Part shown: piece after piece, positions 1 to 57,566 of the stretch
Position numbering within the stretch: position 1 is the stretch's first letter
How the letters are laid out: each line of letters begins with the position of its first letter
NCBI GenBank assembly: GCA_030378105.1
Contig: JAUCGL010000010.1
Location: 1-57,566, forward strand
Source: Candidatus Halobeggiatoa sp. HSG11
GTDB taxonomy: Bacteria; Pseudomonadota; Gammaproteobacteria; Beggiatoales; Beggiatoaceae
Direction: 5' to 3'
Length of the DNA: 57,566 nt
The notes under the pieces: model-generated
Told to the model about the DNA's origin: nothing
Seen by the model: only the letters and a program-made list of their open reading frames with translations
The model's database searches: none
Translations under genes and position numbers: made by a program

Positions 1-208
1 GGATTCGTGATGTGACGTTCAAGGAAGATACGGTCAGAACAAAGTCGGGGAATCAAGCTCAAATAATGGGAGTGTTGCGCAGTCTGGCCATTAGTTTGTT
101 ACGCAAAACAAAAGTCAAAAATTTTCAGGCTGCTATTGAAACTTTTGCTGACTGTTCTGATCAATTTGAAGCAATGCTCAGGCGGCTTACTTTTTTATGA
201 GAAAGCCG
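1..208 (+). mobile_element. ISAs1-family insertion sequence, 3' end only (cut by window edge)
   Basis: This is the transposase 3' end and terminal inverted repeat of an ISAs1-family element whose rest lies left of the window. Its last bases end with the 16-base terminus that reads CGGCTTTCTCATAAAA on the other strand, the same terminus found at both ends of the second copy at 3235-4484. The element boundary is placed at 208 because base 209 onward continues the LRR/Roco reading frame. The two copies lie in opposite orientation. Confidence 0.85.
3..200 (+). CDS. ISAs1-family transposase, C-terminal fragment
   Basis: The reading frame is open from the window edge (residues IRDVTFKED...) and ends in LRRLTFL. 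It aligns almost residue for residue with the C-terminal ORF of the second ISAs1 copy (IRDVTFKEDTVRTKSGNQAQ in both), differing at a handful of positions. The RDVTFKED/NQAQ stretch with its downstream LR.LAI.LLR helix is the usual C-terminal part of DDE transposases of this family (established family knowledge). Whether the rest of the gene is intact cannot be seen. An apparent GTG start at 12 is only an artefact of the cut; the true start is off the window. Confidence 0.85.
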   Translation: MRDVTFKEDTVRTKSGNQAQIMGVLRSLAISLLRKTKVKNFQAAIETFADCSDQFEAMLRRLTFL

Positions 209-1239
209 ATAAGGATAAGTTTGGATTCGTTGAGGGGACGAGGTTTTGTAGTAGTTTGATGGATTATTTTAGGTTTTTTGGTATGTTTAACTGGTGTAGT
301 TGGAATGACAAATTCTTCTTGTTCAATAGGTTGTTCTATTTTTTCATTGAAGGATTGAGGTTTAGTGATGAGTTGGTGAACAATTTTTGCTTTTTTGGTA
401 TATTTTTTCGGCGTAGTTGAAGTAACAATTTTTTCTTGTTCAATAAGTTGTTTGTTATCTTCTAGTGCATTGTAATAATCAACAATAGCTTGGCGACCTT
501 GTTTAACTATTTCTACTGGTGGGGTTTGGAAGGGGTTGTCTTTAATATAAATTCTTTTCTCCCGTAACAACCCATAATTCCATTCGACTTCTAAATTTAG
601 CTCAAGCAACTCTTTAGGAAATTTGGTTAATCTATTTGAACTTAACAACAATGTTTGCAAATTTTGCAGTTTTGCTATTTCAGGAGGTAAGTTGGTTAAT
701 TGATTATTTACTAAACCAAGATGAGTTAAATTTTGCAGTTTTCCTATTTCAGGAGACAAATTAGTTAATTGGTTATTTCTTAAATCAAGTTCAGTTAAAT
801 TTTGTAGTTTTGCTATTTCAGGAGGTAAGTTGGTGAATTTATTCTTTTCTAAATCAAGCTCAGTTAAATTTTGTAGTTGTCCAATTTCAGGAGGTAAGTT
901 GGTGAATTTATTCTTTTCTAAATCAAGCTCAGTTAAATTTTGTAGTTGTCCAATTTCAGGAGGCAAGTTAGTTAATTTGTTATTTCTTAAATCAAGATGA
1001 GTTAAATTTTGCAGTTTTGCTATTTCAGGAGGTAATTCTCTCAACTCACAGTTACGTAAACTTAACTCTATAATTTGATTATCTTTATTTTGTATATATC
1101 CTACTGAATTCCAATCTATTTGATCTAACTTTTTTAATTGCATACCTATAATTTTATATTTTTTTAATTGTATACAGATACTTTTTTCTAATTGTTGAAT
1201 TATTTCTGGTTTTGGTCTTGGTTTGAAAAAATTGAACAT
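187..1239 (-). pseudogene. LRR/Roco-type protein truncated by an IS at the start of its GTPase domain
   Basis: The remaining 350-residue frame starts MFNFFKPRPKPEI. It carries about seven 23-residue leucine-rich repeats (roughly residues 57-210, consensus NLTxLdLxxNxLTNLPPEIx) followed by a linker with EIVKQGRQAIVDYYNAL, which in Roco-like proteins precedes the Roc GTPase domain. The reading frame then reaches LNESKLILI, the beta strand that leads into a Roc P-loop (KLILxGxxxxGKTS in the family), and is cut there: residues 345-350 (GFLIKK) and the stop codon are read from the ISAs1 terminus. The GTPase, COR and any effector domains are therefore missing here. Several repeats are near-identical at DNA level (for example 820-890 and 890-960), a sign of recent repeat expansion. 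The stump may still be expressed as a soluble LRR protein. The LRR call is firm; the Roco call is an inference from the linker and the final strand. Confidence 0.85.
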
Positions 1240-1689
1240 GTGTTTTTCCTCTATTTTTTTAATTGTCTGAATCAGAATTTACAGGATTAAAGAATTTCCA
1301 GAATAAAGTCAAAGGCATTCTTGGTTTTTAATTCTGTTAATTTTAAAATTCTGTGAATTCTGATTCAGATATTTTTTGAACAAGATTAATGACAACCAAG
1401 TACAGCTAATTAACGAAATAAACTAATACTTCAAAACCAAAAAATTCGCTTATTTCGTCAATTCGTTGTACTGATTGACCCAAACCAAATCCTGCCCATT
1501 CTGTTAATCCTGATTCTGACAATTAATTCTAAACCACAACCATTCTCATTGCAAGACAATTCATATTAAATCCTGCCTATCCTTTAATCCGTTTAATCTT
1601 GTTCTAAATCTTTAAATAAGAAATCCAAAATTTGAACTCCTAAAATCTATCAAGTATAATATTAACCATTATTATCACTGGAGAATCTC
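1240..1689. repeat. Intergenic stretch, copy A of a duplicated upstream region
   Basis: No credible gene. The stretch holds copy A of sequence that recurs at 2831-3103: the block around 1282-1380 (with TTCTGTGAATTCTGATTCAG) and the last 130 bases before the nuclease gene (1560-1689) match the second copy closely. Copy A contains about 150 extra bases (roughly 1390-1540) that copy B lacks. Repeated TTCTGTTAAT/GAATTCTGATTC words make local palindromes. The duplicated segment therefore includes the probable promoter region of the gene at 1690. Confidence 0.7.
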
Positions 1690-2827
1690 ATGCAAGAATT
1701 ACAAGCAATACACTACGGAGAAGTTGAATTAATCCCCGGAATAAAATGTGATGGATATGTTCTGTCTGATAACACTGCCTGCTTAAGCGAACGTGGTACT
1801 GCAAAACTTTTAGGAATGAGCCATACAGCTTTACAGAACGTGGCAACTACTGGCCTTCCAAAAACACTTAAACCATTAATTGATAAAGATTTTAGCGTGG
1901 CAACTACTTTGGTAAATGTAACTGCAAACAATAGTCCACACAAAGGTAGAAAAATTACTGTTTATGATAGTAAATTTGTAGAATCATTAATGCGTGCATA
2001 TGTTATGGCAATAGGACATAATGTTCTACAAAAAAATCAGATCAAAATTGGACGAATGATGTGCAATTTTACAATCAACTCTTGTCAGAACCGCCCTAGA
2101 ATCTGCCATAAAACAAGCCTGTGGCCTTAATCCCAATATCCAAACAATTGCTCAACGGAATTATACAGATATTGTTAAATTACTAAAAGATTACAATTTC
2201 ACCTGTTCAATTCAAAGCGACATTGCAACTAAAAAAGACATAGCCAAATTTGTCGATTTACCCATCAGCACCATCAACTATTTCCTTAAAACTCACAGCG
2301 ATACCATCAACCCAATTCAACTTGACCGTCAAACTATAAGACAATCAGGCTCCAAAGCTAATCGCTTAAATGGCTATTCACTAGAAGATGTTGGAAAAAT
2401 AGTTCTAGGCATGGATTCAGTGATTGGAATAGAACTGAAAAAACAAGTGTTTGGTAGTGTTAGTACTTTAGCTAAATTTGATACCAAAGGTGAAATAGAA
2501 TGGCAACAAGTCCTTAGGCAAGTATTTGATAGTCTTGGTTTTAATCATAATTATCAAATTGGTAAATATCGAGTAGATTTTTTCGTGCAGGATTTAAATT
2601 TGGTTTTAGAATGCAATGGTTACGATAATCACAATTCTTACGACCCAGTAGCAGAAGCTAAAAGAGAGAAATTTATAACTAAAAATCATAGCCTAGTTCG
2701 CTTTCATCACAAGATAGACTGGAAAACTTTGGTAAATGGAATCTTACGAACTAAACAAGGAAATGTTACCGTATTGTATGATATTGATAAAACAAATGAT
2801 TATTTATCTGTTTCTGGATTAAATTAA
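1690..2827 (+). pseudogene. Putative DNA-binding/DUF559 nuclease-like protein, frameshifted
   Basis: The ATG at 1690 follows GGAGAATCTC, a good ribosome site. The first frame gives MQELQAIHYGEVELIPGIKC..., whose start resembles P63C-type domains (weak, by recall), and runs off-frame to a stop at 2128. The next frame continues without a break in homology-like sequence from about 2060 to the stop at 2825, giving a helix-turn-helix-like middle (KKDIAKFVDLPISTINYFLK) and a C-terminal DUF559/Vsr-like PD-(D/E)XK fold: EIEWQQVLRQVF, YRVDFFVQDLNLVLECNGYD, with the D and E-x-N metal-site pattern. A single-base indel near 2057-2070, or a pair of indels beginning at the A7 run at 2030-2036, joins the halves. 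It may be a true pseudogene or an assembly error. A second, shorter copy lies at 3104. Confidence 0.65.
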
Positions 2828-2830
2828 ATG

Positions 2831-3103
2831 GATTAAAGAATTTTCATAATAAAGTCAAAGACATTTTTGGTTTTTAATTCTGTTAATTCTATAATTCTGT
2901 GAATTCTGATTCAGATATTTTTTGAACAAGATTAAACGGATTATTAACAGGATTACAAATTATATATGGTTTTAAAGGTTTAATCCTGCCCATCCTTTAA
3001 ATCTGTTTAATTTTGTTCTAAATCATTAAATAAGAAATCCAAAATTTGTACTCCTAAAATCTATCAAGTATAATATTAACCATTATTATCACTGGAAAAT
3101 CTT
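2831..3103. repeat. Copy B of the duplicated upstream region
   Basis: This non-coding stretch repeats the 1282-1380 and 1560-1689 segments in the same orientation and order, so the promoter region and the start of the nuclease-like gene exist as a direct duplication about 1.4 kb apart. It contains no gene of its own. Confidence 0.75.
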
Positions 3104-3256
3104 ATGCAAGAATTACAAGCAATACACTACGGAGAAGTTGAACTTATTCCCGGAATAAAATGTGATGGATATGTTCTGTCTGATAACACTACTGCACTAA
3201 GTTTAAGAGGAACAGCAAACTTATTAGATATACACGGCTTTCTCATAAAAAATTAA
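3104..3256 (+). pseudogene. 5' fragment of a second DUF559-type nuclease gene, cut by ISAs1
   Basis: The first 28 codons (MQELQAIHYGEVELIPGIKC...) are identical in protein to the gene at 1690, then the sequences diverge (TTALSLRGTANLLDI against TACLSERGTAKLLGM). So this is an older paralogue or a divergent allele, not a fresh copy. The frame enters the ISAs1 terminus at 3235 and ends after GFLIKN at a stop supplied by the IS (3254-3256), leaving 50 residues. The missing 3' part is not found on the far side of the IS. Confidence 0.8.
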
Positions 3257-4484
3257 GCCGCCTGAGCATTGCTTCAAATTTATCAGAACAGTCAGCAAAA
3301 GTTTCAATAGCAGCCTGAAAATTTTTGACTTTTGTTTTGCGTAACAAACTAATTGCCAGACTGCGCAACACTCTCATTATTTGAGCTTGATTCCCCGACT
3401 TTGTTCTGACCGTATCTTCCTTGAACGTCACATCACGAATCCAATTCTCGGATTCGACCCCCCAATGCTCTCGGACTGCCCATGCCAATTCTTTGGTTTT
3501 GTCCTGAGGCTGCTTGTCTGCCGTTTGATTTGTTATATAGAAGGATGTTTCGTAGCTTGTTTTTTTTGTGCTTGTCTCAAATGTCTCTCGCTCAATAACC
3601 ACCAATGATTTCAACCAACTGTTTTCCCAACGTTTATCTATAGAAATAGTTTTCATAGAAAATAGTTTTGCCCGGCGTATGGTGACACGGCCATGTGCTT
3701 TTTCAATATCGGTATCGGTAACCTATTTGTTTGCTTTTTTCTGCCAATTCCCGACATTGTTTTAACAAAATAGGTTGGTTTTCTTTGACTTGGATTAAAT
3801 AATGTCCACCAGCCTGATGGATTTGAGCAGTGGTTTTCGGGTTGCAATGATGTGCATCCAGCGTTATTTTCTCTCTCTCCAATCCTGATTTTTTCAGCAG
3901 TTGTCGGACTACTGGGATTTCACTGGATTTTGACCCAATCAGCTCCGCTTGTGCGAGCAATACACGGTTTTCATGACTCACAGCCAAAACAATTGCCTGC
4001 TTATTCCCAGATTTAACCGTTCCTTTCAATACCTTTCCGTCAACAGCAACCCATTCTTGATTAAGTGTACGTTCCATGCACACACTAAAATACTTTTCAA
4101 CAAGAATGTTTAATTCTTCCCAATCGAGCTGCGTTTACAAGACGGGGCAAGTAAGCACGGGAAATTGGCATCGCATCATGAATTCCTGTTATGTCTCGCA
4201 ACCATTTAATTTTATTGGATATATATCGAAAAATGCTGGATACTGTTGAACGTCCTACCAGCATTGCCAAAATAACAGATGCTATAACGAAAGGAAGCGA
4301 ATGCCGTTTACCTCTTTCATCATGTGGGTCTGTCAATTCACCCAGTACATTAATGAAATTGATGATTTTTTCGTCTGAATAAGGTATTGTTTTGTTCACA
4401 GGTATTCTTCTTCTCAAAATTTATGGTTATTGAAATTAGCTTCATATTATACCAAAATTTCAAGAATTTTTTATGAGAAAGCCG
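3235..4484 (-). mobile_element. ISAs1-family insertion sequence, full length but degenerate
   Basis: The 1250-bp element is bounded by perfect terminal inverted repeats (CGGCTTTCTCATAAAA at 3235 and its complement ending at 4484; the match extends two bases outward as CA/TG). Length and termini fit the ISAs1 family, which normally leaves 8-bp target duplications. None is seen: the left outer octamer is GATATACA and the right is TGGGGTAA. The left flank is the interior of a nuclease gene and the right flank is the interior of a TGCCATT-type repeat that has lost its left end. The transposase is broken into three frames, so the copy should not be autonomous. Confidence 0.85.
3243..4417 (-). pseudogene. 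ISAs1-family transposase, frameshifted
   Basis: Three consecutive minus-strand ORFs together make one transposase. 4097-4417 holds the N-terminal DDE-associated domain (DEKIINFINVLGELTDPHDE... RGKRHSLPFVIASVILAML). 3703-4083 holds the catalytic start (WVAVDGKVLKGT, with the first Asp, then ITLDAHHCNPKT with the second Asp). 3243-3656 holds the C-terminal part (HWGVESENWIRDVTFKEDT, with the Glu region). The breaks near 4090 and 3660-3700 are frameshifts, so the protein is almost certainly not made whole. The C-terminal ORF is nearly identical to the fragment at the left window edge. Confidence 0.85.
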
Positions 4485-4573
4485 TGGGGTAACCACAAGA
4501 AATAACCCCTACAAATCATCATTTAACGTAGTAGGGGCAATCCTTTATGGTTGCCATTAACGCAAATGGCAGT
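4485..4573 (+). repeat. Truncated copy of the TGCCATT/TTAAGG palindromic repeat family
   Basis: The sequence GGTAACCACAAG...ACCCCTACAAAT...TTAACGCAAATGGCAG matches the fuller copies at 22782-22895 (same strand) and 17136-17225 (opposite strand). The left arm that should start TGCCATT is absent because the ISAs1 element ends exactly where it would begin. This makes the junction at 4484/4485 a breakpoint inside an older repeat. Confidence 0.7.
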
Positions 4574-4629
4574 GACTTCGTTCCTACCCACCCTACATAA
4601 AATGGTTTTAAAAATTTAAACTTTTGATT

Positions 4630-5868
4630 TTAACCAATTTCATCAATCAAAGTATCTGCAAATTTACTAGTAGAAACCTCAGTTGCACCTTCCATCTGTC
4701 TGGCAAAATCATAAGTAACAATTTTTTTCTGAATGACTTTAGGATAAGCATTACTTATTAAATCAGCTGCTTCCTGCCAACCAATATATTCCAACATATT
4801 AACTCCACTGAACAACAAAGAACCGGGATTAACTTTATCCAGATTAGCATATTTAGGAGCAGTGCCGTGAGTGGCTTCAAATACAGCTATATTATCACTC
4901 ATATTAGCTCCCGGAGCAATTCCCATACCTCCAACTTGAGCAGCAATCGCATCAGAGAGGTAATCACCATTCAAGTTCATAGTGGCAATAACATCAAATT
5001 CAGTTGGACGTAATAACATTAATTGAAACGTTATGTCAGCAATGCGATCTTTAATCACAATCTTATCCGATGGTTGTTTGCCATCATACTTGCTATACAA
5101 TTCTTCTTCAGTTATAGTTTCAGCAGCAAATTCCTCTTTAGCAAGTTCATAACCCCAATTACGAAAAGCACCTTCGGTAAATTTCATAATATTACCTTTA
5201 TGAACCAAAGTGACATTTTTTTTGTTATTATCAATAGCATACCTTATTGCTTTGCGTACCAATCGCTTGCTTCCAAATGGGCTTATTGGTTTGATTCCGA
5301 TTCCACTGTCGGCAAAAAAATTAGCTCCCATTTCTTGCTTAAGGAAGTTTTCCACCTTTTGCATTTCTGGCGAACCTGACTGATATTCAATTCCAGCATA
5401 AACATCTTCAGTATTTTCCCGAAATAGAACTACATCAATAAGTTCTGGATGTGACATGGGAGAAGGAACTCCACTATAATAACGAAGTGGACGAACACAA
5501 GCGTATAAATCCAAAGTTTGTCGCAACGATACATTCAAGGAGCGAAATCCGCCACCAACTGGAGTAGTCAACGGTCCTTTGATAGATACAACTAAGTCTT
5601 GTATAGCTTGAATGGTTTCTTCTGGAAAATAATTACCATCATATTTTTTACTTGCTTTTTCTCCCATAAACAGTTCAGCCCAATGAATTTTACGTTTGTC
5701 ATTATAAGCCTTTGCAACTGCTGCATCCCAAATTCGTAAACAGGCACTGGTTATATCAGGACCAATACCATCACCTTCAATATAACCCAAAATTGGATTG
5801 TCTGGAACATTTAAACGATTATTTTGTATCGTAATTTTAGTACCATTATCTGGTAAATTTATAGGCAT
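4630..5868 (-). CDS. icd: Isocitrate dehydrogenase, NADP-dependent
   Basis: Cytoplasmic TCA-cycle enzyme that oxidises isocitrate to 2-oxoglutarate and CO2 while reducing NADP. At 412 residues it has the E. coli-type length. Visible motifs are [11 protein letters not shown] at the N-terminus, [17 protein letters not shown] with Ser110 at the position of the regulatory phospho-serine of the E. coli enzyme, the substrate-binding [40 protein letters not shown] and the NADP-site segment [10 protein letters not shown]. No AceK kinase/phosphatase is visible in the window, so regulation by phosphorylation is only possible. It is transcribed alone, converging on the IS. Confidence 0.97.
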
Positions 5869-5972
5869 AATTTTGAATTCTTTATTAATATGTTAATGAA
5901 AACAAGGAAAAATTTGATAATCAGTAAGTATTAAAGAATAAACCGTATATAATGCTTAAGATATGAAAGACA

Positions 5973-7631
5973 TCAAATTATATCTTGGATAATGCGATTA
6001 GTTTCTCCATCACATTCTATCATATTTGAGGAAAATAATTCTTGCACTCTTCTATCAACAATAACATCTTTAGGTCGAACTTTGGTTTTTAAAATAAGCC
6101 CTTCTAAAGTTCTACAACGGCTGAGAGCAACATATAATTGACCATGAGCAAAAGTTCCCCAGCCTAAATCAACAATTACTTTATCGAATTGTTTTCCTTG
6201 GCTTTTGTGAATCGTTATTGCCCAAGCTAATTTAAGTGGATATTGAGTGAATGAACCCAATACTTCAGTCGTTACCACTTGAGTTTTTTCATCAAAATTA
6301 TAAGTTAAAATTTCCCATTTAACCGGTTTAACATTATGAACTTTATTATCTTGAGTCACCACTTTAATTTGAGTTTTCTGAATTTTCTTAACTCGCCCCA
6401 AAGTTCCATTAACCCAACGCCCTTCACTGTCATTTTTAACAAACATGATTTGAGCATTTACTTTGAGCGATAACTCTAAATCTGTTGGGAGAATTGGTTG
6501 ATCAAATTTACCTTTTATTTCTCCGACAAAATTATGCAAGGCAGTAGTCAATTTTTCCAATTGTATTGCATTGATTTGAGCAGCTATTTTATTTGTCGTA
6601 GTTAGAGTTATGAAATAATCTTTAACACCAGTATCAAACTTTGGCTGATAACGTTGATTAATTCGTTGAATTTCACTGGCACAGGCTTGATTGCTGCGGA
6701 TAGCATTGAGTAAATTGATAAATTCTTGGTCTTTATGTCGATAAACTTTAGTCAATTCTATTAATTTTATACTCAATTCAGTAAATATTTTAGCACTTAA
6801 AAAGAATGGACTGCTGTAATTGGTGGTAAATAATTTGGCTTCCTCATCGTTAGAAACGACTGGTGGCAGTTGAAATAAGTCGCCAATAAAAACCATTTGT
6901 ACTCCACCAAAAGGTTTAAAACGGTCTTTGCCATTCAAACGCATAAAATGGTCTATTACATCTAACATATCAGCTCTTACCATAGAAACTTCATCTATAA
7001 CAATCGTATCGACAGATTTATAAAGTTTGCGTCTTTTAGCTGATAATGGTTTGATTTCATCTGGACTAAGTGGGCGTGGTGGCAATCTAAAAAAAGAATG
7101 TAAAGTGGCTCCACCAACGTTAAGAGCGGCTATACCAGTAGGTGCTAGTACTACTATTTTTTTCTTAGTTTTGGTTTTAAAATAATTTAATAGAGTTGAT
7201 TTACCGGTGCCTGCTTTACCAGTTATAAAAACGCATTGGCTATTTTTTTCCATTAAATTATAGGCATTTTTGAAGTCTTCGTTGAAGTCAAGCTTGTCTT
7301 CTGATATTTTTTCGGTTGGTTCAGTTTTATTTATTGCCGCATCCCAACTTTTCACTGCCCATTCAGCCAAAGCTTTATCAATTCCTAAGCTGTCATATAA
7401 ACGTTGAGTTAAATGCTCTATTAATTCTGTTTGAGAAAGTGATATAGGTGGATTTAATAAATCGGTGACAACATTTTCACGTAAGCTGTTGATTAGCAAA
7501 AAAACTTCACGCTGGTATTTATCGCCATAATTTTTATGCAATAAAGCTTCAAAATATTTATGATCGTCACATCGTTTAGTTCCATGACGGGTAATGATTT
7601 TAGTTAGTATTTCTCTAGGTATATCAGGCAT
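5973..7631 (-). CDS. PIF1-like superfamily 1 DNA helicase/AAA ATPase
   Basis: ATP-dependent 5'-3' helicase of the PIF1/RecD2-like group, probably acting on chromosomal or mobile DNA. Residues 138-145 are a Walker A motif (GKAGTGKS), 158-175 motif Ia (VVLAPTGIAALNVGG), 211-217 Walker B (VIDEVSM), about 245-255 motif III (FIGDLFQLPPV), and the C-terminus has the UvrD_C_2-type segment LAWAITIHKSQGKQFDKV followed by LYVALSRCR. The first 100 residues form a separate helical domain ending LAEWAVKSWDAAI, seen in other multi-domain proteins of sulfur bacteria (recalled). The gene stands alone, 104 bp upstream of icd on the same strand. Confidence 0.92.
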   Translation of the reverse strand: MPDIPREILTKIITRHGTKRCDDHKYFEALLHKNYGDKYQREVFLLINSLRENVVTDLLNPPISLSQTELIEHLTQRLYDSLGIDKALAEWAVKSWDAAINKTEPTEKISEDKLDFNEDFKNAYNLMEKNSQCVFITGKAGTGKSTLLNYFKTKTKKKIVVLAPTGIAALNVGGATLHSFFRLPPRPLSPDEIKPLSAKRRKLYKSVDTIVIDEVSMVRADMLDVIDHFMRLNGKDRFKPFGGVQMVFIGDLFQLPPVVSNDEEAKLFTTNYSSPFFLSAKIFTELSIKLIELTKVYRHKDQEFINLLNAIRSNQACASEIQRINQRYQPKFDTGVKDYFITLTTTNKIAAQINAIQLEKLTTALHNFVGEIKGKFDQPILPTDLELSLKVNAQIMFVKNDSEGRWVNGTLGRVKKIQKTQIKVVTQDNKVHNVKPVKWEILTYNFDEKTQVVTTEVLGSFTQYPLKLAWAITIHKSQGKQFDKVIVDLGWGTFAHGQLYVALSRCRTLEGLILKTKVRPKDVIVDRRVQELFSSNMIECDGETNRIIQDII

Positions 7632-7728
7632 ATAATTATAAGGTTATGTGATTATTCAATTTTAAGGAGTAGCAAGGTCTCCTTGCAAATTAAAACAAGG
7701 GAACTTTGTACTCCGAAATTCTTAAAAA

Positions 7729-7939
7729 ATTCGACTATCAAGTTTTTAAGCTACTCTGTAATTGTACAACGCAGAGCGTTGAGACAGGCATTCCCAACCA
7801 GAGGTTGGGAACGATGACTGTGATTGATGAGTATTATGTTATTTATCAGTTAAGATTTTCTCGTTCCCAACCTCCGGTTGGGAATGCCTGCCTTGACGCT
7901 CTGCGTCATACAACTTTTTGAAAACATGATAGTCGAGAG
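7729..7939. repeat. About 210-bp imperfect palindrome built on the CGTTCCCAA repeat family
   Basis: Bases 7769-7814 and 7860-7906 are inverted copies of one 46-base unit (ACGCAGAGCGT..., GGCATTCCCAACC, GGTTGGGAACGA), about 45 bases apart. Outside them a second inverted match (TCGACTATCAAGTTTT against AAAACATGATAGTCGA) extends the symmetry. Each 46-base arm also contains its own small hairpin (CCCAACC/GGTTGGG). Related units lie at 11489-11520, 31214-31270 and 38031-38085. The ORF drawn through it is a chance frame. Confidence 0.75.
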
Positions 7940-7961
7940 AAATAGCTATAAGTTCTATTTT

Positions 7962-9266
7962 TTAGTTTAACCAAACTGACAAAATATTACCATCACGACG
8001 AATTTGAATCGAACGGGTATTATAGCGTTCAAAATAATAAGCTAAATCTTCTATACTATTAATTTCTCTACGATTAAACCCAATAATAACATCATCTTTA
8101 CGAAAACCAATTTTCCAAGCATTACTATTTTCGGTTACTTCTTTAATTTGAATGCCATCGCTGCTGTCTTTTAAAATTGCACCTTTTAAATATAGACTTA
8201 TCGTTCCACCTTTAAGTTTACTATCAGCAATAATTGCATAAAAATTATAAGTTTTACCGCCTCGAATAACCGTAACTTTAACTTGCTCACCAATTCTCAA
8301 TAAACCAATCCGATTCTTAACATCTGTAGCTGAATTAATTGTTTTATTGTTAATAGCGATGATAACATCACCTGATTTTAAACCAGCTTTAGCAGCAGCA
8401 GTTTCTGGTTCAACTTTGGATATAACAGCTCCTTTATTATCAGTTATTCCAAAGGCAGTTGCTAGTTTTGGAGTTAGCTCTTGTAGCTTAATACCTAATT
8501 GACCACGTTGCATTTCTCCAAATTCCATAAGATGGCCAATAACTTGTTCAACCATATTGCTTGGAATAGCAAACCCAATCCCAACATTACCACCGCCGGG
8601 AGCAATAATCGCTGTATTAATTCCGATTAACTCACCATTTAAATTAACCAAAGCACCGCCAGAATTACCCGGATTAATTGAAGCATCAGTTTGAATAAAA
8701 TCTTCATAACCTTCAATACCTAAGCCACTACGCCCTAACGCACTTATAATTCCTGAAGTAACTGTTTGTCCTAAACCAAACGGATTACCGATGGCAACTA
8801 CAAAATCTCCCACTCGTAATTGTGAAGAATCGGCTAAGTTAATAGAAGTTAATTTTTCTGGTGGTACTTGCAACAAAGCTATATCAGTTTCTGGATCAGT
8901 ACCTATTAATTCAGCATTTATCTGCTCTCCATTTAATAAAGTTATAGATATTTCATCTGCTTTATCAATGACATGGTTGTTTGTTATAACATGCCCAGCT
9001 TTAGCATCAATAATAACTCCAGAACCACGACTTTGTTTTTCTTTACGTTGTTCAGGGATATTGAAGAAACGTTGAAAAAATGGGTCATTAAACAATGGAT
9101 TGTAAGAAGAATTAGTTTGAGTGCTTGAGATATTAACAACTGCTGGCAGAACTTTTTCCAGCATAGGGGCCAAACTAGGTAACGGTTGATTGTTAACCTG
9201 AGTTGGCAATTCTGCACAAGCTGCTTGAAAAATAAAAACTAAATATATAATAGAATAAATACGCAT
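7962..9266 (-). CDS. degQ: Periplasmic HtrA/DegQ-type serine protease
   Basis: Envelope quality-control endopeptidase of the Do/DegQ family. An N-terminal signal sequence (about residues 1-18, MRIYSIIYLVFIFQAACA) sends it to the periplasm. The catalytic triad is visible: His98 in TNNHVID, Asp128 in ETDIALLQ and Ser202 in NPGNSGGAL. Two PDZ domains follow (about 245-335 and 345-430; RGQLGIKLQELT starts the first, KIGFRKDDVIIGFN lies in the second). The 434-residue length matches DegQ/MucD rather than the shorter DegS. It is a single-gene unit with a long non-coding region upstream (9267-9871). DegP or MucD are alternative names; the sequence alone does not separate them. Confidence 0.94.
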   Translation of the reverse strand: MRIYSIIYLVFIFQAACAELPTQVNNQPLPSLAPMLEKVLPAVVNISSTQTNSSYNPLFNDPFFQRFFNIPEQRKEKQSRGSGVIIDAKAGHVITNNHVIDKADEISITLLNGEQINAELIGTDPETDIALLQVPPEKLTSINLADSSQLRVGDFVVAIGNPFGLGQTVTSGIISALGRSGLGIEGYEDFIQTDASINPGNSGGALVNLNGELIGINTAIIAPGGGNVGIGFAIPSNMVEQVIGHLMEFGEMQRGQLGIKLQELTPKLATAFGITDNKGAVISKVEPETAAAKAGLKSGDVIIAINNKTINSATDVKNRIGLLRIGEQVKVTVIRGGKTYNFYAIIADSKLKGGTISLYLKGAILKDSSDGIQIKEVTENSNAWKIGFRKDDVIIGFNRREINSIEDLAYYFERYNTRSIQIRRDGNILSVWLN

Positions 9267-9485
9267 ATACTCTCCAATATTATTGATTAGAATTCTTAAT
9301 TATTTGAATAAAAATTGTAAAATCAATAGACATTTTTCTATTAAACTAAAATTTCTTTTATATAAAGGATGTTATGCAAAAAATTTTCAAATATATTAAT
9401 GTTAATTTACTGGACTTAAACTGGTTAAAAGGTTTATAATTTCTATTGATGGTTGTTTTTAATTGCATAATTGGAAACTCAATTT

Positions 9486-9549
9486 TATAGCAATTCTTAA
9501 TTATGAATGCTTAATATAACTGTGATCTATCCAATCGGGAAATGCTATA
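9486..9549 (+). repeat. Short TATAGCA-ended repeat
   Basis: This 64-base unit starts TATAGCAATTCTTAATTATG and ends GGGAAATGCTATA, so its ends are inverted relative to each other. An inverted, longer copy lies at 16999-17103, with a 35-base internal insertion, and a right-half copy at 31095-31127. No coding potential. Confidence 0.65.
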
Positions 9550-9610
9550 ACACAACTATTTTTTTACTATTTACATAGTTTTTATATGGGCTTGTGGAGA
9601 AGGTATTAAT

Positions 9611-9834
9611 TAGACATCTTTCCTAAATAACTGATGATTGACGCAGAGAATATTTTAATTGATTTGATACCATAGGTTTCACCTATGGCTATTCAATTGT
9701 AAACCCCGTTGGGGTTGTTCAAATTCTGAAAGGATTGAATGTGAATAGCCACCGATGAAATCGGTGGAATATAAAAGCTTTCTGCGGTAAGTTCAGTTAA
9801 ATAAGTATATATATTTATTTAGGAAAGATGTCTA
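9611..9834. mobile_element. 224-bp MITE-like element with perfect 20-bp terminal inverted repeats
   Basis: TAGACATCTTTCCTAAATAA at 9611-9630 is exactly complementary to 9815-9834. Inside lie two perfect short palindromes, CCATAGGTTTCACCTATGG (9670-9688) and CCACCGATGAAATCGGTGG (9749-9767), separated by a CCCCGTTGGGG hairpin. The same palindromes recur at 47507-47622, and the second alone at 46922-46940, there without the 20-bp ends. It has no ORF and no obvious target duplication outside the ends. Confidence 0.75.
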
Positions 9835-9871
9835 CTATAGTACTGAATTCTATATACAAACCTATTAATAG

Positions 9872-10798
9872 ATGATAATCAATATGTTAACTCCACAATT
9901 AAAAGAACTTTTAGAATTACGTTATCAAGCGAACAGTGTCGGCTTAGTCTCTTCACAACGAACTCAAACTATGTTAAGCGGTTTATATGCTTCTGTGTTT
10001 AGAGGTCATGGTATGAATTTTGAAGAAGTGCGAGAATATCAGTCTGGTGACGAAATTCGCAATATTGACTGGCGAGTTACCGCTCGGATGAATCGACCTT
10101 ATTTAAAAATTTATAGAGAAGAGCGAGAACGCAGTGTTATGTTATGTGTTGATACTGGAGTACAGATGCAATTTGGTACTTGTGAAACTTTTAAAGCTGT
10201 CCAAGCTGCTAAAGTTGCAGCCTTATTAGGATGGAGTGCTTATGGACATGGTGATAGAGTTGGTGGGCTATTGTTCGGACAGCAAGCTCCCAAATTTTTT
10301 CGCCCTAACCGCTCACAACGTTCTTTAGGACAGATTCTACGCAATTTAACTATTCCACCTAATGACAAACAAGATTCATCCACTTTAGAAAAAGCCTTAC
10401 AAGTATTGAATCGTAGCAGCGGAACTGGGTCTTTATTATTTGTGATTACCGACTTTAATCAAGCCGATGTTCCAACTTTACAACGTACCCTTAGCCAATT
10501 ACGCCAACATCATGAAATTGTACTAATAAGCATTGATGATCCAGCAGATTATGATTTACCGGCAGTTGGACAAGTTGGATTTGTTACACCCGATGGTACT
10601 AAAGTTTATATAGATACAGATAGTAAAGCTGGGCGAATTGCCTATCGTAAAACATGGGAAACTAAACGGCAAGATTTAAAACAGATGGTTCAAGGTTTAT
10701 TTATTGATTTATTTAATATATCAACTCAAGATAATGTTTATAATAGCTTATTTAAAGGTTTGCAACAACGAGTCCAAAATCGTAGAACTCATAGGTAG
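9872..10798 (+). CDS. DUF58 domain protein
   Basis: The 308-residue cytoplasmic protein has the DUF58 core: FEEVREYQSGDEIRNIDWRV (about residues 50-70) followed by KIYREERERSVMLCVDTG, the start of a von Willebrand A-like fold, and VITDFNQ later. Members usually work with a MoxR-type AAA ATPase and VWA membrane proteins in what looks like a metal or complex assembly system (family knowledge). No MoxR gene adjoins it here, which is unusual. Two start codons are possible (9872 and 9884); the first is kept without strong ribosome-site support for either. Confidence 0.9.
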   Translation: MIINMLTPQLKELLELRYQANSVGLVSSQRTQTMLSGLYASVFRGHGMNFEEVREYQSGDEIRNIDWRVTARMNRPYLKIYREERERSVMLCVDTGVQMQFGTCETFKAVQAAKVAALLGWSAYGHGDRVGGLLFGQQAPKFFRPNRSQRSLGQILRNLTIPPNDKQDSSTLEKALQVLNRSSGTGSLLFVITDFNQADVPTLQRTLSQLRQHHEIVLISIDDPADYDLPAVGQVGFVTPDGTKVYIDTDSKAGRIAYRKTWETKRQDLKQMVQGLFIDLFNISTQDNVYNSLFKGLQQRVQNRRTHR

Positions 10799-11020
10799 AG
10801 AATGAAAAGATTAGAGGGTAATGTTAGCCTCACCGCTATTTAAGTTAAGGGCAGATACGCTGGTCTGACCCTACAAAACACAATATATTTCAATATGGTA
10901 GGGTCGAACCTATATGAGTTAGCTCTTAATTTACATTTGAGGCTGCAAAGTCAAACATAGTCAAAAACTCAATAGTCGAGTATAATTAAAAATTGATTTT
11001 GATAATTGGAGCTATAAAAT
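10799..11020. repeat. Non-coding gap with a GACCCTAC hairpin
   Basis: The gap contains TTAAGTTAAGGGCAG followed by the inverted pair GACCCTAC (10876) and GTAGGGTC (10898) around an AT-rich loop. Arrangement and words resemble the TGCCATT/TTAAGG repeat family, of which this may be a diverged member. It could also end transcription of the DUF58 gene. Confidence 0.45.
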
Positions 11021-11458
11021 ATGAAATTAATTAGATTAATTATTGTTGTTAGTATCTTGTTTTCCTGTGCTAGTCAGCCACTTACCTTTATTGAAAGTAA
11101 AAATGAAGAAGGAATGTGGAAATCAATTCCATTACATAGTCGTTATGGAATGTTTGTTAATAAAAATAAAGAAGTTTGGCGACGTGTAGTTGATATATTG
11201 TCAGAAAAATATGATTTGGAAATTTTGGATAAAACCAGTGGTTATATTCGCACTTCTTGGAAGTCATTGCCTAGTGATGATAAAAAATATCGTAGCCGAG
11301 TCATAATTAAAATGTTGGGCAATGTTTGGCATACAGCCAGACTTAAAACAGAAGCTCAACTTCTTGATGGTGAAACTTGGCTTGTTGGTTATGACAAGGT
11401 TATTTTAGAAGAAATTTATAAAGATTTACAAGGACGTGTCGGTACATCTGTTAGATAA
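11021..11458 (+). CDS. Small outer-membrane-type lipoprotein, BamC-like domain possible
   Basis: The 145-residue protein starts with a lipoprotein signal (MKLIRLIIVVSILFSCASQ, lipobox LFSC, lipidated Cys16). The mature part, with VWRRVVDILSEKYDLEILD followed by SGYIRTSWKS, resembles the helix-grip BamC/NlpB repeat (pattern by recall). That would place it at the outer-membrane assembly machinery, but one short domain is not enough to name it BamC. It stands alone between two non-coding gaps, ahead of argG. Confidence 0.75.
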   Translation: MKLIRLIIVVSILFSCASQPLTFIESKNEEGMWKSIPLHSRYGMFVNKNKEVWRRVVDILSEKYDLEILDKTSGYIRTSWKSLPSDDKKYRSRVIIKMLGNVWHTARLKTEAQLLDGETWLVGYDKVILEEIYKDLQGRVGTSVR

Positions 11459-11649
11459 TTGATATATTTGTATTAAATTCAACCAAAAATTCTCGTTCCC
11501 AGTTTGAGATATTGAGAACGAGGAAAATTTGATAAGATAACATCAGTTAAATATTTGCGTATAATGATGAAACTTTCAAAAAATTGAAAACAAAAAATTT
11601 CATTTAAAATTAATAATTAACCATTCACAATTAAAAATTACTTAATCAT

Positions 11650-12855
11650 ATGAGCGATGTAAAAAAAGTTGTACTAGCCTATTCTGGTGGTTTAGACACC
11701 TCAATTATACTTAAATGGCTACAAGATACATATCACTGTGAAGTTGTTACGTTTACAGCCGATATTGGCCAAGGAGAAGAAGTTGAACCAGCACGTAGCA
11801 AAGCTAAAGCTGCTGGAATTAAAGAAATTTATATTGAAAACTTGCAGGAAGAATTTGTACGTGATTATGTGTTCCCAATGTTTCGGGCAAATTCCATTTA
11901 TGAAGGTGAATATTTACTTGGAACTTCCATTGCTCGTCCTTTAATTGCCAAATATTTAATTGATATTGCAAATAAAACCGGGGCTGAAGCTATTTCACAT
12001 GGTGCTACTGGTAAAGGCAATGACCAAGTTAGATTTGAATTGGGAGCTTATGCTCTTAATCCAAACATAAAAGTAATAGCTCCTTGGCGAGAATGGGATT
12101 TAAATTCCCGGCAAAAATTACTCGACTATGCAGAAAAACATGGCATTCCAATTGAAATGAAACGTGGCAAAAAATCTCCATATTCAATGGATGCTAATTT
12201 ACTGCATATTTCCTATGAAGGTGACATTTTAGAAGACCCTTGGAATGAACCAGAAGAAGATATGTGGCGTTGGACTGTATCTCCACAAGCGGCTCCTGAA
12301 CAAGCGACAGATTTGGAACTAGAATTTGTTAAAGGTGACATAGTTGCAATTAATGATAAAAAAATGACTCCGGCTGAAGTATTAGCCTATCTTAATAAAG
12401 TTGCTGGTGAAAACGGAGTTGGCCGACTAGATTTGGTAGAAAATCGTTATGTTGGAATGAAATCTCGTGGTTGTTATGAAACTCCGGGTGGGACTGTTAT
12501 TTTAAAAGCCCATCGAGCCATAGAATCTCTAACTTTAGACCGTGAAGTTGCTCACCTAAAAGATGAACTGATGCCACGTTATGCTAGTTTGATTTATAAC
12601 GGTTATTGGTGGAGTCCAGAGCGAAAATTATTGCAGGAAATGATTGACTCTTCGCAAGTTCATGTTAATGGCAAAGTCGCTCTGAAGCTATATAAAGGTA
12701 ACGTTATTATAACTGGTCGTAGTTCCAAAGACAGTTTGTTTGATGCTAATATTGCTACTTTTGAGGATGATGCTGGTAGTTATAACCAACAGGATGCTGA
12801 AGGCTTTATTAAACTTAATGCTTTACGAATGCGATTAGCAGCTTTAAAAAGATAA
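11650..12855 (+). CDS. argG: Argininosuccinate synthase
   Basis: Joins citrulline and aspartate, using ATP, to make argininosuccinate in arginine synthesis; cytoplasmic. The 401-residue length is that of the common bacterial type. The PP-loop ATP site AYSGGLDTS is at residues 10-18; [16 protein letters not shown] and the substrate-binding [22 protein letters not shown] stretch are conserved; [10 protein letters not shown] is in the C-terminal domain. The gene stands alone, preceded by an AT-rich leader, with argH not in view. Confidence 0.97.
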
Positions 12856-12892
12856 AATCTATTAAGTCATAAAATAATAAATTGATTTTTTT

Positions 12893-12922
12893 TTGATAAA
12901 TTTTATTTTTAAATGATACAAT
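12893..12922 (+). promoter_or_regulatory. Sigma-70-type promoter of the small secreted protein gene
   Basis: TTGATA (12893-12898) and TACAAT (12917-12922) are spaced 18 bases apart, putting the transcript start about 40 bases before the ATG at 12969. The ribosome site AAGGGA lies at a normal distance from the ATG. Together with a clean terminator this makes a compact one-gene transcript. Confidence 0.45.
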
Positions 12923-12968
12923 ATTTGCTTCATTTTAATCTAATCATAATCCATAAGGGAAATAATTT

Positions 12969-13424
12969 ATGAAAAAACTTTTTATTACTGGAATTATCGC
13001 TGCATTTGCTATGCAATTCGCTCAAGCTTCAACTGTTTGTGATGCAAAAACATCTTTAAATGATGCTCGTTCAAACTTAGTAGAAATGGTTGGTATGTCT
13101 GATAAGGCTGCTGAAGAAGGAATTAAAGCAGAATTAGATGCTTTAAGAGAAAAAGTTAATGCTGCAACTACTAACTTAAAAACAGCAATTGCAGCTCTTG
13201 AAGGTGAAAATGCTGAAACAGCTTCTAAAGATGTAGTAGCTACTCTAAAAACAACTTGGGCTGATTTTGAAAATACTCGTGAAAGCGAAATTATGCCTAA
13301 CGTATATTCAGGTAAAAAAGCTGATGCCAAAGCTATAGCTACTGGTATTCAAGCAGAACGCATGGCAGTTATGAATGATTCAATCTCCAAGCTTGGTGGA
13401 GATAGCTGTGAAGAAGCTAAGTAG
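12969..13424 (+). CDS. Small secreted helical protein of unknown function
   Basis: I do not recognise the family. The 151-residue product begins with a classical Sec signal (MKKLFITGIIAAFAMQFAQA, cleavage before Ser21). The mature part is alanine-, glutamate- and lysine-rich and should be mostly helical. It has only two cysteines, Cys24 near the mature N-terminus and Cys147 near the C-terminus (GDSCEEAK), which could close the molecule by a disulfide in the periplasm. It has its own promoter and a strong intrinsic terminator, and an alanine-rich codon pattern, all consistent with good expression. A periplasmic chaperone-like or structural role is possible but unproven. Confidence 0.8.
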   Translation: MKKLFITGIIAAFAMQFAQASTVCDAKTSLNDARSNLVEMVGMSDKAAEEGIKAELDALREKVNAATTNLKTAIAALEGENAETASKDVVATLKTTWADFENTRESEIMPNVYSGKKADAKAIATGIQAERMAVMNDSISKLGGDSCEEAK

Positions 13425-13437
13425 TATTTAATTTTTT

Positions 13438-13464
13438 AAGATAGGGCATTTTGCTCTATCTTTT
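13438..13464 (+). terminator. Rho-independent terminator
   Basis: AGATAGGGC pairs with GCTCTATCT across a TTTT-containing loop (one G-T pair), followed directly by a T run. It sits 13 bases after the stop codon of the secreted protein gene. Confidence 0.85.
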
Positions 13465-13874
13465 ACTTATTTTTGCATCTGGTTCTCAAATCCTACTCCT
13501 AAATCTAAATAACATATTCACCAACAAAACTCCCTCCCATCTTAAAGTCGGGCAGCAGTACCAAATCCAGTACCATCAAGTCTGTTTTTTTCCATATTTT
13601 AACCATCAAAATAGGTTGTTTTAGGTTGTTAACCAATAACTTGACATATTTTTTTTTATTTTATTCATTATTCGTTCTAGTATTATGTTATATTACTTCA
13701 GGTTTATTTTAATACATAAACAAAATTCTCTCACTTTATGAGTTTTGCAACAGCTTTTTATAGATTGTTTTTAGTTATTCAATATTAACACTACTCCTTA
13801 ACTTGCTTAACTATTTTCTTATTTAACATATGGGTTTTTAGTGAAGGTATTAATAATATGATATAATTAAACAT
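13465..13874. other. Non-coding gap
   Basis: No gene or recognised RNA. A TTGACA at 13641 is not followed by a convincing -10 hexamer at normal spacing. Short direct words (AGTACCAAATCCAGTACCAT; AGGTTGTTTTAGGTTGTTAA) suggest decayed repeat material. Confidence 0.5.
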
Positions 13875-14618
13875 ATGGATGATTCTCAATTATTACGCTA
13901 CAGCCGTCAAATAATGCTACCTCAGATTGGAATTGAAGGTCAGGAACGTCTAGGTAACTCTAAGATTCTTATTATTGGTTTAGGTGGCTTGGGTTCACCG
14001 GTTGCAATGTATTTAGCTGCTGCTGGAGTTGGTCAATTACAATTGTGCGATTTTGATCGAGTTGATTTATCCAACTTACAACGCCAAATTATTCATAATA
14101 ATGATGACATAGGTAAACCTAAAGTAGAGTCTGCTCGTGAAAGCTTATTGATGTTAAATCCACTTGTTGAAGTCATAACGATAAATAAACGTTTAGAAAA
14201 TGAATCTCTTATAACACAAGTAAAACAAGTAGATGCAGTAATAGATTGCAGTGATAATTTAATAACTAGATTTGCCATTAATTCTGCTTGTGTAGCAACT
14301 CAAACTCCTTTAATATCAGGTGCTACAATAAGAATGGAAGGTCAAATAACAGTTTTTTTAAATGATATAAATAGTTCCTGCTATCGTTGTTTATATCCAA
14401 GTAATGCTGATTTAGAAGAAACATGTACTCAAACTGGTGTTTTAGCTCCAATGGCTGGTTTAATTGGAAGTTTACAAGCCTTAGAAGCAATGAAAATAAT
14501 TATGAGAGTTGGAAAAATTTTGGCTGGACAATTGTTATTGATTGATGGTTTAAACATGGAAATCAATCAAATAAAATTAACTAAAAACTCAGATTGTCCA
14601 ATATGTTGCCAACCATAA
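13875..14618 (+). CDS. ThiF/MoeB-family adenylyltransferase (E1-like)
   Basis: Activates the C-terminal glycine of a small sulfur-carrier protein by adenylation, either MoaD (molybdopterin) or ThiS (thiamine). The 247-residue protein has the dinucleotide-type loop GLGGLGSPVAMYLAAAGVG (residues 35-53), the adenylation DFDRVDLSNLQRQ (59-71), Cys184 in EETCTQTGVL and a zinc site formed by Cys169, Cys172, Cys241 and Cys244. It ends 4 bases before the next gene, so the two are probably co-transcribed. No thiS, moaD or moaE is nearby to decide between MoeB and ThiF. Confidence 0.92.
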   Translation: MDDSQLLRYSRQIMLPQIGIEGQERLGNSKILIIGLGGLGSPVAMYLAAAGVGQLQLCDFDRVDLSNLQRQIIHNNDDIGKPKVESARESLLMLNPLVEVITINKRLENESLITQVKQVDAVIDCSDNLITRFAINSACVATQTPLISGATIRMEGQITVFLNDINSSCYRCLYPSNADLEETCTQTGVLAPMAGLIGSLQALEAMKIIMRVGKILAGQLLLIDGLNMEINQIKLTKNSDCPICCQP

Positions 14619-14622
14619 CATT

Positions 14623-16761
14623 ATGAATAGTAAATCCGCACATATTTTAGTGGCTGATGACTCAGCGTTAGTTCGTGATATTCTTAAACAAGCCTTACAA
14701 AAATACGGTTATATCGTAACATTAGTTAAAAATGGTCAGCAAGCAATAGATTATTTTATTGCTCATAATCCAGATTTAATTCTTATGGACGCAGATATGC
14801 CGATCCTTGATGGTATATCGGCTTGTATTCAAATCAAAAAACTTCCAGCCGCTAAACACACTCCTATTATTATGATCACTGCTTTTGTCGAAACCAAAAA
14901 AATTGACAGTGCATTTGTAGCTGGAGTCACTGATTACATAACAAAACCGGTTAATTTAGGAGTATTGCGAAATCGTATTCATTACATTTTACAAGCTAAA
15001 CAAGCTGAAGGAGCTTTGTTTGCAGAAAAAGAAAAAGCTTTAGTCACCTTAGCTTCAATAGGAGATGGGGTAATAACTACAGACGCTGAAGGTAAAATAG
15101 AATTTTTAAATCCAGTTGCAACTAAACTAACTGGTTGGACGACTAAACAAGCTAAAGGATTGCCTTTAAACGAAGTTTTACATTTGCAAGACGAAAAAAA
15201 TAATAAACCAATTGATTTCCCATTACATCGCTGTTTAAACGAAGGAAAAACAATAGTTAAACTAAAGAATTACTGTACTATTTTGATTCATCAAGAAGGA
15301 AATAAAAAATTTGCAGTAAATGATTCAGGAGCTCCAATAAGAGATCGAGCAGGAAATATTATCGGAGTTGTATTGGTATTTTCTGACATGACTAAAAGTC
15401 GTGAAATGACTAATACTCTTGCCTATAAAGCTTCTCATGATTCTTTGACTGGTTTATATAATCGTAATGAATTTAAAGTTCATTTAGAAAATATAACTCA
15501 AAATTCAGAACTTAAAAAACAAGAACATGCTTTATTATTCATGGATTTAGATAATTTTAAAATTGTCAATGATACTTGTGGGCATGAAGCTGGAGATCAT
15601 TTATTAAAGGAGGTAGCATTATTATTACAACAAAGAGTTACTGATAACCAACAGCTTTTTTCTAATTCTGTATTAGCTAGATTAGGTGGTGATGAATTTG
15701 GTTTATTATTAGAATGTTGCACAACTAAATCAGCATTAGAAATAGCTAACGATCTATGCAAAAGCATCAAGAATATTAAGTTTTTTTGGAATAATACTGG
15801 TCATGATAAAAATGTTTTTACTATTGGAGTTAGTATCGGTTTATTACCGGTTGATGAACAGGTTATTCATCCTAAAAATGCACTAGCGATGGCCGATTCA
15901 GCCTGTTATGCAGCAAAAAATACTGGTCGTAACAATGTTCATATTTATCAAAAAAACAAGAAAAGACCAACTGATAAAAATATTCATTGGGTTTCTCTAA
16001 TAAATAATAATTTAGAAAAAAAGGATGGTTTTTCTTTATTTTATCAACCTATTGTATCTTTACAAGGACAACATAATTTTACTAATTGTTATGAAGTTTT
16101 ATTGCGGATGAATGATCCAGAAGATAATAACGTAATTCTGCCAGGAGCGTTTTTATCAGCAGCAGTTCGTTATAATTTAATGCCTTCATTGGATAAATGG
16201 GTAATAAAAACTTTATTTATTTGGTTGCAAAATAATCCTAATCATTTAAAACAATTAGATTTTTGTACAATAAACATTTCTGGTTATTCCTTAAGTGAAA
16301 ATTTCTTAAATACATTAATAAAAAACATTAGTTTAAGTGAAATTCCACCTCAAAAACTATGCTTTGAATTTAGTGAAACTACCAGTATGAGTAATTTTAG
16401 TGAAGTTTTTAGTTTTATGACTCGTTTAAAAAAACTTGGCTGTCGTTTGGCACTAGACAATTTTGGAACTGGCATGGCTTCTTTTAATTATTTAAAAAGA
16501 TTACCGTTAGATTTATTAAAAATAGATGGGGTTTGGATTAAGAAGCTTATAAATGGTAAAGTTGATTATGCTATAATTAAATCTATCAATGAAATAGCCC
16601 ATTTGATGCAATTACAGACTATTGCTGAATATGTTGAAAGTCAAGAAATTCTTAACAAGTTATATGAGATTGAGGTTGATTATGCTCAAGGTTATTGGAT
16701 CAAAGTTCCACAATCATTAAAAAAGATTATTACAATAGAATCTACGTCTTTTTTAAAATAA
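14623..16761 (+). CDS. Response regulator-PAS-GGDEF-EAL protein with altered EAL domain
   Basis: Cyclic-di-GMP signalling protein of 712 residues. The order is a receiver domain (about 8-125, phospho-Asp56 in LILMDADMP), a PAS domain (about 140-255), GGDEF (about 270-440, intact RLGGDEFG, no RxxD inhibitory site five residues ahead) and EAL (about 460-705). In the EAL domain the signature is EVL, and the DDFGTG loop reads DNFGTG, losing its second metal-binding Asp; the N in NISG, the Glu of FEFSET and the Lys of LKIDG remain. It therefore looks like a cyclase with a weak or non-catalytic phosphodiesterase domain (inference). No membrane segment. It follows the E1-like gene at 4 bases. Confidence 0.93.
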   Translation: MNSKSAHILVADDSALVRDILKQALQKYGYIVTLVKNGQQAIDYFIAHNPDLILMDADMPILDGISACIQIKKLPAAKHTPIIMITAFVETKKIDSAFVAGVTDYITKPVNLGVLRNRIHYILQAKQAEGALFAEKEKALVTLASIGDGVITTDAEGKIEFLNPVATKLTGWTTKQAKGLPLNEVLHLQDEKNNKPIDFPLHRCLNEGKTIVKLKNYCTILIHQEGNKKFAVNDSGAPIRDRAGNIIGVVLVFSDMTKSREMTNTLAYKASHDSLTGLYNRNEFKVHLENITQNSELKKQEHALLFMDLDNFKIVNDTCGHEAGDHLLKEVALLLQQRVTDNQQLFSNSVLARLGGDEFGLLLECCTTKSALEIANDLCKSIKNIKFFWNNTGHDKNVFTIGVSIGLLPVDEQVIHPKNALAMADSACYAAKNTGRNNVHIYQKNKKRPTDKNIHWVSLINNNLEKKDGFSLFYQPIVSLQGQHNFTNCYEVLLRMNDPEDNNVILPGAFLSAAVRYNLMPSLDKWVIKTLFIWLQNNPNHLKQLDFCTINISGYSLSENFLNTLIKNISLSEIPPQKLCFEFSETTSMSNFSEVFSFMTRLKKLGCRLALDNFGTGMASFNYLKRLPLDLLKIDGVWIKKLINGKVDYAIIKSINEIAHLMQLQTIAEYVESQEILNKLYEIEVDYAQGYWIKVPQSLKKIITIESTSFLK

Positions 16762-16998
16762 CTGATAAAAAATAATTGGTTTCACAGATGTTTTATTATG
16801 CTAACGAAATGTCCATATTCAGTTAGCTATTTAAATTTCTCAATGCTTCCCTCTCCATGTCTAGCGGCAATTGATTCCGTCACGCAATAAAACTTACTAA
16901 AATTGATGTTTTTTTATTATTAATAAACAACTTGAAAACATTTGGTAATCTCTATAACTTGACCTATCAAGTTTTTTAGACGCAAACATTTGTGTATC

Positions 16999-17103
16999 TA
17001 TAGCATTTACCGATTGTATAGACCACAGTTATATTAAGCAAGAATCTGATATTTTTATAGATTTTAATTAATAATTAAGCATTCATAATTAAGAATTGCT
17101 ATA
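16999..17103 (-). repeat. TATAGCA-ended repeat, inverted long copy
   Basis: The reverse complement matches 9486-9549 over both ends (29 and 37 bases nearly perfect), with an additional AT-rich 35-base segment between the halves. Ends are inverted TATAGCA words. It lies in the 535-base gap 16762-17296, which contains no gene. Confidence 0.65.
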
Positions 17104-17135
17104 CAATATCAAATAATATGCCCGGTTAAAGACTA

Positions 17136-17225
17136 CTGCCATTTGGGTTAAGGTCAACCATAAAAGATTGTCTGTCCCTATGTTATGTTATAATTTGTAG
17201 GGGTAATCCCCTATGTAGCTACCCT
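17136..17225 (-). repeat. TGCCATT/TTAAGG repeat family, inverted copy
   Basis: The segment from CTGCCATTTGGGTTAAGG to GTAGCTACC is the reverse complement of the unit at 22782-22895 with about a quarter of positions changed. It carries the paired words TAGGGG...CCCCTA, so the transcript would fold into a hairpin. Confidence 0.6.
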
Positions 17226-17296
17226 AATCAATACCTTACAAATAATAGTTATACATTCTTGAAAAATTATGATAATTTAACAAAAAAAGATTAAAA

Positions 17297-17980
17297 ATGT
17301 TTATAACCGGTACTGATACAGAAATTGGTAAAACTTGGTGTACTTTAGCATTAATTCAATATTTTAAGGAAAAAAATCTACATGTTGCTGGTATGAAACC
17401 CATTGCTTCAGGTTGTCATTACAGTATTGATGGTTTAAGGAATGATGATGCTGAACAGATTCTTGATTTAACTGGATTAAATATACCATATAATATGGTT
17501 AATCCTTATCCATTTGAACCGCCAATAGCTCCTCATATAGCAGCCAAACAAACTGGCCAATTAATTGATTTAAATAAAATAATAATTAATTATAAAAAAT
17601 TACAAGCCCAAGCTGATATTGTTGTTGTAGAAGGATTTGGAGGTTGGCGAGTACCTATTAACGCTGATTTGACTATAAAAGATATGGTGTTAGTTATGAA
17701 AACTCCAGTGATATTAGTAGTTGGAATACGTTTGGGTTGTATAAATCATGCGTTATTGACCGCTGAAGCTATAATACAGGATGGATGTTATTTGGTTGGT
17801 TGGATTGCTAATTTTATTGATAAAAATTTTATTGATCAACAATCTATTGATACAATTTCTGATTATTTGTCAGTTCCTTTGTTAGCACAGATGCCATATT
17901 TAGAAGTTTTGGATATTCCATTGTTAGCAAGTAAAATTAATAACTGCCCAGCTTTCAAGTTCCCATTTTCACAAGAATAA
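17297..17980 (+). CDS. bioD: Dethiobiotin synthetase
   Basis: Closes the ureido ring of dethiobiotin from diaminopelargonate, CO2 and ATP in biotin synthesis. The 227-residue protein starts with the P-loop MFITGTDTEIGKTW (residues 5-13), then MKPIASGC with the substrate-binding Lys, and VVEGFGGWRVPI in the middle; the C-terminal NxID-type segment reads GWIANFID. The ATG at 17297 puts the P-loop where the family has it. No other bio gene is in view. Confidence 0.95.
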   Translation: MFITGTDTEIGKTWCTLALIQYFKEKNLHVAGMKPIASGCHYSIDGLRNDDAEQILDLTGLNIPYNMVNPYPFEPPIAPHIAAKQTGQLIDLNKIIINYKKLQAQADIVVVEGFGGWRVPINADLTIKDMVLVMKTPVILVVGIRLGCINHALLTAEAIIQDGCYLVGWIANFIDKNFIDQQSIDTISDYLSVPLLAQMPYLEVLDIPLLASKINNCPAFKFPFSQE

Positions 17981-17983
17981 CAC

Positions 17984-18091
17984 CTTAAACTATCCTTTAA
18001 ATGTATTGTTGCTGTATATCGAATATCTTGCTTACACTTCTCGATAACATAATTAACTACACATTCTCTCAAATCTGCACTATAACTTATA
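17984..18091 (-). pseudogene. IS630-type transposase, decayed 5' fragment
   Basis: On the minus strand the sequence reads SYSADLRECVVNYVIEKC then KQDIRYTATI, which matches the N-terminal start of IS630-family transposases (pattern SYS-DLR--VV-F-E, by recall). The expected ATG is now ATA. A second fragment of the same kind lies at 37698-37985. Nothing of the DDE core remains. Confidence 0.5.
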
Positions 18092-18225
18092 TTTATAAAT
18101 AATATTACTATATACGATAGTGAGCTGCTATATCACAATTTAAAATTCAAAAATTTAATTTATATCAAAATAACCTTATTCCTATTAATATATAATGAAC
18201 AATTTGACATTTTAAGAGAAACATT

Positions 18226-18543
18226 ATGCGTAAATTAATAACTACCATTTCAGGTATTGTTCTTATTGGCCTTAGCTATACAGCAATGGCAGAAGGTGAT
18301 GGAGCTGCTTTATATGAAAGCAAAACCTGTTGGTCTTGTCATGGTAAAGATGCCAAAACTCCACTCATGCCTCAGTATCCAAAAATTGCTGGTCAAAATA
18401 AGGATTATGCCTTAATTCAAATGAAAGACATTAAAAGCGGAGTTCGTAGTAATGGTCAATCTGCTGCTATGAAAGGAGTTATGGGCTTAGTTAATGATGC
18501 TGAGATGGAAGCCATTGCTGAATGGTTATCTACTTTAAACTAA
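18226..18543 (+). CDS. Periplasmic monoheme cytochrome c
   Basis: Electron carrier of 105 residues with a Sec signal (about 1-22, ending AMA). Heme attaches at Cys35-Cys38 with His39 as axial ligand (CWSCHGK); the distal methionine is probably in the NGQSAAMKGVM stretch. Sequence style (GKDAKTPLMPQYPKIAGQ) is that of c-553/c5-like cytochromes. A TATAAT box lies at 18191-18196. The diheme cytochrome gene starts 17 bases after its stop, so they form one unit and probably feed the same oxidase or sulfur-oxidation branch. Confidence 0.93.
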   Translation: MRKLITTISGIVLIGLSYTAMAEGDGAALYESKTCWSCHGKDAKTPLMPQYPKIAGQNKDYALIQMKDIKSGVRSNGQSAAMKGVMGLVNDAEMEAIAEWLSTLN

Positions 18544-18559
18544 ATTAAGAGATTAATAA

Positions 18560-19294
18560 ATGAAATTAATGACATACTTACTTACTTTAGTTATAAGTAT
18601 AGCTTTAAGCAACACTGTATTAGCTGAAGAAAAAACCGAACCATCTAAGGAAGCTAAACGAGCTTGGAATCAGATGAATGAAGAGCAACAAACAGCTCTT
18701 GATGCTAAACCAGATATGGAAAATGGTTTAGATGTATACGAAGTTTGTTCTGCTTGTCATATGCCTGAAGGTTGGGGAATGGAAAATGGTACTTTTCCAC
18801 TGTTAGCTGGTCAACATCGTTCAGTACTCATTAAGCAATTGGCAGATATTCGAGCTTTGAATCGTGATAATCCAACTATGTATCCATTTGCACTTCCAGA
18901 ATCTATTGGAGATGCTCAAGCTTTAGCCGATGTTACTGCTTATATTGCTACTTTACCAATGAATCCTAAAAATGGAGTTGGTCCCGGTGACAATTTAGAA
19001 CATGGTAAAAAGTTGTATAAGGAAAACTGTGTTAAATGTCATGGTGAAGAGGGTGAAGGTAGCAAGGAAAAATTCTACCCACGTATCCAAGCCCAACATT
19101 ACAAATATATGTTGCGTCAATTTGAATGGATTCGTGATGGTAAACGCCGCAACGCTAATCCAGATATGGTTAAGCAGATTAAAAGTTTTACAGATAAAGA
19201 TATGATAGCGGTTATTGACTATGTTTCTCGTCTTAAACCACCTAAAGAAGATTTAGCTGAGCCAAATTGGCAGAACCCAGATTTTGCTGACTAG
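18560..19294 (+). CDS. Diheme cytochrome c4-type protein
   Basis: Periplasmic electron carrier with a Sec signal (1-22, ending VLA) and two heme sites, CSACH (residues 63-67) and CVKCH (157-161), each followed by a c4-style PxLAGQ or PRIQAQ segment. The 244-residue length is a little longer than usual c4 because of an acidic/lysine linker at 24-50 before the first heme domain. In sulfur bacteria such proteins carry electrons from quinol or sulfur oxidation to cytochrome oxidase (family knowledge). It forms a pair with the upstream monoheme cytochrome. Confidence 0.93.
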   Translation: MKLMTYLLTLVISIALSNTVLAEEKTEPSKEAKRAWNQMNEEQQTALDAKPDMENGLDVYEVCSACHMPEGWGMENGTFPLLAGQHRSVLIKQLADIRALNRDNPTMYPFALPESIGDAQALADVTAYIATLPMNPKNGVGPGDNLEHGKKLYKENCVKCHGEEGEGSKEKFYPRIQAQHYKYMLRQFEWIRDGKRRNANPDMVKQIKSFTDKDMIAVIDYVSRLKPPKEDLAEPNWQNPDFAD

Positions 19295-19403
19295 TTATAA
19301 TAGCAGTTAAACTTTATTAATTAAGTTAAGGTAATTTGTTGGAGTCCAAACTTTAGTTTGGGATTCTTTCAAGATAAATCTTGGACTCCTTCAAACCTTT
19401 TAT
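19295..19403. terminator. Hairpin between convergent genes, possible bidirectional terminator
   Basis: Between the cytochrome and rnr genes, GGAGTCCAA at 19341 faces TTGGACTCC at 19382, with the inner hairpin CCAAACT/AGTTTGG. The element can fold on either strand and separates two genes that run towards each other. Confidence 0.5.
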
Positions 19404-21578
19404 TTAAGCCAACACAAAATCAATTTTCTTTTCTTGCAAATCAACTCTTACAACTTTAACCTTAAGTCGATCTGACAATTGATAAATAACTCCATTGCTT
19501 TCACCAGTTAAACGAAAAGTAACTGGATCAAAATGATAATAATCTTCCTGCAAAGATGTGACATGAACTAAACCATCCACAAAAATATTATCTAATTCCA
19601 CAAACAAACCAAATGCTGTTACTCCAGTTACAGTACCCTCAAATTCAAAACCAACCTTGTCTTGCATATGTTCACATTTAAGCATCATAACCGCATCACG
19701 AGTTGCCTCTTCAGCCCTACGATCAGTCATGGAACAATGTTCACCTAAAATTTCCATTTCATTGGCAGTATAGGTAAAATCTTTAGGTCTTTTAGGCTGT
19801 AAACAAAAGTGAATAGCACGATGTACTAATAAATCTGGATAACGCCGTATTGGTGAAGTAAAATGAGCATAAGTTTGATATGCCAACCCAAAATGGCCTT
19901 GATTTTTAGGACTATAAATAGCTAGACGCAAACTACGCAACAATACTAGTTGAATCATCCGAAAATCTGAGCGATCTTTAACTCTTTCTAATAACTTAGC
20001 ATAATGATGAGCTTGTGGCTGATCTTTACCCCATAATCGTAAACTTTGTTCTTTTAAAAAATTTCTTAGGGCAGTCAATTTCTCTTCATTTGGCCCTTCA
20101 TGAATACGATACAGCAAAGGTAATTCTTGTTTAGTCAACCATTCTGCCGTTGCAACATTGGCAGCTAACATCATTTCCTCAATTAGACGATGAGCTTCAT
20201 TTCGAACAACAGGCACAACTTGTTCTATTTTCTGTTGCTTGTCAAAGATAATTTTAGTTTCAACTGTATCAAAATCAATAGCTCCCCGTTTTTGGCGTCG
20301 ATTAAGTAACAATTGATATAAACTATATAAATTATCAAGCTGTGGCAATATTTTAGGCTGAGAAAAGCCTTTTTTATCACCATCTAAAACTTTTGCCACT
20401 TGATCATAGGTCAACCGAGCCGCAGAACGAATAGTAGCTTTAAAAAAACGAGTTCGTCTAATTCTTCCATAAAAATCAATTGCTAATTCACAAACTAAGC
20501 ATAGTCGGTCAACTTTTGGTTTTAATGAACAGAGTTCGTTGGATAATATTTCTGGTAACATAGGTACAACTCGATTGGGAAAATAGACCGAATTGCCCCG
20601 GTTTTGAGCTTCCAAATCTAAAGCACTACCAACTTCAACATAGGCTGACACATCTGCAATTGCCACTCGTAATAACCAACCTTTACCTCTTGGTTCACAA
20701 TGGACAGCATCATCAAAATCTTTAGCATCCTCCCCATCAATCGTAACAAAAGGAATATTACGCATATCTTCCCGATCTTGTTGTAACCGTTTGGGAATTT
20801 TGCGACTTAACTTTTTGGTTTCTGCTAATACTTCCGCCGCCCATTTATGGGGCAATTCATGTGAACGGATAGCAATATCAATTTCCATTCCCGGTGATAA
20901 ATGATCACCAATTACTTCAATAACTTCCCCAAATGGTGGATTATATTTAGTGGGAGGAGATAATAAACGTACAACAACAATTTGGCCATCTTTAGCTTTG
21001 CCTCGTTGTTTACGTTTCTCAATTAAAATATTGTGAATAATACGCCGATTATTTGGTTCAACAAATGCTACATTTTGGCCACGTTTGTGAAAAAAACACC
21101 CAACAATTTCCTGAGTATTACGTTCTAAAACTTCGACCAATGCAGCTTCCTTGCGACCCTTGTGATCAAGTCCAATAATATTAACTAAAACTCGATCTCC
21201 GTGCATAATAGAACGCATTTCCCGTTCCGATAAAAATAAATCATCACCACCTTCATCGGAAACTAAAAATCCATAACCATCTGGATGTGCTATTATCCGT
21301 CCCCGTACTAAATCCATTTTCTTAGCTAAACCATAACCGCTACGACGATTACGAACAAGCTGTCCATCACGTTCCATCGCTTTTAAACGACGACGTAAAC
21401 CTTCTTTTTCACCAGCATCATTCAATTCAAATAATTTGGTTATTTGACGCAATGTCATTGGTCTACCAACATCGGTTAAATGCTGGATAATAAACTCACG
21501 ACTAGGAACTGGATTGGCATAATTTTTTGCCTCCCGTTCAGCATGAGGATCGTTCAAACTTTTTTTTCTTGGCTTCAT
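19404..21578 (-). CDS. rnr: Ribonuclease R
   Basis: 3'-5' exoribonuclease of the RNB family that degrades structured RNA and takes part in RNA quality control. The 724-residue protein has an N-terminal winged-helix region (residues 25-85), cold-shock domains (about 85-240), the RNB catalytic domain (FVTIDGEDAKDFDDAVH with the metal-binding aspartates; HFTSPIRRYPDLLVHRAI) and a C-terminal S1 domain (about 640-720, VGFEFEGTVTGVTAFGLFV). It lacks the long lysine-rich tail of the E. coli enzyme and ends right after S1. It starts 41 bases from tRNA-Leu, which lies on the other strand. Confidence 0.96.
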   Translation of the reverse strand: MKPRKKSLNDPHAEREAKNYANPVPSREFIIQHLTDVGRPMTLRQITKLFELNDAGEKEGLRRRLKAMERDGQLVRNRRSGYGLAKKMDLVRGRIIAHPDGYGFLVSDEGGDDLFLSEREMRSIMHGDRVLVNIIGLDHKGRKEAALVEVLERNTQEIVGCFFHKRGQNVAFVEPNNRRIIHNILIEKRKQRGKAKDGQIVVVRLLSPPTKYNPPFGEVIEVIGDHLSPGMEIDIAIRSHELPHKWAAEVLAETKKLSRKIPKRLQQDREDMRNIPFVTIDGEDAKDFDDAVHCEPRGKGWLLRVAIADVSAYVEVGSALDLEAQNRGNSVYFPNRVVPMLPEILSNELCSLKPKVDRLCLVCELAIDFYGRIRRTRFFKATIRSAARLTYDQVAKVLDGDKKGFSQPKILPQLDNLYSLYQLLLNRRQKRGAIDFDTVETKIIFDKQQKIEQVVPVVRNEAHRLIEEMMLAANVATAEWLTKQELPLLYRIHEGPNEEKLTALRNFLKEQSLRLWGKDQPQAHHYAKLLERVKDRSDFRMIQLVLLRSLRLAIYSPKNQGHFGLAYQTYAHFTSPIRRYPDLLVHRAIHFCLQPKRPKDFTYTANEMEILGEHCSMTDRRAEEATRDAVMMLKCEHMQDKVGFEFEGTVTGVTAFGLFVELDNIFVDGLVHVTSLQEDYYHFDPVTFRLTGESNGVIYQLSDRLKVKVVRVDLQEKKIDFVLA

Positions 21579-21619
21579 TGACTATTAAGGTCTCTTTGTA
21601 TAGAATAACTGTATCATTT

Positions 21620-21703
21620 GCCGAGGTGGCGGAATTGGTAGACGCGCTAGCTTCAGGTGCTAGTGAGGGTGACTTCGTGAAGGTTCAAGTCCTTTCCTCG
21701 GCA
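21620..21703 (+). tRNA. tRNA-Leu (anticodon CAG)
   Basis: Acceptor arms GCCGAGG and CCTCGGC pair perfectly, with A as discriminator. The D arm reads GCGGAATTGGTAGACGC, the anticodon stem CTAGC/GCTAG holds loop TTCAGGT (CAG), there is a long class II variable arm (GAGGGTGACTTCGTG) and a T loop TTCAAGT. CCA is not encoded (TACC follows). It reads codon CUG. Confidence 0.97.
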
Positions 21704-21742
21704 TACCCACCATTCGTTGAATTCTCTTACAATTAATATACC

Positions 21743-22753
21743 ATGTTTTATTCGCTACTTCGTCCAATATTATTCGTTTTACCGCCAGAAACAGCCCATA
21801 AGGTTACTTTAATTAATCTTAATGTCTTATATAAACTTGGCTTAACTAAACTATTTTTTCGCAATATTCCATACGCTCCATGTACTATCATGGGGTTGGA
21901 CTTTCCCAATCCAGTTGGATTAGCAGCCGGAATGGATAAAGATGGTGAATATATTGGAAGTTTAGCCTCATTAGGATTTGGGTTTATTGAAGTCGGTACA
22001 GTTACGCCACGTCCTCAAACTGGTAATCCTTATCCACGTTTGTTTCGATTACCAAAAAAACAAGCTATTATTAATCGTATGGGCTTTAATAATAAAGGAG
22101 TTGATAATTTAGTCACCAATATTCAAAAAGCTCATTTCAAAGGTATTTTAGGGGTTAACATTGGTAAAAATGCTGATACTCCATTAGAAAATGCTGTAGA
22201 TGATTATTTGTTCTGTTTACATAAGGTTTATCCTCATGCAGATTATGTCGCAATAAATATTTCTTCTCCTAATACTCCTGACTTGCGTAAATTGCAGCAA
22301 GAAGGTGAATTAGATAAATTGCTAAGTGCATTAAAGCAAGCCCAACAGCAACTTACAGAACAACATGATAAATATGTGCCGATAGTATTAAAAATTGCCC
22401 CAGATGTAACTACGTCTGATTTAGATAAAATCATGGACAAGTTGTTAGCTTATAGTATAGATGGAGTTATCAGCACTAACACAACCACTTCTCGTAAGGG
22501 TTTAAAAAATGTAGCTCATGCAGACGAAGCTGGAGGATTGAGTGGAACTCCTTTATCAGATTCGGCTACATTTATAATAAAACAATTACATGCTAAATTA
22601 CAAGGAAAGATACCGATTATTGCTGCTGGTGGTGTAATGAGTGCTTTAGATGCTCAAGAAAAACGTCTTGCCGGAGCTAATCTTATTCAAATTTATACTG
22701 GGTTAATTTATCGGGGGCCAAGATTAATTAAGGAAATTATTAATATTTTTTAA
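21743..22753 (+). CDS. pyrD: Dihydroorotate dehydrogenase (quinone), class 2
   Basis: Oxidises dihydroorotate to orotate and passes electrons to membrane quinone; fourth step of pyrimidine synthesis. The 336-residue length and N-terminal amphipathic helix (FYSLLRPILFVLPPETAHKV) are class 2 features. FMN-site motifs are NPVGLAAGMDKDG (56-68), the catalytic-base Ser175 in NISSPNTPDLR, TNTT in the middle and IPIIAAGGV near the end. It starts 39 bases after the tRNA gene and is followed by a repeat. Confidence 0.97.
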   Translation: MFYSLLRPILFVLPPETAHKVTLINLNVLYKLGLTKLFFRNIPYAPCTIMGLDFPNPVGLAAGMDKDGEYIGSLASLGFGFIEVGTVTPRPQTGNPYPRLFRLPKKQAIINRMGFNNKGVDNLVTNIQKAHFKGILGVNIGKNADTPLENAVDDYLFCLHKVYPHADYVAINISSPNTPDLRKLQQEGELDKLLSALKQAQQQLTEQHDKYVPIVLKIAPDVTTSDLDKIMDKLLAYSIDGVISTNTTTSRKGLKNVAHADEAGGLSGTPLSDSATFIIKQLHAKLQGKIPIIAAGGVMSALDAQEKRLAGANLIQIYTGLIYRGPRLIKEIINIF

Positions 22754-22781
22754 TCAAGTGAAGTACCTTCTCGCTCCCCTC

Positions 22782-22895
22782 ATTGCCATTAAGTTAAGGA
22801 GATTTATTCTGGTAACCACAAGGGATTACCCCTACAAATATTCACATAACGTAGGGGGCAAATCCTTTATGATTGCCCTTAACGCAAATGGCAGT
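22782..22895 (+). repeat. TGCCATT/TTAAGG repeat, most complete copy
   Basis: The ends are inverted: TGCCATTAAGTTAAGG at 22784-22799 against CCTTAACGCAAATGGCA at the right end. Inside, GGGATTACCCCTAC faces GTAGGGGGCAAATCC, so the whole unit can fold as one long hairpin. It is the reference for the copies at 4485, 17136 and, more distantly, 10850. It fills the gap between pyrD and the first hybrid kinase. Confidence 0.7.
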
Positions 22896-22918
22896 GCCTC
22901 ACTTCAAACACACAAACC

Positions 22919-25900
22919 CTACTGATACAACCAAACTCGCAACAGAGAAAATAATTTATCTGCTTCAAGCGGTTTGGGTAAATAATCACTGGCTCCGGCT
23001 TCAATACATCTGGCTTTATCACTTTTCATTGCTTTGGCGGTCAAAGCTATAATCGGCAATTTGCGAAACTGTGGTTGAGAACGAATTTTTCGGATAGCCT
23101 CATATCCATCCATTTTTGGCATCATAATATCCATCAATACTACCGCAACTTTTGGATTTTGATTAAGCTGTTTAATAGCTTCTTCTCCATCATTAGCAAC
23201 GACAACTTCCATACCTTTGCCTTCAAGAATGGCTCCCAAAGCAAAAATATTACGCATATCATCATCAACTATCAATACTACTTTACCACTTAAAATTGCT
23301 TCTTTATCATGGACTTTATGCAAAATTTGTTGTTGCTCTTCAGATAACTTAGCTTCTACTTGATGGAGAAATAAAGTTGTCTCATCTAACAAACGTTCTA
23401 AAGAATGGACTGGTTTAACAATGAGGTTATTAGAATATTTTTGTAAAAGTGCTTCTTCTTCTTCATTCAGATCACGTTCAGTATAAGCGATCACCGGAAT
23501 ATGGTGATATTTTGATTCTTTATGAAGTTTTTCAAGTAGTTGAATACCAGTATTTTGTTCTACACCTATATCTATAACTATACAGTCATCTGCTTGAGTT
23601 TGCAGATGTTGCCATGCATCAGCACAAGTTGCAACTATGGTTGGTTCAATATTACTAGTTTTGATCAAATTAACAATGGCTTGTTGATGCTCAGGATTAT
23701 CCACAACTACCAGTAAATTTTTCACGATTTTGCTGATGAAATCTTCTATATTATTAAACACTTCAGTCAACCCTTCCGTACTAACTGGTTTAAGGCAATA
23801 ACCAATTGCTCCCATTTTTCGAGCATCTTGGCTGGCATCAGTACCAGAAACAAAATGAACTGGAATATGGCGAATATCAGGATTATCTTTGAGCCTTTCC
23901 ATCACCGTCCAACCATCTATTTGTGGCAAACCAACATCCAAAATAATTGCATTAGGTTGATATTTTTCTGCCAATTGTAAACCATTTTCACCATCTTCAG
24001 CTAACAAACATTTGAATTTTTTTGGTTTGGCCAGTTCAGAAATAATTTTAGCAAAATTGCGATCATCCTCAATAATTAAAATGGATTTATCAGTGGACTT
24101 TAAGTTATCTCTATCGTCAACCAAAGGAGTCTGTGAGTTGCTAACTGTTGGACTAGTTGCTACCGATGAAACAGTCGGTTTAGGTTGATTTGATGGCGTT
24201 TCAAGTTTGGTTGGTTTAGCATTTGTTGAATGTTTAATTGGAATATACAAGCTAAAAGTACAGCCTTGACCTTCGCCACCACTGTGTAACTGAATTTCAC
24301 CACCAATGAGCTGGATTAGTTGGCGTGAAATAGATAAACCAAGCCCAGTACCACCGTAACGGCGACTTGTAGTACCGTCAACCTGTTGGAAAGCTTCAAA
24401 AATAACTTTTTGCTTATCAGTTGGTATGCCAATACCAGTGTCGGTAACGATTATGGCAATTGTTTCTTGTGGATTGAGTTTGCTGCGTGATAAATCAGTT
24501 TCACCAGTTGGCCGCTGAATATTCAGGGTGATACCACCTTCATGGGTAAATTTGAAAGCGTTAGACAACAAGTTAGTAATAACCTGTTGCAGACGTTGTT
24601 CATCAGTGTAAATACTTGCTGGTAAATCCTCTGCTAAATTAAGCGTTAATTGTAGATTTTTTTCATCAGCAACATGACGGAATTTATGCTCAATTGAAGT
24701 GATTAAATCAGTTAGAACAAATTCTTCTTGGTTAATTTCAATTTTGCCTGCTTCAACTTTAGATAAATCCAGAATATCGTTAATTATCCTCAGTAATTCA
24801 TTGCCTGATGAGTGAATTGTATTGGCATATTCCACCTGTTTTTCACTTAGATTGTTATCTTTATTATTAGTTAGTAATTGAGCCAAAATTAGCATACTAT
24901 TCAATGGAGTACGCAATTCATGGGACATGTTAGCCAAAAATTCTGATTTATATTTACTGGCAACTTCCAATTCATCAGCTTTGATTTGAATGGCAGCTTT
25001 GTTTTTTTCTAATTCAGTATTTTTGATTTGAATATCTTGTTGCTGATGTTCCAATTTTTGTCCTCGATGTTCTAGTTCATCATTGCGTTGATGAAGTTCT
25101 TCTTGCTGGGCTTGTAATTCTTCCGATTGAGATTGTAACTCTTCAGTTTGACTTTGTAATTCTTCGTTAGTCTGCTGTAATTCTTCTTGATTATTTTGGA
25201 GTTCCTCAGCTTGATCTTGGCTTTGTTTAAGCAAACTTTGCATTTTAGTATGTGATTCAGCAGTATTAACTGTTATTCCAATATTGGGCAGTACTTGCTC
25301 CAAAAAACTCCGTTGCAAATCTGTCAGCTCGTCAGCAGAACCAATTTCAATAACACCTTTTACGCTATTTTCATATAAAAACGGAAGTAGTAATACATAT
25401 TTGGGTAGTGTTCCAGCTAAACCAGAGCGAATAATAGGTAAACATTCTTCCGGTCTTTGGCTGAAAGAGATAATCCTTTTATCCAAAACTGCTTGTCCAA
25501 CTAATCCTTCTCCAATAAAAAACTTTTGAGGTTGCTGATCATTGGTAGTGTAAGCATAGCTGGCAATTATTTGTAGATAAGGTTGTTGATTGTCTTTCAA
25601 ATCGTTTGTATGTAGCAAATAGAATAATCCAACTTCTGCTTCCACATAATCAGTTAGGAAAGATATAATATTTTTAGCAATAGTAACAATTTCTTGTTCA
25701 CCACTTATTTGTTCATTTAATTGGGCTTGACCTGTTTTAAGCCAGTCTTGGGCAACATTTTTGGAGGTAGTCTTAGCTAGTTTGCTGGCAGCAGATTCTA
25801 AGGCATCTTGAATTTGGGCAAAGTCACCTTGATATTCTGCTTTTGTAGTAACATAATTCCCTTCAGCTAATCCTTTAGACACTTGAGTTATGTCTTCAAT

Positions 25901-27013
25901 GACTTTTTGAAAATAGCTGGCTAAAGTATCAAAAGTTTGGCTTATTTCACCAATTTCATCTTTACGAGTAATTAGTTTAGTAATTGTAGTTCGGTTAATA
26001 CCAGTCAGAGTTATGTTACCTTCGCTAAGTAATTTAGAACTTTGTGCAATGAGAATCAGTGGCTTGCTGATTAAATTAGCTATAACAAACGCAATTAACA
26101 AACTAACTATCACTATCAATAAAGTAACAACAATATCAATTAAAACTGTTAATCTAGCAATTTCTTGAAGATTAATATGGGCAACTTTTTCTTGTTCAGT
26201 TGCACTTGTAAATATTTGTTCTAATGGTAGTTCAAGAGCATGTACTGCGGTACGAAAATTTTTTATACTAGTAGCAATTTGTTGGTCTGTTTTGACCAAT
26301 TGCATAAATTTGGTTTGGTATTGGTTAACTTGCCTAACTAATTGTTCTTTTTCAGTTTGATTCAAATCGGTATCTGCAACATTGGTTGTGAAACTAATGA
26401 CTGCTTTGTCCAAATTATCAACGTATTTTGTTTGATTGCGTAACAGATAATCCTTTTCATGTCGGCGCATAGTTAACTCATCAATTATCAGTTGATTCAA
26501 ATTACGCATTTTAATATTATCTTCAATTGCATGAACAGTTTCTCGAAATTGTCCTTCCAAACCACTATCTTGAAAACCACGTTTTTCCAGCAAATCAATA
26601 ACGGCTAGAAAAGTGGACTCGTATTCGGTGAGGTTTTTTCTGATAGCATCAATGACAATTAAGTCTTTTTCGTGAGTTTCTAATTCACTGATTTTACCCA
26701 TATATTTGTGGATATTAATCACATGAGCTTGCACTTTAGCTACGTATTTAGCCCGTGCCTTTGCAAAACCAAGTTGTTTATAACGCAAGAAATAGTCTTT
26801 CTCGTTACGACGTACCATTAACATTGCGTTTTGACTTTTCAAACTTAGTTTGGCAATTTGCCCATAAACATCAAGAAGTTCAACAGTTGTTGTCTGCATA
26901 TAATGTTGACTAAAGAAATTAATAATGCTATTAGTGACTATTAGACTAATAATAATTAGGAAAGCCAAAATTAGCTTGTTACGTATTTTTAGGTTATTAA
27001 ATCGGTTAAACAT
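22919..27013 (-). CDS. Hybrid histidine kinase with HBM-like sensor, GAF and three receivers
   Basis: Membrane sensor kinase of 1364 residues. A first transmembrane segment (about 13-33), a long helical extracytoplasmic region with repeated MRRxEKDYxLR (65-75 and 181-190; helical-bimodular type), a second membrane segment (about 288-318), HAMP, a GAF domain (about 455-590), a glutamine/glutamate-rich coiled coil (QEELQQTNEELQSQTEELQS, about 600-680), HisKA with [12 protein letters not shown] (His near 700), HATPase (about 790-920, GTGLGLSISRQL), then three receivers: 975-1090 (AIILDVGLPQIDGW), about 1097-1210 (weak, CIVIDIG) and 1240-1362 (VVLMDIMMPKMDGYE). No DNA-binding output domain, so it must signal to another protein. 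The 3' half is nearly identical to the next kinase. Confidence 0.93.
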   Translation of the reverse strand: MFNRFNNLKIRNKLILAFLIIISLIVTNSIINFFSQHYMQTTTVELLDVYGQIAKLSLKSQNAMLMVRRNEKDYFLRYKQLGFAKARAKYVAKVQAHVINIHKYMGKISELETHEKDLIVIDAIRKNLTEYESTFLAVIDLLEKRGFQDSGLEGQFRETVHAIEDNIKMRNLNQLIIDELTMRRHEKDYLLRNQTKYVDNLDKAVISFTTNVADTDLNQTEKEQLVRQVNQYQTKFMQLVKTDQQIATSIKNFRTAVHALELPLEQIFTSATEQEKVAHINLQEIARLTVLIDIVVTLLIVIVSLLIAFVIANLISKPLILIAQSSKLLSEGNITLTGINRTTITKLITRKDEIGEISQTFDTLASYFQKVIEDITQVSKGLAEGNYVTTKAEYQGDFAQIQDALESAASKLAKTTSKNVAQDWLKTGQAQLNEQISGEQEIVTIAKNIISFLTDYVEAEVGLFYLLHTNDLKDNQQPYLQIIASYAYTTNDQQPQKFFIGEGLVGQAVLDKRIISFSQRPEECLPIIRSGLAGTLPKYVLLLPFLYENSVKGVIEIGSADELTDLQRSFLEQVLPNIGITVNTAESHTKMQSLLKQSQDQAEELQNNQEELQQTNEELQSQTEELQSQSEELQAQQEELHQRNDELEHRGQKLEHQQQDIQIKNTELEKNKAAIQIKADELEVASKYKSEFLANMSHELRTPLNSMLILAQLLTNNKDNNLSEKQVEYANTIHSSGNELLRIINDILDLSKVEAGKIEINQEEFVLTDLITSIEHKFRHVADEKNLQLTLNLAEDLPASIYTDEQRLQQVITNLLSNAFKFTHEGGITLNIQRPTGETDLSRSKLNPQETIAIIVTDTGIGIPTDKQKVIFEAFQQVDGTTSRRYGGTGLGLSISRQLIQLIGGEIQLHSGGEGQGCTFSLYIPIKHSTNAKPTKLETPSNQPKPTVSSVATSPTVSNSQTPLVDDRDNLKSTDKSILIIEDDRNFAKIISELAKPKKFKCLLAEDGENGLQLAEKYQPNAIILDVGLPQIDGWTVMERLKDNPDIRHIPVHFVSGTDASQDARKMGAIGYCLKPVSTEGLTEVFNNIEDFISKIVKNLLVVVDNPEHQQAIVNLIKTSNIEPTIVATCADAWQHLQTQADDCIVIDIGVEQNTGIQLLEKLHKESKYHHIPVIAYTERDLNEEEEALLQKYSNNLIVKPVHSLERLLDETTLFLHQVEAKLSEEQQQILHKVHDKEAILSGKVVLIVDDDMRNIFALGAILEGKGMEVVVANDGEEAIKQLNQNPKVAVVLMDIMMPKMDGYEAIRKIRSQPQFRKLPIIALTAKAMKSDKARCIEAGASDYLPKPLEADKLFSLLRVWLYQ

Positions 27014-27069
27014 TTTAAGTGTGTCCTTTTTTATTATGAATGTATGAATATCTTAAATCTTTACTAAAT

Positions 27070-27332
27070 TAGGACTTAACGCATTGACAAAACAATCATT
27101 TCACGAATTTGTTAAAATACAAATAGTTACAAAAAATCACACCACTTGTATAATTTATATATAAACTATATTTATATAGCTCTGTCATTCCCGTGAAAAC
27201 GGGAATCCAGAAATCGTTGAGAACACTTGATTCCCACTTTCGTGGGAATGACAATTAATTAGTTTGCGTTTTATAAGTGTATGATTTTAATACATTTTAC
27301 ACTTTATTATATTTATCAATGCGTAAGTTCTA
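27070..27332. repeat. Element with AGGACTTAACGCATTGAC inverted ends
   Basis: TAGGACTTAACGCATTGACA at 27070 faces TCAATGCGTAAGTTCTA at 27316-27332 in inverted orientation. Between them lies a separate hairpin, TGTCATTCCCGTGAAAACGGG with TTCCCACTTTCGTGGGAATG (27185-27252), a REP-like unit common in proteobacteria. One end of the same element recurs at 38121-38140. The element occupies the gap between the two paralogous kinase genes. Confidence 0.65.
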
Positions 27333-27370
27333 TAAATTATAATAATTCATTGGTGTGATAAGGAAAAACT

Positions 27371-30300
27371 CTACTGATACAACCAAACTCGCAACAGAGA
27401 AAATAATTTATCTGCTTCAAGCGGTTTGGGTAAATAATCACTAGCTCCAATTTCGATACATTTGGCTTTGTCATCTTTCATTGCTTTGGCAGTCAAAGCT
27501 ATAATCGGTAATTTGCGAAACTGTGGTTGAGAACGAATTTTTCGGATGGCCTCATATCCATCCATTTTTGGCATCATAATATCCATAAGTACCACAGCAA
27601 CTTTCGGATTTTGACTAAGTTGTTTAATAGCTTCTTTGCCATCATTAGCAACAATAACTTCCATACCTTTTCCTTCAAGAATGGTTCCCAAAGCAAAAAT
27701 ATTACGCATATCATCATCAACTATCAATACTACTTTACCGTTTAAAATTGCTTCTTTATCACGGACTTTATGCAAAATTTGTCGTTGTTCTTCAGATAAT
27801 TTAGATTCTACTTGATGGAGAAATAAAGTTGTCTCATCTAACAGACGTTCTAAGGAACGGACTGGTTTAACAATGAGGTTATTAGCATATTTTTGTAAAA
27901 ATACTTCTTCTTTATCAGTCAAATCACGTTCAGCATAAGTGATTACCGGAATATGATGAAATCTTGATTCTTTATGAATTTTTTCAATTAGTTGAATTCC
28001 AGTATCTTGTTCTACACTAACGTCTATAACTATACAGTCATCTGCTTGAGTTTGCAGACGTTGCCAAGCCTCAGCACAAGTCGTAACTATGGTTGGTTTA
28101 ATATTACTTGTTTTAGTCAAATTAACAATGGCTTGTCGATGTTCAGGACTATCCACAACTACCAGCAAATTTTTCACGATGTTGCTGATGAAATCTTCTA
28201 TATTATTGAACATTTCAGTCAATCCTTCCGTACTAACTGGTTTAAGACAATAACCAATTGCTCCCATTTTTCGAGCATCTTGGCTGGCCTCAGTACCAGA
28301 AACAAAATGAACCGGAATATGGCGAATATCAGGATTATCCTTGAGCCTTTCCATTACCGTCCAACCATCTATTTGTGGCAAACCAACATCCAAAATAATT
28401 GCATTAGGTTGGTATTTTTCTGCCAACTGCAAACCATCTTCACCATTTTCAGCTAACAAACATTTGAAGTTTTTTGATTTAGCCAGTTCAGAAATAATCT
28501 TAGCAAAATTGCGATCATCTTCAATAATTAAAATGGATTTATCAGTTGGTTGCAAGTTATCTCTGTCATCAATTAAAGGCTCTTGCGAATGCAAATTACT
28601 AACTGTTGGACTAATTGTTGATGAAACTATTGTTGGTTTTGGTTGATCTGATGGTGTTTCAAGTTTGGTTGGTTTAGCATTTGTCGAATGTTTAATTGGA
28701 ATATACAAGCTGAAAGTACAGCCTTGACCTTCGCCACCACTGTGTAATTGGATTTCACCACCAATTAACTGGATAAGTTGGCGTGAAATGGACAAACCAA
28801 GCCCAGTACCACCGTAACGGCGACTTGTAGTACCGTCAACCTGTTGGAAAGCTTCAAAAATAACTTTTTGCTTATCAATCGGTATGCCAATACCAGTGTC
28901 AGTAACGATTATGGCAATTGTTTCTTGTGGATTGAGTTTGCTGCGTGATAAGTCAACTTCAGAAGTTGGTCGCTGAATATTCAGAGTGATACCGCCTTCA
29001 TGGGTAAATTTAAAAGCATTAGACAGCAAGTTAGTAATAACCTGTTGCAGGCGTTGTTCATCAGTGTAAAGATTTGCTGGTAAATCCTCTGCTAAATTAA
29101 GCGTTAATTGTAGATTTTTTTCATCAGCAACATGGCGAAACTTATGCTCAATTGAAGTGATTAAACCAGCTATGGCAAATTCTTCTTTATTAATTTCAAT
29201 TTTACCAGCTTCAACTTTGGATAAATCAAGAATATCATTAATTATTTTCAATAACTCATTGCCAGATGAATGAATTGTACTGGCATATTCTACCTGTTGT
29301 TGACTTAGATTGTTATCTTTATTATCAGTCAGTAATTGAGCCAAAATTAACATACTATTCAATGGGCTACGTAATTCATGGGACATGTTGGCCAAAAATT
29401 CCGATTTATATTTACTGGCAATTTCTAGTTCATCCGCCTTGATTTGAATAGCAACTTTGGTTTTTTCTAATTCAGTATTTTTGATTTGAATATCTTGTTG
29501 CTGACGTTTCAATTTTTGCCCCCGACTTTTTAGTTCATCATTACGTTGGTGAAGTGCTTCTTGCTGGGATTGTAATTTTTCAGTTTGACTTTGGAGTTCT
29601 TCGTTAGTTTGTTGTAGTTCTTCTTGATTATTTTGGAGTTCTCCAGCTTGAATTTGACTTTGTTTAAGCAAACTTTGCATTTTAGTTCGTGATTCAGCAG
29701 TATTGATTGCAATAGCTATCATTGGTAAAATTTGGCTGATAAATTCAAGTTGTATGTCCGTAAATGAATTAAAAGAAGCCAGTTCAATAACACCTTTCAA
29801 GCTATCTTCATAGAGAAATGGAGCAACTAAAATAGCTCGTGGAGCTGTTTCTCCCAAACCAGATTGAATAGGAATATAATCATCTGGAGCTTTATTAGTA
29901 ACAAATAGTTTGCGTTCCAAAGCAGCTTGCCCAACAATGCTTTCTCCAATTTTAAATTCATATGTGGAATTTTTACGCCAAATATAAGCATGGCTTGCCA
30001 GCATTTTTAAATAACTCTGTTCATCTTCTGTAGAATCTTTTAGCAGATAAAAAGCTCCAACTTGAGCATCTAAATAAGGAGTTAAAAAATTAATAATATT
30101 TTCAGTTAATTGAACTATATCCTGCTCCCCACTCATCTGCTTATTTAGCTGGGTTTGACCAGTTTTGAACCAATCTTGGGTTTCACGCTCACTAGTCATA
30201 TTTTGCAGATTTTTAACCATTGCTTGGATTGCCGCATAAATTCCAGTAGCTTTTTTGCTGTCAAAATGAATATCTAAATTCCCACTCGCTACTTTATTAG

Positions 30301-30988
30301 TTATGCCAGCAATTTCATATGGTTCTCCACCAACTTGAAGCATAATTTCCCGACTGATATAATAAACCGCAAAAATGGCTAAAATTATTCCCAATATATT
30401 AATAATGACAATAATCCACCAACTGGTATTGGCATGTGATTTCATACGTTTAGCATCTTCTAGCATTTTAGCACGGAACATTTCTTCAACTGCATCGGCA
30501 GTGGTGATAAACCTATTAAATATTTGATCAAATTTATCGTCTAGGTCTTGATCATCAAGCTCTTTTTTGCCAAAGTTATTATCAAAACGCAAATGAGCAT
30601 TCTTGATAAATGTATTTATATCTTGTTTAACTGAAATTATTTGTTTTTCTATAGTTGGATCGTTAACTGGATAAAAAGTACCTTTAGAATTTGTACCCCC
30701 TTTAAGAATGGCATCAGCATACCAAATACTTTTATCCAACAATTGCCAAACCCTTTTTATCACTTCCTTATCTTCAATTCCAATGATTATTTCTTCAAAC
30801 CAAAGATGGGCAATTGTAGCGGTCAATTGAATTTCCATTGCAGCATCAGCAAGAGGCGCGTTTTTAGTACCAAGTTGCACATTTTCTTTGTAAAGTTTTT
30901 CTATTCCTATGATGCTGAAACTTCCAGCAATAAGCATCACAGCTAAAATAGATAAAAATGCGATTAATAATTTAGTTTTGATTTTCAT
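27371..30988 (-). CDS. Hybrid histidine kinase with MCP-type sensor, GAF and three receivers
   Basis: Paralogue of the kinase at 22919-27013. The start is set at 30988 (MKIKTKLLIAFLSILAVM) because AAAGGA lies at a good distance before it; a longer frame to 31030 adds 14 residues without ribosome-site support. The 1205-residue protein has a four-helix-bundle MCP-like sensor between membrane segments (about 7-27 and 190-212), HAMP, GAF (about 295-430), a shorter coiled coil, HisKA (NMSHELRSPLNS), HATPase and three receivers in the same order as its neighbour. Sensor and GAF halves differ from the other kinase; from the coiled coil to the stop they are nearly the same. The sensing input has thus been exchanged while the relay was kept. 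Confidence 0.92.
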   Translation of the reverse strand: MKIKTKLLIAFLSILAVMLIAGSFSIIGIEKLYKENVQLGTKNAPLADAAMEIQLTATIAHLWFEEIIIGIEDKEVIKRVWQLLDKSIWYADAILKGGTNSKGTFYPVNDPTIEKQIISVKQDINTFIKNAHLRFDNNFGKKELDDQDLDDKFDQIFNRFITTADAVEEMFRAKMLEDAKRMKSHANTSWWIIVIINILGIILAIFAVYYISREIMLQVGGEPYEIAGITNKVASGNLDIHFDSKKATGIYAAIQAMVKNLQNMTSERETQDWFKTGQTQLNKQMSGEQDIVQLTENIINFLTPYLDAQVGAFYLLKDSTEDEQSYLKMLASHAYIWRKNSTYEFKIGESIVGQAALERKLFVTNKAPDDYIPIQSGLGETAPRAILVAPFLYEDSLKGVIELASFNSFTDIQLEFISQILPMIAIAINTAESRTKMQSLLKQSQIQAGELQNNQEELQQTNEELQSQTEKLQSQQEALHQRNDELKSRGQKLKRQQQDIQIKNTELEKTKVAIQIKADELEIASKYKSEFLANMSHELRSPLNSMLILAQLLTDNKDNNLSQQQVEYASTIHSSGNELLKIINDILDLSKVEAGKIEINKEEFAIAGLITSIEHKFRHVADEKNLQLTLNLAEDLPANLYTDEQRLQQVITNLLSNAFKFTHEGGITLNIQRPTSEVDLSRSKLNPQETIAIIVTDTGIGIPIDKQKVIFEAFQQVDGTTSRRYGGTGLGLSISRQLIQLIGGEIQLHSGGEGQGCTFSLYIPIKHSTNAKPTKLETPSDQPKPTIVSSTISPTVSNLHSQEPLIDDRDNLQPTDKSILIIEDDRNFAKIISELAKSKNFKCLLAENGEDGLQLAEKYQPNAIILDVGLPQIDGWTVMERLKDNPDIRHIPVHFVSGTEASQDARKMGAIGYCLKPVSTEGLTEMFNNIEDFISNIVKNLLVVVDSPEHRQAIVNLTKTSNIKPTIVTTCAEAWQRLQTQADDCIVIDVSVEQDTGIQLIEKIHKESRFHHIPVITYAERDLTDKEEVFLQKYANNLIVKPVRSLERLLDETTLFLHQVESKLSEEQRQILHKVRDKEAILNGKVVLIVDDDMRNIFALGTILEGKGMEVIVANDGKEAIKQLSQNPKVAVVLMDIMMPKMDGYEAIRKIRSQPQFRKLPIIALTAKAMKDDKAKCIEIGASDYLPKPLEADKLFSLLRVWLYQ

Positions 30989-31030
30989 AGGTAAAATTCC
31001 TTTGATTAAGAATGTGTATGTTATAAGCAA

Positions 31031-31331
31031 TTATTAGTTGTTAATTGTTAATTGTTAATTAAATTCAAAAACAATATCAATTATTTATAAAATATTAATA
31101 TAACTAACTCAATTGGGAAATGCTATAACAAAGTTGGATATGTTGAGGCAATGAAGCATCAATCAGATTTTAAACTGGTACATTCCCATTTTCACGGTAA
31201 ATTTATAATTATGATATCGTTCTTCAAGCTCTGCTTGAGAACGCACTGCCAAGAAGCTCTGCTTCACGAGTTAAATATGGATTTCTGGAAATACACTTCA
31301 TTTCATTCCCGAAACAACTGTCAAGGCTATT
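31031..31331. repeat. Non-coding gap with two repeat-family members
   Basis: 31095-31127 matches the right half of the TATAGCA-ended repeat (AATTGGGAAATGCTATA). 31214-31270 is a member of the CGTTCCCAA family (CGTTCTTCAAGCTCTGCTTG, then CTGCCAAGAAGCTCTGCTTC). Near 31300 the words ATTTCTGGAAATACACTTC and CATTCCCGAAACAACTGTCA look like a diverged right half of the 134-bp MITE. No gene. Confidence 0.6.
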
Positions 31332-33389
31332 TTATACATTTTCCTTATTTATTGTAGAGTTATCAGTTACATCAACTAAAACTCGATCTATTTCTGCCAG
31401 CAAGTGTTTTTGAGTGTAGGCACTTTTTTGAAAGATTTTCGCAACTTTATCATGCAAACATTGTTGATCTTCAACCGTTATATCCTTGGCAGTTAACACA
31501 ATGACTGGTATTGAGGCACAAGCCGGTTCTTGGCGTAATAAAGCAATAAATTCAAACCCATCCATTTCTGGCATCATTAAATCCAACAAAATTAATGCTG
31601 GTGGTTTCTGTTTAACTAATTCTAACGCTATACGACCATTTTCAGCTCGTTCAACTTGCCAACCATGTTTTTCCAAAGTTCCAGCTACCATTTCGCGTGT
31701 AACTATATCATCTTCTACTATCATAACTGGTGCAGAAACATCAATATTGGTATTGTATTTGCCAATAACTGCCTCTAATTTATTATAATCTAATGGTTTT
31801 ATCAAATATTCTGCTGTACCAACTGAGTAACCAATACTTCTATCTTCCAACAGTGACAATGTGATGATCGGAATATGGCTCAACTTTGGTTCACTTTTAA
31901 GGGTAGATAATAAATTCCAACCTTCACCTTGTTCCATCATGACATCCAAAATAATCGTTGTTGGTTCTAATTCATTTGCTAATCGAAGTCCTTCTTGATG
32001 AGTGGTAGCAAAAATTAACTTATAACCAACTTTATTTAGGTGTTTTTTAAGTAAATTATGTACCATCAAATCATCGTCAATCACAAGAATGGTTATATCT
32101 TTGGCGGTTTTGGTTGGAACCGGTATATTATTACTTTCAATGGGTTGGTTATTTGGAACTGAAATTATATTGCTTGTTTCTATCGGCAAATGCACTATAA
32201 AGTTACTGCCTTCATCAAGTGTACTCGTAACTGTTATATTACCTCCCATCATTTCTGCAAAATGTTTGCTTATCGCTAATCCAAGTCCGGTACCTCCATA
32301 TTTGCGTGTTGTGGAAGCATCGGCTTGAGTGAAAGCTGCAAAAAGACTGTCCTGTTGTTCTGCTGTCATGCCAATACCAGTATCGCTTACTTCAAATACC
32401 ATCCATGAAGCCTCATTTTCAGTAGTGATAGTCAGTTTAATTATGCCGTTTTCAGTAAATTTATTGGCATTGCTTAACAAGTTTAATAATATCTGGCGTA
32501 ATTTGGTTATATCAGCAAATAAAATGCCTAAATCATCAGCGTGATTTATTTCCAGCTTATTATTTTGTCGAGATAATAATGGTTGAACCGTGTTAACTGT
32601 TTCATTTAATACATCTATAACTGAAAAAGTTTCATTGTAAATATCCATTTTACCAGCTTCTATTTTAGCTATATCTAAAACATCATTAATCAATATTAAT
32701 AAATGATGGCCGGCTTCTTGAATTTTTTCGACATCAGCAATATATTCCACTTCCTCCGGAGTTCGTCCTTCTGCCACCGCATCATCGGTAGCTTCTTCAA
32801 TTAAAATTTCGCTATAGCCAATAATAGCATTTAAAGGAGTACGCAATTCATGGCTCATGTTGGCTAGGAACTGACTTTTGGCTAAATTAGCTTGTTCGGC
32901 GGTCTCTTTGGCTTGTTGTAAAGCAGCTTCAATTTGTTTGCGTTCATTTATTTCATCCTGTAACTGCTCATTTGTTTGGCGAAGTTCGGTATTATGAACA
33001 TATTCTTGTTCAATAAAACGTAAATAAGTTTTTACCCGATTGATTAATTGTAAAGAGTCTATGGGTTTAGTTAGATAGTCAGCCGCTCCAAGAGTAAAAC
33101 CTTGTTGCTGAAATTCTTCTGATTTGTAAGCAGCAGTTAGAAAAACTATGGGAATATGTTTAGTTCTTTGCCAAGATTGGAGCAATCCAGCAGTTTCAAA
33201 ACCATCCATCCCCGGCATTTGAACATCAAGAATTATAAGATTGATTGGTTCTTTCAAGGCAATTTTTAGAGCTTCTTCTCCAGAATCTGTTTCAATGATT
33301 GTGGCTTCAATATGCTCATTTAATAAAGTGCGAAGCGTAAATAAATTGTTTTTGTTATCATCAACAATCAAAATATGAAATATTGCCAT
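31332..33389 (-). CDS. Cytoplasmic hybrid histidine kinase, REC-HisKA-HATPase-REC-REC
   Basis: The 685-residue protein has no membrane segment. A receiver comes first (about 3-120, Asp55 in [13 protein letters not shown]), then a short coiled coil, HisKA ([20 protein letters not shown], His near 180), HATPase (about 290-400, [12 protein letters not shown]), a receiver with an altered site (about 435-545, [13 protein letters not shown]) and a last receiver (about 555-670, [16 protein letters not shown]). It could receive a phosphate from the neighbouring membrane kinases through its N-terminal receiver and pass it on (inference from order). It is the third kinase in a row on this strand, separated from the second by about 340 bases. 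Confidence 0.92.
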
Positions 33390-33796
33390 AGATTTATCTT
33401 ATTAAACAAAAATTCTGTGATAGTATTGATTTAAATTAATTGTCTACCATAGCAAACAATAAACAAAATTGATAGTGCTACACAAATAATGCCAAGTCTG
33501 ATTCAATAATTGTTAAAGCTCATTTGTTAGGAGTTTTAGTTAAATGCTATTCAGCTAAAAACCTGAGAAAGTTAATTTATTTGACATGAGAATTATTTAA
33601 GATTATTATTTCAAGAGTATGTTATATATTATTTTTTGGATGGCAAGCCAACTTGCCTGAATTAATGGTTAATACTGTGGAATATTGAGGCCAATCAGTT
33701 TGATATTAATGTCCTTGGGTTCGTAATATTCAGATAAATAGGTTTGATAATAAGTAAGTTGTTTTTTAAATATTTTAACTTAATCAGGGAGAGTAA
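33390..33796. other. Divergent promoter gap
   Basis: AT-rich spacer between the divergently read hybrid kinase and ParA-like gene. No gene, repeat unit or RNA recognised. The ParA-like gene has a GGGAGAG ribosome site 7 bases before its ATG. Confidence 0.5.
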
Positions 33797-34846
33797 ATGA
33801 GTAATAAAAGTTACGTAATGTGGAATAATAAGGGCGGAGTAGGTAAAAGTACAATCACATTTCATGTCGCATCTGTTTATGCCGAAGAAAATCCAGACCG
33901 TGATGTCATAATTATTGACATGTGTCCACAAGCCAATGTTTCTATGATGTTAATGGGAGGAGGTAGGCAAGCCGAAGAAAAATTACAAAACCTGATAACT
34001 AAGGACACACCACAAACAATAGTGGGATATATAACTGATAGCATAACGCGCTCAGATACTTCTGATTTAGGTAAATACATTACAAAGATGAGTTCTTTCA
34101 ACAAAAATCTTTCGGATAATATCCATCTTCTCTCAGGTGATGGGAATCTTGAATTAATAGCACCTCTATTATCCGAGAGAGCTGACGCAACACCTTTGTC
34201 CACAACAGATCAACCTTGGATTGAAATACATTCAATCATCAAAAAACTTACTCATAAACAAATAAACGATAAACCGTGTACATATTTTATTGATACAAAT
34301 CCCAGTTTTTCTGTTTATACACAAATTGCAATACTTTCTGGTGAGTATCTTTTAGTTCCGATAAATGCTGACGATTCTTCAATATTCGCAATAACAGGAT
34401 TATTTAATTTAATCTGGGGTACAGAGAAAACCCACCCTGTATATGGTAACTATACTTTTTCTGCAAAAGTAAATCAGTTTGGCATAGAAAGGCCAAAGAT
34501 AGCTCTATTATTGGGAAACAGATTTACACAACAGAAAGGTGCAGCTCACGCATTTAAAGCTTTGTCGAATGAAGCTACAAAGAAAATGTATGATGAATAT
34601 CAAAAAAATCCAACAAGATTTATTAAAAGTAATTTGAATGTAACCAAACAAAGTGAATTTGAAAATGCATTCAGTATGGAATTACGGGATTTCAACAGTG
34701 CTGGAGTTGTTGCCGCTAATCAAGGAATGCCATTGAGCAAAATGGATAGACACACTTACTATGTATATGGTGAAAAAATACAAGTTTCTAAAGAACAAAG
34801 AAAATTGTGTAAAGAAGTAATTATTAATCTAGTTTCAAAATTGTAA
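33797..34846 (+). CDS. Orphan ParA-like ATPase
   Basis: MinD/ParA-type P-loop ATPase of 349 residues. The deviant Walker A KGGVGKST is at 12-19 with the signature Lys12, and the Walker A' strand reads VIIIDMCPQANVSMML where partition ParA proteins have IDxDPQGN. Later, YFIDTNPSFSVYTQIAI holds the Walker B Asp. It is longer than typical ParA (about 250-270) through inserts near 60-130 and a C-terminal extension. There is no parB-like gene or parS-type repeat beside it, and it does not look like a chromosomal parA. Such solitary ParA proteins may position cell-surface or signalling complexes, or come from mobile elements; neither can be shown here. Confidence 0.88.
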   Translation: MSNKSYVMWNNKGGVGKSTITFHVASVYAEENPDRDVIIIDMCPQANVSMMLMGGGRQAEEKLQNLITKDTPQTIVGYITDSITRSDTSDLGKYITKMSSFNKNLSDNIHLLSGDGNLELIAPLLSERADATPLSTTDQPWIEIHSIIKKLTHKQINDKPCTYFIDTNPSFSVYTQIAILSGEYLLVPINADDSSIFAITGLFNLIWGTEKTHPVYGNYTFSAKVNQFGIERPKIALLLGNRFTQQKGAAHAFKALSNEATKKMYDEYQKNPTRFIKSNLNVTKQSEFENAFSMELRDFNSAGVVAANQGMPLSKMDRHTYYVYGEKIQVSKEQRKLCKEVIINLVSKL

Positions 34847-34929
34847 TTAGCCGGGCACTGTCATTAGGTCAAGAAAATAATTATTATTAATCAATATGTT
34901 TATCTTTGAGCCGACCTTATTGACGACTG

Positions 34930-35007
34930 AAACTCGTAAGCCGTATACGTCTAATTAATAAACTGTTATTTGGTAGGGTGCATAAGCGATAGCGTCATGC
35001 ACCTTAT
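34930..35007 (+). repeat. Direct repeat, left copy, flanking the membrane protein gene
   Basis: AACTCGTAAGCCGTATA, then a short AT-rich stretch, then GGTGCATAAGCGATAGCGTC and ATGCACC. The GGTGCAT/ATGCACC ends pair as a hairpin. The same arrangement occurs at 35843-35915. Confidence 0.7.
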
Positions 35008-35084
35008 TTCTTAAGTTTGTCTTGAAGGCCGACCTATCGGCGGATCAAAAATAGTGTTAGAAGTAAATAAAAAGGTATGTAATA

Positions 35085-35828
35085 ATGCTAACAAAAATTA
35101 AATATATACTACTTTTTATCCCAGGGGTAATTATTGTAACAATCCTTGGGTTATTCGCTTCTCTAATGGTTTTTTTAGGGGAAATGGCAGAAAACTGTGA
35201 CTTAAATGATCGCAACTCAAGTAACCGCATTTCTTTTGCTCCTTCATCTATCAATGACCCCAAAGCCACACAGACGAACTGGTCTCCATTAAGAGACAAT
35301 AATTTTGATACGCATAAACTAGTCGCCGTCAATTCCAATCGGCTGGAATTTCGGTCATCCATAGGGGCAAAACTGTTCGATATGATTTACCTACTTGTTG
35401 GAGGACCAGTGATTGTTATTTCTTTCTTCACGCTATTGTCTGGAGAGTTTGGGTCCGCTATTTGGATATTGTTCATTGGTCTGAGCTTTGCGAGTAGTGG
35501 CGTATTCCTACTCTACCAAAGCACAACACCTACCGTATTTGATAAGAAAAACGGATTCTTCTGGAAAGGTAGAGAAAATCCCAGTGAGGTTTTTGATAAA
35601 AGTACATTAAAATATTTTACAGAACTTGAAGAAATTCATGCACTACAACTTATTTTTAGTCCTTCTACTTCTAGTAGTTGTGATGGAGATGACGGTTATG
35701 AACTTAATCTTGTTCTTAAAAATGGGAAACGTATCAATGTAGTTGAGCATGGCGACCTGAATAGGCTCCGAAATGATGCTACAACTCTTTCTAATTTTTT
35801 GGAGAAACCTGTTTGGGATGCAATTTAA
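35085..35828 (+). CDS. Membrane protein of unknown function
   Basis: I do not recognise the family. The 247-residue protein has one N-terminal membrane segment (about 5-31, rich in I/L/V), an external or cytoplasmic loop of about 65 residues, two more segments (about 99-120 and 125-143) and a soluble C-terminal domain of about 100 residues that contains a short Ser-Cys-Asp loop (SSSCDGDDGYELNLVLKNGK). A PH-like or DUF3592-type fold at the C-terminus is conceivable (weak). The gene lies between two direct repeats of about 75 bases, so it may travel as a unit. TAATG overlap is absent; AAAAAGGT before the ATG is a weak ribosome site. Confidence 0.75.
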   Translation: MLTKIKYILLFIPGVIIVTILGLFASLMVFLGEMAENCDLNDRNSSNRISFAPSSINDPKATQTNWSPLRDNNFDTHKLVAVNSNRLEFRSSIGAKLFDMIYLLVGGPVIVISFFTLLSGEFGSAIWILFIGLSFASSGVFLLYQSTTPTVFDKKNGFFWKGRENPSEVFDKSTLKYFTELEEIHALQLIFSPSTSSSCDGDDGYELNLVLKNGKRINVVEHGDLNRLRNDATTLSNFLEKPVWDAI

Positions 35829-35842
35829 TTGAATTTTCTAAC

Positions 35843-35915
35843 AAACTCGTAAGCTGTATATATCTGATTATCAATTGTTATTTTATAAGGTGCATAAACG
35901 ATAGTGTCATGCACC
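35843..35915 (+). repeat. Direct repeat, right copy
   Basis: AAACTCGTAAGCTGTATATA through GGTGCATAAACGATAGTGTC and ATGCACC, parallel to the left copy at 34930-35007 with about 80% matching positions by eye. It begins 15 bases after the stop codon of the membrane protein gene. Confidence 0.7.
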
Positions 35916-36116
35916 ACATGGGCGAATTTGGTAGATGACGCTCCGCTTATCCACCTTACTATTATTTCAAAATTGTCCAAACCATTGATAATATAATACT
36001 AGTATTTAGCAAAAAAATTTAAAAAAATCATCAATTTAAATACCTAAAAACATTATATTTTTACCAGTATCAATTTTTCACATATAGGTAAACGTTTAAA
36101 AGCAGATAATAACTAT

Positions 36117-37229
36117 CTATTCAATAGCTGGCAATGTGAAATAAAACATACTACCCTTATTTTCAATACTTTCTATTCCTACTTCTCCCCCAAGTTTTTC
36201 TACAACTTGTCTAACTATAGCTAAACCCAGACCATATCCTTCCACATTATCATCATGCAAACGAGTAAAAGGAGTGAACAATTTGGTTTGAGCTGATTTA
36301 GAAAGTCCAGCACCATTATCATGTATCCAAAACTTTATCATATTATTATCTTGAACTGTTGCACCTAACTCCAATTTAGGAGGTCTACCACCATACTTCA
36401 AACCATTACTTATATAATTTGCCCAAACTTCTTCAACCCAAGGACCATAACTTTTGGCTATTGGCCAATCATCCGGAAGAATAATTTCAGCTTGTAACTC
36501 TTTAAATAAATGATTAGTACGTTTTTCTAGGACTTGATTTATTATATCTTCCATATCAATTGCTTGAGTCCTAATAGAATCTTGCTGCGAAACTCCAGCT
36601 AATAACAGCAAAGCACTTATTATTTCTAACATCTTTTGCCCAGAATCACTTATTAATTGTAAATATTTATTTAATTGAACTCTATCAGATGTTGGTTTAC
36701 TCAATAATCTATCACTCAAAGACATTATTCCAGTCAAAGGCCCTCTTAAATCATGAGCAACAGTATGAGCAAAAGACTTCAGTTCTAAATTACGTTCTTC
36801 GAGTTCAGTTGCATATACTTTACGAACTTTAATTTCAGCTTCTAACTGCTGTTGTAACTTCCGTAAATTCAAATGAGCCGAAACTCTGGCTAAAACTTCT
36901 TCAGCCTGCAATGGTTTAGTTATATAATCAACAGCTCCTAATGAAAAACCTTTAACTTTATCAACAGTATCCGACAAAGCTGTCATAAAAATTATTGGAA
37001 TATCTTGAGTAGTAGGCATAGTTTTTAACCTTTTACAAACCTCAAAACCATTTATTCCGGGCATCATAACATCTAATAAAATTAAATTTGGCCGAGCATA
37101 TTCTGCTTTTTTAATAGCTGCTTCACCATCTTTTGCGACTAAAACCTTAAATCCAACATCAGTTAAAAAGTCTAGTAATAAACTGATATTAGCAGGAATA
37201 TCATCAACTATTAATAACTTATCTTGCAT
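36117..37229 (-). CDS. Receiver-histidine kinase (REC-HisKA-HATPase)
   Basis: Cytoplasmic two-component hybrid of 370 residues. The start is placed at the ATG at 37229 (MQDKLLIVDDIPANISLLLD); a TTG-initiated frame to 37262 would only add 11 residues. A receiver (1-118, Asp53 in LILLDVMMPGINGFE) is followed by a short coiled coil, HisKA (SFAHTVAHDLRGPLTGIMS, His159) and HATPase (GYGLGLAIVRQVVEKLGGEV). This order is typical of kinases that act downstream of another kinase in a relay. It is divergent from ruvX across about 80 bases. Confidence 0.93.
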   Translation of the reverse strand: MQDKLLIVDDIPANISLLLDFLTDVGFKVLVAKDGEAAIKKAEYARPNLILLDVMMPGINGFEVCKRLKTMPTTQDIPIIFMTALSDTVDKVKGFSLGAVDYITKPLQAEEVLARVSAHLNLRKLQQQLEAEIKVRKVYATELEERNLELKSFAHTVAHDLRGPLTGIMSLSDRLLSKPTSDRVQLNKYLQLISDSGQKMLEIISALLLLAGVSQQDSIRTQAIDMEDIINQVLEKRTNHLFKELQAEIILPDDWPIAKSYGPWVEEVWANYISNGLKYGGRPPKLELGATVQDNNMIKFWIHDNGAGLSKSAQTKLFTPFTRLHDDNVEGYGLGLAIVRQVVEKLGGEVGIESIENKGSMFYFTLPAIE

Positions 37230-37310
37230 AAATTTTTTCCAGTGTCGATTGAAATTATCCAATTGTACTTTAAGTAAATAGTATTATACTGAAATATACT
37301 ATAAACTTAA

Positions 37311-37697
37311 ATGGTTATAAAAATGTATTTAATGGGATTTGATTATGGTAGCAAAAAAATTGGGGTGGCAATAGGACAAACTATCACCGCAACTGCTAGT
37401 CCTTTAGCGATTGTGCAGGTTAAAAATAAACAAATAGATTGGCCAAGTATTAATTCTTTGATACAAGAATGGCGACCAAATAAATTAATAGTTGGTTTGC
37501 CCAAACATGCCGATGGCTCAGATAATATAATGACTGTTGCAGTTCAACGCTTTTGCCGGCAGTTACATGGACGCTATCATTTACCAGTACACACTATTGA
37601 CGAAAGATTATCTTCAAATGCTGCTGCTGAACGAGTGACAGGACAATTAGATGCCGTTTCTGCTCAAATTATTTTAGAAACTTGGTTAAGCGGGTAG
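37311..37697 (+). CDS. ruvX: RuvX/YqgF-type Holliday junction resolvase-like nuclease
   Basis: Small RNase H-fold enzyme needed for ribosomal RNA 5' end maturation or for resolving junctions (both proposed for the family). The catalytic Asp is in MGFDYGSKKIGVA, the second acidic site is in IVGLPKHADGS and the last in TIDERLSS. At 128 residues it is slightly short but complete. ATG codons at 37311 and 37323 are both possible; the second leaves the usual MYLMGFDYG start. Confidence 0.93.
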   Translation: MVIKMYLMGFDYGSKKIGVAIGQTITATASPLAIVQVKNKQIDWPSINSLIQEWRPNKLIVGLPKHADGSDNIMTVAVQRFCRQLHGRYHLPVHTIDERLSSNAAAERVTGQLDAVSAQIILETWLSG

Positions 37698-37985
37698 TCC
37701 CTACAAATCAATGCAGGTATATTATCATATTCTTTCATTGTATTGTACTGTATATCGATATTGTAGCTTGCACGTCTCATACTATTTTTTTCTTCAATAA
37801 CGAAATCTATTGCACGTTTTCTGAAATCTGCAATATAACAATACCTTCGCCAATACCAAAATTGTTGTTTCGGGAATGAGGTACGATTTTCCCGAAACCC
37901 AAGTTAAGTTGAGAGTTTCGGGAAATCCACTTTGCTCCATTCCCGAAACAACTATCAAATTGGCGAAGGTATTAATATAACTCAT
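37698..37985 (-). pseudogene. IS630-type transposase 5' fragment, split by a MITE
   Basis: With the 134-bp element and one 8-base duplication removed, the minus strand reads MSYIADFRKRAIDFVIEEKN then SMRRASYN, an IS630-family transposase N-terminus by pattern. Codons 1-4 lie at about 37974-37985 and the rest at 37700-37838. After about 35 residues the similarity fades, so most of the IS had already been lost. It is related to the fragment at 17984-18091. Confidence 0.6.
37840..37973 (-). mobile_element. 134-bp MITE, copy 1, with perfect 8-bp target duplication
   Basis: Ends are AATACCTTCGCCAAT and its inverted complement. The flanks are AATATAAC on both sides (37832-37839 and 37974-37981), a perfect 8-bp duplication. 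The inside holds further inverted words (TTTCGGGAATG...CATTCCCGAAA and CCCGAAAC...GTTTCGGG). The reverse complement matches copy 2 at 46541-46674, of the same length. Confidence 0.9.
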
Positions 37986-38030
37986 ATATTTTTATCTATA
38001 ATTTATTTTTAAAGGTATCTCATTGTTTAA

Positions 38031-38140
38031 GACGAAGCGGAGCTTCTTGGCAGGGCGTTCCCAAACAAGAGTTTGGGAACGATATTTCGATATTTAAATG
38101 GTTTCATTAAATTATTTGTCTTGTCAATGCGTAAGTCCTA
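38031..38140. repeat. CGTTCCCAA repeat plus one AGGACTTACGCATTGAC end
   Basis: 38031-38085 is a member of the CGTTCCCAA family in inverted orientation (GAAGCGGAGCTTCTTGGCAG, then CGTTCCCAAACAAGAG and its hairpin partner). 38121-38140 is TTGTCAATGCGTAAGTCCTA, the end of the element described at 27070-27332; its other end is not visible. The remaining 200 bases to the next gene show no feature. Confidence 0.6.
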
Positions 38141-38337
38141 AATACTATGAAAATGGGTTTAACTCGTAAACAGCTTAATTGGGAATTTTTACTGATTAGT
38201 CCATATACTTGTTAGTTATTGATTTAACAAGAACTACATTGTTTTGTAGGAATCGCCTAAAATTGGTAAAATAAAGAACTTATAGTACAATGGTAAGAGT
38301 ATCCTTAAGATAACTCCAAACTATTACATATATTAAT

Positions 38338-39051
38338 ATGTTAGCTATAGAATTTAAAAATGTTTATAAAAAATATAATAACAAACAAATACTCAATGAC
38401 ATTAATTTAAAAATACTTGAAGGTGAATTTTTTGGTTTAGTCGGAGTTAATGGAGCCGGCAAAACAACAATGCTTAAAAGTTTATTAGATTTATGTGAGA
38501 TAGAACAAGGAAGTATTAATTTATTTAATGTTCAACATGTTAATTATAGTTCTCGTTCTAACTTAGCTTTTTTGCCAGAACAATTTGTACCGCCATATTA
38601 TTTGACCGGCCAAAAGTTTTTAAATTTTATGGTGCAACTATATAATTATCAATATGATTTTAAACAAGTTCAAACAATATGTGAGTTATTGGACTTACCA
38701 GCGTCAGTTCTTAAACAACCGGTGCGTGATTATTCCAAAGGCATGGCCCAAAAACTTGGTTTAACAGCTTGTCTATTGGCAAATAAACCTTTATTAGTGC
38801 TAGACGAACCTATGGCTGGTTTAGACCCTAAAGCGAGAGCTTATCTTAAACAATTATTATTAGATTTAAGAGCTAAAGGGACTACTATGTTTTTTAGCAC
38901 TCATTTATTAGCAGATGTTGAAGCTTTGTGTGATCGCATGGCTATATTGCACGAAGGTAAATTACAATTTGTTGGCACTCCAACAGAATGTTGTACCATT
39001 TTTTCAGCTCCTAACCTCGAACAAGCATATCTTAACTGCATTGAAAAATAA
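38338..39051 (+). CDS. ABC transporter ATP-binding subunit
   Basis: ATPase of an ABC-2-type exporter, 237 residues. Walker A is at 36-44 (GVNGAGKTT), the signature reads DYSKGMAQKLGL, Walker B is LLVLDEPMAGLDP, and the switch His is in FFSTHLLADVEAL. Closest in style to drug, polysaccharide or NosF/YhaQ-like exporters. No permease gene adjoins it, so the partner is encoded elsewhere. It shares about 11 bases with the following folC, so the two are translated together. Confidence 0.92.
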   Translation: MLAIEFKNVYKKYNNKQILNDINLKILEGEFFGLVGVNGAGKTTMLKSLLDLCEIEQGSINLFNVQHVNYSSRSNLAFLPEQFVPPYYLTGQKFLNFMVQLYNYQYDFKQVQTICELLDLPASVLKQPVRDYSKGMAQKLGLTACLLANKPLLVLDEPMAGLDPKARAYLKQLLLDLRAKGTTMFFSTHLLADVEALCDRMAILHEGKLQFVGTPTECCTIFSAPNLEQAYLNCIEK

Positions 39052-40279
39052 TCTTAAACAATGGCTTGATTGGCAAAATTCGTTACATACCAGCAAAATA
39101 GAACTTAGTTTAGAGCGAGTTCATTCTGTTGCTGAACGTTTAAGCTTGTTAGAAGCTGCTTTCCCTATAATAACCGTTGCCGGTACTAATGGCAAAGGTT
39201 CCAGTGTCACTCAACTTGATGCTATGTTGACTGCTAACGGTATGCGAGTCGGACGTTACACTTCTCCACATCTGATTACTTATAATGAACGAATTTGTAT
39301 TGCCGGAATCTATGCTACTGATGAACAAATATGTCAGGCTTTTGTTGCGATTGAAGAAGTTCGGAAAGAGATTTCGCTAACTTTTTTTGAATTTGCTACT
39401 TTAGCAGCGATGTTTTTGTTTAAACAGCATAAGATTGATATTGCAATACTTGAAGTTGGTTTGGGAGGACGGTTAGATGCAGTTAATATTTTTGATGCTG
39501 ACATAGCGTTAATAACAGCTATAGATATAGATCATAGCGATTGGTTAGGCAATGACAGGGAAACTATAGGTTTTGAAAAAGCTGGAATTTTAAGGATGGA
39601 TAAACCGGCAGTTTGCAGCGATCCTAACCCACCTCAAACTGTTCTTAAACATGCTAAACAACTTAATTCAAAACTTTATTGTTTACAACGTGATTTCAAT
39701 TATCATGAAACTAACAATGGCTGGATTTGGCAAACTAATAATAAAACAATCAAATTGCCTCATCTCAATTTATATGGTAATTTTCAGTTGCAAAATGCTG
39801 CTGGAGTGTTGATGGTTTTAGAATTACTACAGCTTCCTATTGTACCAAGTGGCTTAGTTAATGCTCATGTTGCTGGTAGATTTCAAATACTACCAGGACC
39901 AATAACTCGTATCTTTGACGTAGCTCATAATCCATTGGGAGCAAAAGTTTTAGCCACAACATTACAGCAATACGCTGGTAAAAAACAAATTCATGCTGTG
40001 TTAGGAATGTTAAACAAGAAAGATGTTGTTGGTTTTGTTGAGTTAATGCAGGATATAATTACTAGTTGGCATGTTGCTCCTTTAGACACTCCCAATACCA
40101 CTAGTACTCAGTTTTTAATTGAGAATTTGACTTCCATCGGCATAAAAAATATAACCGGTTATTTATCTGTAACAAATGCTTATGAAAATCTTATTCAAAA
40201 TACTAAAGAAGGAGATATTATTTTAGTTACTGGTTCTTTTCATACAGTTGCTGAAGTGTTAGTGGCGAGATGTGATTAA
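39041..40279 (+). CDS. folC: Dihydrofolate synthase/folylpolyglutamate synthase
   Basis: Adds glutamate to dihydropteroate and folates in the cytoplasm. The P-loop GTNGKGS is at residues 48-54 counted from a TTG start at 39041; LEVGLGGRLDAVN, DIDHSDWLG and the C-terminal DVAHNPLGAKVL are family motifs. The open frame reaches back to 38915, but that part lies inside the ABC gene and has no FolC likeness; the family N-terminus (LKQWLDWQNSLHTSKIELSL) begins right at the TTG. No ATG is available there, so a TTG start with translational coupling is the best reading. Confidence 0.9.
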   Translation: MKNNLKQWLDWQNSLHTSKIELSLERVHSVAERLSLLEAAFPIITVAGTNGKGSSVTQLDAMLTANGMRVGRYTSPHLITYNERICIAGIYATDEQICQAFVAIEEVRKEISLTFFEFATLAAMFLFKQHKIDIAILEVGLGGRLDAVNIFDADIALITAIDIDHSDWLGNDRETIGFEKAGILRMDKPAVCSDPNPPQTVLKHAKQLNSKLYCLQRDFNYHETNNGWIWQTNNKTIKLPHLNLYGNFQLQNAAGVLMVLELLQLPIVPSGLVNAHVAGRFQILPGPITRIFDVAHNPLGAKVLATTLQQYAGKKQIHAVLGMLNKKDVVGFVELMQDIITSWHVAPLDTPNTTSTQFLIENLTSIGIKNITGYLSVTNAYENLIQNTKEGDIILVTGSFHTVAEVLVARCD

Positions 40280-40323
40280 AAATATTTCTGACTATAGTTT
40301 TTCAGATAAATAATTTTACTTAT

Positions 40324-40379
40324 AAACCTACGAAGTTTTCAAAACCTCGCAGGTTTCACACTACATATTGCAGGACTAC
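40324..40379 (+). repeat. AACCT-hairpin repeat with ATATTGCAGGACTA end
   Basis: AAACCTACGAAGTTTT and AAAACCTCGCAGGTTT form a hairpin, followed by CACTACATATTGCAGGACTA. The reverse complement recurs at 49144-49198. It lies between the convergent folC and uppP genes and could end both transcripts. Confidence 0.6.
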
Positions 40380-40397
40380 CAAAAACTGATAGTCGAG

Positions 40398-41195
40398 TTA
40401 CATCATCCAAATTAATAAAACTCCTAATCCTAAACGATATAATACAAACGGCAACATACCAGTATGATCTAATAAGTTTATAAAAATTTTAATACATAAG
40501 TAAGCACTCACTGCCGAAAAAAACACTGCTAACCACAACATATTCCAATCAACTGTTGTATTTTGATTTAATAAAGTAATAGTTTCACTTGCACCAGCTA
40601 AAATTATTACTGGAATTGCTAATAAAAATGAAAATCTAGTAGCGGCCTGTCGATTAAGTCCTAAAAATAAAGCCGCAGTTATTGTTATGCCAGAACGAGA
40701 AGTTCCCGGAATAAGAGCTAATGCCTGTGCTATTCCAATTAACAATATATCTTTCCAATTTAAGCTAAATTCGTTACGTTTTTTATTGCCTAATATATCG
40801 GCAAACCATAGTAACAAAGCAAATAAAATAGTAGTAGTAGCAATAATTATTGGTGAACGTAATTGCTCTTCCCAACCATATATTGATATAGTTAAACCAA
40901 CTAATCCGACCGGGATTGTGCCGAATCCAATAGCCCAAGCTAATTTACTCTCAAAAGTTAACTGTTTGGTTTTACATGATAGAAACCAGCTAATTAATAA
41001 AGGTTTTAATTCGTGACGAAAATACATTAATACTGCCAGTAAAGAACCAACATGTACTGCAATATCAAATGCTAAACCTTGATCCTTCCAACCAGTTAGT
41101 TGAGGAAATAAAATTAAATGTCCAGAGCTTGAAATTGGTAAAAATTCGGTTAGTCCTTGTAAAATTGCAAGGATAATAATATGTAATGTGTCCAA
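40398..41195 (-). CDS. uppP: Undecaprenyl-diphosphatase
   Basis: Integral membrane phosphatase (BacA family) that recycles undecaprenyl pyrophosphate, the lipid carrier for cell-wall and polysaccharide synthesis. 265 residues, about eight hydrophobic segments. Active-site motifs are LQGLTEFLPISSSGH (12-26) and PGTSRSGITI near the middle. It is read divergently from the LysR gene, across 270 bases of AT-rich DNA with no repeat unit. Confidence 0.96.
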   Translation of the reverse strand: MDTLHIIILAILQGLTEFLPISSSGHLILFPQLTGWKDQGLAFDIAVHVGSLLAVLMYFRHELKPLLISWFLSCKTKQLTFESKLAWAIGFGTIPVGLVGLTISIYGWEEQLRSPIIIATTTILFALLLWFADILGNKKRNEFSLNWKDILLIGIAQALALIPGTSRSGITITAALFLGLNRQAATRFSFLLAIPVIILAGASETITLLNQNTTVDWNMLWLAVFFSAVSAYLCIKIFINLLDHTGMLPFVLYRLGLGVLLIWMM

Positions 41196-41467
41196 GGGGA
41201 GTTTAAAATTTAATATGAATTTAAGGAGTGGAATTAACTTAACGTGTTATAATATATTACAAGATTACAGAGGAATAATCAAATTTGAAATAGTTTTAAC
41301 AAATTATTTAACTGATTCATGAATTGATATTGAAAATGATTAAAATTCAACTTAATAACATAATATTTAGTTCTTAGCTATTTTAATAGTTATCACATGT
41401 TTTGTAGTATTTAACGAAATGTTATACTACAATAAATATCCAAAACAACCTAAAAAGCCTATTAACT

Positions 41468-42382
41468 ATGATGAATATGACCTTAAGGCAATTAACTTTG
41501 TTTCAAGCAGTAGCACAACATCTAAGTTTTACCAGAGCTGCCATTGAATTATCTTTAACTCAACCAGCAGTTTCTATCCAAATCAAACAATTAGAAGGGC
41601 ATATTGGGATGCCACTGTTTGAGCAAATAGGGAAAAGAATTTTCTTAACTGAAGCTGGCCACAAATTATATGCAGCTTGTGAGGATATTTTTGAGCGACT
41701 TGGTTTATTGGAAACTTCTTTAAATGAACTACAAGGTAGTATTAAAGGTCAGTTAAAGATATCGGTAGTTACAACTGCCACTTATTTTATTCCTAAGATA
41801 TTTCAAGCATTTTCACGAATTTATCCAGAAGTTAATTTACGTTTAGAAGTACATAATCGAGTTAAAATTTTAGAACGACTTACCAATAACAAAGATGATT
41901 TGGTAGTTATGGGACAAGCTCCAGAACATCTTAATGTAACTGCCCATTCTTTTTTAAGCAATCCTTTGATAGTTATCGCATCATCACAACATCAACTTGC
42001 AAATCAGTCTAATATTTCATTATCCAGATTATTGCAAGAAAATATTTTAATGCGAGAAGTAGGTTCGGGAACCCGTTTGGCAATAGAGAAAAATTTTGCA
42101 ACTAACAATGTGGAAATGCTTACTAAGGTAGAACTTGGTAGTACAGAAGCAATTAAACAGGGTGTATTGGCAAACATGGGAATTTCTATGTTGTCCAAAC
42201 ATGCTGTATCTCTGGAACTATCAACCAAAAAAATGAGTGTATTAGATGTGGAAACTTTCCCATTGAAGAAAAATTGGTACGTTACTCATTTGACTGAGAA
42301 AAAACTATCTTTAGTTGCTAAAACTTTTTTAGATTTTTTACTAACCAATGCTCAAAATGTAGTAGAGCAACATACTTTCTAA
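41468..42382 (+). CDS. LysR-family transcriptional regulator, CbbR-like
   Basis: DNA-binding regulator of 304 residues. The winged helix-turn-helix is at about 5-63 (RQLTLFQAVAQHLSFTRAAI, LTQPAVSIQIKQLE), followed by a two-lobed substrate-binding domain from about 92. The sequence style (MTLRQL..., NEL.GSIKGQLKISVVTTATYFIPK...) is that of CbbR proteins of Calvin-cycle bacteria. No cbb genes are in the window, and the adjoining gene, 27 bases away, encodes a beta-helix protein, so the target is unknown. Three in-frame ATGs (41468, 41471, 41477) are possible. Confidence 0.9.
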   Translation: MMNMTLRQLTLFQAVAQHLSFTRAAIELSLTQPAVSIQIKQLEGHIGMPLFEQIGKRIFLTEAGHKLYAACEDIFERLGLLETSLNELQGSIKGQLKISVVTTATYFIPKIFQAFSRIYPEVNLRLEVHNRVKILERLTNNKDDLVVMGQAPEHLNVTAHSFLSNPLIVIASSQHQLANQSNISLSRLLQENILMREVGSGTRLAIEKNFATNNVEMLTKVELGSTEAIKQGVLANMGISMLSKHAVSLELSTKKMSVLDVETFPLKKNWYVTHLTEKKLSLVAKTFLDFLLTNAQNVVEQHTF

Positions 42383-42409
42383 ATTAGATATAATTTAAGG
42401 TAAAACTTT

Positions 42410-43981
42410 ATGAAATTAAAATATACGTTAATAATCTTAATGTTAAGTTATGCTGGTACTACATTAGCAGAGAGTTTATTTAAACAGTACAAGATGCCAG
42501 CTTTGGAAAGAGTTACTCATTCTTCTCCAATCAAGGAACTGCTATATAAATCCAAGGTATTAAAACGTTCACAAACAGTATCAATTCCACTTTCCGCTAT
42601 TAATGATCCCCAAATTTATCAAGAACAATTACGTACTGAAATTAAAAATAGTTTACCAAGTTTTGAAATAGATACAGAAGTTGTATTTAGCGGTAATAAA
42701 ATAAGCGAACTCAATTCATTGTTACGAAATTTAACTGGCATTCAAAAAGTTAAACTACAAGGACAACAAATAGTTGGAGATGAAACTTTATCTATACCAA
42801 GAGACACTGTTTTATTAGGTAATAATTCTATATTAACCGCCTCTCATGCTCAACCTAGTATATTAATAGCTGCTAATAACATCAAAATACAAGACCTAAG
42901 TATCGAAACAACTGGGATTGGTGTTCAGGTTGCTAAAGCAGTCGGAATAGTTATGCAAAATTTGCAGTTAACTGGTGTCGGACGAGGAATTGCAATATTA
43001 ACAGATAGCCATTTTATCGAAATGAATCAAATTAATATTGATGGTCCAAGTCAGGGTGGCGTTTTGGTGCAAGGTAATGTTTCTCATGTATGGTTACATA
43101 ACTCTCAAATTCGTAATGGAAAGCGATCTGATAATGGTGGGGCCGGAATATTAATAAGTGATGCTAAAGCAAAACCAATTGTAGAGGAAACAACTCAGGT
43201 CAGTTCTCTTATAGAATATATTTGGCCCATAACCCAATCAATTCCTTATGCTTTATTGATTGAAAATAATATCTTAGCTGATAATCGGGCTCAAGGTTTA
43301 TATGTTGATGGTGGTTATGGTTTGGTTATTCAGCATAATCAGATTAACAATAATGATAAAGAAGGGATATGCTTAAGTTTTGGTTCAGTTAATAACGTTG
43401 TTATGAGCAATGATTTATATAACAATGGTTATTTAGCACGTCAAACTGATGATGATTTACGCCGTGATCTATTATTTGAGTTTGGACGTTTAGCTGATGG
43501 TTCGGCAGTTTTAAAATTACCAGCTATCTCTTTGGATAATGCAGCTCAAAATTTGTTGTTATGGAATGTTATTCGGCATAATGCTGGTGATGGTATAAAA
43601 ATGGTACGGACTGGAATTCGCAATATTGTCATGTTCAATTCTATAATAGACAACAATAAAGGTCATAACAAGTTTTTTCATTTTTTTGGGATTTCATTAG
43701 GTAGTGCTGGTATAGAAGCAAAAATTGATTCAACTAAACATCCGCTTGATTTTATGCCAGCTATTGAAAATATTATTGTTGGTAATGTCATTTATGGAAA
43801 GCATTGGGCTGGTATTTTAATGGAAAAAGGAGCTGCTTTTAATAATATTTATGACAATATAATACGTTTTCAGCAGCTAACACCTTTAGATTCAACTAGT
43901 ACTAATTTTAATACAATCGTTGGTAATAACTGGCAAGTTCAATCGAATAATAGTTCGTGGTGGGATAATTTGTTTGAATAG
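42410..43981 (+). CDS. Secreted right-handed beta-helix protein
   Basis: The 523-residue protein has a Sec signal (about 1-20, ending TLAES) and, from about 115 on, a string of parallel beta-helix (PbH1) rungs of 20-25 residues rich in N and I/V (for example ALLIENNILADNRAQGLYVD, NLLLWNVIRHNAGDGIKMV). Folds of this kind bind or cleave polysaccharides (pectate lyase, AlgG epimerase, NosD-like). No catalytic signature is evident. A region of about 60 residues (366-425) with RTGIRNIVMFNSIIDN is well formed. It follows the LysR gene closely and may be regulated with it. Confidence 0.85.
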   Translation: MKLKYTLIILMLSYAGTTLAESLFKQYKMPALERVTHSSPIKELLYKSKVLKRSQTVSIPLSAINDPQIYQEQLRTEIKNSLPSFEIDTEVVFSGNKISELNSLLRNLTGIQKVKLQGQQIVGDETLSIPRDTVLLGNNSILTASHAQPSILIAANNIKIQDLSIETTGIGVQVAKAVGIVMQNLQLTGVGRGIAILTDSHFIEMNQINIDGPSQGGVLVQGNVSHVWLHNSQIRNGKRSDNGGAGILISDAKAKPIVEETTQVSSLIEYIWPITQSIPYALLIENNILADNRAQGLYVDGGYGLVIQHNQINNNDKEGICLSFGSVNNVVMSNDLYNNGYLARQTDDDLRRDLLFEFGRLADGSAVLKLPAISLDNAAQNLLLWNVIRHNAGDGIKMVRTGIRNIVMFNSIIDNNKGHNKFFHFFGISLGSAGIEAKIDSTKHPLDFMPAIENIIVGNVIYGKHWAGILMEKGAAFNNIYDNIIRFQQLTPLDSTSTNFNTIVGNNWQVQSNNSSWWDNLFE

Positions 43982-43988
43982 TGAAAAA

Positions 43989-44021
43989 AGACCTGTCAGG
44001 TTTCCAAAACCTGACAGGTCT
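43989..44021. terminator. Bidirectional intrinsic terminator
   Basis: AGACCTGTCAGG pairs perfectly with CCTGACAGGTCT around a short AT loop, between the convergent beta-helix and thiolase genes. The A run before it (GAAAAA) would read as a T run on the other strand. Confidence 0.75.
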
Positions 44022-44063
44022 CGACTCTATATAAACAGTTACCAGTTAAAAATTCTAAACAAT

Positions 44064-45248
44064 TTAACGTTCAACTGCTATAGCAACTCCTTGACCACCG
44101 CCAATACATAATGTTGCTAAACCTTTATGAGCATCATGATCTACCATAGCATGTAATAATGAAACTAAAATTTTTGCTCCCGAAGCACCAACTGGATGGC
44201 CTAATGCAATTGCTCCACCATTCACATTGACTTTGGACAAATCCCAATCCAACTCACGATTAACTGAAATAGCTTGAGCTGCAAAAGCTTCATTAGATTC
44301 AATTAAATCCAAATCTGCCACTGTCCAACCAGCTTTTTTAAGGCATTTACGACTGGCAGGAATAGGACCAGTTCCCATAATTTTTGGATCAACGCCAGCA
44401 TTAGCATAAGATACAATACGGACCATTGGTTTTAAACCCAATTCCTCAGCTTTTTTGGCTGACATCACTACCACTGCTGCGGCTCCATCATTAATACCAG
44501 AAGCATTACCTGCTGTTACAGTACCAGTTTTATTAAAAGCTGGGCGAAGTTTAGCTAATTTATCTGCGGTTGTATTATGTCTTGGGAACTCATCTTCTTT
44601 AAATACAATCGGATCGCCTTTACGTTGTGGAATTTCAACTGGCACTATTTCCGCATCAAACTTACCATCTTTTTGAGCAGCTTCAGCTTTCTGTTGAGAT
44701 TTAGCAGAGAATTCATCTTGTTCTTCTCGACCAATTTCATATTTTTCTGCAATATTTTCCGCAGTACAACCCATATGATAATCATTAAAAGCATCCCACA
44801 GGCCATCTGTGAGCATACTATCAACTAAAGTCCAATCACCAATTTTTTTGCCAGAGCGAGACTTAGGCAATACATGAGCTGCTAAACTCATATTTTCTTG
44901 ACCACCAGCTATTATTATTTCGGCATCTCCACATAAAATAGCTTGAGTAGCCAAATGAACTGCTTTTAAACCACTGCCACATAATTTATTAATAGTCATA
45001 GATGGCACTTCAACTGGCAAACCAGCCTCAATGGCAGTTTGTCTAGCTGGATTTTGGCCGGCTCCAGCTGTTAATATTTGCCCCATAATAACTTCATCAA
45101 CTTGCTCTGGTTTTAAATTAGTACGTTTTAATAAATCAGCAACTACCTTAGCACCTAAAGTTTTTGCTGGTATATCAGCTAGTTGGCCATTGAAATTACC
45201 TACAGCAGTACGGGCGGCTGCTACAATAACAACATCTTCCACAATCAA
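44064..45248 (-). CDS. phaA: Acetyl-CoA acetyltransferase (thiolase II)
   Basis: Condenses two acetyl-CoA into acetoacetyl-CoA. The 394-residue protein has the active-site Cys90 in [16 protein letters not shown], the catalytic His in [16 protein letters not shown], and the second Cys in [12 protein letters not shown] near the C-terminus. In sulfur bacteria that store polyhydroxybutyrate such an enzyme opens the pathway; no phaB or phaC is beside it, so atoB-like roles stay open. ATG at 45248 follows an AGGTTG ribosome site. Confidence 0.93.
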
Positions 45249-45483
45249 CCTCTTAATTAATAATTAGATTTTCAATAACTATGACTGTTACTTTCAATAA
45301 TAGTCAAATCGGTAGGAATATTATTTTGATTGTAATTTTTTTTGAATGTAATTACAATACTTTCTTAAAAATGGATGAAAATAAGAAAGTAATAAAATCT
45401 GGCAGGAAGCCAAATAGAAAGGTCCAGCTCCAACTTAAAAAAATAACATCTCTGTAGTTTAATTAAGTTGGCAATGGAACTAA

Positions 45484-45954
45484 TTATACATATAAACAGA
45501 CATCGGACTCACCAGCAAATTCAAAGAAAGTTGCAGCTCCTCCATATTCAATACCATCAATAAATTCACTAGTATCAAACTCAAACAAATCTACTGTCAT
45601 TTGACAGGCAACCATTTTTACTTCGGCTTCTTGACACAAATCACGTAATTCCTCAACACTAGCAACACCTTTGCTTTTCATTTTTTTCTTCATCATGCTA
45701 GTCATCATAGACTGCATACCGGGTATGGTTTGCATGATTACTGGAACTGGCATTGGCATTGGCATCGCTGGATTACCTAAAGAGGTAACTTGCAAATTGA
45801 GATTTTTTTTCAATAATGCTAAACCATAAAAAGTAAAAAATATTTGCGTATCATATCCTAATGCTGATGCAGTTGATGCTAAGATAAAAGGTGGATATGC
45901 CCAATCAAGAGAACCTTTGGTTGCAATGATTGCAAGTTTTTTTTCATCAGACAT
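45484..45954 (-). CDS. DsrE2-like sulfur-carrier protein
   Basis: DsrE/DsrF/DrsH-fold protein of 156 residues. The N-terminal KLAIIATKGSLDWAYPPFIL is typical of the DsrE2 branch, whose members occur beside TusA and rhodanese in sulfur oxidisers and take part in persulfide transfer to the Dsr or sHdr systems. The candidate sulfur-binding cysteines are Cys107 and Cys117 (VACQMTVDLFEF). The middle is methionine- and proline-rich (NPAMPMPMPVPV, MQSMMTSMM), a feature of DsrE2 proteins with a membrane-near segment. It lies 158 bases downstream of tusA on the same strand. Confidence 0.88.
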   Translation of the reverse strand: MSDEKKLAIIATKGSLDWAYPPFILASTASALGYDTQIFFTFYGLALLKKNLNLQVTSLGNPAMPMPMPVPVIMQTIPGMQSMMTSMMKKKMKSKGVASVEELRDLCQEAEVKMVACQMTVDLFEFDTSEFIDGIEYGGAATFFEFAGESDVCLYV

Positions 45955-46112
45955 GAAATGTCCTCATTTTAAGTTGCAGTAGATAATATTGATAACTATT
46001 GATATGACTACAATTGTAGCTTTGCTCAAAAGACAGCCTTAACATATTTTAAAATCATTAAAGATACTGAATTAAAATAATAAATCAATAGCTATCAAAT
46101 ATGGACTTAATA

Positions 46113-46343
46113 TTATTTCTTTTTGAGCAAGAATGTGTATTTACCACCCTCTTCACCGGATTCTATCAGCTCATTTCCAGTTTGTTTGGCAAATGCCTCA
46201 AAATCTTTAACTGAACCAGGGTCAGTTGCGACTACACGCAGAATTTGTCCACTTTCCATACCATTAAGAGTTTTTTTAGCTCGTAATATTGGCAAAGGAC
46301 AGTTAAGACCACTAGCATCTAGTTCTTGATCAAAATTAGCCAT
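46113..46343 (-). CDS. tusA: Sulfurtransferase TusA
   Basis: Small sulfur-relay protein of 76 residues. Cys15 in the CPLP motif (SGLNCPLPILRAKK) carries the persulfide. Here it is followed by the DsrE2-like gene, the arrangement known from sulfur-oxidising bacteria, which suggests a role in cytoplasmic sulfur oxidation rather than only tRNA thiolation. ATG at 46343 follows AGGAACC. Confidence 0.95.
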   Translation of the reverse strand: MANFDQELDASGLNCPLPILRAKKTLNGMESGQILRVVATDPGSVKDFEAFAKQTGNELIESGEEGGKYTFLLKKK

Positions 46344-46540
46344 TTATTTTGGTTCCTGTAATAGGTAATTTAAAATAGAACTTCTATTGTTCATATACAA
46401 CATTGTGAGCTTAATAATATATCATGAATATACATAACTTTCAATCTTTAACAAAAAAACTAGCTATTAAATGTATAAAACTATTTCAAAATTAAAAAAA
46501 TCTCAATAAATTTTGGACACAACTTTTTTGTCTTCTCAAT

Positions 46541-46674
46541 AATACCTTCGCCAATTTGATATTTGTTTCGGGAATGGAGCAAAGTGGATTTCCCGAAACT
46601 CTCAACTTAACTTAGGTTTCGGGAAAATCGTACCTCATTCTCGAAACAACAATTTTGGTATTGGCGAAGGTATT
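46541..46674 (+). mobile_element. 134-bp MITE, copy 2
   Basis: Same length and the same 15-base ends (AATACCTTCGCCAAT and its complement) as the element at 37840-37973, in the opposite orientation. The internal parts differ at a few positions only. The flanks (TTCTCAAT before and GCTCAATA after) share CTCAAT, consistent with a slightly decayed or offset target duplication. Confidence 0.88.
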
Positions 46675-46979
46675 GCTCAATACACCTATTTTTTAATGGT
46701 TAACATTGAATTCAGGAGCAAGATGTCTCAAATAGCACAAATTAAAACCGAATTTGCATTTGTTCTATCACTGACAATTGTTTGCAGTCTATATCAGCAA
46801 AAGTCATAAAACCTATAACATTTTTCCACAAATGACATACTGTTATCTTGCCATTTATAAGTAGAGCCTTGATTATGGATAGCAAAAAAAATTAAAAATT
46901 ATGGTAGGATTTAATATATTCCACCGATGAAATCGGTGGAACTGTGAAATATTGACAATATAAATATATTGAATATATA
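46675..46979. other. Non-coding gap ahead of the toxin gene
   Basis: Holds one CCACCGATGAAATCGGTGG palindrome (46922-46940) of the family described at 9611-9834, 40 bases before the toxin ATG. A 28-codon frame at 46723-46809, with an AGGAG box, shows no family likeness and may be a transposase remnant. No other feature. Confidence 0.5.
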
Positions 46980-47246
46980 ATGCGAATTATGATTATTTGG
47001 GATGAAGAAAAAAATACCAAACTTAAGTTGGAACGGAATATCAGTTTTTATGAAATTGTAGAACTTATTTTAAATGAAGATGTTATAGATATAATTCATC
47101 ATCCTAAAAGGGGAAATCAAAATATATTTGTTTTAAAAATAAATAATTACATCCATGCTGTTCCATTTGTTATTGATGATGATGAGAACATTATTTTAAA
47201 AACAGCTTTTCCAAGTAAAAAGCTTAACAGAAAATATAAAGGTTAG
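46980..47246 (+). CDS. BrnT-like toxin
   Basis: Small basic protein of 88 residues with the BrnT/RelE-like start (IIWDEEKNTKLKLERNISFY, EIVELI) and an end (AFPSKKLNRKYKG) of the ISARxAxxxE-Y type. Such toxins are ribonucleases that are held inactive by the antitoxin encoded next to them (family knowledge). The toxin-first order fits BrnTA. The antitoxin ATG is 3 bases after this stop. DUF4258-type toxins are an alternative. Confidence 0.7.
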   Translation: MRIMIIWDEEKNTKLKLERNISFYEIVELILNEDVIDIIHHPKRGNQNIFVLKINNYIHAVPFVIDDDENIILKTAFPSKKLNRKYKG

Positions 47247-47249
47247 AAA

Positions 47250-47486
47250 ATGGATAAATTAGATAAATTTGAACAAGATATAGAAGATGATATTTTGGAA
47301 TACAATACTGTATTAGATACAGAACAAAAACGAATACAAGATATAATTAAAAAATCTAATGAAAATATCATTTTAAAGGTTAATAAGCATGATTTAGAAG
47401 TACTCAAAAAATGTGCTAGTCAAGAGGGTATTCCTTATCAAACTTTGCTTTCTAATATTATTCACAAATTTGTAATTGGACAATAA
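47250..47486 (+). CDS. Antitoxin, ribbon-helix-helix type
   Basis: The 78-residue partner of the toxin. The N-terminal half is acidic and probably a helix (KFEQDIEDDILEYN); the C-terminal half (ILKVNKHDLEVLKKCASQEG, IPYQTLLSNIIHKFV) has the BrnA/CopG pattern of a strand followed by two helices that binds its own promoter. It should repress the two-gene unit; no clean operator is seen, but the palindrome at 46922-46940 lies just upstream of the toxin. Confidence 0.7.
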   Translation: MDKLDKFEQDIEDDILEYNTVLDTEQKRIQDIIKKSNENIILKVNKHDLEVLKKCASQEGIPYQTLLSNIIHKFVIGQ

Positions 47487-47506
47487 ATTTTTTACGTTCT
47501 ACCGTT

Positions 47507-47622
47507 CCATAGGTTTCACCTATGGCTATTCAAGTTTTACCCCTTCGGGGTTTAAGGGCATTTACGTTGATGTAGCAATCCTGAAGGGATTAAATATGAA
47601 TAGCCACTGATGAAATCGGTGG
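47507..47622 (+). repeat. Double-palindrome repeat (same core as the 9611 element)
   Basis: CCATAGGTTTCACCTATGG (47507-47525), a CCCCTTCGGGG hairpin and CCACTGATGAAATCGGTGG (47604-47622) follow in the same order and spacing class as in the MITE at 9611-9834. The 20-bp terminal repeats of that MITE are missing here. It fills part of the gap between the antitoxin and metY; the remaining 165 bases to metY contain no recognised riboswitch. Confidence 0.7.
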
Positions 47623-47789
47623 AATGTAAAAACAGATTGGTGTATGACGTTATCACTTATACACCCTACGAGCTACGAGCTGCACAAATCCCCCCTTTAC
47701 CTGAACTGATTCTTCAGGCTTCTACCTGTGAGTAATGAGAAGTTACATAGTTTTAACTAAAATTTTAGACAATAACCCAAATAAAACCT

Positions 47790-49067
47790 ATGAAATTAGA
47801 AACAATCGCTGTACATGGTGGTTATACACCAGAACCAACTACTAAATCTGTAGCTGTTCCTATCTATCAGACCACTTCTTATGCTTTTGATGATACACAA
47901 CATGCTGCTGATTTATTTGATTTAAAAGTGCCGGGTAATATTTACACTCGCATGATGAATCCGACCACTGACGTGCTGGAAAAACGAGTTGCAGCAATGG
48001 AAGGTGGTATTGCAGGTTTGGCATTTGCTTCTGGTATGGCCGCAATAACAGCAGCAATCCAAACTATTGCTGAAGCTGGAAATAATATTGTTACCACTAG
48101 CACTTTATATGGTGGTACTTATAATCTCTTTGCTCATACATTTCCTCAGTATGGAATTGAAGTACGATTCGCAGATTATAAAAATATAGATAGTTTTGCT
48201 AGTCTCATTGATGATAAAACTAAGGCTATATTTTGTGAATCTATTGGTAATCCATTAGCTAATGTGGTGGATATTGGTGCTTTGGCAGAAATGGCTCATT
48301 CTCATGGAATACCACTTATTGTTGATAATACTGTGCCAAGTCCATATTTATGTCGTCCAATTGAACATGGAGCGGATATTATTATCCATGCTTTAACTAA
48401 ATACTTGGGTGGGCATGGTAATAGTATTGGCGGAATAATAGTTGATTCTGGTAAATTTCCTTGGGCAGAACATAAGGAAAGATTCAATCGTTTGAATACG
48501 CCAGAAGTGTCCTATCATGGAGTTGTGTTTACCGAAACTTTTGCTGAAGCTGCTTATATAGCAAGAGCTAGGGTTGTACCATTACGCAATATGGGAGCAG
48601 CATTGTCACCATTTAATGCTTTTCTGATATTACAAGGTATTGAAAGTCTAGCAGTTCGCATGGATAGAATTTGTGAAAACACATTACAGATAGCTAAACG
48701 TTTACAAAATAATCCTAACGTTAGTTGGGTGCAATATGCTGGTTTAGATGATAATCCAACTAAGCCATTGGTTGATAAATATATGAATGGTAAAGCTTCT
48801 GGAATCTTAAGTTTTGGAATTAAGGGTGGGCGAGAAGCAGGTGGTAAATTTATTGATGCTTTACAACTGGTTATCCGATTAGTTAATATTGGAGATACAA
48901 GGACTTTAGCTTGTCATCCAGCTACTACCACCCATCGTCAACTTTCTCCAGCTGAATTGGAAAGGGCTGGTGTTAGTGAGGATATGGTTCGTCTTTCTAT
49001 TGGCTTGGAGCATATTGATGATATTGTAGCCGACATAGATCAGGCTTTAAGCAGTGTGAATGTTTAA
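47790..49067 (+). CDS. metY: O-acetylhomoserine aminocarboxypropyltransferase
   Basis: PLP enzyme of the Cys/Met family that makes homocysteine (direct sulfhydrylation) from O-acetylhomoserine and sulfide. The 425-residue length is that of MetY, longer than MetB or MetZ. The PLP Lys204 is in HALTKYLGGHG; SGMAAITAAI and IVDNTVPSPYLCRPIEHGAD are family motifs, and MNPTTDVLEKRVAAMEGG is in the N-terminal part. A sulfide-rich organism would use this route. It is preceded by a repeat, not by an operon partner. Confidence 0.95.
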   Translation: MKLETIAVHGGYTPEPTTKSVAVPIYQTTSYAFDDTQHAADLFDLKVPGNIYTRMMNPTTDVLEKRVAAMEGGIAGLAFASGMAAITAAIQTIAEAGNNIVTTSTLYGGTYNLFAHTFPQYGIEVRFADYKNIDSFASLIDDKTKAIFCESIGNPLANVVDIGALAEMAHSHGIPLIVDNTVPSPYLCRPIEHGADIIIHALTKYLGGHGNSIGGIIVDSGKFPWAEHKERFNRLNTPEVSYHGVVFTETFAEAAYIARARVVPLRNMGAALSPFNAFLILQGIESLAVRMDRICENTLQIAKRLQNNPNVSWVQYAGLDDNPTKPLVDKYMNGKASGILSFGIKGGREAGGKFIDALQLVIRLVNIGDTRTLACHPATTTHRQLSPAELERAGVSEDMVRLSIGLEHIDDIVADIDQALSSVNV

Positions 49068-49143
49068 CTGGGTAAATCAAGTACAACGAATTGGCGAAAT
49101 GAACGAATACTGCAACTGCCTTAATTCGATTATTTAACTCCGA

Positions 49144-49198
49144 TAGTCCTGCAATATGTAGTGTTAAACCTACTAGGTATTTGAGACCTAGCAGGTTT
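49144..49198 (-). repeat. AACCT-hairpin repeat, inverted copy
   Basis: TAGTCCTGCAATATGTAGTG followed by an AAACCTACTAGG/CCTAGCAGGTTT hairpin, the reverse complement of the unit at 40324-40379. It lies between the convergent metY and giant-protein genes. Confidence 0.6.
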
Positions 49199-49262
49199 TT
49201 TGGAGTCATCACTACTTTATTAAGGACTACCTGAGTTTTTAATAATTTCGCTCTCTTCCAAA

Positions 49263-52200
49263 CTAAAAATCACATTCCAACTCACCTGGCATTATTTCAA
49301 TACACAAATCATCCGGAGCAGCTTCTAAAAATGGGTCAAAAGATAGTATTTCATAGACTTCAGTACTGCGAGTATTTGTTTCTGATTCAATAGCAATACT
49401 ATAAGTTACACTGCCTTTTTCATTAGGAATAATACTTGGTTCAACTTTTTCTGAGACTCGTTTATTTTTAACTGTAAAATTAGGAAGCACAAAATAAGGT
49501 TTGCCTTGATATAAAATTGCAAAAGTTCCATCGGCCTTATAAACAATCTGCTCAACTCCTTCAAATTTAAGAGCTTCTTCAATAAACACATCTGGAGATA
49601 AAACTGTTGGTCGAATTATTTGAGCAGTACCATCTGGATATTGAATTTTTCTGGTTTTAGCACGAGAAGAACGCTTACGCAAATCGCCATCACATTCTAA
49701 ATTACCGGGGGAAATCTCTATACACAAATCATCAGCAAAATCTTCTACAAATGGGTCAAATATTGCTATTTCATAAACTTCAGTGCTGCGAGTTCGGTTA
49801 GAGGATTTCATCATTACATCGCCACGTTTACCAACTGTTACTTCATTGCCAGTTACTTCTGATAATATTGCTGGGTCTTTGGGAGCTGGAATCACTTTAT
49901 ATTGCTGTCCTTCAGGAGTGGTTATGGTGTAAAAACCTCCGGCTCCAACTGATAAACCAATAGGCATTTCATCGGTATCCACTTGAATAACATTATCAGC
50001 ATCAGGAATAAAAGTGTATTGTTTTCCTTCTGAATCACCAGTTCCTTCCACATTTAAGATTCCATTTTCATCTTGGGATAACACAAAATCGGTTAAATCT
50101 TCTTCTGCTAAAGAATGAGTGGTAGCTTCCATTAATGGAGTACCAGCACCGCCTACACCAATACCACTGCCCATATCTGGTATAGCTGGCATATTCTTTG
50201 GGGTAGGGATATTTCTTGGGGTTATTTTAGCCCCAATCGGAGCTACAAATTCACCAGTTTTTAAATCCAAATCCCAACCATCAGGTATTAATTGAGCCAT
50301 ATCCTTTGGATCAATAGCTTCAAGGTCAACGTTAACAAATAGTTTGGAGACATCCTCACTTGGCATTTTTTGAAATTCTTCTTCATTAATGCTATCCACA
50401 TGGTCTGGAGTGAATTTATCTAATACTTCAACTGACAGGTCATCTATGGTATCTGAATCTAATCCACCTAAAGCTTCCACTGGCATTTCTTCAAACTGTT
50501 CAGGAGAGATAACTGCGATTGATTCTTCTTCAAATTGGCTCAATTGGTCTGCTTCGATAGCTGTAAATGCCTCGGCCGGAATTTCTTCAGTTTGTTCTTC
50601 GTCAAGGGTTCCGAATACTTCTGGTTCTAAATTAGCAATATCATCTGCCTGTAATTCTTGAATGTCATCACTAGCAAGCCCGAAATCTTCTGGACTAGGA
50701 TTGTCGTAATCTACCGGTATTGTTACTCCGGGGCCAAACTTAACATTTTCGGGAATAACTGTAGTTGGACTTAGGTTCACATAGGATAATTTGGCACCCG
50801 GTTCTATAGTAGCTGCTCCTATCTGTGCTGGAGAATATGGATCGCCAGTTATTTCTCCTGCCAAAGTTCCGCCTAAAACCTGCATTCCTTCAGATAATTC
50901 AACATCTTTAATAGTACCTGCACTCTTAACATTGCCAGTTAAAGTACCGCCAGTTAAAGTCGCTCCTTCTAGCAAGCTAATATCTGCCATTGTACCTTTA
51001 TTAACTACGTCACCAGTAAATTCACCGCCTTGCACTTCAGCATAGGGGCTTATAGTTATATCGCCCATAGTGCCGTTATTGATGGAAGAACCAGTTATCG
51101 TACCACCAGTTAAAATTGCCCCTTGCTCAATTGTTGCATTGGATACAAGACCATTGTTCACTATATTTCCGCCATAGCTACCACCAGCAACACTTGCATC
51201 AATCGTAACATCTTGCAAAGTCCCCTGATTCTTAACTATACCAGTTATATTTCCACCAGTAACAACAGCTTGTGCATCAATAGTTACATTAGATAAATCA
51301 CCACTATTAATTATTTCCCCAGCTACGTTGCCTCCTTCAACAACAGCACCTGCATCAATAGTTAAATCTTCTATCGTACCTTGATTGATGATATTACAAG
51401 CTAAATTGCCGCCTTCAACATTTGCCATAGTTTGAATGGTTGCGTTACACAAGGTTCCTTCATTAACAACTTCACCTTCCACTGCAACATTTTCGACTAT
51501 ATCGTTTGGACTTATGTCTGTGACGGTTGGGGTGGTTACGTCTAAGATAGCAAGAATTGCGGTGTCAATATTAAGTTGAATGTTGTCTGCATTGTTGAGA
51601 GTGAGTAACAGTGAATCCCCGGATGAGGCACTGTTGAGCATGGTTACGGTGAAAGTTTTTGGGCTATCGTCACCATTGGGCCAAGTTAAAGTGCCGTTGG
51701 TAGTTTGATAATCTTGGCCAGCAATAGCGGTTCCGTCAATGGTGCTGTAATCAACTGTTGCAATTCCTTGAGTTCCAATCCGATTAACGGTGATAGTAGC
51801 TGTTGTTTCGGTTTTGAAAGCACTATAACCTCTGGCACTGAAGCTGATAGTGGTATCATTAACAACAACAGTTTCATTATTGAACGTTATGTTAGTTGTA
51901 TCAATGCCTAATACGCTATTAGAATCAGATATTAGGTTGCTTAATTTAACTTTTAATATTTCTCCACTGGTGGCATCGGTAAGAATAGGAACGTTGATAG
52001 TTTTGTCACTTCTATCGTTTTCTGACCAGTTGAGAGTACCGCTTATTGATTGGTAATCTTGCCCGGCAGTGGCAGTGTCATTCATGGTGGTGTAGTCAAC
52101 TGTTACATTGCCTTTGATACCGCTGCGACTGATAATAATATCGGCGGTTGAGTTTTGGACAGATATAGATTCATTTTTGGAAGTGAAACCAATTATGTTG

Positions 52201-55200
52201 TCAAAATCAGTATCAAAAACCAGACCACCCGGATCAATAATCCGTCCATCAACTCCAGTGCTATCACCCAATTCACCATCAGTGAGATGATAATTAGCGG
52301 TGACAACTGGCTGTCCTCCAACTTCAACGATATCAAATTCCACATTTGGCATTAAATACCAACCTAATGTATTCATGTCACCAGGAGTTTTGTTGCCATA
52401 TTTTTGGAAATGTGGAGTAGCACGAAGCTCTTTTAAGCTATGATAATAGATAGTTATATCAGCTTCCGTTCCTTCCAATTCAAAGTAAACTAAACCTTGT
52501 GGAAAGATATATTTCTCGTCAAAATAACTTTGATTTTCGGCTAAATCAGTGTAAATTTCTTTAACCGTAACACTTTCACTGATGTCTAAAGTCAGATAGT
52601 TACCAGAACTTTGGTCTCGCATGGAAACAACATTGGGTTGGTCAGCATCGTGGATACCATCACCATTGCCATCGCCATTATTAGGAATATCAGGGTCTTT
52701 GATAAACAAGGCAGTACAGGATTTTTCACCTGTCATGTTCACGTTTCCTTCAGCATCACAATCTCCAGAGAAGCTGTCCAATACCCATTCAACTTCTGGT
52801 TCAGCAATCAGTTTAATAGTTGAATTGGCTGCTATTATTTCTTCACAGCTTTCTTTACATTCTTGAGTTTCAGTTTTAACTTTACCTTTGCCAGAAGCTA
52901 TAACAATAGTTAATGGATAACCTTCAACAAAAGTAGCGGTGCAGGTTTTATTGCTGTCCATCGTTATATTGCCTTCTTCATCGCAATCACCAGCCCAATT
53001 GTCTAAAGCCCATATTCCTTCTGAACTAGTGGTCAAGCTGATTGCTTCGCCACTTAAATGAGTTTGAGTACAACTAGTTCCGCAGCCGTCAACAGTTCCT
53101 TCTCCTTCAACATTGATAGTTAAAGTGTGTTCCTGCACAAAATTGGCGGTACAAGTTTTATCTTTATTAATTCTTACTTCGCCATCATCATCACAGTCTC
53201 CATTCCAACCAGTGAATATCCAACTTGTATCTGGAGTTTGGGTTAAGGTAAGTTCGGTTTGGTCGGCATAGTCATATTCGCAATCAGTTCCACAGTCTAT
53301 GCCGTAGGAAGTGGTTATAGTTCCGTTGCCTGTTTTTTCTACAGTTAAATTATGATATACGGTTACTGGACAAGCTGAGGTGGTTGCACTTGCTGTTATT
53401 GCTGTGGAGTCAATAGTTCCATCTGTGGCTATAACAGAATAACTGTAAGTTGTACCACAGGATAAACCACTATTACTATAACTAGTTGCATTAGCAGCAG
53501 TTGTTGTGATTAAGCTACCGGCTCGTTCTATTAAAAAACCAGTTTCACTTGTGCTGTTATCAGTCCAAGAGAGGTCAATTTGAGTTTCAGAAATAGTATT
53601 AGCTGACAAATTGGTTGGTGGACAAATAGCGGTTGTTGTATTGGTAGTAATTGGAGTTGAAGTTATTGACGCATTGGTAGCTGCTATAGAATAACTATAG
53701 TTTGTCTCACAAGTTACATTATTATCACTATAATCAATGACATTATTAGTAGTAGTTGTAATTAAGGGTCCATCTCGTTCCACTGTAAATCCAGTTTCAT
53801 CTAAGCTATTATCAGTCCACGATAAATTAACTTGGGTTGACAAACTATTAGCAGCTAAATTAGTAGGAGCCTTTAATTCATATTCATAGGCTCCAATATC
53901 GCAAGTGGTATGTTTGGGACGAGTTTCACCACGTTGGTCAGTTGCTTCGCAAGTAGCATTGTCACCAGCATTGATGGCAGGACTGCCGGGTAAAAGAGCC
54001 ATTGTTTGGGTAGTACCACCGTTGTCTTGCAAAGAACCAAGATTGGGATTAGCACTGAGATTTGTAGGACTACTACAACTACCGTCTTCAATGAGGTTGT
54101 TGGTATTAGTACCAATTGTTCCAGTATTTACACAATCTGTACTTGTATTGTTGGCAAATATACTATTCTTGAGGTGTAATGTACTTCCGCTAACATTATA
54201 GATACCACCACCCATTGTTGTGGCAGAGTTATTTGAAAAGGTACTATTACTTACTGTTGTGCTGCTACTCCCATCACTTAGGAGTCCACCACCATTATTG
54301 GCTGTATTATTGTAAACAGTGCAGTTATTGATGGTTACAGTGCCACCACTGGCATTACGAATTGCTCCAGCTTCGAATGTACTTGAGTTATCAAAAAATG
54401 AGCTTTTATTTACTACTAATGTACCACCAAAATTGGTAATAGCTGCCCCACTATTTGCAAAATTATTGGAAATAGTACAATTATTAACTGTTAGAGTAGA
54501 ACTATTTAATATACCTCCTCCATCATTACCAAGAACCTTGCCATTAGCAATTATTAGACTATCAAACACCACCGTTCCAGCAGTTACTTCAAACACCCGC
54601 ACTGCACCACCACCACTTATAGTTATATTTCGCCCAGTACCATCAATAGTTAAATTTTTGTCAATCGTGAGTTGATTACTGAGAGTGATAGTTTTTCCGA
54701 CAATGCTTGGGTCAAAAGTTATGGTATCGCCAGCATTGGCATAGTAAATAGCATCTCGTAAGCTGTTATTTGAAGTAGAAGTATCGTCATCTAAACTATC
54801 AACAATACTGCTCACAGTGGTATTTTGATAAGACGTATGAATAAATTCGTAAGCTCCAATATCACACTGATTCCAACCTGTGCCAGAAGTTGAACGAGTT
54901 TCACCACGTTGATCAGTGGATTCGCAAGTTGCGTTATCGCCGGCATTTATGGCTGGACTGCCGGGTAACAATGCCATTGTTTGGGTATCGCCACCATTGT
55001 CTGCTAATGCACTTAAAAGTGGATCGCCACTTAATGCTGGGCTGCAAGTACCATCTTCAATTAAATTATTGGTATTTGTGCTAATTGTACCTTCGTTATA
55101 ACAATTTTCTCCCAAAATAGCATTTGTTAAAATAGTATTTTGTAGATTGAGAGTTCCTTGATTTCTGATATCTGCCCCCCAGCCAAGTGCCTCTTTTTCG

Positions 55201-57065
55201 TTATCAGAAAAGGTGCTGTTTTTGATAGTCATTGTACTAAAATTGTACACGCCTCCTCCATTGTCGGCATAATTCCCAAAAAAGGTACTATTATTAATAA
55301 TTGCTGATGTACTAGAAAGGTCATTAAAAATAGCTCCCCCCTTGGGAATACCAGCAGTGACACGATTATTTATAAAGGTAGTTTGGTTGATTATCAGGTT
55401 ACTATTATTATAAATGCCTGCACCACCAGTTCCGGAACTATTCCCATTAGCAATAGTTAAATTATTAAATGTCACCGTCCCCGCTGTGACCTCAAATACT
55501 CGCACTGCATTATTACCACTTATAGTTATCTTTTGCCCAGTACCATCAATAGTTAAATCTTTGTCAATCGTGAGTTGATTACTGAGAGTGATAGTTTTTC
55601 CGACAATGCTTGGGTCAAAAGTTATGGTATCGCCAGCATTGGCATTGGCAATTGCTTCACGTAAAGTATTATTGCCCGCACCATTACTACAATCTTCAAC
55701 ATCCCCTAAGTTATCTACTACATTGTTATGTGACGTGCCACAAAATGTAAATACATCCCCATCCCCAAGATTGCTGGTAAAGGTAGCAATTCCATTAGCA
55801 TCAACGTCCACACTGTTCTGTGTTATTGTGCCAGTGGTTAAATCACCATCTCCATCGGTATCAATGAGAAGAACGGCTATAGACCAGGTCAAGCCCAAAC
55901 TACTCACATCTGAAGTCAAGACAACATCCCCAACATCACCGTTGACTTCAGCCACTTTCCATTCTCGCCCCAAACGCTTACTGATATTAGATGGTAATTC
56001 AGAAGTTTGTTCAATGGTGGAACCATCATCATTCCCCCAAATCAAAAAATTACCATCCGCAATACCACTACCAGTTATAGTAACAATGCTATCACTATTA
56101 ACACTACGAGATGCTGGTTGGTTTAAATCACCATCAGTACCAATACCAGCTATATCATTAATATAACCACTGTGAGAACCAGTTGAAGGATAAATAGTAG
56201 TACCACTTGAATTAACGTAATTAATTGTACTGTCTAGCGTTATACCATATTTAATGGCAAGGTAGGATTGAACTTTATTTCTATCCGCATCGGCCAAATC
56301 CGCATCATATATAATAACTTCGGCTATTTTGCCATCAAATAAACGGTCATTACCTAACAATGCTTTTGATTGCCTACCTATGGTTACAGGACCAGGACCA
56401 ATACTAGTACCATCATGGATGCTGCTTTCATTGATCTCATTACTGGTTATTTGACTTAAAGTAATAGCCCCGTTATATACAGAATTACCATTGAGATAAA
56501 TTCGTTGCTCATTGCTAAAATCTATTTTACCTGTGAAAATCACTGGATCAGTATTAAAATTATGGCTTATAAAAGCAGAACCTGCCCCACCATAACCTCC
56601 TGCTGAAGTCATGCCGAATGAATCATTAGCATAACGAAAACCCATTCCACAACAGCCTTCACCACCAAAACCAAATATATAATTATATTCGTTCGGTTCT
56701 ACGTCTGGCTTAACCGCCGCAAAAAAAGTCAATCCATCATTGGTGGAAAAAATATAATTACCTGCCAAATCAACACCATTTGCTGCCCCATCAAATTCAA
56801 CAGTTGGATTAAAATTGATGTTATCTGAAGCGTTGTTTTTAAAAGTAGGTGAAGTTTGTCCATCACTGCCACCATTAGTTGCAGGGTAGGCATTAAGGGA
56901 TTGGTCAGTCCAATTAGTCAGCGTTTGACCATCGGTTTGGCTAATACCAGCATCAGCTTTGAGCCACAATTGCAAATTGCTAGAAACACCGCCGGGAGCT
57001 GCTTGTAACGTTATTGTTATTGAAACTAATAATATGGTCAGTAATTGTTTCATTTGTATCTCCAT
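49263..57065 (-). CDS. Giant secreted mosaic protein with repeats (2600 residues)
   Basis: Exported by a Sec signal (about 1-22, LTILLVSITITLQAAP). In order, with rough residues: LamG/concanavalin-like domain (25-280), DUF8202-like region (about 285-440), two CSLREA-type/right-handed beta-helix modules (about 455-738 and 755-1058; both begin ITFDPSIVGKTITLSNQLTI), two fibronectin-III domains (1062-1245, NLSWTDNS), three InlB-type bacterial repeats (1245-1460, GxGxV...GDCD...C.A.F), a choice-of-anchor U-like domain (1475-1625), two Calx-beta domains (1625-1835), about ten GG-containing short beta repeats (1855-2090), an acidic short-repeat tract (2120-2260) and a C-terminal part with a motif present twice (2423-2460 and 2563-2600). 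No LPXTG, PEP-CTERM or membrane tail. Its surface role is probably adhesion or matrix; the secretion route beyond Sec is unknown. Confidence 0.9.
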   Translation of the reverse strand: MEIQMKQLLTILLVSITITLQAAPGGVSSNLQLWLKADAGISQTDGQTLTNWTDQSLNAYPATNGGSDGQTSPTFKNNASDNINFNPTVEFDGAANGVDLAGNYIFSTNDGLTFFAAVKPDVEPNEYNYIFGFGGEGCCGMGFRYANDSFGMTSAGGYGGAGSAFISHNFNTDPVIFTGKIDFSNEQRIYLNGNSVYNGAITLSQITSNEINESSIHDGTSIGPGPVTIGRQSKALLGNDRLFDGKIAEVIIYDADLADADRNKVQSYLAIKYGITLDSTINYVNSSGTTIYPSTGSHSGYINDIAGIGTDGDLNQPASRSVNSDSIVTITGSGIADGNFLIWGNDDGSTIEQTSELPSNISKRLGREWKVAEVNGDVGDVVLTSDVSSLGLTWSIAVLLIDTDGDGDLTTGTITQNSVDVDANGIATFTSNLGDGDVFTFCGTSHNNVVDNLGDVEDCSNGAGNNTLREAIANANAGDTITFDPSIVGKTITLSNQLTIDKDLTIDGTGQKITISGNNAVRVFEVTAGTVTFNNLTIANGNSSGTGGAGIYNNSNLIINQTTFINNRVTAGIPKGGAIFNDLSSTSAIINNSTFFGNYADNGGGVYNFSTMTIKNSTFSDNEKEALGWGADIRNQGTLNLQNTILTNAILGENCYNEGTISTNTNNLIEDGTCSPALSGDPLLSALADNGGDTQTMALLPGSPAINAGDNATCESTDQRGETRSTSGTGWNQCDIGAYEFIHTSYQNTTVSSIVDSLDDDTSTSNNSLRDAIYYANAGDTITFDPSIVGKTITLSNQLTIDKNLTIDGTGRNITISGGGAVRVFEVTAGTVVFDSLIIANGKVLGNDGGGILNSSTLTVNNCTISNNFANSGAAITNFGGTLVVNKSSFFDNSSTFEAGAIRNASGGTVTINNCTVYNNTANNGGGLLSDGSSSTTVSNSTFSNNSATTMGGGIYNVSGSTLHLKNSIFANNTSTDCVNTGTIGTNTNNLIEDGSCSSPTNLSANPNLGSLQDNGGTTQTMALLPGSPAINAGDNATCEATDQRGETRPKHTTCDIGAYEYELKAPTNLAANSLSTQVNLSWTDNSLDETGFTVERDGPLITTTTNNVIDYSDNNVTCETNYSYSIAATNASITSTPITTNTTTAICPPTNLSANTISETQIDLSWTDNSTSETGFLIERAGSLITTTAANATSYSNSGLSCGTTYSYSVIATDGTIDSTAITASATTSACPVTVYHNLTVEKTGNGTITTSYGIDCGTDCEYDYADQTELTLTQTPDTSWIFTGWNGDCDDDGEVRINKDKTCTANFVQEHTLTINVEGEGTVDGCGTSCTQTHLSGEAISLTTSSEGIWALDNWAGDCDEEGNITMDSNKTCTATFVEGYPLTIVIASGKGKVKTETQECKESCEEIIAANSTIKLIAEPEVEWVLDSFSGDCDAEGNVNMTGEKSCTALFIKDPDIPNNGDGNGDGIHDADQPNVVSMRDQSSGNYLTLDISESVTVKEIYTDLAENQSYFDEKYIFPQGLVYFELEGTEADITIYYHSLKELRATPHFQKYGNKTPGDMNTLGWYLMPNVEFDIVEVGGQPVVTANYHLTDGELGDSTGVDGRIIDPGGLVFDTDFDNIIGFTSKNESISVQNSTADIIISRSGIKGNVTVDYTTMNDTATAGQDYQSISGTLNWSENDRSDKTINVPILTDATSGEILKVKLSNLISDSNSVLGIDTTNITFNNETVVVNDTTISFSARGYSAFKTETTATITVNRIGTQGIATVDYSTIDGTAIAGQDYQTTNGTLTWPNGDDSPKTFTVTMLNSASSGDSLLLTLNNADNIQLNIDTAILAILDVTTPTVTDISPNDIVENVAVEGEVVNEGTLCNATIQTMANVEGGNLACNIINQGTIEDLTIDAGAVVEGGNVAGEIINSGDLSNVTIDAQAVVTGGNITGIVKNQGTLQDVTIDASVAGGSYGGNIVNNGLVSNATIEQGAILTGGTITGSSINNGTMGDITISPYAEVQGGEFTGDVVNKGTMADISLLEGATLTGGTLTGNVKSAGTIKDVELSEGMQVLGGTLAGEITGDPYSPAQIGAATIEPGAKLSYVNLSPTTVIPENVKFGPGVTIPVDYDNPSPEDFGLASDDIQELQADDIANLEPEVFGTLDEEQTEEIPAEAFTAIEADQLSQFEEESIAVISPEQFEEMPVEALGGLDSDTIDDLSVEVLDKFTPDHVDSINEEEFQKMPSEDVSKLFVNVDLEAIDPKDMAQLIPDGWDLDLKTGEFVAPIGAKITPRNIPTPKNMPAIPDMGSGIGVGGAGTPLMEATTHSLAEEDLTDFVLSQDENGILNVEGTGDSEGKQYTFIPDADNVIQVDTDEMPIGLSVGAGGFYTITTPEGQQYKVIPAPKDPAILSEVTGNEVTVGKRGDVMMKSSNRTRSTEVYEIAIFDPFVEDFADDLCIEISPGNLECDGDLRKRSSRAKTRKIQYPDGTAQIIRPTVLSPDVFIEEALKFEGVEQIVYKADGTFAILYQGKPYFVLPNFTVKNKRVSEKVEPSIIPNEKGSVTYSIAIESETNTRSTEVYEILSFDPFLEAAPDDLCIEIMPGELECDF

Positions 57066-57294
57066 TAAATTTTTAAGTGGTTAGTTAATATAATTATACT
57101 TCAAATACTCATTAAAGAACATTATACATGCCAATCACATGTTTCATTATGAATTTATTAGGATTAATATAGATTCTGGACTTAATTTAAAGGTAAATAT
57201 TTTCCACAGTATGGAAAAAATGTCCATGTGGTGGAATAATTCCACGCTATGGAATACTTTATTATGGAACAAGGGAACCTTGTACTCCAATATT
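57066..57294. other. Non-coding gap
   Basis: Contains repeated GGAA-type words (ATGGAAAAAATGTCCATG, TGGAATAATTCCACGC) and GAACAAGGGAACCTTGTACTCC, a hairpin related to the one at 7665-7710. No gene. Confidence 0.5.
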
Positions 57295-57566
57295 CTACAA
57301 ACTATCTATCTGCTCCATAGACAAACCAGTTACTTCAACAATAGTTTCTATACTTACTTTGGCTTCCTTCATATTTTTAGCCATTATTAAAGTTCCCTTT
57401 TCCATCCCTTTTTCCATCCCTTTTTCCATCCCTTCTGCTATTCCTTCAGCCATTCCTTTTTCCCTAGCCTTTTGAGTCTGCTCCTGCATATACTCCTCAT
57501 CAGAATATTCATCTTTCATTCGAGCATATTCTTGCGGACTAATTTTATCCTTCTTAATTAGTGAAA
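57295..57566 (-). CDS. Rpn-family nuclease/transposase-like protein, C-terminal part (cut by window edge)
   Basis: The frame is open to the right edge (LIKKDKISPQEYARMKDEYS...). It contains short EGMEKGMEKGMEKG repeats and ends in ETIVEVTGLSMEQIDSL, the usual C-terminal tail of Rpn-family (PD-(D/E)XK, 'recombination-promoting') proteins. The catalytic N-terminal domain is off the window. These proteins are numerous in filamentous sulfur bacteria and cyanobacteria. Confidence 0.8.
   Translation of the reverse strand, partial: SLIKKDKISPQEYARMKDEYSDEEYMQEQTQKAREKGMAEGIAEGMEKGMEKGMEKGTLIMAKNMKEAKVSIETIVEVTGLSMEQIDSL

Follow-up and report, generated by a model that had tools for sequence, protein, structure and literature searches.

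A family-restricted C-terminal module on giant, putatively surface-attached proteins of Beggiatoaceae

Members of the Beggiatoaceae appear to attach a common C-terminal module of about 300 residues to many Sec-exported, modular, adhesin-like proteins. We regard it as an even call whether this module is a lineage-specific domain for attachment to the surface or for assembly, carried by Sec-exported giant adhesins. C-terminal surface attachment fits best because the same C-terminus is shared by varied cargo, the proteins bear signals for Sec export, and the module is restricted to one family and conserved; we rank an export signal next, and then matrix assembly. The module flags giant surface-protein candidates in most Beggiatoaceae genomes and, should it prove to be an anchor or export signal, would mark a route to the outer surface not yet described in Gammaproteobacteria.

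Giant sulfur bacteria live in sheaths and mats. The literature searched, which included few subscription papers, offered no account of surface-protein display in these organisms and no title or abstract opening that describes the module or its motif; the parts seen of PMC4679880, PMC4853749 and PMC5728499 contain nothing on either.

The giant protein and its duplicated motif

The window, that is, the whole stretch of 57,566 nucleotides analysed here, encodes near one end a protein of 2600 residues, whose parts are given below.

49263..57065 (-): giant motif-bearing protein, 2600 aa (open reading frame and translation)
56997..57053 (-): predicted Sec-type signal peptide, residues 5-23, MKQLLTILLVSITITLQAA (sequence and heuristic)
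53877..54050 (-): choice-of-anchor Q domain, best of two stretches (E 2.7e-53)
53415..53621 (-): fibronectin type III domain (Pfam scan)
53133..53351 (-): InlB B-repeat (Flg_new_2), best of two stretches (Pfam scan)
51969..52208 (-): Calx-beta domain, best of two stretches (Pfam scan)
50772..51383 (-): beta-solenoid stem, residues 1895-2098 of the folded stretch (structure model); its repeats start somewhat upstream of residue 1895, where the folded stretch starts
50295..50693 (-): superhelix of short helices in repeats of about 8 residues, residues 2125-2257 (structure model)
49266..50213 (-): conserved core of the C-terminal module, residues 2285-2600 (sequence alignments and profile matches)
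49686..49799 (-): motif copy 1, residues 2423-2460 (pattern and alignment)
49266..49379 (-): motif copy 2, residues 2563-2600, the C-terminal end (pattern and alignment)

A sequence-only reading of this DNA had noticed that the last 38 residues copy the block at 2423-2460 with both cysteines conserved. This is borne out by 27 identical residues in 38 ungapped columns and by a C-x9-C in each copy (Cys 2448/2458 and Cys 2588/2598). The two halves align locally over 82 columns with a score of 155, so the repeated unit exceeds 38 residues; 1000 shuffles of the halves gave a mean of 27.6 (s.d. 5.0) and a maximum of 53, none reaching the observed score. FDPxxE and acidic residues are conserved within the motif, and an Arg-rich stretch lies upstream of it in many relatives. 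Where two copies are present they stand about 140-211 residues apart, and the paired CxnC loops are similarly spaced in many module proteins. The last copy in the giant protein ends in CDF at the very C-terminus. Relatives carry extra residues after the last CD, 20 in one of them (L089). The final F is therefore not a conserved feature, and a terminal Phe signal of the outer-membrane-protein type was rejected for this reason.

The motif recurs outside the giant protein, so the outcome that would have refuted the earlier reading, an occurrence in this protein alone, was not obtained: a motif model of 44 positions (A5) yields 132 matches, some spanning only the part before the cysteines, in 20 of the 42 family genomes, while a phylum sample gives one matching genome in 398, the organism's own. 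That reading had also seen in the C-terminal ending a likeness to sorting or anchoring signals, to be checked by asking whether the motif is always C-terminal and follows a Sec signal. Of the 77 module ORFs whose stop lies in the locus, a loose pattern places it at the C-terminus in 46, many of which have a Sec-like N-terminus. One of the two copies in the giant protein is internal. The idea of a short tag has to be given up. By eye, 131 of the 132 motif matches lie inside a module match or directly beside one in the same frame, the sole exception being a 33-residue frame in genome G008, so the motif is not seen as a stand-alone tag and a free-standing sorting tag was rejected. Because the module occurs in 31 of 42 genomes and the motif in 20 of 42 (both models at E <= 0.001), the module is the better candidate for a targeting signal, if one exists; a sorting or anchoring role for either is putative. 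The expectation that the signature belongs to no known family stands, since neither Pfam nor NCBIfam gives the motif a name.

Disulfides cannot be essential to the module, since the motif model finds nothing in 11 of the 31 genomes that bear it. Modules without a terminal CxnC occur, for example, in genomes G009, G024 and G025, and some frames of the first two retain the first copy. With the motif in only 20 of 42 genomes and some members lacking both cysteines, the CxnC loops seem to have been added later to an older core that lacked Cys.

Extent, distribution and conservation of the module

The C-terminal module to which the motif belongs is about 300 residues long and, in the giant protein, comes after a beta-solenoid and short-helix repeats. 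Searching the organism's own genome with the last 234 residues gave 22 matches, of which one, a 54-residue frame with a stop on contig C73, was dropped as a fragment; the remaining 21 frames derive from 19 fetched stretches and the window. All 21 have their match at the C-terminus or close to it (several frames end at contig ends), and in L025 and L027 the BLAST match ends 85-88 residues before it. Similarity to the giant protein extends back to residue 1958 or earlier in 10 of the 19 relatives listed. The last 330 residues of the 21 frames were aligned, and all three module alignments (A1 with 21 rows, A2 and A3 with 16 each) contain a core in which certain Gly, Pro and Asp positions are invariant or almost so.

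How strictly is the module C-terminal? The position counts rest on fetched loci, including 39 stretches picked by choice among about 150 listed matches; over all these loci the A1 model matches 79 frames. Leaving out a weak fragment (L057, 26 bits) and a frame that runs off its locus (L056), 77 remain. The best match ends at most 10 residues from the stop in 51 of these, at most 25 in 69 and at most 50 in 73. In eight frames it lies more than 25 residues before the stop, which counts against C-terminal anchoring; of the four beyond 50 residues, two (L096 and L054) have a further partial match after the best one, ending 1 and 12 residues from the stop, and the others continue for 101 (L098) and 211 residues (L099). 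Some of the genes are broken: at L057:7650-8399 the module is divided between two frames of a gene interrupted by stops, and an interrupted gene at L013:795-1244 and 1317-6500 has its signal-peptide start in a separate short frame upstream of the long one.

At E <= 0.001 the A1 model matches 31 of 42 Beggiatoaceae genomes, with up to 23 matches per genome; the own genome reaches this number. The order-level genomes in the set searched are the same 42 as those of the family. Wider samples, with at most five candidates scored per genome, gave four matching genomes among 369 of the class, all within Beggiatoaceae, and one among 398 of the phylum, again the own genome; no module was found outside the family in either sample. 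Records with the module are labelled Thioploca, Thiomargarita, Parabeggiatoa or Thiotrichaceae/Thiotrichales (18 loci). We take the family to be Beggiatoaceae; the 25 genera tallied among its genomes equal the number given in PMC11172852. An origin as a plasmid or phage gene was considered and rejected, the C-terminal 316 residues having no tblastn match in 72,556 plasmid and 50,697 phage records.

The module has expanded within the genome and is under purifying selection. A tree of 74 rows groups nine own-genome copies in a single clade (support 100/99). The median dN/dS is 0.21 over 78 pairs from 13 close relatives. For the last 36 codons it is 0.13, over the 66 pairs with usable dS. On contig C161 (positions 1-20000, L009) three module genes stand in tandem on one strand, and the last 837 bases of one of them are 94% identical to those of a gene on another contig (L010).

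Upstream parts, stalk and candidate functions

The cargo in front of the module is diverse. Scanned with Pfam and NCBIfam, 12 own-genome proteins differ in their domains, among them choice-of-anchor Q and U, FG-GAP, LRR, DUF285/PARCEL, cadherin, He_PIG, fn3, InlB repeats and Calx-beta. Choice-of-anchor Q or U lies upstream of the module in seven of the 12; elsewhere, these domains precede a variety of anchors. None of the best domain stretches in the 12 falls within the last 330 residues, and a domain scan of the last 656 residues of the giant protein returned a single chance match (E 6.3). Pairwise BLASTP of the N-terminal parts (at least 100 residues, leaving out the first 60 residues, stem and helices) of 14 own-genome proteins found no similarity in 45 of 91 pairs and some in 46, spanning half or more of the query part in 19, while the module is common to all 91.

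Along with adhesin-type repeats (fn3, cadherin, Calx-beta, LRR, FG-GAP and PARCEL), starts resembling Sec signal peptides are present, the combination expected of a surface-anchored adhesin in general. A loose signal-peptide heuristic is passed by 45 of 62 module frames with an upstream stop, the giant protein included, as compared to 80 of 221 neighbouring ORFs and 39 of the 90 among these with at least 300 residues. On inspection by eye, the 17 failures include several truncated, masked or broken frames and several others whose starts resemble signal peptides.

Might the module instead be the outward tip, binding a ligand while attachment takes place elsewhere in the protein? Its terminal position and a conserved motif with FDPxxE and acidic residues would suit such a role. 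We think it improbable: a tip should vary most, whereas here it is the N-terminal parts that vary, and inspection of N-terminal sequences by eye (uncounted) revealed no lipobox that could serve as an anchor at the other end.

A model of residues 1895-2330 (mean pLDDT 89) comprises a beta-solenoid followed by the short-helix repeats. The solved folds nearest to the solenoid are TibA (Z 14.6; 4.4 A over 220 residues) and Ag43 (Z 12.3-13.3), followed by a beta-helical antifreeze protein (11.6), a gut-metagenome beta-helix (10.8) and the HMW1 secretion domain (10.6). With repeat folds, Z values below about 13 can reflect no more than a common arrangement. VIA-align was effective only on the first 228 residues of the stalk model, and a family missing from its matches is not thereby excluded. 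Foldseek gave no match to this model at E <= 0.001; its similarity of the short helices to mesothelin is weak (best E 0.044, probability 0.98). For the C-terminal core of 316 residues the AlphaFold model is not usable (pLDDT 48), which counts against the anchoring reading, and a profile search of the core against PDB sequences gave no match at E <= 10.

The resemblance to TibA and Ag43 bears on a further explanation, in which the module would serve the mucous sheath or matrix as a domain for self-assembly or cross-linking, by way of intermolecular CxnC disulfides and solenoids associating side by side. These two proteins are self-associating, many members have paired CxnC loops at similar spacing, and one genome can hold many paralogs. 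Fold similarity shows no function, though; C-x9-C suits a loop within one chain at least equally well, and the Cys motif is missing from many members, so that we judge such assembly quite unlikely.

Under surface attachment, our preferred reading, we infer location, partner and disulfides of the module proteins as follows. The protein would be exported by Sec and then pass the outer membrane, and the C-terminal module would hold it to the cell surface or within the mucous sheath. Solenoid and helices may serve as a stalk, with the variable N-terminal domains facing outward. The two CxnC loops, where present, could form hairpins closed by disulfide bonds, which would stabilise or link the module.

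Known sorting systems and gene neighbourhood

A close parallel in organisation is the type IX C-terminal domain (Por_Secre_tail, TIGR04183 and kin) of Bacteroidota, in which a Sec signal is combined with a conserved C-terminal domain on unrelated cargo. Module proteins likewise pair a Sec signal peptide with a lineage-wide C-terminal domain on unrelated cargo. Unlike its type IX counterpart, the module occurs in Gammaproteobacteria, is larger and internally duplicated, and comes with CxnC loops and a helical and solenoid stalk. Pfam and NCBIfam scans detected no TIGR04183-like sorting domain in the giant protein (E <= 0.1) or in 11 further members (E <= 0.001), and SprA_N, of the type IX system, has no match in the own genome, nor in the control genomes.

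PEP-CTERM/exosortase, GlyGly-CTERM/rhombosortase and LPXTG tags carry a hydrophobic helix. The module resembles them as a C-terminal element on many candidate surface proteins, often behind choice-of-anchor domains, but is a domain of about 300 residues without such a helix. Within the last 350 residues, 77 of 78 frames with a stop have no 19-residue stretch above 1.63 on the Kyte-Doolittle scale, and the 78th (L057), which is the weak-scoring piece of a broken gene, peaks at 1.85. Hydrophobic C-terminal tags were rejected on this basis. As a separate observation, four short frames of the own genome (168-195 residues, on contigs C301, C275, C41 and C240) match the second half of exosortase/EpsH above cut-off.

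The autotransporters Ag43 and TibA and the exoprotein HMW1 of two-partner secretion (TPS) contain a beta-solenoid comparable to the stem in front of the module. The giant protein matches none of their Pfam models; the likeness is one of stem fold only. Among the 12 own-genome module proteins, Pfam found neither the TPS domain (PF05860) nor any autotransporter model. The short-helix repeats have their counterpart, weakly and through the fold search alone, in mesothelin-type superhelical repeats. By these comparisons the module would act in the manner of a C-terminal sorting or anchoring domain but appears to belong to none of the known ones tested.

Among the matches listed, five loci from four genomes and two genera (L105, L106, L108, L109 and L110) have a TPS-domain gene directly downstream of the module gene on the same strand, at gaps of 18-711 bases; they encode filamentous haemagglutinin-like exoproteins, and one of the five frames is broken. 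Within 1 kb, 0.26 TPS neighbours would be expected (12 genomes, 132 module and 201 TPS matches; Poisson P about 8e-6), where four of the five loci come from one genus and need not be independent. Of the TPS places listed in the own genome, just one has a module gene within 5 kb, on contig C14; the two are divergent, with another gene between. The link to two-partner-secretion genes is suggestive only.

Could the module then be a secretion signal, read by an outer-membrane export machine like the C-terminal domain of type IX cargo, and maybe cut at the Arg-rich stretch before FDPxxE? A Sec-like N-terminus and a common C-terminus across different cargo would agree with it, as would the Arg-rich linker of many relatives, the near absence of exosortase- or rhombosortase-type hydrophobic stretches and the five TPS genes downstream. 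No export machine was found, however: the type II secretin (GspD) passes its cut-off in 40 of 42 family genomes, module-bearing and module-free alike, and does not discriminate between them. We consider such a signal unlikely. Bolder is the proposal of a sorting or anchoring system specific to Beggiatoaceae, in which the duplicated CxnC module of about 300 residues would have a dedicated outer-membrane partner, be possibly TPS-linked and be unrelated to known tags; to us this is doubtful.

Two further observations concern the wider surroundings. The 5.2-Mb own genome has 39 TPS-domain matches, several of them clustered, for example on contigs C299, C263 and C110. In the window itself, positions 22919-33389 hold three consecutive genes that by eye resemble hybrid histidine kinases/response regulators, the first two of them very similar over their C-terminal halves.
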